From Daucus carota subsp. sativus (Eukaryota > Streptophyta > Magnoliopsida > Apiales > Apiaceae), in the NCBI RefSeq assembly GCF_001625215.2, contig NC_030385.2:2287135-2351134 (forward strand): DNA of 64,000 nucleotides, written 5' to 3'. Under the pieces are notes generated by a model that searched no databases, was not told the origin of the DNA, and worked only from the letters and a program-made list of their open reading frames with translations. Numbering within the stretch: position 1 is the stretch's first letter; every line of letters begins with the position of its first letter. The translations under genes and the position numbers were made by a program. Shown one piece after another: positions 1 through 64,000 of this stretch.

Positions 1-649
1 CAGTTTGTTCTCAAAATCAAACCTAATGTGTCCATACAGTTTATCAAAAGAAGGTCCACGACCTCGACGTCCTTTTCCTTCAACGATAAGAAATGAATGT
101 TAAATCGAATTGTGCTATACATTGAAAAACAAAACTTGCAGGGGACATCCAAGTACCTTCCAAGGAAGCATTTCCTGCTAATGTTGGTCGGGTTGGATTG
201 AATTCTTTCGTGACAGCATCCACGTTTGTAAGATTGGCACTCCGAGACACGTTGGTATCAAGGTTGGCAGGAGGAGTTCTTCCTGGAGGGGATAAGGAAT
301 GAAAACAACAGGATGAATAAGAATGCGGAGATATGTATCAGATCGCAAAGTTGCGTACGTAAATGATAGTTCACACACTCCGCAAGATGCACAAATTAAA
401 TAAATGATAAGAGTATATACCAGTTGTTGAGATAGTGTTAACATTCTGCATACTCCTGATTCTATTTTCCAAGAACTCATTTAATGCTGCGCCACCAACA
501 CGTTTCTTCGATCCTAGGATCAACCAATTAGGACATCTTAAAACTACCATCCAATACAGGAGATAATTTTCGAATCTTATATTGTTAAGTTTATAACCTG
601 ATACCTGTTGATTCATTATCTGCAACTGTATCAATACCACGCTTCATTC
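1..649 (-). CDS. Unrecognised gene, 3' part beyond window edge
   Basis: Four exons on the minus strand join cleanly: 649..605, 513..421, 282..136 and 77..1, running off the left edge. Each internal junction has GT and AG borders and every intron is phase 1, so the frame stays open. The first possible start seen is the ATG at 647..645 (MKRGIDTV...); an earlier coding exon cannot be excluded. The translation is polar, with an N-terminal basic patch (SKKR), a threonine/asparagine-rich middle (NVSRSANLTNVDAVTKEF) and a basic stretch (ARKGRRGRG) followed by SFDKLYGHIRFDFENKL at the edge. I recognise no domain. The consistent phases argue for a real, perhaps nuclear or nucleic-acid-binding, protein, but function is unknown. 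A captured gene inside a transposon is an alternative. Confidence 0.5.
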
Positions 650-2208
650 CTGCAAAGGATTATGTCAACATCATAATATACGACACATGTGAAGAAACAA
701 CCTAACTCCAGAAACGTATATCAAAAATGTTGTTGATAATCCCTAAACAACTGATAGTAACCTCCCATTAACATAACATGAGGATCTGCTTTAGTCGATT
801 TCTGAAGCGGGAATTCAAGATGATATCATGACATTAAATCAAACACCTGGAGTGTCGGAGATGCTATATACAAATATACACAAAACAAATGCAAAAATCA
901 TCAAAGGAAGAACGAAGGATTGCAGTCCAACTTACTATTCCTGGACTTCTGTGCATATAGCGATCACCTGTTTATATCCATAAATCGAGAACGCGACGTT
1001 TTTCACGAAGCATGATCTGCACTCTATGTCGTGTAAGATTATATTGAAAAAGTTATTGACAATTTATTGTTTTTTGAATTTTTCTGAATAATTGTATTGA
1101 TTATAAATTTATACTCATAAATTAAAAATTCAGAAAGCATGAAACTAAAATATCATTTTTATGATCTTAAAATGGTTGTGGGACCTTTTATGGGTATTTT
1201 CTTATCGAACATTAAAGTTTTATTGTCTAAGTGTCCTCGGTATCTCTGCATGTCCGAGCGTTAATTGGTAAACTTTCTTGAATGAGAGGAACTTCTTGCA
1301 GCAGTTTTTGTATTCTGATACAATTTGTTATACGAAAAAGTATCTTGTGACAAAAAAAAATGCTTGCAAAAGGTGCCCCAGCAGGAAGCATTAAGACCCA
1401 TACGAGAATTTAGAAATCCGGCGTGCACACATAAAACACTTAATTGTTAGTCATTTATCCGCCTGCCAAAAAAATTGGGACAGAATTTGGATACATATCC
1501 CGAGTGAGCATCAATGCTGCCCCAAAACTAAATTATGTTATGAAGGATTTGCTAGGCTGGAAGATCCAGCAGTAGCAACTGAGTTGCAAAAATACGAGGA
1601 ACAAGCGAGAAAACTGTAAGGAGAAAAGAAAGATTAGGCATGTAGAGGAGTGGAGACATTATGCCTGGTGAAGGCAAGAAGCATTTTGTGAGGAAAGCCG
1701 GTGGGAAATGGTAGTACACATCTTTGTAGCCTGATGATTTGACATCAGAGGAACAAAGAGAAGCCTGATGAAAACACTGAGTTTCTTCGCTAAGGAAACT
1801 ATATCAAATTTTTTAATCAGTACAGATTCATATAGTTTTATATCTCAGTTCCCAGGGAAATAAAATTATCTCAGGCTCTCTCAGCTCATGAAACATATAA
1901 TTCAAAATAGCACAGAGCAAGGAGGAACTGGCTACTGAGCAACAAGAAAACTAACGGATAGAATCTCATATACACGGTCATATGTCAATAAAATAAGGAA
2001 GCTGAGTACAAATTTGAAAAACCGATAATTCAAGAGGAAAAAGAACTAAAATCTATGATCTAACAGAGCCAAAAGCTCGAAACTACATTTCAAGAATCAA
2101 AAGTAGATCAGAATCTCTTTCTGCTGTAATTATCATGCCTGGTGGTCTGCCACTAATTCTATGGCTAAAACATTACCACTTTCAAGGATGGACCATTCTC
2201 TATCCATC
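650..2208. other. Intergenic, includes calnexin 3' UTR side and repeat debris
   Basis: No convincing gene. About 1195-1310 resembles 36205-36320 (shared ATTAAAGTTTTATT and GAATGA-AGGAA blocks), so it is the relic of a dispersed retroposon. At 1550-1620 the plus strand reads LEDPAVATELQKYEEQARKL and then hits a stop; no intact exon structure could be built around it. Roughly 1860-2208 is the likely 3' UTR region of calnexin. Confidence 0.4.
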
Positions 2209-5200
2209 TTAGTCATCACGCCGAACAGTCCTCCTCCGAGGTGCTGCTGTATCATCACTGTCATCCTTCTTCTCGTCACTTTCCTGAATGCTTGAAGGCT
2301 CAGCTGCATCAGTCTTCTTTACTTCAGCAGTGACCTTTGTCTGCTAATAGATAGTACTGTTAGAATTGTCAAAAAAGTAATTTCTATAATCTATGTACAA
2401 TAAGGGTCTTGACTTACAGGCTTCTTTCCACCAAAGAGAAGTTTTAGCAGAACTGAGAAGAAAACCACCACTATAGAGACAAGTACGCCAATTGTAAGGT
2501 TTGGTTGCTTCTCAGCCTTCTCAATAGCATCCTGCAAGACAAGGTTCGAATGAGCCGAGTATAGGACAGTATATCAACATCAAGGTGTACTCATAAATAG
2601 TCTATAGTTAATTACCAAAATTTTGAATTTGTGGTTCTGCAGGAAAGGAATGTCCGCAATCTTGTAGAGTAGTTCAAACACCTTCTTCTGCAATAAATAG
2701 GAAAAGTCAATTTCTAAACCAAGGTAATCAGTTGTTAAATTACTAAGCCACACATAATTAGAAAAGGCAACCCAAAGCATTACCTGGATGCCCTTGAGAC
2801 CATCTGACGCACTGCTTGCTTCTTCCTCAGCCTTCTGTTTCTCTTTCTCCACATCAAACTTTGGCTTCCATTTTGTCTGCCTGTATGATTCAGCAACCTT
2901 CTCATCACTTGCTATCAAAATGTTGTCGAACAATATGCCATCTTGCATTGTCCAAATCTCAATGCCAATTGCAGCAATTGGCTCATAATCTGGTCTGTCA
3001 AGTTCAAAGTAGATGGGGTTTGGAATTTGCTGAGGCTTCCATATACCCTTGTAGCTGGGGTTGTCGATAAGTGGAGCATGCCATTTACCTTTGTATGCTG
3101 GGTTACTCTTCATTGGCTTCTTCCACTCACCACAGCCAGGAGCCTCCTCACACTTAGGGTTATCAATCTTTGGAGCCTCCCATTCACCATCCTCCTCATC
3201 ATCCCAATCTTCAGGTTTGGATGCCTCGGGATCTTCAATTTCCTCAGGCTCATCATCCAACCATCCTTCAGGTTTTGTAGCTTCCTCATCTTCAATTTCC
3301 ATAGGTGCATCCTCGTCCCAATCATCTGGTTTTGTGGCATCTGGATCTGGAATCTTAGCTCTCTCATCCCAATCCTCAGGCTTCTTATCATCTGGATCAG
3401 GGATAGTCTTGGCTGGAATTAGTGCTGGCTCAAAGTCATCAGCTGATAGAATGTTGACCTTTTTCTTTTCTTCTCCATCAACCAAGATCCTTATCTCGTT
3501 ATCAGGCTTCAAAATGGCAGTGTACACATGGGTCAATTTGTCTGATGGCACTGATGGTGGGTTCTTGACATGATGCTCAACATACTCTCCACTCTTTGGG
3601 TTTTTATGTTTTAGAATAAAGTGGACTTTGTTTGTAGCCCCACATTTATCAGGTCCAAACATTATTGAGTATGGAGATTCATTGTCAAATCCCTTCGGCA
3701 CCCACCCAGCTTCCTGGGGTCGGAGATATTTGAGATACGCACCACCACACTCAAGGCCATTTTGAAGACGTGTCTCAAATTGGAGAACAACAGTTCCGTC
3801 CTTGAGATTTACAGGTTCCTCAAGCTCCTTCACAATTGCATACTTCCTGGCCGGCTCACTCACGAGAAGCCCATAATCCTCATGTCCTTCACTTTTTGAG
3901 TGCTTCCATGCACCTGTAGCAAGAAAAAGAACATTCATATGAGACCTCAGGTCCTCAATATCATGTTAAATAACTTTCACTGGTAATGAGTGTACAAACG
4001 TGGCAGATAAAATACTAAGAAGAGAACATATGAACTACTAATACATCTGCAATGCCACTAGTATGGACAAGATAGAATGGGATGGTTGAACATGGTGGAA
4101 AACCCACTGCAGGTCAATTTCCAGTTCCAAAAAACTTTGTATCAGAACAATTTATTTTGTGATACTGCCTTAAAGCTTAAATGGTTCCACATAACTTTAT
4201 AGTACCATATACAGACTACTTGCTTCTGTTGTAAAGAAGTCAACTATTTAAAAAATTCCTTAAATATCCAGCCAATAGAGTACTATATTGTCACAACATG
4301 TGGTTGCAATCCTTAACTGAATTGGTCTATGATGCAACTCTTTCAGAAGTACTTGCGCATACATATAGCCCACACACACACACACACCGACATAAAAAAG
4401 AGTTTAACTGCTTCAGGGTAAAAGATGAGAATTGGATCATAATAATGTTTTAATCCTGGAATTCAACAAGGTTAGTAGGAATGGCTATGAAGTTTCGCTA
4501 TAAACATGTATTAGAATCACATTCCCATTCCTGGTCTAAAATCCCATGTTCCAAACAGCCCCTTTATAGCACTCTCAAATCTCCTTCCACACATAGAATT
4601 CTCTTTAACTACTTTCTTTTAAACTCCATTTAGATAAATAATACTCCATCGATCCGCGTATTCTTTTAACTATTCTAATCGATTAACAGAGAACAAAAGA
4701 AAATACAGACCTAAACTTCTATAAACAAATAAAAAACCTAAGCTGAATTACAATATCTGACACGGATTAAACTCTTCGAAGCTAGACATAAAGGGAGCTG
4801 CATCACAGGATCTCAATTAAAATAAACTGAAACAAGAGAGCACCACATCCACACTTCAGAACATACTCTAGATAACCAACAGCTTAGTAGTCAAGTACTC
4901 ACAGCTCCAACACACACTCAAATTTCAAACTAAATCAACCTAAGTCACATCCCAAAACAATAATAACAGTCACTCTCAGCTACTCTTCATTTCACTCTCA
5001 CATTACCAGAGTACATTACACGGCATTGTATCTAACTAACTATTAGTCATATATCCCAAACCAATAATTACATTCACTCTCAACTACTCTTCACTTCATC
5101 ATTACATCATCACCAAAGTAACTTAACCAACATATTATCATAAATCTACCGCGCACTTAAACAGACAATCACAACCTAAATCAACCATTAGTTACATCCT

Positions 5201-5783
5201 GAAACCATAATTACATCCACTCTCAACTACTCTTCACTTCACTCTTACAACATCGAACTAAATTAACCGACATTTTCTCCAACTAACTAAAAGTCATGTC
5301 TCGAAACAACAATTAGAGTCACTCTCAAGTCTCAGCTACTCCTCACTTCACTATTACATCATCACCATATTAACCTAACCAACATTTTATCTTAAATTCA
5401 TCGCGCTTTAACAACAATCACAACAGAAACTATCCTATAACAAACCACACACACATAAATAATCACAAACAACACAATCAAACATTAAAATTCACAAAAA
5501 TAATTAGAAAAAGTGAAATCTACCTTGATATTCATCCTTCTCAGAAACGATCCACCGTCCACTAAACTCCTCATCGAACGGCTCATAGAAAATCTGCAAA
5601 ACACACTCACACAATCAGATCCAAACAAATCAACACACCTATACACACAAAACACAAACATACACACAAATCAAAACTAAAACGCACCGTATCGGCATCA
5701 GAAGCTAGAACACAAGCGAGCGAAGAAATCGCGAGCAACAAGACATAGCTAAGACACATCTGGCGCCTTCTAGCTTCTTCCAT
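2209..5783 (-). CDS. CNX1: Calnexin, ER lectin chaperone
   Basis: Complete six-exon gene of 537 aa: exons 5783..5688, 5593..5524, 3913..2784, 2687..2616, 2531..2418 and 2340..2209, all GT-AG with consistent phase. Calnexin is a type I membrane chaperone of the endoplasmic reticulum that binds monoglucosylated N-glycans on folding glycoproteins. Visible features are a signal peptide ([20 protein letters not shown]), the lectin domain ([24 protein letters not shown]), the P-domain with type 1 repeats (IPDPDxxKPxDWDE variants) followed by type 2 repeats (GxWxxPxIxNPxYK), a membrane helix near residues 467-490 and a basic C-terminal tail (RRRTVRRDD). Its length fits plant calnexins (about 530 aa). 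The ORF continues upstream of exon 3 only through intron, so the start is taken from exon 1. Intron 2 is 1.6 kb and carries degenerate tandem repeats. Confidence 0.97.
4915..5410. repeat. Degenerate tandem repeat inside calnexin intron 2
   Basis: About four imperfect units of roughly 100-145 bp. Each contains a version of CACTCTCA(A/G)CTACTCTTCA followed by TTCA-(C)TC-TTACA and a block like AACCTAA-CAACAT. The units are diverged from each other. Nothing suggests coding. Confidence 0.6.
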
Positions 5784-5845
5784 GTGTAAGTATAGGTGAG
5801 ATCTGTGTGTATTGTAGAGGTGAAGTAGTGTGTTTTAGTGTGTTG

Positions 5846-5936
5846 CATATATAGATCTCGGGAAAAATGTGTTTAATTTTATCGACCAGTTATATCGCGG
5901 GACACGTGAAGTGGACGAATGGGAGGGTGACACGTG
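5846..5936 (-). promoter_or_regulatory. Calnexin promoter: TATA box and two CACGTG boxes
   Basis: On the minus strand upstream of the calnexin start there is CTATATATG (5854..5846), a plausible TATA box. CACGTG palindromes lie at 5903..5908 and 5931..5936. The second sits in TGACACGTGGGA. ACGT-core G-boxes of this kind bind plant bZIP factors, and bZIP28/bZIP60 act at ACGT elements of ER-stress genes including calnexin. The spacing and identity fit an ER-stress-responsive promoter, but binding is inferred. Confidence 0.55.
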
Positions 5937-6099
5937 GGAGGAAGTGTGTTGGCTCGATTAGCAACTTGATCAACGACTCTTTATTGTTTTTGTTATTTGA
6001 CTTGTTTTAATTGTGATTAATAATTATTAATTATCGGTGGTTGATGAGCTCAATGAATGAAGTCATTTTGTGCGTCTCATCGTCATTATCAGCTATTAA

Positions 6100-6560
6100 A
6101 CAAACCAAACTGTTTGTGAGTTACTCGAACTCGGCTCGTAAAATATTCGAATTTGATTCGGTAATAATCGAGCCGAGCTCGATTTATTTGGATGTTTTAT
6201 CGAGGCGAGCTCGAGTTTCAAATTACTCGGCTCGTAAGGGTCGACAGCCTTATCGAGCCTCTATTGTTTTTTAATTTTTTATTATAAACATATATAATAT
6301 TTTATTTATAATTTATATATTTAATTGAATCGAACTCGAGTCGAACCGATCATATTTCAAGTTTTTGTCAATATTTGGTGACTTGATTCGAGATTTCGAG
6401 CCGAACTCGAGCCTATTGAACTGTTTGTGAACCGAGCTTCGAACTCGAAATTATAGGCTCAGTCGAACTCGAGCTCGAGCCCTGAACTTTTCAGTCGAGA
6501 TCGAGCCGAGCCTGACAATGTTCGACTCGGCTTGGCTCGATTACACTCCTATTATCAACC
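6100..6560. repeat. GAGCTCGA-rich repeat element fragment
   Basis: A long run rich in TCGA/GAGCTCG words (for example GAGCCGAGCTCGATT and AACTCGAGCTCGAGCC), with an AT-rich centre near 6270-6330. One end looks like GGCTCGATTACACTCCTA at about 6533-6551. This composition is typical of non-autonomous hAT-like plant repeats, as in the element at 21294. No clear matching left terminus was found. The open frame at 6041..6274 is a by-product of this composition. Confidence 0.5.
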
Positions 6561-6610
6561 ATATTCACCCATTTTCAAAATATATAAATCATTTAAAAAT
6601 TTTACATACA

Positions 6611-8280
6611 TTTTTTTTTTTGAAAATGAATTCCATTAATTGAAGAAATAGTCATACAAAATAGACTCCAACTCCCTAAAAGGAGGAGAATCAAAATAGT
6701 TCACTCTTGACGCACAAGGAAGACTAGCTAAACTAGCTATATCGTGAGCTACTTTATTAGCTTGTCGTCGAACATGTTGAACTTTCAAATCACTATGTTG
6801 ACGAAGGATATATCTGTAGCACTCGATAGTACTCCCTACTTCTGACACATATTTCGTGTTGCGAAGCAGAGCTTTACCAATGTTAAAGAGTCACTCTCTA
6901 CTACCACCTGATCAGCAGTCAGACTATGAATCCAGTTGAGGGCCTCTTGCAGACCTACAACTTCAGCCTCTAGCACCGTCACCTTCTCCGCTATACACTT
7001 CTGCATACCAGCTACGAAAACTCCGTGATTATTTCTTAAAACCATCCCAACTTTGAAGAAAGAATCACCTTCATGGATAAGTGCATCTACGTTAAGTTTA
7101 TGCCATCCCGCATCGGGAGATTGCCAGCCAACTCGAGAACTGCCTTCGCTTTCTCTCACAAGGACTTGGGATTTTTCTTGAGCAACCACCCATTCAGTCA
7201 CTATCCTCGAACCTACTTCCATGGCAACTGCCGGAGTCATCTTTTAGTCTTCCCATACCTGCTTGTTTCTTGCGAACCATATGCCCCGTAGATCTTTTGC
7301 CACACACATCACCCTTTCTTCAGATTCAGACTCAAACTTGTGTAAAGCCCGTGAAGATAAAATTTCCACCTATATCAAATCAAACCAAGCACCCAAACAC
7401 TCCAAGCAGTAGGGGTGTGCACGGGTCGGTTCGGCTCGGTTTCTACCTAAAACCGTTACCAAACCGTGTATTTCGGTTCGGTTCGGTTTTTAGGTAGAAA
7501 CCGTAACCGAACCGTTTCAAATGGTTTTTTCGGCTCGGTTAACCGTTGGTCGGTTTCGATTTTTTTCCGGTTTTTATATGAATAGAAACTACTATACAAA
7601 TTTAATACTTTTATTAATTTCAGAAAAATATTTATATACTTATTATATCAATTTCTCTTACTAAAATATATAATTAATATATTGTAGCATATATATATAT
7701 ATAATATGTTATATATAATAATATATAATAAATGTTATATTTTTATTATATATTATATAAACGGTTCGGTTTTAGGGGTAAAACCGTAACCGTTACCAAA
7801 CCGTTATATCGGTTCGGTTAGGTTACGGTTTTTGTCGGTTACGGTTTTTTTCGGTTTGGTTTTTCGGTTTTTCGGCTCGGTTTCGGTTTTTCGGTTTTTT
7901 TTGCTCACCCCTACCAAGCAGGCTTTTGCGTATTGGCACTCCAGAAAAGCATGCCGCATATGTTCTATATCTTGCTCACACATTAGGCACATAATAGAAG
8001 TATGCACCCTTTTTCCTCTTAGCAACCATCTAACAGGTATATTATTCTTGCAGACCCTCCATAAGAAATATTTCATCTTCTGAGGAAATTGTAACTTCTA
8101 CAATCTCCGCCACCCATTTGAGCCATCTTCCTCTGAACTGCTGTTGTTACTCTCCTGCCAGTAGTGATAGCCAGACTTAGCTGTGTAACGACCATCCACA
8201 GTATGCATATCCATGCTACTCAATCTTGTATTTGGATTTGCGGAATTCTTGTCTGCAATGCATTCAACATCAAACATCAT
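6611..8280 (-). pseudogene. LINE retrotransposon 3' half (zf-RVT + RNase H), broken
   Basis: Read on the minus strand, the fragment contains a reverse-transcriptase zinc-binding region (YFLWRVCKNNIPVR, then CLMCEQDIEHMRHAFLEC) followed by an RNase H domain (KLNVDALIHE, MVLRNNHG, LEAEVVGLQEAL, VVVESDSLTLV and VQHVRRQANKVAHDIA). This is the C-terminal layout of plant non-LTR retrotransposons. It ends in a T run at 6611-6621, which is the poly(A) tail in element orientation. It is dead: an in-frame TAG lies near 8096 just before the KLQFPQKMKYF motif, the RNase H frame is shifted near 6840, and a 504-bp hAT element splits the zinc-binding region. Upstream reverse transcriptase is missing. Confidence 0.8.
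7410..7913. mobile_element. hAT-type non-autonomous element, 504 bp, perfect 8-bp TSD
   Basis: Termini are TAGGGGTGTGCACGGG on the left and GCTCACCCCTA on the right, giving inverted ends. It is flanked by an exact 8-bp direct repeat, CCAAGCAG, at 7402-7409 and 7914-7921. The interior is rich in CGGTTCGGTT words with an AT-rich centre. It has no coding capacity. It lies inside the LINE relic, so it is the younger insertion. Confidence 0.88.
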
Positions 8281-8282
8281 GA

Positions 8283-8420
8283 AAGGTTTGTCGTATCTTA
8301 GTCACGTCCCATTATTTAATGTCTGGACGGAAATACTCCTTCAACTTGTCAGGTTTGTCGTATCTTAACCACGTCCCATTATTTAATGTCGATAGAAATA
8401 TTCCTTCAACTTGTCATTTC
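8283..8420. repeat. Tandem duplication, about 67-bp unit x2
   Basis: The block GGTTTGTCGTATCTTA..CACGTCCCATTATTTAATGTC..GAAATA.TCCTTCAACTTGTCA occurs twice in a row with a few differences. It sits at the upstream edge of the LINE relic and its origin is unknown. Confidence 0.75.
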
Positions 8421-9400
8421 TGCTGTTGTTCAAATGATGATTCTCTATGGATAATTAGCCTTCCCCCCTCAGCCACTGATCCGAAAAGATGTTGATGCTT
8501 TGCCCATCCCCTAACACCCATTTAAAACCCTTAATCAACGCTTATTTAGCTTCATATATACCCTTCAAGATAAAACTAGCATCTCATCTCACTTTAGCTT
8601 TTATGATGTGTGACATCCCTAACATTATTGATTATGGCTTTAATTCTAGTCCCACAATTTCATATCATATGTGCACTTAATTTTTTGAAATTTCATGATT
8701 GTTTAATCTCGAATCTTCAGGGACTGGGTTCTCTTTAGGAGATTATATTACATCAATGATTGATATTCTCTTCTAAGGAGAGATTGTACTCTTTTTCCTT
8801 TGTCAAATATTCTGTCCGGTCGAATTTTTTTTGATAACATTTTAATGAGGCAAACTATGATTCATATTGTAATGACAATTAAAAGGGAATGTTATAAATT
8901 GATTGCCTTATGGTCAAAAATTAAATAATTAGATTATGTTTCTCAGAAGCAGAATTTTCACATCAATTAACCTCAACCAAAAATACACCCCGACCAGCTT
9001 GATTTCTTTTTTCGTCTTTCTTCGTCTGCTCAATTTACCTCCTGTAAGGAGTTATTGTATTACTAAATATTGGCAAAAAAAAAATAAAAAATAAAATATC
9101 CAAAATATTAAAATCTAGAATTCTAATAATTATTTCCAAAACCTAGTAATTCTAATAAACTTCAATAGATAAATTTAAATAATACAATTCAAATTATGAA
9201 TCATTAGTTTAGTTTTTCAAAATTGATTTAGTTAAAAGCCTACCATTGTTTGAGTTCAATTATTTCTTGTGTTTCGGGTATTGTGATCTGGATTTTGGGC
9301 CATTTAACGCCCGAACACTTACAAACGAAGTGAACACTGTAGTCTGTAAATGAGCTGGTATCTCGGGTTGTTGAACCGGCCCGAACCATCGAGCTGAAGA
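8421..9400. other. Intergenic, no gene seen; SDR promoter at right end
   Basis: AT-rich with short stop-laden frames and no recognisable element. The last 150 bp or so before 9401 are GC-richer and probably hold the promoter and 5' UTR of the SDR gene; I see no clear TATA box. Confidence 0.4.
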
Positions 9401-12400
9401 ATGGAGAGAAAAATGAATAGAAAGGAAAGAGCGAAGCAAGAGCGAGAAAACAGACGCCACAACATCTCTCTTCTCCGCACCATCCCCTACCCCGATCACC
9501 AAAAGTAAGTCACCACCCTTTTCTTCTACTACCCATTTTACCCTCTGTCTTTCTGTTTATTCACGCTGTAACTCGATTTCCCCTAAGAATGATATTATTT
9601 CACCAAAATCATATTCGGTATATGGTTATAGTTAAATTAAAATTAATAACTAACTATATTCTTGCCATGTTATCGAACTAATTAAAATGCAGAGACTTAT
9701 TATTAGCCCAACTAGTTAGTTAAAATTTATGTCTAGAGGCTCTATTATGGAGCTGAGAAATTTATGTCTAGAGGCTCTATTATGGAGCTGAGTACGATGA
9801 TTATAAAAAAGGGAATCGCACTTAACCGGTCAACAAGATACGGTCCAATATCAATTCAGTTGATCGGAAATTAATTGGATGATTAGTTTGACGAGTTACG
9901 ATGCATAGATTAATCACTGATTTTTATTTGTCGTTTGTTGTTATTGTTTATTATACATAAGGTCTTGTTATGAAAATTGGAGAGTGAGGGGAATGTAGCA
10001 GAAAATGATGAGAAAAACGGGTTCTATTTAATCTGTGAAGCATATAGAGTACTCTTTTGCTAGCCTGCATTTCTTGTCTTAGCTCCAGTGATCAGTGTAA
10101 TGTAGATGTAAGGATGAATGGCAATTGTTTTATGATAAGAGAGACTTGAATTATACGAATTAAGGGAGGTTGAGTGTGGACTACATTGCCTTCCGAGTTC
10201 TGAGGTTACATTTTATAAACTTTAGAAGCCTAATTCGTCTCATCTTACTGCCACTTTTATTTTTTGATCCAAAAATAACAATTAGTGTGAGGAAGGGTGA
10301 GGGAATTTTGTGTTCGTGTGTGTATATATTTCTCGAGGAAGGTGAAATTACATTGGATATGTTATGTGAGCAGCATGAGATATTAGCAGGACCAGGGCAG
10401 AAGAAGAGGGTAGTTACAGTAACATGGACAGAACAACATAGATTAGGGTCTATTTTAAAAGCCCTGACATGTGCTCAAGGGTTCATTCTCGATTAATGTA
10501 TACACTGAAGTTTTATTTAGCCTTTTATTTATGGATTATATCCAGGTGGTGGTCTTCAGAAACTGTAGCTTTGGTAACTGGGGCAAACAGAGGAATTGGA
10601 TTTGAGATTGCTCGCCAACTTTTGTTGCAAGGGGTGACAGTTATTTTGACATCAAGGGGGACTGAGGTTGGTGAAGCAGCAGCAAAGGTCTTATGGGAAA
10701 CAGGATTGAAAGTGGTTTTTCGTCAATTGGATGTTACAAGTACTTCATCTGTTCAAACATGTGCTGATTGGGTACAACAAAATTATGGTGGTCTGGACAT
10801 TCTGGTAAGACTTGTCCTTCTTCCCATATCACCATTAGCACTTTTTAGTTAAAGAAATATCTTCTCGCAGTCATTTCTTAATCAAAACACACTATTTTCT
10901 GAATATTCTGCTTCTTTTTTTTGATTCAATTCATGCATGCTGAAAGTTAATTTGTTATATCATACTTCGAGGTTCACGACTTAATTTCAGATATCCATGT
11001 TTTTATACTATATTATTATTTATATTTACAAGGCTTTCTTATTTTTGTTATGTCATTACATTGACCGTTAATACTTGGTACTGACTTGAGCGAGAATTAT
11101 GCAGATTAATAATGCAGGTGTTAATTTCAACGCTTCGTCAGAAAATTCTGTGGAATTTGCTGAACAGGTTATTGCAACAAATTATATTGGAACCAAAAAC
11201 ATGATCAAAGCCCTGACCCCATTGATGAGGCCTTCTGCTGCAGGTGCACGTATTGTTAATGTGAGCTCAAGATTGGGGCGACTCAACGGCAGGCGAAATG
11301 TAAGATTACTTTCCTCAATGTAGTTATCTTCCCAATTTATTAACAACCATCCAGAAAGGGTGAACCAAGTTTTATAGTTCAGTACTAGAATCTTCAGAAG
11401 GTAGCCTTAAGATTACCTAATAATAGTATTAATATTCAAAACAGTCACAAAAGCAATCATATTACCTACTCATTTGGAAATAATCAAAATGTAGCTCTAC
11501 AAGCAAGTCTATTAGGACTAAACAAAAGAAAATGACACCTAATATACCCGAAACATTATCTACATGCTGTGCGCGGTGGTTAGTGATTGTTGATCTTTGA
11601 GATACGATGTGGTTCCCTTCTTTCTTGTTCTGAGACCGAGGAACTTGACCATGTCAGACTGTCAATCTATTTATTAATGTCTCCAGTATAGCTATCTTCA
11701 TATCAACAATGAAATTCTATATGTTGACAAGTGTGTGGATTGAATTATCTTATACGATTCTAATGTATGTAGTTCACTTCACATATTATGAACTAATCAC
11801 TTCCCCTTCTGCAGACCTGAAGTGCCAAAAGCCTTTTTGTCAGGCAACAGATATCTTGTCGTAAAAGCAAATATTTCAGAAGACTTCTTATTATGTTGAC
11901 TATATAGAATCTTTTTTAAAAGCTTAGGTACTCATCTGCAGTTAGAGATTGTATGTAGATGCATGTGTATCTGCTCCGGTTGCTGCATGTCTATCAGATA
12001 ACTTATACTCCCCCCGTCCCGGTCGGATGTATACACTGACTGTCTGCACGCATTTCGAGACTCCTATAAAGTATAGTTTCATACAGTAATACTTTTTTGA
12101 ATAAAAGTTTTAACATCAAACTTTTATTCAGAAAAAAAAGATTTAAAAAAAAAGATTATGAAACTATACTTTAAAGGAGTCTTAAAAAGCGTGCCAAAAA
12201 GTAATGTATACAATTGAATGGGACGGAGGGAGTAAGTTACAACTTGGAGAGACTGAAGGTGGATACTTTGTCTCTGAGCAATCTCTGTGTTCTGGACTTC
12301 TTTGTATTATAGAATCAAGTAATGTTACATGATATAAGTGTGTAGTTTTAGATTCTTCACTGCGGACCTTAGTATAATTTTTAGCATTTTCTGTTTTGGA

Positions 12401-12820
12401 AATGATCTGTCACTATTTTGCCAGAGAATAGGAGATGTCAGTTTAAGAGAACCACTAGAATGTGTCGACTCCTTAACAGAAGAAGTAATTGATAGGACCG
12501 TGGATGCCTTTCTTGAACAAGTAAAAGATGGCAGTTGGGCAACTGGTGGATGGCCTCAAACCTTTACCGACTATTCAATATCAAAGCTTGCTGTCAATGC
12601 TTATACCAGGCTGATGGCTGAGAAACTTTCCGATAGGCCAGAAGGTAAAAAGATTTACATTAATTGCTGTTGTCCAGGTTGGGTGAAGACCGCCATGACT
12701 GGGTGGGAAGGAAACATTTCTGCAGAGGAAGGAGCGGACACTGCAGTCTGGCTTGCCTTTCTTCCAGACCAGTCTGTGTCTGGTAAATTTTTTGCCGAAA
12801 GAAGAGAAATTAATTTCTAA
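9401..12820 (+). CDS. Short-chain dehydrogenase/reductase, carbonyl reductase-like
   Basis: Complete four-exon gene of 317 aa: 9401..9504, 10546..10804, 11105..11299 and 12425..12820. All borders are GT-AG and phases agree. It has the classical SDR signatures: NAD(P)-binding TGANRGIG at about residues 46-53, NNAG at 123-126, catalytic serine in VNVSSRLG near 175 and catalytic Tyr236-xxx-Lys240 (YSISK). The N-terminus (KERAKQERENRRHNISLLRTIPYPDHQKWWSS, in parts) and the extended loop before the active-site tyrosine are typical of plant homologues of carbonyl reductase 1, (+)-neomenthol dehydrogenase and salutaridine reductase. It is probably NADPH-dependent, cytosolic and monomeric, acting on a carbonyl substrate that sequence alone does not reveal. 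Intron 3 carries a Stowaway MITE. Confidence 0.92.
9723..9794. repeat. Perfect 36-bp tandem duplication in SDR intron 1
   Basis: AATTTATGTCTAGAGGCTCT followed by ATTATGGAGCTGAG.. is repeated twice head to tail with no difference visible, so it is probably recent. Confidence 0.85.
12008..12232. mobile_element. Stowaway-type MITE in SDR intron 3
   Basis: Left end CTCCCCCCGTCCC and right end GGGACGGAGGGAG are inverted and flanked by TA. The subterminal arms also pair (AAGTATAGTTTCATA against TATGAAACTATACTTT). The size of 225 bp is typical of Tc1/Mariner-derived Stowaway elements. Confidence 0.88.
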
Positions 12821-13123
12821 TTCCAACTTATTGTTAAATGATGATACGATAAGCAGGTTCTTGTTATATCCTTTTTTATTGAGAAACGCAGCATGTCGAT
12901 TCATCTTTGCACAATAGTACCATCTCATCTTTTGCCATCCTACGCAACCCAAGTTAAACTGGTAAAAGAAATGATTATAATTAAACTCCTTACTTTGTAA
13001 ACCATTACCCTTTGTAAACTTTTTTTCCAGATGTATTAACATTTTAGCAATTAAAAATGCTTATTATAATTTTTGTTACTTAATGATCCCATGATCCCTG
13101 CATTACTGTACATTATATCCAGG
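12821..13123. other. Intergenic, no gene seen
   Basis: Probable 3' UTR of the SDR gene, then AT-rich sequence. The open frame on the minus strand overlapping the SDR exon is a shadow of that exon. Confidence 0.5.
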
Positions 13124-13838
13124 CTACCATATTTTAGTATGGTGTAAGATGTCAATTCTTGAATCTGAGCTGATATCACAATGCTTGTCCTTAATATTAT
13201 TAGAGTTGCTCGAAGAAACTACTATTTGTCCCAATTCATCTTGGATATCTCCTATAACAACGAATGCTCCATGCTTCACAAATAACCTTGCTGTTGCCTC
13301 TCCTATGCCGCTTGCTGCTCCTGTGATGATCGCAACCTTACCATGTAGCCTGTGAACAATTGTAAAATTAAGTCACTGCGTTCATAGTTTCATATGTAAT
13401 CAAATGATGTGATTAAACTATTAGAGCAAGTCCAACACTATGCTAAGAGGTTCCCTAAAAATATTATAAAATAATATGTCTTAGTGATTTAGCACAAGAT
13501 TTAGCACATGAGCTCCAATAGTACTCCCTATATCCATTCCCTATTTATTATAATAATATTAAATTTAAACAACTTTGGTGTGGAGGAGAGAGGGAAATGA
13601 TGTGGAGGAGAGAGGGAAATGAATATTTTAATGATAAAAATAGTTTAGAAGTGGCTAGCATATTCTAAAAATAGGGAAGGGGAGGCTTGTGCTAGTGATT
13701 TAGCACATCACTAGCATAGTGTTGGAGTGCAATTTTATCCCATATTCCCTATTTTTAGATTTAAGACTTGATTTAGCACATCTATTGGACTTGCTCTTAA
13801 AGAGCTTATGAATTACAGAGTTACCTCAGCTTCGACAT
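13124..13838 (-). pseudogene. Truncated SDR gene fragment (secoisolariciresinol dehydrogenase/ABA2-like)
   Basis: Exon 1 13838..13825 reads MSKLR with donor GT, and exon 2 starts at 13349 after CACAG. Joined, they give [20 protein letters not shown] and then [21 protein letters not shown], ending with KHCDISSDS before unrelated sequence and a stop at 13126..13124. The glycine-rich NAD-binding motif TGAASGIG and DIQDELG fit the SDR110C family (tropinone reductase, xanthoxin and secoisolariciresinol dehydrogenases), not the subfamily of the complete SDR next door. Only the first quarter of the enzyme is left, with no NNAG or YxxxK. A Tourist-like MITE fills most of the single intron. A rest of the gene joined by an unusually placed intron is possible, but none was found nearby. 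Confidence 0.75.
13424..13796. mobile_element. Tourist/PIF-Harbinger-type MITE
   Basis: Inverted ends GAGCAAGTCCAA and TTGGACTTGCTC are flanked by TTA on both sides (13421-13423 and 13797-13799), the 3-bp target duplication of Harbinger elements. It is 373 bp, AT-rich, without an ORF, and inserted in the intron of the SDR fragment. Confidence 0.85.
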
Positions 13839-14032
13839 CGGGGAGCTTCGCAAGAGATTATCAATGAATGAAGGTCTGATCAATAATATATTTAAACATA
13901 TATAAGGTTGTTACCATATTTATAGTGTAGTACTAATACATTTGACACAGAATTTCATGTCGACTGTCTGGTTTCATATGCTTGTAGGAAATGACAAGGA
14001 AGATATAGATGCTGTCCGTAGAGATGTAGATA

Positions 14033-14402
14033 GAGCATCTCCAAGAACCTCCTAGTTAGCTCCTAAATATAATATAAAAAATATGGCTCTTCGTAATTTA
14101 GTGTAAAATTAAGAGAATGAACTCCAACAATGCTCTTTATATTTCTTCTCAATATCATGTTTTATTCATGTTGGGCTCCACTAAAACAAAATTCCAAATT
14201 CAAAAGTGACGATGAATTGGTGGGAAAGAATTTTTTATTGACAAAAATAAGTTAAGAGCCAAGTTGTGGCTCCTAAAAGAGAGGAGAGTGAATGAGCTCT
14301 TAACTTTTTGAAGAGCCTCTAAGAGTCTCTTGGAGCTCTAATTCATAGATGACTCTTTATTTTTTCCCTTAAGAGATTGAATAGAGAGTCTCTTGGAGAT
14401 GA
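14033..14402. mobile_element. Tourist-like MITE, second family member
   Basis: Left end GAGCATCTCCAAGA and right end TCTTGGAGATGAAAT form imperfect inverted repeats over about 370 bp. The interior holds GAGCTCTTAAC and AGAGCC words typical of this MITE type. The target duplication is not clear. Confidence 0.7.
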
Positions 14403-14475
14403 AATTAGTAAATTAAGATGGTACCAAATGTTTATTAGAATGAAGAATATTAGTATCAAGCTTATGCATAGATCA

Positions 14476-14885
14476 AGAGCCGGTTTGTCTACTGGTTTAA
14501 AGTTGTTTACAACTTAATAAGTCATAGATTGACTTAAAGTCAGGAATAAGTCGGTTTGTGAGAAAGTCATAAATTGACTTAAAATTTGGAATTATCCGGA
14601 TTAAAAGTATGGATTGATCCACAAAATAAATTAAAGTCTGAAGTTAATTTGAGGTCTTTTTTTTCGGTGACTTCATTTTATAAAACATTTTCTTTTGATA
14701 AAAATTGGTCAATAAGTGATAAGTTATCCATAAATCAAGTTTATTATTATTATTATATTTTCAATAATCCAAGTCAAAATTACTCAAACATATATTTTAA
14801 ATTTCCACCTTATCACATTAAATCGTGTTATTAAATCATGTTATTAAGTTATAAGTCATACTTTTAAGCCTAGCCAAACGGGCTA
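14476..14885. mobile_element. MITE with AGCCGGTTTG ends
   Basis: The left end AGAGCCGGTTTGTCTAC and right end TAGCCAAACGGGCT are imperfect inverted repeats. The interior is built of AAGTCATAGATTGACTTAAAG-type words in both orientations, so the element can fold. The open frame at 14586..14834 is low-complexity and not a gene. Confidence 0.6.
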
Positions 14886-14994
14886 TTATTAGTGGCATGA
14901 TTTTCGTTTCCACTTGACTGGACTATAAAACACCGGCTAAATCTTTTCGTGTTGGTACTGGAATATAATCTCAGATTAAATTAAATTAAATTAA

Positions 14995-15241
14995 GGGGCC
15001 GTTTGGGTGAGCTTAAAATAAATGCTTTTTGCTTAAAATAAAAAAGTGGAGTAGAAGTCAGAAGCAAGTTAAGACTTATAAGTGATTAAACTGTTTGGGA
15101 AATAAGCAGAAGTCCTGAAACAAAAGCTAGAAATCCTAACTTTTTTTAAGTGCTTCTTGACTTTTTACACAAACGGTACAAATAAGTGCTTATAACTTAT
15201 AAACCAGAAGTCGACTTATAAATGTCCTGCCAAACACCACC
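14995..15241. mobile_element. MITE, GGCCGTTTGGG family, copy 1
   Basis: It begins GGGGCCGTTTGGGTGAGC and ends CTGCCAAACACCACC. Related copies lie at 29414..29653 (opposite orientation) and 49841..50077. All three share AAGTGCTT and ACTTATAAGTGATTAAA blocks and ACTTTTTACACAAACG near one end, so they are one dispersed family. Confidence 0.75.
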
Positions 15242-15458
15242 TAAATCAAATCTGACATATGAATAGTTAGAAACTCAGCTTATAGTCTACTTCTATGTGA
15301 TGAACTGTGATGATTAATTACATACCTCATTTATCAGGTACATGAACTTATCTTAACTCAAGAGACAGTCTTTAGTTAATTTTTAGATAGTGCATGAATA
15401 GTTGAATACACTAATTCAACATCTGTATGCAGTGACTTGAAAAGCCAAAATTATACTT

Positions 15459-15469
15459 CTATAAATAGC
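15459..15469 (+). promoter_or_regulatory. TATA box of the 89-aa gene
   Basis: CTATAAATAGC is a near-ideal plant TATA box about 100 bp before the start codon at 15567. It supports the following short ORF as a real transcription unit. Confidence 0.7.
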
Positions 15470-15566
15470 TCCCTTCTGCTTCTTCCAATCTCCACTAAAT
15501 TAATCACTATTCCCTTAAAAATTACTAGAGCTTTTTGGTCCATTTGTAAGGAAGATTAACTGTGAA

Positions 15567-15836
15567 ATGGAGAAAAAAAGCTGCTGTTCAGGAAGGAGCT
15601 GCTGCCCGTCAACTCGAGCAGTGAGGCCTGTGGCTACCCCAAAGGAAGAGCCAGGGGTGACGGTGAAAACACCGAAAGCTGAAGATGTGAAACCTGAAAT
15701 AATCACGGAAGTTGAAGGCCATCACGCGACTGCTGCTGTCAAGGTTGAGAGAAAAGAGGCTGGAAATGTTGCTGCTGTCAAGAAAGAGGAGGCTGTCAAG
15801 GTTAATGTTGGCTGTGGAGGAGGTGCTTGCAACTAA
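15567..15836 (+). CDS. Small protein with cysteine-rich ends, unrecognised
   Basis: Intronless ORF of 89 aa starting MEKKSCCSGRSCCPSTRAV and ending NVGCGGGACN. There is a CC-x3-CC cluster at residues 6-12 and a CGGGAC pair at the C-terminus. Between them is a polar, probably disordered middle rich in Lys, Glu, Val, Ala and Pro with repeated KxEE/VKVE words. There is no signal peptide or membrane segment. A good TATA box lies about 100 bp upstream. Terminal cysteine clusters separated by a linker recall the architecture of plant metallothioneins, but the CxC spacing of true metallothioneins is absent, so metal binding is only a possibility. I do not recognise the family. Confidence 0.6.
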   Translation: MEKKSCCSGRSCCPSTRAVRPVATPKEEPGVTVKTPKAEDVKPEIITEVEGHHATAAVKVERKEAGNVAAVKKEEAVKVNVGCGGGACN

Positions 15837-16842
15837 ATTGGGTGCATGTTTGGCAAAAATTTATATTAAATTTTAAGTACATTTATAATATTTATGGGAG
15901 TTATTATGATCTATGAGTTATATCTGCTTTGATCTTAATATATGTGAATTTAGGCTACCAGCTATTCTCTGCTAATCGTTTTCGAGTTCTGTTTATCGCC
16001 TACTACACAAATTTTCAATGTATTAAACAGACCTGTTTTATTCGACATTTCATACCTAAAAATAAAATAAATGACTAAATTCTGCTACCTAGGAAGGTAG
16101 AGGAATTCAGAGATCTTGAGTACTCTGTCTAGTTTTACATAGCTCTGTTGTTTCGGCTTAAGTTATGCATAGATCTCAAACTATATGTTCTTTTTTGGAA
16201 TATTTGAGATCTTTCGGACCGATTAAGCAAGGCCGAATTATCAGTATTGATATGGTGCACCAAACCAGCAGGTAACTGCAACGATTACAACAGTTTCAGT
16301 AATTGTTTTCTAAAAATTGTCAGCAGAAATTGCAATTTGAAAAAAAAATAAAATGTATGCAAGTGCTTTTAGAGTTTTTCTGTTCATGATTCTGGTTAAG
16401 CTGGTACCCGAGTGTTAGTACTGCAATCTCCAGATACCAACCAGAGGGACAGGCCGAGACCTTTGCACTCTAAATAAATCTCCAACAGAGTGTCCTAGTG
16501 AAGTTCTCTAAATATATAATAAACAATGTAATTTTCTAAAGAGTCTATTAAATGATAATATAAAAATGTGGGAAAGAGCATCTAAAATACGGGAAGTAAA
16601 TATTTAATCATTAAAAATCAAATGAGGAATTAGTTAGACATTATCTTTTAAACTAGTTTTCTTTTAGTTATTAGCTCAAATGAGGAATGAATTAGCCATT
16701 ACTTTTTAAACTAGTTTTCTTTTAAGTTGTTATTACCGATTTTATGACTTAATCTAGAGTTTCTTATAAGTACAAATCAAAAATCAACCCTGCATTTCTT
16801 ATCCTCACACCAGCTCAATTATTAAATCCAAATGAGAACCTG
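15837..16842. other. Intergenic / promoter of At4g14100-like copy 1
   Basis: No gene. Part of this stretch (about 16400-16480, AGATACCAACCAGAGG and onward) is repeated at about 19110-19165 (GGATACCAACAAGAGG). The 60 bp before the start codon match the region before copy 2 (CCTGCATTTCTTATCCTC). Both mark the tandem duplication of the following gene. Confidence 0.55.
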
Positions 16843-18460
16843 ATGATTCTCATGGCACCCACCACCCTCTATTTCCTCATTTTATTAACCACCTCCTTAG
16901 TCTCATCATCAAGCCTCACCGATCCAACTCCAAAGCCATGGCCACTACAATTCCACTCAACCATGATCGCAAAATTCGAAAACGGCACTCAACTCGAAAT
17001 TCTCGATTTATGGTACGACTGGCCTAATGGAATCAGCATGAGCATTGTGCAGAAACAACTAGGAAAGCTTCTTTATGGTCCGGAATGGAACAACGGCACT
17101 TCTTTTTCCTACTCTTTGGATTCAAGTGAAGAGTGTAGAGTCACGCAGTTCGACGTGGGAATTGTGAGACCCAACTGGATTGAGGGTGCCAAGTACGTTG
17201 GACAAGAGTACATGGATGGGTTCTTGTGTAATGTGTGGAACAAAGTGGACTTTATTATCTACTATGAAGATGTTGTGTCTAAAAGACCCGTGGCTTGGTT
17301 TTTCGTCCAAGGTGACATTTCTTTCATGTATCTTCGAAATTAGTAGATGTTCTGTTAAATTTTGAGTCGAGCGAAAATCAAACTCTTGGACTTGCTATTA
17401 GTGTTTTAAATTAGAGGAAAATTAAAATTTTATTACTAAGAAAAAATTAGTCAATTTGAGTATTGAAAAGTCAAAGATGATTATTATGGGAATATAATCT
17501 ACAAAATAAAAGTGTGTGTGAATAACAGATGGTGTGCTAAACTGAAGAACAAATACAGAAGGATATTAAAGAAGATACGAATCCTCAAGTCCAGTCAAAA
17601 CTGTCTCCTTTGAGTTATTTCACCTCTCACTGTATGTGTTGAGTAGATAACCTCCCACAAATAAAACGAGGTTGCGGTGTCGTTAACTAGAACGACACTT
17701 TCGGCCGGTTTAAATCGAGCAAGAGAACTATTACCAGAAAGGTAAGGGTGGTATTGAGAGAGAGAGGATGTTGTGTTTGGATGATTCGAAACCCTACAAC
17801 CTATAGGAGTATTTATAGGTGTAGAAAGATTTGTGCTCTACTCATTTCCATAATTGAATAGATTAATTATAGAATCAGTATAAAACTTGTAAGGCACATT
17901 ATTCTATAAATAATCTGAAACAGAATCATATTAATTTATGTCATAATATTTAAGCCAAATTTCATCGAAAAAAATAATTTCCATTATTAAGATATTATCA
18001 TATGTCACGCATCCTTTAGTCATAATACTCAAAATATGACTTCCCAACATGGGAATTATACCCATATTTTCCCAACAAATTCTGGGATGAAGTATGTTTA
18101 GAAATATCTCATCCTCGTGACTCCACAAGATTTTCAATTCCCGTAGCAACAACATAACATTTAAATGAAGTACAATATATTAGTTGGTTGAAATCTATAA
18201 AAATTTAACGTTTTAATTTCGGGGTTGATATAATATTTGGTGTTGCAGGAGGAACAAATGAACATATAATGACATTCGAAGTGGGAAAAGTACTTGATCG
18301 AAACTATTGGCAAGCTCCTGTATACTGTTTCGATGATGCTGCTGGACAGAAGAAGAATGCAAATATGGATATACTCAATTCTGGTGCTGCAGTTGAAACT
18401 GGAGCTTATTATGAGAGTTTTTTGCGATCACCTGGGATGAAATTCAAGGCAGGACTTTGA
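16843..18460 (+). CDS. At4g14100-like secreted protein, tandem copy 1
   Basis: Two exons, 16843..17311 and 18249..18460, encode 226 aa with a phase 1 intron. The protein starts with a hydrophobic signal peptide (LYFLILLTTSLVSSSS), then [61 protein letters not shown] and, in exon 2, [10 protein letters not shown] and APVYCFDDAA. Two NGT sequons and three conserved cysteines (ECR, FLC, YCF) fit a secreted or endomembrane glycoprotein. Plant homologues such as Arabidopsis At4g14100 are listed as putative glycosyltransferases, but I know of no firm biochemical role. A second in-frame ATG lies three codons downstream. The donor is GTGACA, weaker than the GTATGT of copy 2. Copies 1 and 2 are nearly identical in exon 1. 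Confidence 0.85.
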
Positions 18461-20014
18461 ATATTATGGAGTAATGTAATTGGAGCCGTTGGGGTGGAAT
18501 ATCAACAAAATGGACTTTTATGTCATAAAGAGAATATGCTGGAATTTTTTAAAATTGGGGCCTTTAAAATTTTAAAGCCCTGTGTTATTGGGCTGTTTGC
18601 ACACCCTAATAGCCCGCAGGTTTGCAATTGGCACTTGAATAAAAAAAGATAGCGAATATAATGAAATATTTAAGATTGTCCGTCTCTTAAATACAGTAGT
18701 TATTAGCAAGGTGATGGTCGTAGAAATCGGAGAAATTAGTCAGTTGACTTAACTATTTAGAATTTATCGAGTAAATTAGATATTTTGGTCAAACTAAAAT
18801 CTGCCGGATAAATCAGTGAAATATTTTATAATCTATATAAAAAATTTAGAACAGTGACTTAAAATTCTTAGCCACTAAAATGAGTTAGAATTTTCAACTT
18901 AAAATGAGTTATGATTATCAATTTCTTTGTACAAGTACGAAGTTGGCTTATACATAATTTATCTGAATAATACGAATAAATTGTTTTTAACTTATAAATT
19001 AGAAGTTCGAACATAACTAATTATTTTATTAGGGATGACAATTTCAGATAATATATCAGATTTTCTTATTTGATCATGTTTTTCGGTCTACTTTTTACTT
19101 TGTGCATAGTACTAGAATCTACGGATACCAACAAGAGGTAGAGACTGAAACTTTTGCATTCTAAGGGTGCTTGGATCGTGATTGGGAGTGACTCAGACTC
19201 ATGAGAACCAGATATGAGAATGGGTATCCCAAAAAAAGTTAAATGAGATTGGAGTTCTCATTTTATGTCACAAATAGCTCATTCAAACATAACATCAGTA
19301 AGTTGCCCTGAGGATGGAGTAGTAACATAATAGCATATAATTATGTTAATTGGAGTATCATTAAGATCTTAACTTTACAATCACAAATTATCATTTCATG
19401 ATTCTCTTTTTGTTTGAAAATTATTTACATGTGTAGGTATCCAATATTATTTTCAACTTAAAGTAACGTTAGTTTTAGTAAAATGATCAATTAATTTTTA
19501 TACATTTTACGGAATACTTTTTGTATACTAATCTTATATTAGTTATACCTATGCATATGTTTCTTTTATAATCATATTTATATTTATATATGATTTATAA
19601 TATAAAAATATTTGTTAATTTAAAATTTTATATTACTTTTGGCATTTTATATTTTATAGAAAATTATAGATATTAAAATTTATTGTTATATTAGTTGAAA
19701 AAGTATGATCATCACACAAAGAAAACTAGACATATGGCACAAAAATACAAACATTGACATTGTTCAAAGTAACTCTAAATTTTAAGTTGCTTAAGTGACA
19801 ATTTAATATAATAATTAAACCGTGTTCTAAAACGTATTAAATTTTATGAGAGAAACTCATAATGAGTACTTTAATCAAAGATAGTGTCTCAAAAAATTAA
19901 TTTTATAGATTAAATTATATATATATACACGTATTAAATTTTATGAGGGAGACTCATAATGAGTACTTTAATCAAAGATAGTGTCTCAAAAAATTAATTT
20001 TATAGATTAAATTA

Positions 20015-20047
<33 letters not shown>

Positions 20048-20805
20048 CAAGATTAATTTGTTTAAATATTATAGTACTATATCAAACTTATGAAGTTCAA
20101 AAATAAATAATGAAGAGTGAGAAAGTGGACAATATCTGTAATATAATTATATAAGTATGTATATATGTGTGTGTGATCTTTAACATTCGTCCTTATCATT
20201 ATTGATGATCGTCTAAAACAAGTATTAACGATCCAAATATTTCATGGATCAAGTTAGGACTTATCTAATCTTGATCAAGTCGTCAGTATAAACGTCATTA
20301 TATTAGTTCGAGTCGAATCAAATTATATTTATGCATATCCTAATCAGGTATTATGGATATCATTATGAATTTCAAAATTAATTTAAATTTAAAATTTTAA
20401 TAAAATCAAACATATTATCAACATTTAAACTAAATTATTAATAGAAATTTGTAAATAATAGATTCTTACATCGTCCTGGATTCTATGCTAGTTTCGTGTT
20501 AAATTACCAACGATTTTATGACTTATTTTAGAATTTCACAGAATAATCTTTTTGATAAATTGTTGCTAACAATCAAGGGACTAATCATCAGAAATTTTGT
20601 AGTGTTGTATAGATTATTTGTCTTTTGTCAAAAATATCAATCAAGTAATTCGTGAGACATACTAATAAGAGAAAATATCATCCGTGTAGGTCCAATCCTG
20701 TGTAATAATAGTACAATACCATGAAGTACTACCAATAAAAAATCAGCCCTGCATTTCTTATCCTCCCACCAGCTCAAATATTATTAAACCCAAATAAGAA
20801 CCTAA
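18461..20805. other. Intergenic between copies 1 and 2
   Basis: No gene seen. About 18620-18730 matches the sequence after copy 2 (GGCACTTGAATAA, GAATATAATGAAA, TTTAAGATTGTC), so the duplicated unit includes downstream sequence. About 18870-19110 shares a block (GTACAAGTACGAAGTTGGCT) with 29370-29410 and 35630-35660. A 99-bp tandem repeat and a (TA)n tract follow. Confidence 0.5.
19831..20015. repeat. 99-bp tandem duplication plus (TA)n
   Basis: A block beginning CGTATTAAATTTTATGAG and containing CTCATAATGAGTACTTTAAT.. and GTGTCTCAAAAAATTAATTT is present twice, at about 19831 and 19930, nearly identical. It runs into a (TA)n stretch ending near 20045. Confidence 0.85.
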
Positions 20806-22715
20806 ATGATTCTCATGGCACCCACCAGCCTCTGTTTCCTCATTTTATTAACCACATCTCTAGTCTCATCATCAAGCCTCACCGATCCAACTCCTAAGCC
20901 ATGGCCACTACAATTCCACTCAACCATGATTGCAAAAATCGAAAACGGCACTCAACTCGAAATCCTCAATTTATGGTACGACTGGCCTAATGGAATCAGC
21001 ATGAGCATTGTGCAGAAACAACTAGGAAAGCTTCTTTATGGTCCGGAATGGAATAACGGCACTTCTTTTTTCTATGCTTTGGACTCAAGTGAAGAGTGTA
21101 GAGTCACGCAGTTCGACGTGGGGATTGTGAGACCCAACTGGATTGAGGGTGCCAAGTACGTTGGACAAGAGTACATGGATGGGTTCTTGTGTAATGTGTG
21201 GAACAAAGTGGACTTTATTATTTACTATGAAGATGTCGTGTCGAAAAGACCCGTGGCTTGGTTTTTCGTCGAAGGTATGTAAAGCTTTTCACGTAGAGCC
21301 GTAACTGAACTGTTCGGCAAGCTTGTTCGATTTGGTCGTGTTCGAGTTCGTAAACTCGTCTGATAAGTTTATCGAAAATGAGTTTGAACACTATTTTTCA
21401 TCTAAACTTAACGAACCGAACTGAATTTTAGGGTGTTCAGGTCGTGTTCGGTTCGATAAGCTCTTGTTCGGCTCGAGTTCGATAAACTCGTGTTCGTTCG
21501 ACAATAAATAAAAATATTTATAATATTATATGTAAATATGATATATAATATCCATAATTTAGGATTTAATTTTATTTTATAATTGTAGAATTATTTAAAA
21601 TTGATATTGTATATGTTAAAAATATATAAATAAAGTATTTGGTTTAATTTCTTTCATTAAATTAATTTAAAAATAGCCTAAATGTTATTTAAAAATATAG
21701 ATTGTTCGCGAGCTGTTCGTGTTCGGTTCGTCTATTACCGAACTCGAGCTCGGACAAAAAAATTTGTTCGATAAAGTTATCGAACATTGTTCGATTTGTT
21801 AAGATCTTGCTCATGTTCGGTAAGAGTTCGTCGGAATTCGGTTCATTTACGGCTCTACTTTCATGTGTCTTAGAAATTATCAGATGTTCTTTAAATTTTG
21901 AGTCTGAGCAAAAATCAAACTTATGATTTGAAAAGATTTCATGGGACAACAAAATCAAACTCATTTTATTAATGATTTTATGAAATTTATAAAATGATGA
22001 ATTTTAATATCATCTTTTATATTTCCTCCATCTCAAAATAATAGTCTTGTTTTGATCTGACTTAATCAAGTTGATATTTGATCAATAATTGCACATACTA
22101 TATGATTAAAGAAAAGTTCGAAAATCATATAATTAGAATTTAATGTTTTCTTAATGGATTCCGTTAAAGTCAACTGATACTTAACGGCGCAGTGACCAAA
22201 ATGCAAATTTTTATCAGTTCAGTGAGTTGACTGCAAGTTAAATCTAGTTTTGTAATCCGTTTGCAAGCTTTTTGAGTTCAGTGACGTAACTGCAAGTTGG
22301 TCATGAGTTCAGTGATCTTTTTGCCTATTTACCCTGAAAATATTAGACAATGTGATTATTGAAAAGTCACACAGGAGTAAATTTTTATTTAGAAATTCCG
22401 GTAGCAACGACTAAATTAAAATGAAGACAATATATTAATTCGTTAAAATCTATCAAAATTTAACGTTTTAATTTCGAGGTTGATATAATATTTGGTGTTG
22501 CAGGAGGAGGAAGTGAACATATAATGACATTCGAAGTGGGAAAAGTACTTGATCAAAGCTATTGGCAAGCTCCTGTATACTGTTTCGATGATGCTGCTGA
22601 ACAGAAGAAGAATGCAAATATGGATATACTCAATTCTGGTGCTGCAGTTGAAACTGGAGCTTATGAGAGTTTTATGCGATCATCACTTGGGATGAAACTC
22701 AAGGCTGCACTTTGA
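20806..22715 (+). CDS. At4g14100-like secreted protein, tandem copy 2
   Basis: Two exons, 20806..21274 and 22504..22715, encode 226 aa with a phase 1 intron and donor GTATGT. It differs from copy 1 by a handful of residues in exon 1 (for example SLCFL for TLYFL, and FVEG for FVQG) and keeps the signal peptide, both NGT sequons and the cysteines. Exon 2 lacks one tyrosine (TGAYESF against TGAYYESF) but has an extra serine (MRSSLGMK against LRSPGMK). Both copies look functional. The intron is longer than in copy 1 because of a 564-bp hAT-like insertion. Function as for copy 1 is not established. Confidence 0.85.
21294..21857. mobile_element. hAT-type non-autonomous element in intron of copy 2
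   Basis: Left end TAGAGCCGTAACTGAAC and right end GTTCATTTACGGCTCTA are inverted. The flanks are TTTTCACG (21286-21293) and CTTTCATG (21858-21865), 6 of 8 identical. The intron of copy 1 has a single CTTTCATG (17321-17328) with no insertion, which is the empty site. The interior is rich in TCGTGTTCG/CGAACTCG words around an AT-rich centre. Confidence 0.88.
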
Positions 22716-24308
22716 ATATTTTTACTTCCTCGGTGCATGCCAATGTACTACTAGTATTGTATATGTGTGATAAATAGCCATAAGGTAGTAAGGAAAATCC
22801 TCTAGGATATAGGATTACAAGTTCTACTGTTATCAGCCTTGTACTAATAAGAAAATACTCGTGCTTGCAGTTGGCACTTGAATAAGAAAAATAGTGAATA
22901 TAATGAAAGGTTTAAGATTGTCTCTCTCTTATAGTTATTAGTTAGGGTAATTGCCGTAAAAATTTGAATCCGAGATAGTTTTTTTTATTGTCATAAGACT
23001 TTCAGGTCAGTAAATTGTACCGAAATACAATATCAAAAGGATCGGAAGAGCTTCTTTCATACATGCAAAACTTTTGGAGGGCATGTCGAAAAGTCTCAGA
23101 AGAAATTAGATAAAAATTTTGATGTTTGAAAATAAACATTAGAAAAGAAAGTAAAATCCGCGAAGCTAATAAGAAAGGAGAACTTTCATTCAAAAAAGTC
23201 TATCGACTAACCAAAGGTCATGCAGAGATAGCTCTGGGAATTTAGCCAATAATACTTTAATGACTGAAATGAAAACCCAGATGAAAGACAAAAATCCGTG
23301 AAAAGGAAGAAAATAAAGAGTAGAGGAAAAAAAAGAGAAAATAAAGAAAGAATCAAGCACGAAAGATTGTGCCAGCCACCAAAACAAAGTCATCTAAAAT
23401 GACACAATCGTTAATAAACGACAAACAAAATTGCAATATACGATCAAAAAGTCATCAACCGTGGCACTTCCTCGAAAGGAACAAACGATAATTCATACTA
23501 AAGATACAACAAGTCTTATAAATCTAGTAATAAACGAATCACGAAATTCAATTACGAAATATATAACCAATAACAAAGGATATATATGTAAGAAAAATAC
23601 ATTTCAAAACACTAAGCCAAAAGATTTGGAACACATACCATTATCGTGGGTCAATTTACACGATCCTTACCTTATCGAATATAAATATATGTAGACATCG
23701 GATATAACTAAAATTGAATTGTATAACTAAAATTGAATTGCAGTCGCTTAACTCGTCATTGACTCATCCCAATTGATTTATCACCAAATCAAAATCTTGA
23801 AAATCGAGTAGATCTAATATTTAGGAACAGATCCGATAGGAAGTGTTATTGATAAAACGTGAACTAATCAACAACAATAAACTAATTCGAAGCTTTTCAT
23901 CGGTGAAAATTGATGAAATCTCCGACGACGGCAAGAAAGAGTTCGAGAGTTTTGGAGGAGGTCAGGTTTTTTTAAAATATGTACTTATTTTAAAATTTTA
24001 AAATAAGCTACATCGATTATGTAAAAAAAATATTAAATTTTTCATGTTCTAAATCTAGATACATATTTTAAAAATTATTTTAATTTTTTTTACATCGTTC
24101 TGTGTTCAAAAATAATTTCAAAATATAATACATAATTTTTTATGGGTCACAGTGAGTAAAATAATTGTTAGAAACTAATATACACACTGTTATCTCTCAA
24201 ACAGTTAAAGTTAACGGCAGATTTGGAGGGAATAGTGACCAGGGCTTACAACTTACACGAAAATGTTAAATGTGAGGTGCATATTGACACGTTTTAAAGT
24301 TCAAGTAC
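22716..24308. other. Intergenic with dispersed repeat relics
   Basis: The first 220 bp match the sequence after copy 1. About 23185-23290 resembles 53985-54090 (TTCATTCAAAAAAG, CAATAATACTTTAATG), so both are relics of one dispersed element. The open frames here are AT-rich and unlike any protein I know. Confidence 0.45.
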
Positions 24309-24311
24309 TAA

Positions 24312-25555
24312 GGGGCTGGTATTGTATCGTGACTTTTAATGACAAATTTTGGGAGGATGATTTTAATGGATTTTATAGACTTTTAATGACTCTCGTTGAC
24401 TTCTTAAGATTTCAAAAACAATTCATGACTCCCGAGACAATGACTTTTAAAAACTTTAACGGACCTTTTTTTTACAAATTCATAACTTTGAAATACTTTA
24501 ATAGACTTTTATTAAAATCATAAATAGCCTCTTTGAAACCCTCTAGACCTTTTGCTATATCCTCTCGATCTTCTGCTATACCCAAGTTGGGTGTATATAC
24601 TATAATACTGTTTACTGAATCATATTTATAAACATAATGTTAATTGTGACCTTGTATCAGATTTTCATATTCACTTTTGATACTATAAATTTACAGATTT
24701 TAGAGTTCGAGAATTATGTGTTTTCACTCTTCATATTTAATAATGATGTGTTTTGATACCATAAACGTACTGATATAGCTCAAGTACGTAGATTTGTTGG
24801 AAGACTGATCATGTTGCCTTTAATACTGCAACATTTTTGGTCTACTTAAGTAGTGCTGCTCGTTGATACAGAATTCTGCTTCACATTCAATCACTATATG
24901 TGGATTGTTAGACTTGAAGGTGTATATGTGGATTGTTAGACTTGAAGGTGTACGGATGTTTAATTGGTAGGTATGGCCTTTGCATGGCATATATGCCTGG
25001 TAGGCTCTGAATGTAGCTGAATTTTCTTTGTATGCTTATAACAAGATTGAGATCTTCGACAATCTGTATAAATTAAAAATCATGAGTAGAAGCAAGTAGA
25101 TCTATATGTATGTAAAAACACATAATGATAATAGAAAATCATAATAGAGAAGAGAAGGAACTTTTTTCACAGAGGATGAATTGGAGAGACTTTTCGCAGA
25201 GGATAAACCCTGGGTTGGAGCGACCGGTTAATTGAGGGAAGATAAAAGTCATGTCAAATCTTTTCAAGAATGGCCTGACAATTTTCTGAAAAAATATATG
25301 CAATTTTCCATAGAAAGTCATTAAAAGTCTATCAATTATATATTTCCACCAAAGTCATTGATATATTGAATAACAACTGACTTTTAATAACTCTTTAAAA
25401 GTTGTAATTCAATACCTCAAACTTTGAAAGACTTTTTAGAAATCATGATACAATACCTCTTTACTTTTAAAGAGTATTTAAAAATCTGGATTGAATACAC
25501 CTAGATTTTAAAAGTCAATAAAAGTCATTCAAAATCATGATACAATACCAGCCCC
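24312..25555. mobile_element. PIF/Harbinger-like non-autonomous element, 1.24 kb
   Basis: Left end GGGGCTGGTATTGTATCGTG and right end CATGATACAATACCAGCCCC are inverted over about 20 bp. Both are flanked by TAA (24309-24311 and 25556-25558). Subterminal regions on both sides carry many GACTTTTAA words in opposite orientation. No transposase frame is present. Confidence 0.8.
24896..24952. repeat. 28-bp tandem duplication
   Basis: TATATGTGGATTGTTAGACT plus TGAAGGTG is repeated twice head to tail, inside the Harbinger-like element. Confidence 0.8.
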
Positions 25556-25778
25556 TAAGTTACGTTTGGAGCAAACCTAGAAATTACAAAGCGTAATTAA
25601 CTCAATTAAGAACTGCGGTCTCCGAATGAACTGTACGTTGATTTGCTGATGCTGCGTAGTTGGGTCCCCAACTTCACTTCACTCCGAGTGAGTCAAAAAA
25701 ATCAAACATAACCAACTGTCTAGCCAACTGTCTAGCTAGCATATCTTATCATCTTCTATCCTCACTCTAAAAAAAAAA

Positions 25779-27280
25779 ATGGCAATTCAGTTAAAACCCA
25801 CATTCCTCACTCTCCTCATCCTCTTGACACACTCCACCTCAACTCCAACCCCAACCCCATGGCCCGAACAGTTCCACTCAGCCATATTCATGACCACCAA
25901 CGGAACCCTTCTCCAGAAAGTGGACTTGTGGTACGACTGGCCCAACGGCAGAAACTTCAACATCATCCAGTCCCAGCTGGGCAAGCTTCTGTATGACTTG
26001 GAATGGACTAATGGGACCTCTTTTTATTATACTCTGGATCAGAATCAGGAGTGTAGAGTCGTGCATTTTGGAGTGGGGATTCTTCCGCCGGATTGGCTGA
26101 GTGGTGCTAGCTATGTTGGGCAGAAGAGGGTGGATGGGTTTTTGTGTAATGTGTGGGAGAAGGTTGAGTTTATTACTTATTATGAGGATGTTGCGTCCAA
26201 AAGACCTGTTTCTTGGACTTTTTATACAGGTATATTTGTTACTAGTACTATTTTGATCTTGTTTTTTGGAATTCGGTGTTACGGCAGAGTTTCGATTAAT
26301 GAATATTTGATAAACGGATAATCTCGTCAAATGCATAAGATAACTACAATTAATGTCTTCGTGTCCATATCATATTGTGAGAATATTAGGATGACGGAAA
26401 GTTGAACTTGATACCAACCTTAAGACATTAGAGAAATATCTCAAAAATGGATCTTATCTTATATTTCAACAGATTTCGGTCCGAGCATTACATGACAATA
26501 TAATATATCAAGATTTTTTCTGTGTTATTAGGATGTGATGGTTGAGATTTTTTTTGTAGTACTTAAGTTACTGATTGGTTGTCTATATTAAGAATTGAGT
26601 ATTCTGTTAATTATTAAATTTAACCTACTCATGTGTCTTGCTCGAAAGGTCTGAAAGTGAGTGTGACATGTATGCGGAACTTCTCAAACTTCTTGTACTG
26701 TCTGTGGCGATATACAAAATTGTGGAACTAAGGGCATTCATCCCTCTTCTAGGCTCTTCGTCCTGTTTGATTTTATAGTTAGTACCAAAGATCTTAATTT
26801 TGACATTGCAGTAGCTGAGATTATTGTATATGTTTTCTAGTATATTTCTTGGGTTCAAATTCTGAAATAATTTGCAAAATCCTGTTGTGTTTTGTGTTTT
26901 TTAAGTTGCAAGAAACCCTAGAAAATAATTATCTTTTAGAAATATCTCCAGAGTTCTGGTGATGCACCATGAGTGCATTATATTGATGTATATATGATCT
27001 TTGGTAGTGGTTCATAATATGAAATGTTATGATTTTGAGGTGGTGAAATGCAGGAATGACTGCGCATATTATGACATTCGAAGTGGGAAAAGTGCTTGAT
27101 GATCCCAACTGGCAAGCCCCTGTATACTGCTTCAACAATGCCGCTGAGCAGAGGACAAAGGGGGATTTGAAGAGAAGTGGCATTGCAGTTGAATCCGTAG
27201 CTAGTACTCAATCTACTAATGGTCATCACCAGGGAAGTTTAATGCGATCGCTTGCAATGAATCTTACTGCTGCACTCTGA
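25779..27280 (+). CDS. At4g14100-like secreted protein, tandem copy 3 (diverged)
   Basis: Two exons, 25779..26229 and 27054..27280, encode 225 aa with a phase 1 intron as in copies 1 and 2. It has a signal peptide ([17 protein letters not shown]), a TPTPTPWP stretch, [70 protein letters not shown] and a serine/histidine-rich C-terminal part. The sequons and cysteines are conserved. Divergence from copies 1 and 2 is much larger than between those two, so this is the older paralogue. It keeps an open frame and good splice sites. Function is not established. Confidence 0.85.
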
Positions 27281-27856
27281 ACATTAATAGCTATGACTTC
27301 TGCGGTATATGTATTGTGAATGTCTTCGCAGGGCTTTCTTGAGGCAAACTTTGTTGGGAATTTGAGACTCTTTCCCGAATCTCTGATCTCTATATCAAAA
27401 TTTTCTAATCTGAAATCAGGTTCTCCGCATATATGATGTAATGTATCCTTACAATTTCTTTGAATTTCACCATGTATCACTTGAACTCTGAGCAAAAGTT
27501 TGGGAAAACTTAAGAACCATGCTGATTTAGAATGTTGTTTCGAGGCTCTTTAGACATTCTCTATGTATATGACTCGGGGTTTATATTTCTTTTAAAATCG
27601 ATTTCCTGCTATGGACCAATTACACACAAGGAGACACTCAGCTTCAAGTTCCACTAAACTTTCTCATTCATAGTTCCTCTGAGTACCATAAAATGAGATC
27701 TCTGATTATAGAATGCTGAAATACATTGCGGATATAACAAGTTATTCGTATGAGAAACATGTAATGTAAGGGCATATTCTACAAATGAGAATCGCCAGAA
27801 AATTGATGGAAGACCACTACAGCTGCAGTTCTTTTCCTTCTTTTAGCTAGCTAGCT
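27281..27856. other. Intergenic between copy 3 and the rubredoxin gene
   Basis: Convergent 3' ends of the plus-strand copy 3 and the minus-strand rubredoxin gene. No further gene or repeat seen. Confidence 0.5.
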
Positions 27857-28785
27857 CTAGAAAGTGCTGTTGACATAGAAGTACAAGGCGACAAGAGCGA
27901 CAGCTCCAACCGCAATACCAACAGGCAATGCCTTGCTGCAAGTAGCACCAATATCATATCAAAATCTTGTTACTCTGCTTAATTACTCAAATACTTTTTA
28001 TAAGATAAAGAATGAACACAAATGTTAATAGTTCTAATTACCCTAGCGCTTCTTCCCTCTGAAGATCTGCTTTCCTCGCTTTTCTAGCATCCGTGGCATT
28101 AGCATTCTTGTTGACAGGAGGCTCATATACCCTAAATCTTCTCTTTGGAGCTGCACAAACTGTCAAAAACAGTAATTGTGTCATTTAGATCTCCATATCT
28201 CATACATGGTCACAAAGAAACTTGTATTTACGACGTTTGATCTCATATCAGTACATATGAGTATGATGAATATGATTGGACTCGACTGTTCTATTCAAGT
28301 ACCAACAAATTTCTTCTACTGAGCCTGCAACAAACTACAGAATGACTTTACGGATCATTTCTCCCTTTTTTATGGCTAATTTTTCACTAACAAAAGAGTA
28401 GCAAAGCGGAAATAATGTACCAGGGCAGAAGTAGTTATCAGGCAACTTCTCGAAGGGTGTTCTGTCATTGTAAATGTACCTGCAAAATCATCATCATAAT
28501 CAATATATTATCCTGTTTGATCATATAGTATCAGTAGTAAAATTGGCTAAGTACTAAAGCCAGAAAAAATTACCCGCAATCACGACAGATATATGATTGT
28601 TTATTGGCTAAACGCATAGAGAATCTCGGTGCAGCAGGACCGGAATAAGAAAGTTTACGAGGGCGCAAAAGATTCAGAGAAGGAGAAAAGTATGATGATT
28701 TCAGAGCCAGAGGATAAGTTTGTCGACGCAGTCCAGCATTGCCTGAGACTGTTATGGCAGGCTGCATAGATGTTTGCAGAGCCAT
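27857..28785 (-). CDS. RBD1: Chloroplast thylakoid rubredoxin, RBD1-like
   Basis: Complete four-exon gene of 155 aa: 28785..28574, 28479..28421, 28159..28042 and 27935..27857. The first 60 or so residues are rich in Ser, Leu and Arg without acidic residues, as in a chloroplast transit peptide. A rubredoxin fold follows with the four iron ligands Cys67-xx-Cys70 (YICRDCGY) and Cys89-xx-Cys92 (DNYFCPVC); the second pair is split by intron 2. The C-terminus ends in one membrane helix (LPVGIAVGAVALVALYFYV). This matches plant and algal RBD1 (Arabidopsis At1g54500 type), a thylakoid rubredoxin needed for photosystem II accumulation. There is no PDZ domain, which separates it from ENH1. Confidence 0.92.
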
Positions 28786-28940
28786 TTTGTTTTACTACTT
28801 TGGTTTTCTACACTTCTGCTAAGTTTGTGTTGAAGAGTTTTAAATGTTGAAGAGATAAGAAGAGAGTCTAGACGCTAGACAGATACATTGTGCAATATTT
28901 TTGTGAAGCGTGGCTGTCATGCTTCCCACATAACTCCCTT
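28786..28940 (-). promoter_or_regulatory. RBD1 upstream region
   Basis: Only about 150 bp of unique upstream sequence separates the start codon from the left edge of the duplicated unit at about 28940. No clear TATA box was seen. If the promoter is longer, it runs into the duplicated repeat unit. Confidence 0.4.
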
Positions 28941-29413
28941 TACCCCTTGTTTGGATTTTTCCTATCCTCTGCTATGTTCTCATGTGTTCTACTAGTACAC
29001 ATTTTTCCCAACTCCGGTCCCAACCCACTCATCCACTTTAAAATAATTTTTTTTTAAAGTGATCCCGTATATATTTATAAAGTCAAATTTTAAAAAATAT
29101 TTATATTATCCCATTCATTTTTATGCAATTTTTTTCAGTAATTGACATGTATTTTAACGACTTTTTTATAATGTAGTTTTTAAGCTTATTTTAAAAAATG
29201 TATCTCTAAATTTTTAAGTAAACATTATAATTTTACTCGGAAGAAGAGAACTTTTAAAAATAATTTATAATATTATATTTTATAAGAATTTTAAAATACG
29301 TGTCGAACCGAATGTGACGGAGGGAGTAAGCCACTAAAATGACTTAGAATTTTCAATTCAAAATGAGTTAGGAGTCAATCTCTTTGTACAAGTACAAAGT
29401 TGGCTCATACATA

Positions 29414-29653
29414 GTGGGTGTTTGGCCCCCCTTTTAAGCCGGATTTCTCGACTTATAAGTTAGAAACATTTATTTCATACCGTTTGTGTAAGAAGTCAAG
29501 AAGCACTTAAAAAAAGTTAGGAATGCTAGCTTTTGTTTCAGGGTTTCTACTTATTTCCCAAACACTTTAATCACTTATAAGTCTTATCTTGCTTCTAACT
29601 TCTACTCCACTTATTTATTTTAAGCAATAAGCACTTACTTTAAGCTCACCCAA
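29414..29653. mobile_element. MITE, GGCCGTTTGGG family, copy 2 (inverted)
   Basis: Begins GTGGGTGTTTGGCC and ends AAGCTCACCCAAA, opposite in orientation to the copies at 14995 and 49841. Unit 2 lacks it: 35640-35670 reads straight through CATAATTTATCTAAATAATA. That is the empty site. Confidence 0.8.
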
Positions 29654-30730
29654 AATTTATCTAAATAATAGAATAAATTATTTCTGATTTATAAAATAGA
29701 AGTTTGGAAATTATTATTATTTTATCAATTTCGAATAATATATTAGATTTTTTCATTTGATCATATTTTTCGGTCTTGTAACTGAATTGTACGAATTCGA
29801 TCTTAATTTTCTAAAATTCGGTGCATTGGGTCTAGACCAAAATAAAAACAATATGATACAGTTTTGAAATAAAAATTGTACCTACCGAATAGACTAAATA
29901 ATCCGAATAATATATTAATATATATTTATATTTATATAATATATATCGTATACATAATATCTAATAAACTATAACTATAATCTTATTTGTAATTAATATT
30001 TGCAAGGATATAATTTGTAATTATTTTTTAGAGTAATCTAATTTGTAATTTTAATTACATATATCTCGATGAACTGGTGATAATTAATCTATCCTTCTTT
30101 TTATGATAAATTGTGATTTTAGTTTATTTATAATATAATTTTTTCTTAAAAGTTTTAGGTTTTTTATGATAATTTTTTTTATTTCAATTTGGTCGGGTTC
30201 AGTCCATAATAGAATTTTAGTTCGGAAAAAATAACATTTCAATTCTCGCTTTAATTTGTTGGGTCCGATTTTGACCAAACTAATCGAATGCTCAGCCTAG
30301 ACCTGAACCTAAAATGAGTTAGAAAATTTTAAACCCAACATATTTTGTAATTATATGAAGTCCCTTTCATTAAATTTATAGCTAAATTATCTTATATATT
30401 GAGGTCCATTATCCTTTTAAGATTTTTTTTCAACATCCTAAAATAAAAACAAGCAAAAACAAGATAAACATGAATAATATATAAAATTTAAATGTATTAT
30501 ATAAAACTAAAAAAGTTAATAAAATTCTATTAAGAATACCTTTGTATGTATTAAAAGAAAATATTATAAGCTATATTCAAGTGAAATTTTTTAATTGGAT
30601 ACTAAAAAAATTAATAATAAATAATAATACTAAAATAAAGACATAAATAAGTCAACAAATTAAATAGCTAACAAAATGACACTTGATTGCCTCAGGCCAC
30701 ATATATAACCACAATCAAGTCTTCCATAAA

Positions 30731-31470
30731 TGATATGTTTTTTTTGTTTTTTTGACAAATGCAAAAAGATTTCATTATATTTGTACAAACTCCCAACTGC
30801 CGATACATAAAAACGAAATCAAAGACATCCCAAGTGATCCAAATTGCACCAACATCTTTAGAAATAGTAACATCGCAATTGACCATATCCCGTAAAAACA
30901 ATTGTTAGCCGAATGTTCAGAAACACCAATCGCATAAATTGAGATTGGAGAAGCGGCACCACAGCTGTCTACATGCCGGACGCCAGTTATAGACATGCCG
31001 AAGGCACCCCAACTATCTACATGTCGGCTACCAGTTATAGACATGCCGAAAGTGTAACCCTGTGAAGGATGAACAATCTTTGATTGTGAAAGTTGAGCTC
31101 TTGCAATAATCACCACCATTCTAGAATCGATACAGTCTTTGCATATCACCAAAAATATCAATAAACTCGTCTTCAACCGATCCAACACTAAATAAACCCA
31201 ATCACAACTAGACAAAACCATAACAAAACACTGCAAAAGGAGAGGCTAAACACACACTCAAAAGGAGAGACTAAACACACACTCAAGAGGAGATACACAC
31301 AAACACCCAGAAGATTGGGTTTTATTGAGAGGAAATTAACGAGTGTAAACAATAAATGAAAGGGTTGGGGCTTTCCACAGGAGAAAACCAGTGGAAGCCC
31401 CTCGATTTATTTGAAAATGGACAAACCCTAATAGTAGAGAGGAGATGAGGGAGGCTCCTCGCTCTTCGGC
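30731..31470 (-). mobile_element. Retroposon-like insertion in unit 1
   Basis: Unit 2 passes from 49120 to 49165 without this block. It begins with a T-rich run (30737-30758), as expected for a poly(A) tail in the opposite orientation. The minus-strand frame 31236..30775 holds an internal duplication (GMSITG.RHVDS twice) and no domain I know. Near its right end are a 26-bp tandem repeat (31237-31290, GGAGAGGCTAAACACACACT units) and a short hairpin at 31366-31402 (GGGGCTTTCCAC against GTGGAAGCCCC). Confidence 0.5.
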
Positions 31471-31514
31471 ACTTGAACTCCACTTCACCACCGAAAACTC
31501 ATCCATCTACAACA

Positions 31515-32677
31515 AATCTACCATACGCAGGGCCGGTTTAAGAAATTTTGGGGCCTTATGCAAATCTTAAAATGCGGCCTAATATTTATAAAATATTCAA
31601 ATTTACAAGATAAAATTATTAAACATTTTTTTTGCAAGGAATGGAAGGAGAAGATATAGATGAGAAACGACTTTTGACTAAAATATTTAAAGTGTTTACA
31701 CTTGTAATATAATGTGTGCATGATATAAATAACTTACATACGACAATAGTTGTATAATTTAATATTCCAACGGCAAAGTAATATCTCTCTGAAATGGTTA
31801 TTTCAGTCGCTTGGCAGTTGGCACCAGGTAATTCTGAAGTTTGGGAGCAAGCTGTTATCACATCTAATACTTGAATGTAAATAGCTTCTACAGTGTAATG
31901 TCTGTAATTGTAAATATCCGCAGTCTGTGTTTCTTAACATCTCTCATTTGGTGTAGAAGTTGAAATCTATAAACTAGATTAGGGACTTAAACTTTGGTTG
32001 TAAGTTGTAACTGTTGCAACGACTTTGTCAAGAATCTCGCACTTTGATGTCCTGAGCTTTACTCTTGGTTTCTCAATCCCAAATGGCTCTGCCCCTGATA
32101 TAGGATATTGATACGACAAAGTTTGGGATTTTAAAGTCTACTTAGATATTAATGGTTAAAGAATAATCAATTTGATCGTGTTGTGTTCCTTCAGGCTTGG
32201 AATTCTTCAACACATTAAACATGTTGAATTTACGTAAATAACTCTATCTGTATGCAAAGTTGCAAATTTTCTATCTAGCCTGGTGGAAGTAGCTTTGGTG
32301 TTTTAGTGTCGGAAATAATAAGCGGTCAAATGAATTATAATCTTTTGAAATGGGGAAAATGAAGAGGATCTTATGAGATCTTACAGAACAAGCCTATTGA
32401 TCTTAATTTCTATATCTTTTTATTTAAAGTCCTAGATTATGTTTTACTTCTTCTGATTAACATTAGTTAATTTCACGTGTTCCATCAATTTTCACTCAAT
32501 GCATGATCTGGTTTCATTGGAGTATATTTAGGTTTGCCTCATTTAGACTTCATCAAATTGATATAGTTTTTTCGTTGGTTTATAATCATTCAAATGGACA
32601 GGGTTTAAGGTATGTCAATAATCCAGATTGACTAGATCCATGTATTAAACAAGAAATTAATCCACCATTTTTGCAAG
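31515..32677. other. Insertion block in unit 1, no gene seen
   Basis: Starts at AGGGCCGGTTTAAG, where homology to unit 2 stops. AT-rich with no protein similarity I recognise. It leads into the glutamate decarboxylase fragments, so the whole block (to about 34090) may have arrived as one piece. Confidence 0.35.
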
Positions 32678-33044
32678 GTAATTTGAAGTGGAGCTGAAGG
32701 AGGTCAAGTTGAGAGACAGCTTCTATGTGATGGACCCTGAAAAGGCTGCCGAAATGGTGGATGAAAACACCATTTGTGTTGCAGCTATTCTAGGATCCAC
32801 TCTTAATGAAGAATTTGAAGATGTAAGCTCTTAAATGACCTCTTGGTTAAGAAGAATGCAGAAACCAGGTAATCCACTGTCTTGCTCATTAATACATATC
32901 ATTTGATGACTTGCTGGATTATAGGACCATCTTTTATCTATTTCATTTCTTTTGGTAGATGGGATACACCAATTCATGTGCACGCTGCTAGCGGTGGGTT
33001 CATTGCCCCATTTCTTTACCTGGAACTGGAATGGGACTTCAGCT
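32678..33044 (+). pseudogene. Glutamate decarboxylase pseudogene, middle exons (forward half)
   Basis: Exon-like 32678..32868 reads [20 protein letters not shown], then [20 protein letters not shown] and, after a one-base deletion near 32823, [14 protein letters not shown]. After an intron with GT-AG borders, exon-like 32959..33044 reads [20 protein letters not shown] and LELEWDF. These are the conserved core of plant glutamate decarboxylase (GAD). Defects are a TAA replacing the residue before FEVE (32679-32681), the frameshift, and an abrupt end at about 33040 where an inverted GAD piece begins. The active-site lysine region is missing. Confidence 0.9.
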
Positions 33045-33288
33045 TTCTTCACAACTTTGCTATTGTCCACCTCAGTTGTCAACTTCTGTGTCACCTTACT
33101 TGGGAGTGTGTCAAGCTCCTCGAGGACCTGCTTGATATTTGTAACCAGGCGTTCAGTCAGAGTTCTTGAAAAGTCCTTGCGGATAACTACACGAAGCACA
33201 GTAACATGTTGGGCATCAGGAGGCATGGTGTAAGCTGGCACAATCCAACCATAACGCCTTAACATGTTTGAGACTTCGAATTCATTGT
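33040..33288 (-). pseudogene. Glutamate decarboxylase pseudogene, C-terminal part (inverted half)
   Basis: The minus strand from 33288 reads [40 protein letters not shown] and [13 protein letters not shown].., ending NSKVVKKAE. This is the C-terminal domain of GAD just before the calmodulin-binding tail, which is absent. It abuts the forward GAD fragment tail to tail at about 33040, with the intervening middle of the protein (including the PLP lysine) lost. The longer minus-strand frame (33397..32831) only reads through the antisense of the forward exons. Confidence 0.9.
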
Positions 33289-34277
33289 GTAGGCTATGAT
33301 TTTTCGGAGAGAATTCATTGTAATTTTTGGCACAGATATTGATGGCTAATTTCAAAGTTTTGAAACAACTCATTTTTTGTTTTGTAATGAAAAACAATTA
33401 ATATTTGGGTCTTGCATTACTAATTTTAAAATACAATACAAATGTCTATACTATTTTTTGTACTATTGAATTTCTATAAATTAAATTAAATTAAATTTAT
33501 AGTTATATATATTTGGGACAAACATATCGTACCGAAAATTGAAATAACGAGATTATCTCTATTATCAGATACTTTTCAGCTTAGAATTTAATTTAGATCA
33601 AAACAAGAAATTAGAAAAAACAAATATAAAATAATTTTCATCCAAAAACAAAAAACTTCAAACTCCAACCAAATACAAATTTAAGCAAACATATTTTTTT
33701 GAAAAACATTAATTTATAAGGCCCACGCGGAGCGGGCAAACATACTACTAATTATGTATATTGAAGTTTGCGGTCATATTTACTACCACATTGTGTAGGC
33801 AAATGTAGAGCTGTCATATTTACTACCACATTATGTATGCAAATTTAGATATGTGTATTTTGTATTCCCGGAGATTGATAAAATTACCTTTTTGTAATTT
33901 TATGAGTCTAGCTTATATTTCACATTTTCAAATTATAATATTGAGGAAAATAGAATTATACTAGATTAAAGTGTAAGAAATTTTTTTGGGTCAATAGTCG
34001 AAATGAATATAAATATTAATTTTTTCGGTGCACTAAGATAAATATCAATCGTTTAGACTATTCGTAGTCGTCATCTCTTATGCAGTTGATATTAATATTA
34101 TAAATTTGTATTTTTTTTAAACAACTTCGCAATTACACTTCAAATTTGTACAAAAAATAAAAAGAAAAAAAAATAAAGAGAAAAATAAGAATTGGTGATG
34201 TGTACAACCCATTTAGTTATTTTAGCGCCTAAATCTCATTTGATTTAACTCACTTTTACACATATCAGCTGATACAG
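33289..34277. other. AT-rich intergenic, right part homologous to unit 2
   Basis: No gene seen. From about 34090 the sequence matches 50540-50663 and, after the solo LTR of unit 2, 52258 onward (CTCATTTGATTT). Confidence 0.45.
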
Positions 34278-34292
34278 TTGAACAATAGGGTG

Positions 34293-34469
34293 ATGCCTGA
34301 TGATGACAACAAGTGGATATTCTGGTTTTCCGCTGCCGTGGTTTGTGGTTTGGCTATGTCGGAGTCGGAGATGCTAAGCAAGGTGACTCTAAAGCCTGTG
34401 AAATATCGCATTGCTAATATGCTCAAGATGCCAAACAAGTTCCCGGCGAAACCGTTGAAGACGGACTAA
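34293..34469 (+). CDS. Small ORF, unrecognised, with decayed paralogue in unit 2
   Basis: ATG at 34293 gives a 58-aa frame with a hydrophobic stretch (WIFWFSAAVVCGLAMSE) followed by a basic tail (SKVTLKPVKYRIANMLK and KFPAKPLKTD). The unit 2 counterpart at 52392..52631 aligns along its length (VFCGLTLSE, PKPPKYR, VKPLKAKVKPEMK) and is longer, so this copy may be truncated. A membrane-anchored N-terminal piece of a larger protein is likely. I cannot name it. It may itself be a pseudogene. Confidence 0.35.
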   Translation: MPDDDNKWIFWFSAAVVCGLAMSESEMLSKVTLKPVKYRIANMLKMPNKFPAKPLKTD

Positions 34470-35908
34470 AAGGACAAAACCAGTCTCCACTCTCCAGTCT
34501 ATAATATGAGTACACCTTTACAATAAATGAGTATTCTAAGTGAAATAATAGTATATGATAACCAGTTTCGCAATAGTTTTTTTTAAATAAAGTAGAGTAC
34601 TAGATTTGAGAAAAATGATAACACTACTATTATTGTAGATAATGTTGTGACACGGTAAAGAAATATTGTAAAACAGTAAAAAAATGTTATGATACGGTAA
34701 ATGATTACATAGTCTGAATATAAATTTTTTGTTTTCGGTGTTATCATTTTGATATTGAACATAATCAAAGTGAACAAAATAGATAAATTAGACATAACAT
34801 TTAATGGAATCAGTCATACTATCGTATACCAAAAACCGAATAAATGAAGATTGAATTTTGAAAAATGAACTAATTTAAGTAAAAAAATTGAAAAAACTCA
34901 ATGTATAAAAAACAATTTAGAGTATGGTTGCACACACAAGATATATTGATATATTCTTTTTAAGTACTACTTGAATTGTCATCAGAGCAGCCAAAACAAC
35001 AATCTATATCCTCAAACGATATTAAAAGCAACATTTCATCAGAAAATTGTTATGCTTAATTTGTATTGAATCAAGGGCAATTTCTCAAATACATGAATAT
35101 CTAAAAGGCAAAAGGTCTTATTTGTACGTAGAGTGCACCACCAACAAGCCTTGTTATCCTCTTGTTTACCCCTTGTTTGGATTTTTTTTATCCTCTACTA
35201 TGTTCTCATGTCTTCTATTAGTATACATTTTTCCCAACTGCAGTCCGAACACGTATTCATCCACTTTAAAAATTATCTTTTAAAGTGATCCTGTGCATAT
35301 TTATAAGGTCAAATTTTAAAAAATATTTATACATGTCCCACTCATTTCTATACAATTTTTTTCCATTACTTAGACATGTATTTTAGAGACTTTATATAAT
35401 ATAGTTTTTAAGCTTATTTTTAAAAAAATTATCTCTAAATTTTCATTTAAACATTATAATTTTACTCGGAAGAAGAATTTTTTAAAAATATTTTATAAAA
35501 TTCTATTTTATAAAAATTTTAAAATACGTGTACCCTTCGTCCAAAACATATAAAAATGAATGGGACGGAGGGAGTAACCCGCTAAAATGAGTTAGAATTT
35601 TCAACTTAATAGGATTATCAATTTCTGTGTACAAGTACGAAGTTGGCTTATACATAATTTATCTAAATAATACGAATAATTGATTCTGATTTATAATTTA
35701 GAAGTTTAGAAATTACTAGTTATTTTATGAGGGATGTCTTCGAATAATATATCAGGTTTTCTTATTTGATCATGTTTTTCGGTCTTATAATTTGAATTGC
35801 ACGAATTCGATCTTAATTTTCTAAAATTTGGGTCTAGACCAAAATAAAAACAGTATGATACGGTTTTAAAAAACTATATTTTATGTGTTGAATAGACTAA
35901 ACAGTCCG

Positions 35909-36365
35909 AAAAAGTTAATTGTACCTTAATTAAGGGCGTTAATTGTGCCTTAATAGAGGGTATTTATTGTGCTTTAATTGAGGGCGTTAATTGTGCCTTA
36001 TTTGAGAGCGTTAATGTTTTATTATTTGTGCCTTGATTAAGGGCATTATTTGTGCCTTAATTTAATAAACAAATATCGTTCGCTTTTTTTATTCAAAATG
36101 TTTTGTTAGTCGGTGATAAGATAGAATATTTATTTGTAATTTGGTATTTCTTGTCACTGATATATGACATTCTGTGTTTTATTTCAGGTTGTTTAAAAGA
36201 AAGGTGATTTCTTATCAGACATTAAAGTTTTATTATCTAAAAGTCCCCGGTCATCTTGCATGTTCGATGGCTAGATGATAAGTTTTTTTGAATGAAAGGA
36301 ATTCCCTGGTCAAGATCTTGCCGGAGATACTCGTTGAGATTCATTCTCATTTTCAAAAAAAAAAT
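35909..36365 (+). mobile_element. Retroposon with 24-bp tandem repeats and poly(A) end
   Basis: Unit 1 lacks this block (29905-29920 reads AATAATCCGAATAATA). Here AGTCCGAA precedes and AGTCTGAATAA follows it, a likely target duplication. It begins with about six units like TTAATTGTGCCTTAATTGAGGGCG (35910-36060) and ends CAAAAAAAAA. Its 3' part resembles 1195-1310. Confidence 0.65.
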
Positions 36366-36373
36366 AGTCTGAA

Positions 36374-36384
<11 letters not shown>

Positions 36385-36408
<24 letters not shown>
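36385..36408. repeat. (TA)n tract, left flank of the MULE
   Basis: A pure (TA)n run directly abuts the left end of the 11.3-kb element. A matching (TA)n run (47758-47771) abuts the right end, so insertion was into a TA microsatellite. Confidence 0.85.
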
Positions 36409-36412
<4 letters not shown>

Positions 36413-36455
36413 TAATACTCCAATAGAAACCAAATTAAAATAGAAACTAGAAACC
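36409..36455 (+). repeat. Left terminal inverted repeat of the MULE
   Basis: Contains TCCAATAGAAACC, AAATTAAAATAGAAAC and TAGAA, which pair with the reversed right end. The outermost 12 bases are diverged between the two ends. Confidence 0.75.
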
Positions 36456-36989
36456 ACAGGCCCAGCCCACTTTTTAACACTCCCAGCCCACTAAAATGAT
36501 CCAGCCCGCTTATACAAAACCCACTTGCACAGTTAAAAACGATACACACCGATACGATACACACGATACACACGTTTCGCGCACAACGGTCCATCACCTC
36601 CACTACTCCACTGTTCATCATCGCGCTGCTGCACCAAGCTTCAGGTACGTCTCTAATGGCGGTTTCTTCGACTTTTTCCCTCTTTTTTGTTCTAATTAGG
36701 TATATTACAGCTTCTACGAAGAAATTCGAGGCGATTTTTGGATCTCGGAACCGCAGCTCAAGCACCGCGCAAAATCACTTCAACATTTGTTTGAATAGGT
36801 ACTTTTCTGTAGTTTAGTAGTATTTATAGTTAGTTAATCATCTTAATCAACTCGTATTTTTAGTGTATGTCGGTTTTTTTGAATTTTAAGGGTTTTGTTG
36901 TATATTATTGTGAAAACTGACTTCAATCTACTAATGTTCTTTCATAACAGCTGTTAATTAGCTTATTTCACTCTGAAAGCTACTAAAAT

Positions 36990-39900
36990 ATGGCTAGAAC
37001 TAGAGGAGGTATGTTAAATTAGGGTTTTATCACTGTTTTTTTTAATTATTTGTGATTTCAAGCATTTACTTGTCTGAATATGTTGATTTATTGAATAATA
37101 TGTTGATGAATATGTTGCTGATTTGTTTAATTAATGAATATGAATATGTTGTTGATGAATAAGATGTTGATTTAGTGCATATTACTCATGTTAATGCATA
37201 TTACTAATCTCAGTTTGTAGAGTACGTAGAGTACTGATCTTAGTGTGTAGTGTGTAGAGTACGTAGAGTACTTAGTGCATATTAATCAACTTAGTGTAGA
37301 GTAGTTAGTACACAACCAGGCTGAGACATATGATTTTATAACATATCTAGATGTTAATCTAGATCACTTATCCAAAAGCCTAATTGACAGATTTTATAAC
37401 ACTAAGTTGAATCATGATTAAGCTCCCAAAGTAGAAACAAATGCCGTGGAAAAGTACTCTTTATCTTAGCTAATAAACTCAGATTTAGTATTGAAAAGAT
37501 GCTTAGCAATTAATAACTGACAGATATTAAAGCAAATATTTAACTGGTATCCCTCTGCCATGTTCAAACTCAAAGTTGATTTATGATGAATCAGGCATTG
37601 ATTCAGCACCAATGTCAAGCAGCTTAATATGATTATTTAAGACATGGCTAGCTAATTTTATGAATTAAGTAATTAACATTAAGTATTACTAATCAATTCT
37701 TATTAGTGAAGACTGACTAATAATAATTGATTTGAGAATTGCAGACCTTCTTATTAGTGAAGACTAACATGTATAACCGAAATATTTCTTTAATAAAACT
37801 CTTGTAGCAGAGCTAAGTGCTAAGTGTTTCTAATCACATAATTTTTTAAGCCTAAATAACAGAACAAGTTAGAATCTATTTTCTTCTCTTGGTAACCTCA
37901 ATTGAATTTTATTTATAGTATATATCGAATGTCTGTATATTTGTGTGTTTTGTTTGTGAGATATCTATCTTTTTAAAGTAGACTAGTAGCTTAAAATCTT
38001 AATTCGTTTTAAAGGATTAGATAGGTGAATATCACTATCACTAAAATATATTAACTATATCACTAAACTATATTAAGTATATCACTAAAGTATATTAAGT
38101 ATATCACTAAAGTATATCAACTAAGATCACTAAAATACAACTGCTTAGTATAAATTTGGGAATATACTTCTTGTTAAATAGTATATTTTACATGTATTTG
38201 CAAGTTTTATGATTTTGCAGGTTACATAGTTCAATGCAGAAGAAGTACAAGACTTCGTGCACATAGTTTGTCAAAGTTTACAAACACTGCAGATACTCCT
38301 GTAGATTTAGAATCCGAAGATCAAGCAAACATGAATACCAACACCATAGGAGACAAAAGACCACTTGCAAAAGTCTATCGACGTCCAGATAACAAAGTCA
38401 TAAAGGCTACTGCTGGAAGAAATATCAAAACTCTTGTTGTATGTGATCAACTACATTATTTCTTAGTTGTATTATTGATTTATAAATTAATCTAAATCAT
38501 TATTTTGTATGATTTCATAGGGAAATAAACTTGTTGATGAAGTAGAAGGGGATGAACATAATTGTAATAATCTGGTGGATGAACAAGATGGAGATCAAGA
38601 TAATGACAAACAAAGTGATGAAGATATGCAAGAAGGTGAAGAAGACAGTGCACAAGAAGATAGTGCAGAAGACATGGAGCAAGACGATAGTGCACAAGAA
38701 GGTGAAGAAGGTGATGACGATAGTGCACAAGAAGGTGAAGAAGGTGATGAAGATAGTGCAGAAGAAGAAGATGATGAACAAGACGATGTACTAAACGAAA
38801 GTGAGGAAGAAAATGAGGATGAACAAGAAGAGGATGAAACAGAAAATCAAGCTCAAGTCAACAATGCACAACCAAAGATTAAAATAACAAAATACAAAAG
38901 GAAAAAGGTACACTTTCTTCACTTTCTTCATTATTAATTATATAGTATATATATCGAATGTGCTTAAATTAGATTTTAAAGCATCGACGTTTATATAGTC
39001 TTTAATTATAGTATATATTGAATGTCTGTATATTTGTGTGTGTTGTTTGTGAGATATCTATCTGTTTAAAGTAGACTAGTAGCTTAAAATCTTGATTTGT
39101 TTTAAAGGATTAGATAGGTGAATATCACTATCACTAAAATATATTAACTATATCACTAAACTATATTAAGTATATCACTAAAGTATATTGAGTATATCAC
39201 TAAAGTATATCAACTAAGATCACTAAAATACAACTGCTTAGTATAAATTTGTGAATATACTTCTTGTTAAATAGTATATTTTACATGTATTTGCAAGTTT
39301 TATGATTTTGCAGGTTACATAGTTTTATAAATTTGTGAATATACAACTGCTTAGTATAAATTTGTGAATATACAACTGCTTAGTATATTGTTTTATGTTC
39401 TTAACAGGAAGCTGCATTTGAAACTCATATACCAAGAAAAAGGATTGCTGGAACATTATATCCACTATTGAAGTTCATGAACAAGGATGTTAAGGTATTT
39501 TTTATTTATTTCGTTACTTAGAATTAGAAATTTGAGCACAATATTTTAGTGATGCCCTGCACTGTCGTTTCTTGTGGTTTCTACAACACTAATTATTTCC
39601 TCTTATTTCATTAGAAAACAGAAGGGGCTAAACATATAAATAAGAAAAAAGACGAGGTCAAGATAAGGATATCTCCAAGGCATTTTAGTAAGATGGTAGG
39701 TGAACTCACAAAAGAGCAGAGGGACTGGGTTACAAGAGCTGGTTTTGCACTCTTACTGGATTTTGAGCTTGACATTTTGCCAACCAAAATCGCCTACAAT
39801 GTACTCCAAATCTTTGATCACCACTCAATCTCACTGAAGCTGAAGGATGGAGATATTAATATTACAAGTGAAGATGTTTATGATGTGTTAGGCCTGCCAA

Positions 39901-42900
39901 ATGGAGGACATCCTATTATTCTGGCATCACCTGGAAAGTACAGTCAAAGAATCAAAGATTGGCATGCACAATTCACTTTATCTGATCAAATAACAACACA
40001 GATGATTGTTCAAGTGATGAAAAACCAAGAAGTTAATGATAACTTCAAATTAAACTTCCTTCTTGTTATGTCAAATGTGCTTATTGGTACAAAAGGAGCT
40101 TCTTATGTGGACAAACAACTGCTGCAACTTGATGATAACCTTGACAATCTCAAGAAGTATAACTGGGCAGATTTCCTCCTAGGCTACCTTGTAATTGGAA
40201 TGGAGAGTTGGAACAGAACAACAACAACATTTTTCCGAGGATCACTAATCTTTCTCACTGTAAGACAACAATCTAAATCTTTTTTTTTCTCGTCCGTATA
40301 TTCTAATAGAATATAAAATCTAATTAATAGTTTTACTTGTTTCACTTTGTAGTTGTTATATGTCGACCGTGTGAGGTACAAAGGAATGAACCTGGTTGAT
40401 AGACAATTTCCTTCCTACAATGGTTGGACTCTAGAAATGTTGAGACAAAGACAAGAAATTGAGGTGATTGACGGAGCTTTTGGAGTTGGATCAATCCAAC
40501 CAAGTTTAAAAGAATATCTACAAAAAATTGATCCTTCTGAACCTCCAAAGACAAAGGTATGATCCTGTTTGTATATGGAATACGTAGTCGAAAACCTATC
40601 TTATTCTTTTTATATAAAAATGTGTTTCATCCTTAATTGTAGGTAAATGAGAATGAACATGGAGACTGGGATACGTGGCAGTATTGGTCAGAGGTGGATA
40701 GAATTGAAAAAGATTACCTGAAGAGAAAGGAGTCAACATCACAACAACCTCATGAATCAACTCAGTGCCAAAGTCCACAAAATACACAGTATTACACTCC
40801 TCCAACAGAGGCAGCTGATGGAAATGTTGAACAAACTGAAGAGGTACATTATATATGAATTAGTAACATACTACTAAAATTCATGCAAATTATCACTAAA
40901 AACTACTATATATATCACTAGAGTATATTAGATAGATCACCTATTAAAATATTATAATACTACCATATATATCACTATATTTCAATTCTAAATTTTGCAT
41001 TGACTTCTCAGGATGTACTTCATGATTTACGTAAAAGGGCAGAGGAACTTGTGGACATAAAGTCCAAATTTGATGAAGATTTAGTGAAAGCAAGGGAAAA
41101 GTTTCCCGATAATAAAAACTTTGCTATTATCGGTGAAATGCTGAAAGAATATCTCATTCCTAACCAGGAAACTGGTGATGATTTGGGTGATGAATTATCA
41201 CCTGAAATTGTCGCCAGCCTAGAAGTTGTTGAAGAAATGGACAGAACCGACATTGAGATCCTTGCTGAGCAACAGAAAGATGATGAGAGATATGTCCCTC
41301 CTTTTTCCCTTGGCCTGGATGACATAGAAAAAGAAAGCAATCAAAATTTGGTCACGCCAGAGCCAGAACCACAAGAGAGAGAAAAAAGCAAGAGGACAAA
41401 GAAAATTGGTCCATATCAAAAATCACCCTATGTCAACAGGGTGATTGATATCAAGCAAAGAATGAACAATGAAGACTTTGGATATTGGGTCTTCTTGCTA
41501 AAGAAAAAGGGCGAGCTATTGTAAGTATTTTGCCCTTTCTGCTTTATACATTACTTTATCTGCCTAATACTAATTAATATATATAATTACAGGGATGATT
41601 TGTTTAGATGGGAGGAAGTCAGATGTATAAAGGAACACTTGTTGACGCTGAAACCAAAAACAAGTGTATACTACTCTGTGATTGATACATGGGCAACAAT
41701 CCTAAATGACAGTGAAAAGTACAAGGCAGATGGGTCACCACTAAGACTTTTCTGCACAATAGGAGATTTGGTAATATATACTGCCTTCGTATATATATTC
41801 TAATTAATTTCTTTCAGTTATTTCATAACTACATACACCAGAATCTAATATATTTATACCAACCAGATTTTCAGCATTGATGCAGAAAAGAAAGTCACCG
41901 AAACTTATGATTCGTTTGCCAGTGGGATGGACAAGATTCTTCAAACTTTTTCCATCAAAAAAGTGGAAGACGTGGAAATGGTAAATGTCATTTCTTAACT
42001 AATTTTGACATAGATCTCAACATTTCTCAAATATCTTTAACTAAAATATCTCTTAATATGATTACAGGTGTGCTTTCCTATTAATAAATATGAGCATTAT
42101 TATTTGGTATGCTATGGTATCAAAACCATGGGATACTTTATAATTGACAATATTAAACGTGAAGCACAGCCTAAGATGTACTATAGCAGAGTTTTGGAGG
42201 TTTTGGTAATATATTTTTTTATCCTTCATTCCACTATTATGTATATAAACATGCACTGTTTTAAGTCCACTATACTAATATTTTACTTCTCTTTTACAGC
42301 ATTCTCACTTTTGCAATTATATAAGTAGGAATGAAAATCCAAATTTGGGATCAAGAGTGCGGAAAATGAAGCCTCGTTTTGTGAAAATGCCATGGCAGAC
42401 TACTGACAATTCCACAGATTGTGGTATCTTCCTCATGCGCCATATGGAAACCTTCAAAGGAGATATTAAAAACTGGAACACTGACTTAACAGAAGAAGGG
42501 GTAAGATTAGTTTAATATTTTACATACTTATATACTGCTTTACATTTTAGTGATATAGTTGACATACTTTAGTGATATACTTAATATAGTTTAGTGATAT
42601 AGTTAATATGTTTTAGTGATATAGTTAATATGTTTTAGTGAAATTGATTAAAGTGTATATAGCTTTGTAATTCAAATGTGTATGCAGCATGTCCTTAATT
42701 TCTTTTCAAATTGCTCTGTTTATTAGGCTTAAAAAGTTATGTGATAACAAACACTAATAAAAAAATTATCATATTGCAGCCAACACAGGATAAACAAATA
42801 ACTAGGCTGAGGTTCAAGTACAACACAGCAATCCTATCTTCACACCTGAATGAACTGAAAGAGCCTATCACCACAGAAGCTGTAGCCTTGTACAACACAG

Positions 42901-43058
42901 CAGAGAAGCATAATATCATCAACGTCGTCCTAGCTGGAAAAGTTGCAGAAAAGTTTCCAACTAAAAAATCCGGCAAGAGAGTGAAATTCGCGGTGAACTT
43001 AATAAGTTCTTTCCACGAAGCAGAAAGGTCGTCTCAAGAAGGACCAACTCCTTCTTAG
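36990..43058 (+). CDS. Transposon-borne ULP1-type cysteine protease (C48 family)
   Basis: Thirteen exons join into one open frame of 1059 aa: 36990..37008, 38221..38438, 38521..38907, 39408..39494, 39615..40259, 40353..40556, 40643..40843, 41012..41520, 41593..41770, 41867..41980, 42068..42205, 42300..42500 and 42780..43058. All introns are GT-AG. The N-terminus (MARTRGGYIVQCRRSTRLR) is basic. Residues 80-208 form a highly acidic region with DSAQEGEEGD repeats. A helical plant-mobile-like region (DFELDILPTKIAYNVLQIFD) follows. The C-terminus holds the ULP1 catalytic set: His864 (EHYYLV), Asp881 (FIIDN), Gln933 (MPWQTT) and Cys941 (TDCGIF). ULP1 proteases cut SUMO from proteins; in MULEs the role is unknown. 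A complete catalytic set and no stop or frameshift suggest recent activity. Confidence 0.9.
37911..38231 (+). repeat. 321-bp internal direct duplication, first copy
   Basis: Repeated at 39004..39324 at a constant offset of 1093 bp with only a few substitutions and no gap. It contains several ATCACTAAA-type motifs and the splice acceptor TTTTGCAG/GTTACATAGTT used by exon 2 of the protease gene. Confidence 0.9.
39004..39324 (+). repeat. 321-bp internal direct duplication, second copy
   Basis: Copy of 37911..38231 now lying in intron 3. It keeps the acceptor sequence but is followed by a short tandem repeat (TATAAATTTGTGAATATACA units, 39325-39387) instead of coding sequence, so that acceptor leads nowhere useful. 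Confidence 0.9.
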
Positions 43059-43606
43059 ATTTAGTGCATTGTTTTACTGCACTTTTATAGAATATTAGAA
43101 ACTGATTGAACAGAATTATTAGATGGCTGAAAATTATCAGTCCTGTTGAGACTGAAAATGATTTAGTGGTTTGTTTTTGTAAAGATATGGTTATTTTGTT
43201 TTTACCAGCTCAAAATGCAATGGTAAATATTTGGCTTTTTTACTTTTGTTATTGTTTCATTTTAGTTTTATGATTTTTCATTGTTTTCATTACACAGTAA
43301 AGCAGGATATCACTAAAAAACCACACATATCACTAAAACTTGGGATGTATACTACTAAATTACACTGATAACACCACTAAATTACATTACCTATATCACT
43401 AAAAACTAACTCATTTTCACTCCAAAACTTGACAAATTCAGTTTATATATTCAATATAAACTGACAATGTATCAGTACTCATATGCTTTATAAAGACAAT
43501 TTATAAACAATCAAAATGTACTCAGAAAACATAAAATCAAAATGTACTTAACAATTTATAAAGACAAGTGCACAAGGTCTTTTAAAATTGAAAATTAAAA
43601 TCATAT
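43059..43606. other. Spacer between the convergent MULE genes
   Basis: Holds both 3' UTRs. At 43305-43405 it carries repeated ATCACTAAA motifs (TATATCACTAAA, ACACCACTAAATTACA). Confidence 0.6.
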
Positions 43607-46600
43607 TCACAACATATTCGAAACTACAGCTCCTCCATCCTTCTTTTTCTTCGGACAAGTTCTCGAATCATGAGTGGTTGCCGAACATTCTTTACATCTT
43701 CGAACTCTTTTATTTGCTTTTGTCATTGCTTTCTCTCTATCACTCACAAGACGCTTGAAATAATTTCCCTTGTTCCTGGAAACAGTTGGTGCAAGAATGG
43801 TAATCTCTTCAACCGGCTGTTCACCTACCATAGCTGCCATATGATCCTTTTTAGTAAAATCAACAGAATCTCCATCATACTTTTCAAAATCACTACTTAT
43901 CTGCTTAATGATTTTGTGAACATAGTCAAGCTTATCCATTTCAACTCCAGCTTTGCTAAGAATCTGACGAAAATCAAACCATAAGTTTGTCAACTTCAAC
44001 GACACTTGCTCCATTTTAAAATAATCCGAACACACAACATTAGATTCCAATGAAGTGCCACTTTCTGCAACTTTCATCCAACGATTAAGCACGAGACTCC
44101 TTGGAAATTTTGTGACACCAATCTGCTTTAAGCCACAGAAAGCATGCCTACAAACAATTCCACACATAACAAATTGTTTGCATGAACATACGGCATGTGA
44201 TTTGCTAACAGTAACCTGCAAAATGAATCATAAATCACCATTCAAATCACCATTTTGAACCATTACCAATATGAGATATGCTTCAAAAATAAAATGACAT
44301 AAAAACCAAAGTTCGGCAGGTGGTCCAGTACATTTACTTCCAATCCAGATCACTACTAATGACTAATTGCAATACAAAACAACTACTAATGCCACTACAA
44401 TTTATCAGAATGCAAAATATTTTAATAATGCATTACTAAAATTATATTATGCATATTTTCAAATATTTTATATTTACTTTCTGTTCCACAATAACAATTA
44501 CTACTGTAAAAAAAATATAAATCAAAATTAGAATATATAAAATACTACTATAAAGGGGAAAACACATACCTTAAAAAGTTTATCTTTAACTTTGACATCC
44601 TTTATTTCAAAATGAGTTACCCCATCAACTTCTTCACTCATTCTCTTGATTTGCATATCCAAGCAAGATGCCAAAATTTCTTCTTGAACTTTGTAAAAAA
44701 TGGAACGTGTAAATAGCTCAGCTGCATCATCTTCAATGAACCATCTTGATAAAATGTTTGGTTTGCTTGAGTTAGACTCATGGTCTAAACGTTCTGTTTC
44801 ATTCCGCTGCCTATGCATTGCACTCTCAAAACGTATCCAAAACTCACATAAAGTATCACCTTGCTTGTGAAACTGTGAAAAGAAAAAATTTTCACTTTCG
44901 GACCTTGAAGTTGTCCTCATCAAGCCAAACATAGGACTGTCCCTGAAATAGGCAGGAATCCACGACTTTCTTATGTCATACATATCTGATAACCATTTGT
45001 TATCTTCCAACTTAAACTCTCCTATAACCGCTTTCCATCCACTTTCAAACTCATCAATTTCCAAATTCGATGACCATATGTAAGTTTTCATTTTCTCCAT
45101 AAAGTCTGTTTCCTTACACAAACGATTCCCAAGCTGCAATATTATGGAAAATTACATAAAATATATGACAGTAAATTTCAGATGCTAGGAACCAAATTTC
45201 TAAAAAACAACTAAAAAACTACCTTAATAGGGAATTTCTGCATTATATGCCACATACATAGGCGATGCTTGCTAGCAACCAAATCATTATCACCACAAAA
45301 TGAAGCCGGCACAGATACCTTCATTGCAGGGCACTGATCAGTTATAAACACCACTGGATTGCGTCCCATGGCCTTGACAAAATGTTTAAAGGCCCAATTA
45401 TAATGAGCAACATCTTCTTTTGATAACAAACAAGCAGCAAATGTGACACATCTATCATGTTTGTCAACACCAGTGAAAGGCGCAAAAATCATATTATACC
45501 TGAACATAGATAAAACAGATTAAAAACCACATAAACTAACATATACCACTAAAATACACTGCAGACATCACTAAAATATATTTAGGGTATCACTAAAATA
45601 TACTGAGATTATCACTAAGGTACTGCAAATATAACTCCAGTATACTATTGTCTACTGCACCTTGAGCCTTGTTAAAAAGATTAATTAAAAAAATTACAAA
45701 TATACATACTTTACTTCATAGTTCCAGACAAGGTATTGTAGTATAATATAAACCATTATCGACATTCTAACAACATTACATAAAAAGAAAACTAATAATT
45801 CTATTACTAAAAGAAAACAATTTGAAATGTAAAATAACTTACTTGTTAGTATCAAAAGTGGCATCAAATGACACAGCATCGCCGTATATTTCAAAGTTCC
45901 TCCTACTAGTTGGATCAGCCCAGAAAAGCATAGTCAAATGCCCGTCACCATCAAGCTCATAAGCAAAATAAAATGATTTTGATGTCTCCTGTAATACTTT
46001 AAACTTGTCAATCAGCATCTGTCCATCCCTTTCACCGACAAATTCTTTTAAATCCCTATTAAAATTCCTGAAATCACGTAATGTTGCCCCAACATTACTA
46101 TATCCACCTGTCATCTCTTTGACCAAGCTAAATGCCTTGCTGCAGCCGATATTTACCTTCGCAGCATCAAAAACAAAACTTCGCAAACTAACTGTCATCT
46201 CTCTACTAGACCTCAGAAACTGTCTACCACTTTCACTAGCAAGCGGATGGTTGTGAAGTTCAACAAAATTGAAAATATAATATCTGTTCTGGCTCCTAAT
46301 TTTCATGACCACTTTTGCTTTACATCCACACCTCCGTGACACAGTACGTCTTTGCCTAATTCCTTCAGAATGACTTCCATCAACAAAACCTTCCTTACTA
46401 CACACAAAATGTTTCAAAATTATGGTACCATCAGCATCTCTCTTCTCCGTTGTTTTTCGTACATCAAAACCCCCTAGCCTCCCATACTCTCTGTAAAAGT
46501 TGTACGCCTTATCTAAGCTATCAAATGACTGATTTTGAAACGGTACTTGACTTCCATCAACAGAAATAGGCATAAAATACTTCATACCACCAGGAGAGAC

Positions 46601-47259
46601 AATGCAATTCGTCACTGATTTTTCGCTTTCTGTTGAAGAAACAGGAATACTAACACTAACATTAGACGAATCACCGCAACTTGAACCTGAAATACAACAG
46701 ACATACTCAAAAATTATATAAATAATACTATAATACTCTAACAGGATCATACTATAACTGCCTACTGCATCACATTGAAAATAATAAACAAACACTACTA
46801 ATATACTGCAACACCTACACACTAACTCAGTCATCAAAAACTTGCAATCATACATTAAAAATCAACAATACAGCAACTACATATCTAAAATCTATCCAAA
46901 ACACATACACTAAAAAACACACAATTCCAATACAACTAAATTATATTAGCTATATGACTAAAAATCATATATAAACACAATTACTATAACTAACAATCAT
47001 CAATCCAGCAACTACATGTCTAAACTCTAACTAAAACACAAGAACTAAAATATACACAATTCGAATACAACTAAATTATATTAGACATATCACTAAATAG
47101 AAACTACAAGAATATGAGCATGCCTAAACTACAAAAGCAATATGAGCATGAAAACACTGTAATCTGATATAATCATCAAATTATATCAAAAAACAAAAAC
47201 AGTGAACAACAAACTTTACCTTGATTATCACTAATCTTCGTTAAGTCTGATATAATCAT
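43607..47259 (-). CDS. FAR1-type MULE transposase
   Basis: Five exons join into an open frame of 777 aa: 47259..47220, 46686..45843, 45499..45223, 45133..44570 and 44215..43607, with GT-AG borders and agreeing phases. Domains in order are a FAR1 DNA-binding zinc finger (AYNFYREYGRLGGFDVRK, CSKEGF, RRCGCKAKV, ELHNHPL), a MULE transposase core with Asp288 (SFDATFDTNKY), Asp349 (FITDQCPAM), a CxxH near KHRLCMWH and Glu466 (RTTSRSESENFF), a SWIM zinc finger (CSCKQFVMCGIVCRHAF, Cys585 to His599), and a C-terminal zinc knuckle (RRCKECSATTHDSRTCP). It is related to the domesticated FAR1/FHY3 regulators, but its place inside an element with inverted ends makes it a transposase. All catalytic residues are present and the frame is intact. 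Confidence 0.93.
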
Positions 47260-47712
47260 CTTCAGCAATTCGAATCTACTTCAACCACACTTTCTCGAGC
47301 TCGAATTATAGACACAAAGCAACAAAGAGAGAGAGCTCCAGAATAACAGAGACAGAGAGCTTCAATCAAACGTCAAAAACAGACAAAAGCCAGCTCGAGT
47401 TAGAGAGTCGAAGCTCGTGTTAGAGACACAGAGCAATAGAGACAGAGAGATATCGAAGCTCGAGCAATAGAGACAGAGAGCTCGAGTTAGACAGAGAGAA
47501 GACAGTAATCGAAGACTACAGTTTTAATGGCGTCGCTAAACTTAGAGAGAGAAAGCTGCTAGGCGCTGAAATCATGGAGCGAAGAGAGAGAAACGGAAAT
47601 CAGTTATGATATTCAATTAAACAAAATCTTTGTTTTTTATATTTTACATATTTTATTATTTGAATGGCTATGATTGAAAGTAAATTATATTAGATAGATG
47701 GTCAAGATTAGT

Positions 47713-47757
47713 TCTAAGTTTTTATTTTAAAATTGGTTTCTATTTGATCCTTGGCCT
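47713..47757 (-). repeat. Right terminal inverted repeat of the MULE
   Basis: Read on the minus strand it gives AGGCCAAGGATCAAATAGAA, then ACCAATTTTAAAATAAAAAC and TTAGAAC, which aligns with the left end. The same start (AGGC.AAG.GATCAAATA) opens the small element at 55452. Confidence 0.75.
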
Positions 47758-47989
47758 ATATATATATATATTTTGATATATTTTTATATAATATATATCG
47801 TATATATAATATCTCATTAATTATAACTATAATCTTATTTGTTATTAATATTTGCAAGGATTTCATTTGTATTTTTTTTTTTTGAGAGTAATCTAATTTG
47901 TAAATTTAATTACCTATATCTCGATGAATTCGTGATAATTAATCGATACTTTCTTTTATGATTAATTGTGATTTGTTTAGTTTATTTAT

Positions 47990-48498
47990 TGTTAGGCCGA
48001 ATAAAATCACTATATTATTATATATAGTGAACACAATCAAAACTAACACACGAATAAGAGAATAAATTAACTAAGCTCTTATTAACACTAATCACAGTAG
48101 CTTACAAATACTCTCTTAGTGATTTATAATTTATCACTAAGAGCTGCTGGGTTACAAGAATAATATGCTCGATATTCAACTCATCTAAAGTAAACCCCGA
48201 TCTGTGTTTATATACACAGTTACATGATATCTACTGATTGATTTACTAATAATCTGCTTCCCAAAATAATCCAATCAATAGCTATCTTCTGCTGTCCTGA
48301 TCTGCACAATCTTCCTTAGTTTTTATCTTCCTTGTTTATACAAATCTTCTCTTAGAAATCAGGCGCCTGCAAACTCTGATCATTGTTAAACTCTGATCCA
48401 GCTGGCAGTCGATAAACTCTGATTCCTGGTTAAACTCTGATCTTCATTTATGCACATTAAACAAGTTAGATACCTGTGACATCATCAAATATGTAACA
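47990..48498. mobile_element. Solo LTR, 509 bp, 5-bp TSD
   Basis: Begins TGTTAGGCCGAATAA and ends ATATGTAACA (TG..CA), flanked by TTTAT on both sides (47985-47989 and 48499-48503). Unit 1 has the empty site at about 30123-30132 (GTTTATTTATAATATA). No internal retrotransposon domain is attached, so it is the product of LTR-LTR recombination. Superfamily not determined. Confidence 0.88.
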
Positions 48499-48503
48499 TT
48501 TAT

Positions 48504-49840
48504 GATATAATTTTTTCTTAAAAGTTTATTTTTTTTATGATAATTTTTTTATTTCAATTCGGTCCATCATAGGACTTCAGTTAGGAAAAAATGACATTTC
48601 AATTCTCGATTTATATTGTACGGTCTAATTTTTGACCAAACTAACCGAATGCTCAACCCTGAACCGAACTCTAGTCTGAACCTAAAATGAGTTATAAATT
48701 TGAACCTAAACTCAACATAATTTGTAATTATATAAAGTTCCTTTCATCAAAATTTTAGCTAAATTATCTTGTACACCGAGGTCCACTATCCTTTCAAGAT
48801 CTATTTCAAACATTCTAAAATAAAAATAAACAAAAACAAGAGTAAAATGAGCAATATATAAAATTTAAATGTATTATATAAAATTAAAAAAGTTAATAAA
48901 ATTCTATTAAGAATATGTCGGTATGTATATCATTAAAAGAAAATATTATAACTAATATTTAAGTGAATTTTTTTAATTAGATACTAAAAGAAATAAAATA
49001 ACAAATAATAATCCTAAAATAAAGATATAAATAAGTTAGACAAAATAAATAGCCAACAAAATGACACTTGATTGTCATATGCCAAATATATGACTACAAT
49101 TAAGTCTTCTATAAATGGTATATTAAAAATCTTAACTTAAGATAGAATTAGCAAAATTCTCTTCTCCCCTACACGTGGACCCACTTCACCACCGAAAAAT
49201 CATCCATTCACAACAAATCTATCATTTACATTCGTCTCTGCCACCGCCTCTTTTCTTGAACCATCCCTTTCCACTATTCAACCTTCTCTCTCCGTCAGCC
49301 ACCACCCTTTTCATTCATTCTTGTACCCAGTGGCGTAGCCGTCACTACAACCATTCCTTCTCAATACACAACCATCCTCGATCTTCTCAATCTCAGTCTT
49401 TGTAATTCCTTCAGACTAATACGTCTCATCCTACAACCTTCTTGCCGTCTAGAAATCAACAAAACTGTTCGTTCGACGTCCTAATCTACAATTACATCGC
49501 GACAGACCCTTCTTCGATTCAACCATCATCATTGTTGATTCAACTCACACAGCCATACTACCGCTCTCTCTGAATTAATCATTCCGATCACTCAAATCTT
49601 GAAGGATCAAAATTTGATATAAGAGTATGAGGAAGGGTTGGGAAAAATAGAGTGGAAAAATCTCTCGGTGTGTGTTATTAGGATGGAGTGTCGTAGATAA
49701 GACCACTGATAATAAAAATAAAACCAACTTCATGTTGCAAATAACAGGGTTCTTCTCTACTGAGTTTATCGCTAATTGAAGAGCAATATCAAAACTTCAA
49801 AAACTATTAAAAATGAAGAAACATGCAACTGGAATACCAT
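48504..49840. other. Unit 2 backbone, no gene seen
   Basis: Continues the homology to 30130-30730 and 31475-31512 of unit 1. The frame at 49175..49405 is proline/serine/histidine-rich low-complexity sequence with no support. Confidence 0.5.
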
Positions 49841-50077
49841 GAGGCCGTTTGTATGAGTTTAAAATAAGTGCTTTTTGCTTAAAACAAAAAAGTGATAGAA
49901 GTTAGTTAAAACTTATAAGTGATTAAAGTGTTTTGGAAAAAAGTAGAAGTCATGAACAAAAGTTAGGAATCCCAGCTTTTTATAAGTGCTTCCCGACTTT
50001 TTACACAAACGTACGAATAAGTGTTTCCAACTTAAACTCCAGAAGCGGGGCTTAAAACCCGCACCCGAACACCCACA
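49841..50077. mobile_element. MITE, GGCCGTTTGGG family, copy 3
   Basis: Begins GAGGCCGTTTGTATGAG and ends CACCCGAACACCCACA, in the same orientation as the copy at 14995, sharing AAGTGCTTTTTGCTTAAAA and ACTTTTTACACAAACG. Confidence 0.7.
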
Positions 50078-50664
50078 ATGTTTATACTGGAATGCGAAGG
50101 TAAGTTATAGCGGCAGAACCAAAATCTACTTTATAAATTCAGTTACATATATCTTGATGAACCGGTAACGACTAATTGATACTTCTTTTTATGATAAATT
50201 ATGATTTTTCAATTTTTTATAATATATTTTCTCTTAAAAGTTTTAGTTTTTTATGATAAAAATATTTATTTCGGTTTAGTCAGGTTCGGTCCAAAATAGA
50301 ATTTCATTTCAGAATTAAATCAGTATCTTGGATCATATTGTTTGTCTCTTCGAATGTGAATTTGTCATGTCAGAGGAGTATACTTCTTACGAGCCTTTCA
50401 AGTTTGATATGAGATTAAAAAAAATCCATAATTTGTATTTTATACATCTTTTAAAATTTAAAAGTAACATATTTGAATTGTTAAATACATAATGTTAATT
50501 CAATTCAATAAATATAAACGAAAGAGATAACCCAGTAGAATAAAAATTACTTAGATACTCAAGAAAGTAGAATTACACTTTAAATTTGACCAAAAGAGAA
50601 AAAGAAAAGCACATAGGTGGTGATATTGCACAACTCTAGATAGAGTTAGTTATTTTGGCGCCTC

Positions 50665-52257
50665 TGAAAGTGTTTGTCCTAAATCCAATCATGTATGATG
50701 AGTTAGGAAATACTTTCTTGTATTCGTATTTGATTTCATTAATATTAATAAAAGACTTGTTTTGATTTTATTATGGGATTTATCTATTTAAAGTGTTTTA
50801 AATAAGATGTTCCATAGTTTGGAGTAAAGCTTCTAGAATTATAATGAGATTATAATAGTGAGATCTAGAAGATGATAACTCTGGACTTAAACAGTTCCTG
50901 ATCATAGGATAACTAATCGGAAGTTAGTAAATCCGCAAAGATTGGTACATACTGTGCTTGCTCCCTTGAGGAGGATGTCTGTTCTCATAGGCATTTGTGT
51001 GGTGACACTATAGCCAGTATGTAGGTGCTTATTGGGGAATAAGTTCACTGAACATGACTCGATAAGTTGAATAACTAATGGAGATTACTCACGTGTCAAT
51101 AGTTATTCACTGAGTGATAGTTGTACAAGTGTCCTAAGACTTGAGATCGTTAAAGTTATCTTATATATAAAGAACTGTGCTTTGGTTTAGTCCTTAGTCT
51201 CAAGGACAACCATTAGGACTATTCTGGGCATAGGGATTTATGTATAGAGATAGTTAACGTCAATAGAGGATCTACCCCTTCCAGTATAGGAAGAGAATAT
51301 CCTATGTTATTCTTTCTATGCAAGTTCTGGAATCTCTGGCCAGAGTGTATGAAATTAGAAAGGAGTTTCTAATTTGCATTAATATGAACTTCGCATTAAG
51401 AACAAGAAATCATATGATTAAATTTGATAGGCTTGACACGAGATCCATGCCTTGTATTTAATCGGGATATTGTAAGGGTAGAAGGAATTAATTGTACGGT
51501 AACTAGTCACTGACAGGTTCTTGTTATTCTAAGCAGAGAATTTATATTATCCGGATAGTCGCGATATGTTGAGAAGCATCACTCACGATGTAGAATAAAT
51601 ATAATTAATCAGTTAATTATATTTAGTGAATTTTAGAATTCATATAAATAATTAATAAAAGGTTTATTATTATTTATTTCTACTACCGGCATAATATTGA
51701 ACCTACAGGGTCACACCATAAAAAGATTAATTTATTGATGAAGGGATTTTTTGAGAGAGCAGGTTATTTTCTAAGGAGTTTAGAAAATAATAATAATTAA
51801 AATAGTTTTAATTATTATTTAAACATTTTATAAGATAAAGTGTGGGATTTATATATATTAATATATATTGATATAATAATTGTGTAAAACCTAGGAGGGC
51901 CCTATATAAAGAAAGAGATGAGAAGGCTTTAGACAACTGGGGTTTTGTGAAAACCTAGTAGCCTCCCTCACCTTCTTCATCTCTCTCTCTCTCTCAAAAG
52001 CAGAAGGGCTCCATCTTTATAAAAGCTTCATCGAAGGATTAATCTTGGTGGATACCGGTAGAGTGCTTCACGCATTGAGAAGCAACTGCTAGGACCTCTC
52101 TTTGTCTTCCTTGGATCGCTTTTAAAGGTTAGAATTCGATTCTAAAACTATTTCATAAATCGTATGTGTAATTTATGTGTCTTTCTATATGCGCGATTCA
52201 TGATTTACGGATTGATAATTGTTATATCATGCTTCCGCTCTTCCGTAAATTCCTTCA
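50665..52257 (+). mobile_element. Solo LTR, 1593 bp, 5-bp TSD
   Basis: Begins TGAAAGTGTTTGTCC and ends GTAAATTCCTTCA (TG..CA), flanked by exact GCCTC repeats (50660-50664 and 52258-52262). Unit 1 has the uninterrupted site at about 34218-34240 (GCGCCTAAATCTCATTTG). CCTATATAAAG at about 51901-51911 is a good LTR promoter TATA box, followed by a (CT)n-rich leader and exon-like R/U5 sequence. Size and layout suggest a Ty1/copia LTR. No internal domains remain. Confidence 0.9.
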
Positions 52258-52391
52258 GCCTCATTTGATTTTTGAGAATCTCCACCCTTGATCAAAACAA
52301 TCCGGCGGTGTATTTAAACACATTATCACACCTCCCTCACTCGCGTATTTCACTTCTCCAGATTTCATCTCTCACACACACAGTTGAAACA

Positions 52392-52631
52392 ATGGTGCTC
52401 GGTATGCCTGATGGCTAGTGGTTGTGGTTTGGCGCTGGTGTATTTTGTGGTTTGACACTCTCAGAGACGTTGAGCAAGTAGATTCCAAAGCCGCCGAAAT
52501 ATCGTAGTAATATGCTTAATATGCAGAAAAACTTTACGGTGAAACCGTTGAAGGCTAAAGTGAAGCCGGAGATGAAAGCGATCCTGAAATCAGCTCACAA
52601 ACCAACGGATGATGCCACAAGGGATGCTTGA
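52392..52631 (+). pseudogene. Decayed paralogue of the small ORF at 34293
   Basis: An 80-codon frame from ATG to TGA with two internal TAG codons, after MVLGMPDG and after LSETLSK. It reads WLWFGAGVFCGLTLSE, PKPPKYRSNMLNMQKNF, VKPLKAKVKPEMKAILKSAH and KPTDDATRDA. It aligns with the unit 1 ORF in its first two thirds. Hydrophobic N-terminus and basic tail are shared. The family is not recognised. Confidence 0.5.
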
Positions 52632-53131
52632 TAAACAATTTATCAGGTGTTCTATATACTAGGTAAGAAAGTCAATCAACCCCCTTAAATTTTGTCATGC
52701 ATATATTTAAATTAATCTTCTTAAAATTTTATTATTACTTTAATAAAAAATTTATCTAGGGGCAAAAATATACTAGGTAATGACAAAAACATATTTAGCG
52801 CAACTATTGCACTAGTTTTCTAAGTGAAATAATAGTACATAATAACTAGTCTTACAATAGTTTTTTAAGTAAAGTAGAGTACTAGGTTTGAGAAAAATCA
52901 TAACACTACTAGTATCGTAGATAATGTTGTGACACGGTAAAAAAAAGTTGTAAAACGGTTAAGTAATATTATGAAACGGTAAATAATTATATTTAATGGA
53001 ATCAGTCATATTATCGTATAAAAAAATCGAATAAATTAAGATTGAACTTTGAAAAATAAACTAATTTAAGTGAAAAAGTAGAAAAAAAAATAGTATATAT
53101 AAAAAAATGATTTAGAGTGTATTTTAATATA
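52632..53131. other. AT-rich unit 2 backbone, no gene seen
   Basis: From 52840 it matches 34530-34920 of unit 1 (GTAGAGTACTAG, GATAATGTTGTGACACGGTAAA). Confidence 0.5.
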
Positions 53132-53411
53132 CTCCCTCCGTCCCACCAGATTCTTTACAGTTTCCTCTTTTGGACGTCCCACTCATTTCTTTACATTACA
53201 AAACTTTTCTAAAATAGTTAATGGTCCCACCACTTTCCCACTTTTTCTTCCTTTTCACACTACTTTTACAACATTATCTCTATTTTATATATCAAAAATC
53301 AATGGGTCCCACCACTTCACCCACTTTTCTTTCTCTTTTTCACTACTTTATACATATTTCTTAACCTCCATGCCCACACTCAATGTAAAGAATTAGGTGG
53401 GACGGAGGGAG
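53132..53411. mobile_element. Stowaway-type MITE
   Basis: Ends CTCCCTCCGTCCCACC and GGTGGGACGGAGGGAG are inverted and flanked by TA (53130-53131 and 53412-53413). It is 280 bp with arms that pair along most of their length (TTCTTTACA against TGTAAAGAA). Confidence 0.92.
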
Positions 53412-54775
53412 TAATTAATTCAACGAGTTAATGTAAACCGATTGACTGCTAGTTACAAAATATTATATACGACCCTCCTTACTTTCGGAGCTGGATTCGC
53501 TGCTGCTCTCTCACTCTAAATCTTAGTTACATAATTTTTTGATAAAAGTCAAAAATTATATTATGCAAGTACGAAAATGCCCCTAAACTAACACCTCATA
53601 TTTAACTTTAACGGAAAGGTTATAAACTACAACACAATATGATCTTTAGGGTGTCGACTGTCACGTTTCAAAGTATGAGTATTCACCTGCCAATAAGCCA
53701 AAGTTAAGGGTTACAAACCGTAATAAAATCTATGATAAATAAATAAATATATGTATTTAAACATTTTAATTTGTATACGTCTCTGAAATCTATTAATTCT
53801 CTAAATTTATTTTCTTGAGTTTAAAAATGATTAACAAATCTAACGAAAATATATGAACTTTATGGATTTTCTCATAAATACCCAATTTTAAAAGAATTTT
53901 TGCAAAATTACTGTCACGTTTTTTTGTCAGGATCTACATACTCGTAAATGAGTTGTATCTCGAGATACAATAATCGCTTCAAGAGATTTCATTCATTCAA
54001 AAAAGATTATCATCTAACCGAAATACATGCAAGATATCTCAGAACGTTTAGATAATAATACTTTAATGTCTGAGAGGAAAAAGCCCCTATATATCTCTAC
54101 CAAGGATCCTGCAAAAGACACACGAAATAAGAACATAAGTTCATATATAAAAATTATATACATTGCACAAATTATAAAGGATAATATATCCAAAAATGAA
54201 TTATTTCTAAAAGTGTGTGTATATATATTTCCTAAAGTAAAAAAAAAAATAAAGACTCAACCAAAGAAGGATCTTTTGCTAGACACTAAAGTAATTAAAA
54301 TTAGTAAATTGTTTCTTACAAGCCGAAATATACGTCATCACTTATGGCCACCCATGAATGGTACAAATCCGCCTCAATAAGGCACAATTAACATTTAAAT
54401 CTATAAACACCATTAATGACATCAATCAATCAATTCAATTTAAATGAGTCAATCACTACTAAACATAATATCTCACCATAATATGAATTTATTACAGTCA
54501 AACAAACTTAATAAATTTAAATGTAGCAATTAAAATTTAAACAAAATTGTTTTAATCTCCAAAACAGTTTAATAAAATCTAATTTGAAATCTCAAGATAA
54601 AAAATATACTATGTTTCAAAATATATTTGCAAAAATACGAGGTTGCATATGTAACCATGTATGCAACTACCAGCATCCACATATGCATCCACATATGCAA
54701 CTTTGAAAAAATCCGTTGTAAATTATATTTAGTTGCACAATAAGTTGCAACCAGTTACAAATGAGTGGCCCTGCG
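53412..54775. other. AT-rich intergenic, dispersed repeat relic
   Basis: About 53985-54090 resembles 23185-23290. The frame at 54027..54380 is lysine/isoleucine-rich and has no recognisable domain. No gene supported. Confidence 0.45.
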
Positions 54776-55322
54776 GACCAACATAGGGGTGTCACTGAAT
54801 CGCATTTGGATCGGATCATACATGATCCATATCCTGATCCGTTTAATTTTACCGGGTTCGGATTCGGGCAATAGACCGGACCATCCTACAAAAACGAAAC
54901 GGCGGATTTCAACTGAATTTTTTAGAACATGATCCATATCCTAATCCGTTGGATCACGGATTTTCGGATCGGAGCTTCGCTCCGTTTATATTTAAACAAA
55001 AATAAAGTCTTCGCCTATAAAAATTTGTTGAAATCACTTATAATATAATTTATAAAATTAGAACGTAGTGTTTTAAAATACAAAAACACATTTGTTCAAA
55101 TATTACAAGTCTTTAATAAATTCTGAAAGTTTAGAATTTAAAAACATAACTTAAAAATATTACAAATCCTTCAATAAAATAGAATATGAGAAACTTAAAA
55201 TATAAATAAGTTGTACTAATGCAGCTCAAAGCTCTCTAACCAAACGTTTAATAAGTCCAAATATCCAAGTTCAAATGCTCTTTAATTTTATTTATTTACT
55301 TGTATATATAATATATTAATAG

Positions 55323-55977
<655 letters not shown>

Positions 55978-56029
<52 letters not shown>
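55978..56029. repeat. (TA)n microsatellite
   Basis: Pure TA dinucleotides on the right side of the nested MITE. Confidence 0.9.
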
Positions 56030-56032
<3 letters not shown>

Positions 56033-56183
56033 TCGGATCGTATTTTTTTCGGATCGGATATTTTCCGAATCGAATTTTTTTCGGATCGAATTTTATTTTA
56101 GGTGATCCATATCCGCTCCGTTAGTTCCTAAATTGGACCGGGTCGGACCGGATATCCGATCCATTGACACCCCTAGACCAACA

Positions 56184-56944
56184 ACCAGAAAATCAACCGA
56201 AAAAAAATAAGAAATCAATTAAACATAACCTCATCTCCCAGGATCTCACCTTCACTCTCTCATCAAAAGCAACTAAAATATAGCCCTGTATTCTAGCCCC
56301 TTCTCTTCATCACCATCACGCCGTCTCTCAATTATGCAAAATCTGTTCTTCACCCATCCAGCTCCATTCTTTCTGAAATCTGACACCATCCCCATTCTTT
56401 TCGAAATCCAACACAACTAATGTAATATGGTCTGATTGTTTTCTTGAATCTAGGAACATGATAGAGAGAATTAGTGTTGGCATGTTGACTATGAGAAATA
56501 GATTGTGAGGAGAGAGATGATAGTGGGAGGAGAGAGAGAGCGCGCGGAAAGAGGAGATAAAAAGGACACCAAGTGTTTACACCTTTGAGATAAGTTCTTG
56601 CATCACATCAAAGGAACAAGGTTATAATCTTTTTAAGTACTACTTGAATTGTCATCACAGCGGCCAGAACAAAGTCTATATCCTCAAACGATATTGAAAG
56701 CAACATTTCATCACAAAATTGTTATTTTTAATTTGTATTGAATTAAGTGGCAATTTCTCAAATACATGAATATCTAAAAGGAAAAACCAGTCTCCACCCT
56801 CCGGTCTATAATTTGAGTACTGCAGAATAGCCTTTAGTTTAAACACTTTTACACAAAATAAGTATTCAGAATCTAACTAATTTAGGATCATCATCATAGC
56901 AAAAGGTCTGATTTGTACCTAAAGTGCACCGCCAACAAACATTA
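56184..56944 (-). other. IRX10-like 3' UTR and downstream region
   Basis: About 56620-56944 is the likely 3' UTR of the minus-strand glycosyltransferase gene and is copied at 34950-35144 in unit 1. No other gene seen. Confidence 0.55.
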
Positions 56945-59900
56945 CTACCAAGGTTTCAGATCGCCCACAGGGCCTGCAGTCCAGTTCAAGATCTTTTCTC
57001 CAGGCTTCAAGAATACGCTTCGGTCGTGCGGCAATTTTCGGGCAAGCCCGTTTAAAATTTGATGAAAAGCATCCCCAGGTTGAGCGGGTTGTGGAAACAA
57101 CATAGCTTGCTTCATCGAAGGATTTGCCAGCAACCTCTGCTTTTTCAATATGACCTCTGGGGATATAGAGGTGAGCATCGTATCCAAATTTGGAACATCC
57201 TTCTCTGGCACGTAAACCCCGATTTCTTCCCACGGAATGGCATCAGCAAATGGCAAAACAATGTCATCTGCAATAATGACAGGAATGCAACCAAATATCA
57301 CAGCTTCAACTAATCTAGGACTCCATGGGGCCCAGCCTAGTGGACATAAGCAAAATATTGCTCGTTGCATATCTTCATAGTAAGTGGTCGGATGCTCCGT
57401 AGAGATGTCAAAAAGTGGGTTGTTCTTGAAGTTCTCCCATACTGCTGCTCTTGCACCTCTGTAGGATGAAACAATTAACTAAATAAGACTAAAGCATGTA
57501 TCATTATCACATCACAATTCACAGATAGAATAATTTAAGCTCTCAATATGAATATTATGATATTTTTGGATATGTATATTATAATCAGGTAACAACACAT
57601 ATATATTTCTTTTTCTTCTTTTATATATTATGATGCTGCCGCATTCCCAAATATAGGCCTAAATTTAAGTTCTCAAAGTGATGCACCGTCAGTGCGTGAT
57701 TATATTGTAGGACATCATGACCCAGAGGACCCATTGTGTTGAAAAACAAATGTTTCATGTCAGTTCCAGAACCCAATTGTTTGAGAAACCATCATGACCC
57801 GGAGGACCAAGACATGACACGTGCACTAATGCATATTTTCTGTAAAATGCTTACTTAGGATTCCTAAGTAAGGAAACTTTTCTAGAGACACCGCAAATGA
57901 ATCATACTGTATGATTCGTGGTGAGTGATTCCGGGTAAGTTTAACATTCTTAAGTAGCATAATGAAAGCACCAAAAGCTTAGTAATGCTCGTCAATATGA
58001 TATGGAACATACGGGTGAATCAATAAGAATGACAAAGGTTTCTAGTATGTACCTTGCATAATAACCACCTTCTGGGTCGTTTCCCACATCATAAAATAAA
58101 CCTCTAAAATAAACAAAGATGGATCTAGGCGTGTTTGGTGGGATCAGGTGAGACTGCATTTTCTGTGGAGGAGCATAAGGCGGAACTGTGATGGAGCCAT
58201 CCTTTAAGCAAACATGATTTCGCTGTCCAAAAGTTTGAACTAATGTAGCACGCTGCAGCAATGTAAGAATTCCCCTTTCAATTGCTTTCTCTTCCTGCAA
58301 TAACAAAAAATTGTTTCAGGCCCAGTGTAAAATATTGAAAGTTCAAAAGACAACCACGAGTTTGTGATTGTGTATGTGTGAGTGTGCGTGAGAGAGTACT
58401 TGATAATGGAAGCATGCTCCAAAGTCATGAGGTGTTATAAAGAAGTGATCCGCCCCTTCCGTCCTATTCCAGTAAGGCCAATTAGACGAGATAAGTTGTA
58501 TTGCACTCCTCATCATACGAGGTGATTTGAAGGGCAGAGGGAGACCATTTGGTGTCAAGTCACAAGTTGTATACACAGGGGTATAGAACCAATCAGCTTC
58601 CTCAGGATTGAGAGTTCGAACAGGGCTCGATAAAAGAAACCGATGCATATAAATTTCTGCAGCAAACATATGCGTAAGGCATCTTGGGTCCTTCTGCAAA
58701 ATCTTTTTGTTATATTTGCTTGGAAGCTCATAAACGAAAACTTTTAGTCTTCCCACAGGATCATCTTCCAAGACATCACCAGCACTACCTAATTTTTACA
58801 AAATCAAGCACAGATAAAGACTCGGATTTATTTGATATTGCACCACAAGTTCAGGGATTCAGATATTATGAAAGCAGAAAATGCTGAACTTTTAAGTACA
58901 TATAAGGGAGGAAAATAGCCTAGTTGCACAATAAACCATCCACTTGTCAAAATATTTGGAAACAGAACTTTTTGCAAATCAATTACAGCAAGTTTATAGG
59001 TTTAACAAACCTCACAAGACAGAAAAAGAGGTTCTTCATTGTACAAAATATAAGTGCATAAGGTCCAAATAAGATATTATTACCTGCAAGAGGTACAATT
59101 ACAGCTAATTTGCTACTATAATACAATTCTTATATGAACCCTGCTAAACCACATAACGGACTTAAATGACAAAATACTACTACACAAGTCCCTCTAAAGT
59201 CATTAGCTAATATGATGGGTTCAAATCAATTATGTTTGATATCTTTTCATAGTCGATCAAAGTCGTAATCCTTTCAGTTCCATCATATAATTAAGCTTAC
59301 ATCAGATACTTTGATTCCGTATTGTAAAAGGCAGCAGCCTAACGTCCTTATTAGAAGCTGAGTCACTTTTTAATAGTTATTTAAATTAGATAACTAATTA
59401 AACCCTTCAGCAAAACTACAGAGTACTGAACGTTAAACTGACCCGCAGACAACTACATAACAGTTAGTGAGATGCTAAGGTATATATATCAACCTAGGCT
59501 CAATAGGCTGTAATACTAAAATTCGGTTTTCAAGAACATTAAGCTTAAAAGTTAAGGCACAATCACATATATCTTAATCAAATTCAGTTTCCAATTGTGC
59601 TTAATTGACATAATTTATATGTGATTGGGTTAGTAAAGGGAACTAAACGTGAAATAAATTTTAATACCAACTCCCCACCTATAATTTCTATGTAAATAAT
59701 TTCAATACAGGGTAACAAATGGAAGCTAGCTAAAAAGTATCACCCTCACCATAACTGGAAAACCTTCCTGAATAGGCTTCGGTGAAGGCACGTCTAAAAG
59801 TTATGCATTTATATGTGAAAAATGCCAAGTAAAAAAGAAAAGTGAAAACTTTATGGCTTAATTAGTTACAGACTTTGTTCAAATTAAAAGAGCAGTCACA

Positions 59901-61140
59901 CAAAATTGAAGGGAATTTGATAAAACTGAATGGACTTTGTTCATCCGTTGTATAGCAGTCAGAATAGTCAAAGAGCTTATTTGTTAATAGGATTTGTGAT
60001 AACAAGGAAATTCAGAAGATGCCTCAGATCATGCATAAGATACCCAATAAAACCATGATGCAAACTCTAACAGAAAGTAACCAGCACAAGGACCAATTTA
60101 GTATATTTATTGCAATTACTACTCAAAACAAGCTTTACGCTCAAAAGTTATGTGACCGCCAAGCGTAAATAGGCTAGCAAAGGTATTTATATGTCACAAT
60201 AATATCTAGATTCTACTTTCCAGTCATGCAAAATTTTAGAAAAATAAAATTAGGAATAATTTTTTGTGTAGCAGTCTTCACAGAAGGAATTAAACGAGGA
60301 CTGGATTTTAGGAATAATAACCCGAACATGATTTCTTTATGTTTTGATAATTGAGGGAAACAAATGGGGGCCAAGTATTTCACTAATACTCTAAGTATCT
60401 CACTAAATAATTTTACAGAATAGGCTCTGACTATTTCACTATGACATTAACGTGAAAATGTCATCAAGGCAATTGAGCACTCTAAAAAGAAAGAGAAACA
60501 TATCAGTTATCACAGGTCAATATATTATAAATTCTGCTATATGCTAAAAGTGCTGCCATGATCTAGTTGAGATCTTGATGCCAATGAATAGTCTAAAGGA
60601 GTCATGTTTCACTACAACCATTTTGCCTACAAACCTCTAACACATTATAAGATTATCAAATAAGTAAACATGGATTAATAGTTTAAACCACTGAAATTTA
60701 GACAAAGAACTACAAAATAAACTTCACCGACAACACAAAGAGAGTTCCCTGTTCCACAATTTTTCCAAAGATCTCCCTCTTTGTCGAATTAGATTTGTGT
60801 AAAACAGCAGCCTTAAAATATACTGAAACACAACAAAACCGAAAGGTGCACAGATCACACAAATGTCGAAAACCCTCTTACAATCATACTTAATACATGA
60901 AAACCACAATACTCAACTACTCAACATATCACAATAACATCATCAAGAAAGCTCAAAATCACACACACATTAAAATTTCACAAATCAGGTCAACATAAAT
61001 AAACAAAAAAGATGCAATCTTTACAACAAAAGACCTGAAATCCTCTCTGTCTGTTGACCTCTGCGGTGCTCATTAGCCTCAACCCTCAAAAGAATCAGAA
61101 AACAAACAAGCCCAGCAAAACCCCATCTCCAGTTTTTCAT
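56945..61140 (-). CDS. IRX10L: IRX10-like beta-1,4-xylosyltransferase (GT47), xylan backbone synthesis
   Basis: Complete four-exon gene of 416 aa: 61140..61035, 58788..58400, 58294..58053 and 57458..56945. Phases agree, and the first donor GTCTTT is unusual but correct in phase. Exon 1 encodes a hydrophobic signal/anchor (MKNWRWGFAGLVCFLILLRV). The exostosin/GT47 domain follows: LKVFVYELPSKYNKK, CLTHMFAAEIYMHRFLLSS, ADWFYTPVY, NWPYWNRTEGADHFF, PHDFGACFHYQ, VYFRGLFYDVGNDPEGGYYA, and the C-terminal FCLCPLGWAPWSPRLVEAV and GCIPVIIADDIVLPF. This is near identical along its length to IRX10/IRX10-L (GUT2/GUT1; about 415 aa), Golgi enzymes that extend the xylan backbone of secondary and primary walls with IRX9/IRX14 partners. 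It looks functional. Intron 1 is 2.2 kb. Confidence 0.97.
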
Positions 61141-63266
61141 TTCTTGAACTTCTCTCAAGAAATTCACCACAAATCAACACTAAAAATGAGAACTTTAGTG
61201 TTGTATTCTCAGCAAGAAACACAAGGGTCTACATAAAGCACAAGGAATGAGATAGTTGAGATGTCATCAGAGAAAGTAGTTGATAATAGACACACATAAA
61301 CAATAAATTCAAGAAAATGTAAGCTTCAAAACAGAAATTAAAGAAATGGGTTTTTTAAATTGCTTCAAGAAATAGGGAATGAGCAGCTAGTTTTTTAGTT
61401 TGGTTCAGTTTGGTCTTGGGCAAGCTGTCAAGTACTAATATATAGTTGCAGAAATAAAAAAATAGCACAAATGAAAAAATTATTTAATAATTATAATTCC
61501 TAAAAATCAATATTTATTTAAATAAATTTCAAGTTGAGCAAGAATTAAAATCGAAAAATAAGCTGAGAGGAGTAAAGAGAAATCTGGGAATTGAAAGTAA
61601 GCTGAAATTCCATAGTCAAGGCTGTTCTGCTGTTATTTTCTGTGGTTTTTCTTATTGGCGGTGCTTTTTTGCTGATATTAATTATACGCGTCAACATGTG
61701 TGTATATATAAGGTTCAGGCAGTATGCTGTTTTAAGAAGAAAATCTACTTTATTTTGGGGTGTGTATTGTTATTAAATATGATTTTCTTTCTTGAAGGAT
61801 GTTACAAAATTTCGTAAAATATTATTCCTGTATTTGTTGGACAGAAATTACCTTTGGATTTGATTTCCATTCTTAACGCTTTCTAATAATAGATAAAGTA
61901 ATTAATAATTTACTAACTTCTCTTCTCATTTAGTGTTTCAAATGATTATATTTTATTTTTAAAAAACTTATAAACTCTTCTCTCTTTTTTGAAGCGGAAA
62001 AGTTACTAAACTCTATTATTTATATTCGATCTGTCACAAGTTACATGTCTTTTTTGATTTTCGAGAAATAAAATTGACCAATATTTGATTAAATATTTAG
62101 AAAAATTTAAGAAGTTATATTATAAAATAGGTTAGTTGTATTTTTAAATAATATAGTTTTTTAATTTTTTTCAATTATACAATATATTTAAAATTTTAGT
62201 TAAATTATAGTCAAATTAACCGGTCAAAAATAAAGAAAAATGTATTTTAGGACATAAAAAATAATACATTTTTCTGGACACACTTGAATAAATATTTTTG
62301 ATTAAGTATAAGAATAAAATTAAAAGTGATGGGTACATAATATAAAGAACTTTTATAAGTATATACTATATACTATATAAATAATAAATGTCCATGTCAT
62401 ATTGAACAAAAAGAAATTTACTTGGACTAAAGGAGATTGGGCTTTAAAATGAGCCCAAAACAGAATACTAGGTTCTTTCTTGTCAAAAGCCCAGGCAGAG
62501 AGGAATTAGAATTTGAGACCGGTAATTAGGATTTTGGCCCACTTCTTCTCATCACATTGATCGATTAAATCTGTTCATTTTCCCATATATATCTATTATT
62601 TATCAATTTTAGATAAAATCGAGATCTAATTATGATTGAATTTTTGTTGAATACCTTATTATCGTTAGTCGTGCTCATCTTTTTGAAAAATATTAACAAT
62701 TTCAAAGATGTATGTTGAATTGCATGAATTGTCACTATAAAAGTTTTTATATTAAAATTTTGAATATTATATGAGTAAGGATAAAAACACAAAATATCTA
62801 TTAGTTTAGTTCGCTTTTTGTTACAATTACATTGTAATTGACACTTCAGATTTGTGTCACGTTTGGATTATGTTACTTGTGTATTTTATTAAAGAAAATT
62901 GTTTATTTGTCAAAAAAATCGAGAATCAGATGTTTTCGAGTATTAGAAATATCACTGTATCATTGTTGAGCGGAAAATGCTAGATGCACAGAATTGGTAA
63001 AAAAACATTCACAGAATGAGTATGTGTTAACTTGTTATTGAAATAAGCCTTGTATATGCATTAATAGCACCAATTAAAACTTCTCACCTCAATTGTCATG
63101 TTATTTTGTACAGAATTATGTATCTAATTTTATACATCTAGTACTACGGTTGTTGAGCAGTTATTTGTATCAAATATCTCAGATTTCGGTATAGACCTCG
63201 TTTGAGCCTCTTTTCTTAATAAACTTGTCCGGAATTTTTCTCCCCGCCAAGATCATTTATTTAATA
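61141..63266. other. IRX10-like promoter and AT-rich intergenic DNA
   Basis: The first few hundred bases hold the 5' UTR and promoter of the minus-strand gene; I could not single out a TATA box. From about 61750 on the sequence is AT-rich with stop-laden frames. No gene seen. Confidence 0.45.
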
Positions 63267-63519
63267 CTACCTCCGTCCATTAGTTGTCACATTTGGTTTT
63301 GTATCGGTCAAATTGACTAAAGTTTAACTGAAATTTATTAATATTTTATCAATTGATAAAATAAAAAATATATGTCATCGGAAATAATTTTTTAATCTAC
63401 TTTAATATGTATTTCAGTTTTTTAAAATAATGAAAACATAATTTATAATCTTTAATAAAAAATTAGTCAGTTTGATCAAAAAAAATAGAAATGTTACAAC
63501 TAAAAAAGGATGGAGGGAG
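63267..63519. mobile_element. Stowaway-like MITE
   Basis: Ends CTACCTCCGTCCATTAG and GGATGGAGGGAG are imperfect inverted repeats flanked by TA. Size about 253 bp, AT-rich interior. Confidence 0.75.
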
Positions 63520-63638
63520 TATCTCTTTTTTTTTTCTAAGGAAATTTAGGTAAATGCTTTTTTAGAGCTACAATAACTGCTAAAACAATAGAGCTCTTAG
63601 CAACATTTCTCCTGAACTACTCGCTCAAGCAGGAATAA

Positions 63639-63935
63639 TACTATTGTTTTGTACCATTATGGAAGAAGATCCAGGTTAGCTGTTCGCTCTCAGGTTGGGC
63701 AGTAAGGGTCGGAGAAAAGCAATCACTCATTCTTAAAACATGCGTTCTTAAGACCAAAGAGTTGACAGAAAGGGGAGGAAATTTTTTTTCACAAACAAAT
63801 GTGCATGCTGGATCATACTTCGTATATAGGATAGATAGATTGACCGGGGGATTCACACCAGACTTTTCGAGAGATCTCCTCCAAATGACTGGTATGGCAC
63901 TAGAGCTATTACGATCTGTAAGTAAGTTGATCTGA
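63639..63935 (+). other. Open frame in a higher-GC terminal stretch, unrecognised
   Basis: From 63639 to TGA at 63935 the plus strand is open for 98 codons, reading KKIQVSCSLSGWAVRV, LTERGGNFFSQTNVHAGSYF, VYRIDRLTGGFTPDFSRDLL and MALELLRSVSKLI. It lacks an early ATG. The minus strand is open too (63940..63641, starting MPQINLLTDRNSSS). The stretch from about 63600 to the edge is visibly less AT-rich than its surroundings, and an ATG-led frame (MRRSFFISLAV) begins at 63967 and runs off the window. An organelle-derived insertion or part of a retroelement is possible; I cannot identify it. Confidence 0.3.
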
Positions 63936-64000
63936 GGCAAGTGTTCGGATCTATTATGACATAGACATGAGGCGCTCTTTCTTTATCTCGCTTGCCGTTA

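What the first reader, a model, noticed from the sequence alone, without database searches (positions are those of the whole stretch)
36409..47757. Apparently intact 11.3-kb MULE encoding a ULP1 protease and a FAR1-type transposase
Seen directly: imperfect inverted ends, an insertion point bounded by a homologous empty site in unit 1, and two convergent genes that splice into uninterrupted frames (1059 and 777 aa) with all catalytic residues (protease H864/D881/Q933/C941; transposase D288/D349/E466). Known: some plant MULEs (Kaonashi-type) carry ULP1-like proteases whose role in transposition is unresolved. Here the pairing with a FAR1-family transposase, both intact, suggests a recently active autonomous element and a good subject for asking what a SUMO-type protease does for a transposon.
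Basis: partly seen in the sequence, partly recalled or inferred. Interest (0 to 1): 0.85.

Follow-up and report, generated by a model that had tools for sequence, protein, structure and literature searches.

The report
Jumping gene with probable anti-silencing kit
This is an apparently intact plant jumping gene that carries, besides its cutting enzyme, a SUMO-protease-like protein and about twenty evenly phased copies of a nine-letter DNA tag in its non-coding parts, which together look like a device for escaping the plant's gene silencing.

Summary
An 11,347-bp Mutator-like element (36410-47756) lies in a (TA)n tract; both borders recur in seven of ten other copies fetched (about 97-99% alike), and a paralogous empty site exists. 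Both spliced genes are open (1059, 777 aa). Pfam: FAR1 + MULE in the transposase; weak DUF1985/plant-mobile-domain and C48 protease matches in the other protein, with its catalytic H/D/Q/C kept in sister families. The ULP1-Jittery pairing is not new (melon, grapevine). Short elements sharing the ends carry it; sister families with the same gene pair carry the same (C) or diverged (D, E, F) phased motifs. This is the anatomy of the Arabidopsis VANDAL/VANC anti-silencing system, here on a FAR1-type transposase. Best explanation: the ULP1 protein binds the arrays and lifts silencing. Binding by the transposase is the main rival. New variant of a known kind; binding and demethylation are inferred, not shown.

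The parts
36410..47756 (.). Mutator-like element, 11,347 bp, inserted in a (TA)n tract
   Evidence: both ends recur in 7 of 10 other copies fetched
36400..36409 (.). left target tract, TA repeats (target-site duplication not resolvable from the repeat)
47757..47766 (.). right target tract, TA repeats
36410..36453 (+). left terminal inverted repeat (imperfect)
   Evidence: shared with short non-autonomous elements
47712..47756 (-). right terminal inverted repeat (imperfect)
   Evidence: shared with short non-autonomous elements
36990..43058 (+). ULP1/DUF1985 gene, 13 exons, 1059 aa, open
   Evidence: exon breaks agree with sister family C
38683..38767 (+). 33-bp tandem repeat coding an acidic peptide repeat in the fast-evolving N-terminal part (dN/dS 1.30 for aa 1-236)
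39840..40256 (+). PMD/DUF1985-like region (aa 313-451), both matches below Pfam gathering score
   Evidence: dN/dS 0.35 for aa 237-455
41900..42824 (+). Peptidase_C48 (ULP1) domain, aa 828-982, spread over exons 10-13
   Evidence: 21.1 bits against gathering 20.7 when that part is scanned alone; 17.5 bits in the whole protein
42095..42422 (+). catalytic residues H864 (42095), D881 (42146), Q933 (42396), C941 (42420)
   Evidence: invariant in 4 of 4 sequences (families A, C, C, D)
43607..47259 (-). FAR1-type transposase gene, 5 exons, 777 aa, open
46238..46501 (-). FAR1 DNA-binding domain (aa 76-163)
   Evidence: Pfam E 7.7e-20
45235..45874 (-). MULE transposase domain (aa 285-383, contains D288, D349; E466 lies downstream)
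   Evidence: Pfam E 5.8e-21
38036..38137 (+). motif array in ULP1-gene intron 1: 5 ATCACTAAA, 22-23 bp apart
39129..39230 (+). motif array in ULP1-gene intron 3: 5 ATCACTAAA, 22-23 bp apart (lies in a 324-bp internal duplication of intron 1)
39545..39553 (-). single motif in ULP1-gene intron 4
40891..40900 (+). single motif in ULP1-gene intron 7
42544..42641 (-). motif array in ULP1-gene intron 12: 4 ATCACTAAA, 22 bp apart, opposite orientation
43308..43404 (+). 3 motifs in the spacer between the two convergent genes, 20 and 66 bp apart
45543..45618 (+). motif array in a transposase-gene intron (45500-45842), 22 bp apart
47088..47097 (+). single motif in transposase-gene intron 1
29903..29930 (.). 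paralogous empty site in unit 1

Best explanation
An autonomous MULE of the FAR1/Jittery transposase type that carries its own sequence-specific anti-silencing module. Step 1 (shown, apart from transcripts): the element encodes an open FAR1-MULE transposase and an open DUF1985/PMD-ULP1 protein, both with dN/dS well below 1 outside one repeat region. Step 2 (shown): its introns and intergenic spacer hold about 20 copies of (T)ATCACTAAA, mostly phased at 22 bp, so that neighbouring copies face the same side of the helix; short non-autonomous elements with the same ends carry the same phased motif. Step 3 (inferred from Arabidopsis VANC/KIU): the ULP1 protein binds the arrays through its DUF1985-containing part. 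Step 4 (inferred): tethered there, its SUMO-type protease acts on SUMOylated silencing or chromatin proteins and DNA methylation is lost across the element and its non-autonomous kin. Step 5 (inferred): the transposase is then expressed and moves both, into (TA)n tracts.
For: Motif: in a k-mer comparison made without choosing a word, ATCACTAAA came first: 22 in 5.7 kb non-coding, 0 in 5.4 kb coding, 0 in 52.6 kb outside; 500 first-order Markov simulations of the non-coding part give mean 0.25, maximum 2, and it lies in 8 different non-coding stretches. The top 9-mer of seven 10-kb control windows occurs 5-6 times. Non-autonomous kin: of 20 loci chosen by their end alone (20 of 34 short end matches), 18 hold TATCACTAA, tied with an overlapping word for the commonest 9-mer. 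Phasing: of the first 100 (all on contig 1) of 2,450 ATCACTAA pairs with 0-30 bp between them, 77 have period 22 and 13 period 21; of 29 distinct spacers 21 are at 21-22 (P 2.6e-19 if spacers were independent and uniform). Turnover: sister family C, ULP1 protein 38% identical over aa 6-521, has TATCACTAA as top 9-mer in one locus, 13 times; family D (transposase 51-68%, ULP1 part 27-37%) has no TATCACTAA but 23 AAATCACC, none in its approximate coding parts, phased at 20-23 bp; genome-wide 86 of the first 100 (contig 1) of 725 such pairs have period 20-22. Protein: DUF1985 similarity, DUF1985 being shown as a VANC domain (PMC5735166 passages); dN/dS 1.30 for aa 1-236 with peptide repeats, 0.35 for DUF1985, 0.27 for the protease, like the conserved domains and variable repeat regions described for VANC; catalytic residues invariant in families A, C, D. 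Precedent: VANC21 binds YAGTATTAY repeats in non-coding parts of VANDAL21 and removes methylation (PMC5735166 passages; PMC10398659 passages).
Against: No binding, methylation or expression data. Which protein binds the motif is not shown; motif sharing between A and C could track the transposase, which is as conserved (64-83%) as DUF1985 (64%). In short elements the motif sits just inside the ends, where transposase sites would be. DUF1985 and PMD matches are below Pfam gathering scores; the DUF1985 part was not seen in D and E (stretches fetched do not reach it) and the protease part was not seen in F. Within the family, motif bases differ less than other non-coding bases (10/1640 against 749/48067, P 9e-4) but not much less than their adjacent spacers (36/3952). 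A-family arrays are partly plain tandem duplication. F's count (7) barely exceeds controls. In family C at least one TATCACTAA (C1 locus, 8633) lies in a transposase exon match, as does one in the window's transposase exon 1. The two VANC motifs in the paper are unrelated to each other, whereas here all share ATCAC.
Confidence: 0.55

Rival explanations
1. The phased motif is a binding site of the transposase (its FAR1 domain), used for transpososome assembly or for autoregulation; the ULP1 protein does something unrelated to the motif.
For: In the short elements found by their right end (L052-L059) the motif lies about 45-100 bp from both ends in 7 of 8; the transposase is conserved (51-83%) across families A, C, D, F that share the ATCAC core; FAR1 is a DNA-binding domain (Pfam name).
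Against: In the autonomous element the nearest ATCACTAAA is 659 bp from the right end and 1.6 kb from the left, the nearest TATCACTAA 522 bp from the right (in an exon), and neither end region has even a one-mismatch TATCACTAAA, while introns in the middle of both genes hold arrays; arrays in introns and other non-coding DNA are the VANC pattern.
Confidence: 0.25
2. Minisatellite noise: 22-bp arrays arose by replication slippage in introns and were inherited by deletion derivatives; the ULP1 gene is a captured passenger.
For: Within family A units are about 90% alike; intron 1 and intron 3 arrays are one duplication; Benjak et al. read ULP1 in MULEs as repeated transduplication.
Against: Spacers between kept cores differ altogether (29 distinct spacers; units were picked by the core, so only the spacer diversity and spacing are informative); family D keeps the spacing with a diverged core; the ULP1 gene has dN/dS 0.49 overall and 0.27 in the protease; the gene pair with the protease part occurs in families A, C, D and E.
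Confidence: 0.12
3. The protease matures or deSUMOylates the transposase or host repair factors directly, independent of the motif.
For: Best solved-structure match of the domain is the SUMO protease SENP7, at a weak E 0.036; catalytic residues conserved.
Against: Does not account for the motif arrays or for the DUF1985 region; not tested.
Confidence: 0.08

Closest known systems
ULP1-bearing Jittery-like MULEs of grapevine and melon
   Same: Jittery-type transposase plus a ULP gene downstream (PMC2528002 section 10; the two multi-copy Jittery-like families are 11.9 and 14.4 kb; which carry ULP is in a figure not seen)
   Different: No motif arrays, DUF1985/PMD domain or phasing are mentioned in the parts read
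VANDAL elements with VANC / KIU (Kaonashi ULP) proteins, Arabidopsis
   Same: DUF1985 protein (some with ULP1), variable repeat region, short motifs in tandem in introns and other non-coding DNA (PMC5735166 passages; PMC13317346 passages)
   Different: VANDALs are described as non-TIR or with degenerate TIRs and are mudrA-type (type recalled in part); here a FAR1/Jittery-type transposase and short TIRs; motif ATCACTAAA is unlike YAGTATTAY or AGTTGTMC
MuTAnT / AutoMuTAnT, Medicago
   Same: Jittery-like transposase in five exons, insertion in TA microsatellites, many short non-autonomous relatives (PMC4486113, first of four parts read)
   Different: 4.9 kb, single ORF, no ULP1 gene described in the part read
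Carrot MiMs (MITEs inserted in microsatellites)
   Same: Short TIR elements flanked by TA stretches, for three families a putative autonomous Mutator (PMC8227079 passages)
   Different: Those passages name no ULP1 gene or motif; identity with the short elements here was not tested
PMD-containing MULEs of grasses and Amborella
   Same: Plant mobile domain carried by a MULE, with a speculation that it serves anti-silencing (PMC5418596 passages)
   Different: There PMD-C is fused to the transposase; here a weak PMD/DUF1985 match lies in the ULP1 protein

Membership tests
Mutator superfamily (MULE) | MULE DDE transposase domain with catalytic triad | tested here: met
   PF10551 E 5.8e-21; D288, D349, E466 present
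Mutator superfamily (MULE) | 8-11 bp target-site duplication | tested here: inconclusive
   flanks are TA (some GA/TA) repeats in the window and the copies, so duplication cannot be told from the repeat
Jittery/FAR1-type MULE | N-terminal FAR1 domain, C-terminal zinc finger (SWIM or CCHC) | tested here: met
   FAR1 E 7.7e-20; zinc-knuckle match E 0.0075, below gathering; a SWIM-like C-x-C...C-x-H is visible in the sequence but no SWIM match was reported; clade features from PMC6446971 table, passages. No tree was built
Kaonashi (KI) MULE | non-TIR, mudrA-type transposase | tested here: not met
   FAR1-type transposase; short TIRs shared with non-autonomous elements
Kaonashi (KI) MULE | ULP1 (C48) gene in reverse orientation to the transposase | tested here: met
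VANC-type anti-silencing system | element-encoded protein with DUF1985 (with or without ULP1) | tested here: inconclusive
   DUF1985 E 2.2e-4, 21.7 bits, below gathering 35.1; sister-family C locus C3:43667519 E 9.4e-4, also below
VANC-type anti-silencing system | short family-specific motif in tandem in non-coding DNA of the element | tested here: met
[quoted passage not shown]
   needs EMSA/ChIP and bisulfite data
C48 (ULP1/SENP) protease | H-D-Q-C catalytic residues in order in a C48 domain | tested here: met
   H864, D881, Q933, C941 invariant in 4 of 4 aligned sequences; 21.1 bits over gathering 20.7 with that part alone; activity not tested

The most novel reading that the evidence does not exclude
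A VANC/KIU-like anti-silencing system operates outside the VANDAL (mudrA-type) lineage: DUF1985-ULP1 proteins are coupled to FAR1/Jittery-type transposases in at least four, probably five, families of one genome, each with its own motif built on ATCAC and phased at two helical turns, and many microsatellite-inserted MITEs persist by carrying the same phased arrays; the SUMO protease is the effector brought to chromatin by the arrays.
Probability: 0.45. Interest if true: 0.8.

Novelty: new variant of a known kind. Interest (0 to 1): 0.62.

Why it matters
If right, it gives the open question of what a SUMO-type protease does for a transposon a direct handle: a named protein, a named nine-base target and a measurable spacing rule, in a type of transposase different from the one where anti-silencing was found. 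It would also explain why microsatellite-inserted MITEs keep sequence inside their ends: they would need the array to be un-silenced, not only the TIR to be cut. Comparing families A, C, D, E and F gives a natural series of protein and motif changes for finding the specificity-determining residues.

Tried and rejected
Considered and set aside: 'Kaonashi-type' (wrong transposase type and TIRs). TIR strength alone as proof of borders (weak; replaced by copies). Left border at 35911, suggested by the self-BLAST: rejected because 36365-36409 resumes homology to unit 1 and 35911-36364 is a separate poly-A-ended insert. A PDB profile search with four sequences did not improve on the single-sequence match (E 0.074 against 0.036). 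Structure prediction of exon 5 from one sequence gave pLDDT 34.7 and was not used. Rfam: no match at gathering threshold in the window. One scan of IMG/VR for relatives of the transposase confirmed none. The reversed-pattern control printed (400 + 420 against 1240 + 1210) is high, but not clean, because the reversed word AATCACTA is itself part of many arrays; a separate control word ACATCAAT was asked for five times and never answered; instead a local control was run: of 300 recurring 8-mer pairs outside the element 16 are at 21-22 bp. A genome count of the left end (TACTCCAATAGAAACC) was asked for twice and not answered. A further FAR1 family that might lack a ULP1 gene, which would help separate transposase from ULP1 binding, could not be fetched. 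Sasaki et al. 2022 (EMBO J 41:e110070) is not held; that it reports motif density and helical periodicity and anti-silencing of non-autonomous VANDALs is recalled, not read. Literature searches on whether such a system is described for Jittery/FAR1 MULEs: (searches list only the top 20 of 436 and 10 of 21,756); I saw none in the listings or in the papers opened, but Sasaki et al. may.

The host is inferred to be carrot only from assembly size, contig number and recall; no tool named it.
Full report
What is there. The element occupies 36410-47756. Its two ends, GAGTAATACTCC... and ...GATCCTTGGCC, are found with small differences in seven other copies among ten fetched, on several contigs, each abutting TA repeats on the right and TA or GA repeats on the left. 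The left 492 bases found 43 matches in the window's own 441-Mb assembly, seven of them besides the window at 96-100%; the right 498 bases found 44.

Genes. Breaks in the tblastn matches to sister family C fall on the same exon boundaries. Pfam: transposase FAR1 (E 7.7e-20) and MULE (5.8e-21), with a weak zinc knuckle; the other protein has weak, overlapping matches to PMD (1.1e-5) and DUF1985 (2.2e-4), and one to Peptidase_C48 (0.004; 3e-4 and just above the gathering score when that part is scanned alone). The nearest solved structure is SENP7 at E 0.036, mainly over the Cys box. The four catalytic residues are invariant in families A, C (two loci) and D.

Intactness and selection. Among the ten other copies, the ULP1 frame is open in three and the transposase frame in three; one copy (C9:30455525) has both (splice sites of copies not checked separately; several copies are incomplete for one or both genes). 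Counting each variant once, with one of two duplicate loci dropped, dN/dS is 0.49 for the ULP1 gene and 0.21 for the transposase; within the ULP1 gene 1.30 for aa 1-236, 0.35 for aa 237-455, 0.39 for aa 456-755, 0.27 for aa 756-1000 and 0.23 for the tail. Variants are few, the copies are related, and the figures are rough. The picture is a protein with a conserved DUF1985-like part, a conserved protease and a fast N-terminal region of acidic peptide repeats with in-frame 15-, 30- and 33-bp length changes.

The motif. A k-mer comparison without a chosen word put ATCACTAAA first: 22 in the non-coding parts, none in exons, none in the rest of the window. It sits in introns 1, 3, 4, 7 and 12 of the ULP1 gene, in two transposase introns (45500-45842 and 46687-47219) and in the spacer between the convergent genes. 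TATCACTAA occurs 20 times in the element, one of these in a transposase exon, and 3 times outside it. The seven other copies with both ends hold 19-23 ATCACTAAA each. Three ATCACTAAA with gaps of 8-20 bp occur 240 times in the genome against 7 for the reversed pattern.

Spacing. Neighbouring ATCACTAA in the element that lie within 70 bp are 20-23 or 66 bp apart and in one orientation (15 of 15 pairs). Genome-wide, in pairs allowed any gap of 0-30 bp, 90 of the first 100 listed (of 2,450; the list is in contig order, all from contig 1) have period 21-22; after merging alike spacers, 21 of 29 do. The spacers are quite different sequences. This is what one expects if a protein, or a row of proteins, must sit on one face of the helix.

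Non-autonomous relatives. Matches to the ends alone led to short elements in TA or GA tracts; in 14 of 20 loci an opposite end was found, some 500-690 bp away. Of 34 short end matches I fetched 20 by end alone; 18 contain TATCACTAA and 13 ATCACTAAA. From the rate outside the element (3 in 52.6 kb) about one locus in twenty would be expected. Carrot MITEs inserted in microsatellites are a known group whose propagation is described as unclear (PMC8227079 passages). Internally deleted members of a sibling family (C1, C5, C7) keep 5, 6 and 3 ATCACTAAA.

Sister families. Family C (two loci fetched; ULP1 protein about 38% identical over aa 6-521, 64% in the DUF1985 region; transposase 64-83%) has the same convergent pair of genes; TATCACTAA is its leading 9-mer in one locus (13) and occurs 10 times in the other, where telomere-like words rank higher; placement in coding or non-coding DNA was not worked out for C, and at least one copy lies in a transposase exon match. 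Family F has CAATCACTA seven times, ATCACTA spaced 22-23 bp; its count barely exceeds the 5-6 of control windows, and only the DUF1985 and middle parts of the ULP1 protein, partly duplicated, were seen in the 10 kb fetched. Family D has no TATCACTAA; its leading word is AAATCACC, 23 times, none in its approximate coding parts, spaced 20-23 or about 40 and 62 bp. Family E, of which only 3 kb could be fetched, also has both genes and AAATCACCAA at 20-bp steps. AAATCACC pairs occur 725 times in the genome against 50 for the reversed control, 86 of the first 100 (contig 1) at 20-22 bp. So the motif differs between families, keeps an ATCAC core, and keeps its phase.

What it works like. In Arabidopsis, VANC21 of VANDAL21 binds YAGTATTAY, a nine-base motif in tandem repeats in introns of VANC and VANB and upstream of VANA, and causes loss of methylation over the element; VANC6 uses another motif; VANC proteins have DUF1985, DUF287 and variable regions of peptide repeats (PMC5735166 passages). 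VANC genes with a ULP1 domain (KIU) are reported to do the same for their own elements (review PMC13317346 passages). The element here matches in protein parts, motif length, tandem arrangement, non-coding placement and family-specific motif. It differs in transposase type and in having TIRs. I therefore think the ULP1 protein is an anti-silencing factor reading these arrays (0.55), with transposase binding as the chief alternative (0.25).

Novelty. ULP1 in Jittery-like MULEs was reported for grapevine in 2008, with melon cited from earlier work (PMC2528002 section 10). TA-microsatellite targeting by a Jittery-like MULE is known from MuTAnT (PMC4486113, first part). I saw no paper in the listings, or among those opened, that describes a motif system for FAR1-type MULEs, but the key paper, Sasaki et al. 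2022, could not be read.

Noticed in passing
window 35911-36364: Insert of about 455 bp beside the element, with four 24-bp repeats at its start, a poly-A end and near-repeated AGTCYGAA on both sides; part of it matches 54080-53986 reversed. Looks like a retroposon copy.
   Followed up: partly
window 37908-38231 and 39001-39324: A 324-bp stretch with the motif array and the intron-1/exon-2 junction is duplicated (97.5%) into intron 3 and kept in copies.
   Followed up: partly
window 2583-3965 (-): Uninterrupted 461-aa frame of the calreticulin family (Pfam E 8.6e-141).
   Followed up: no
window 56948-58795 (-): Two frames matching the C- and N-terminal parts of Exostosin GT47, probably one gene.
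   Followed up: no
window 16771-17313, 20730-21276, 25923-26216: Three related repeated units with frames of 158-196 aa that match no Pfam family at E 0.01.
   Followed up: no
L034 1035-1600: Short non-autonomous element with five exact ATCACTAAA, near both ends, beside long (TA)n tracts.
   Followed up: partly
L062 7902-8800: 200-bp tandem repeat, 4.5 copies, 97% matches, with telomere-like AAACCCTAA words, between the genes of a sister-family element.
   Followed up: no
L009-L011: A copy 99.4% identical over its left 3.7 kb carries an insert of about 14 kb inside the ULP1 gene.
   Followed up: no
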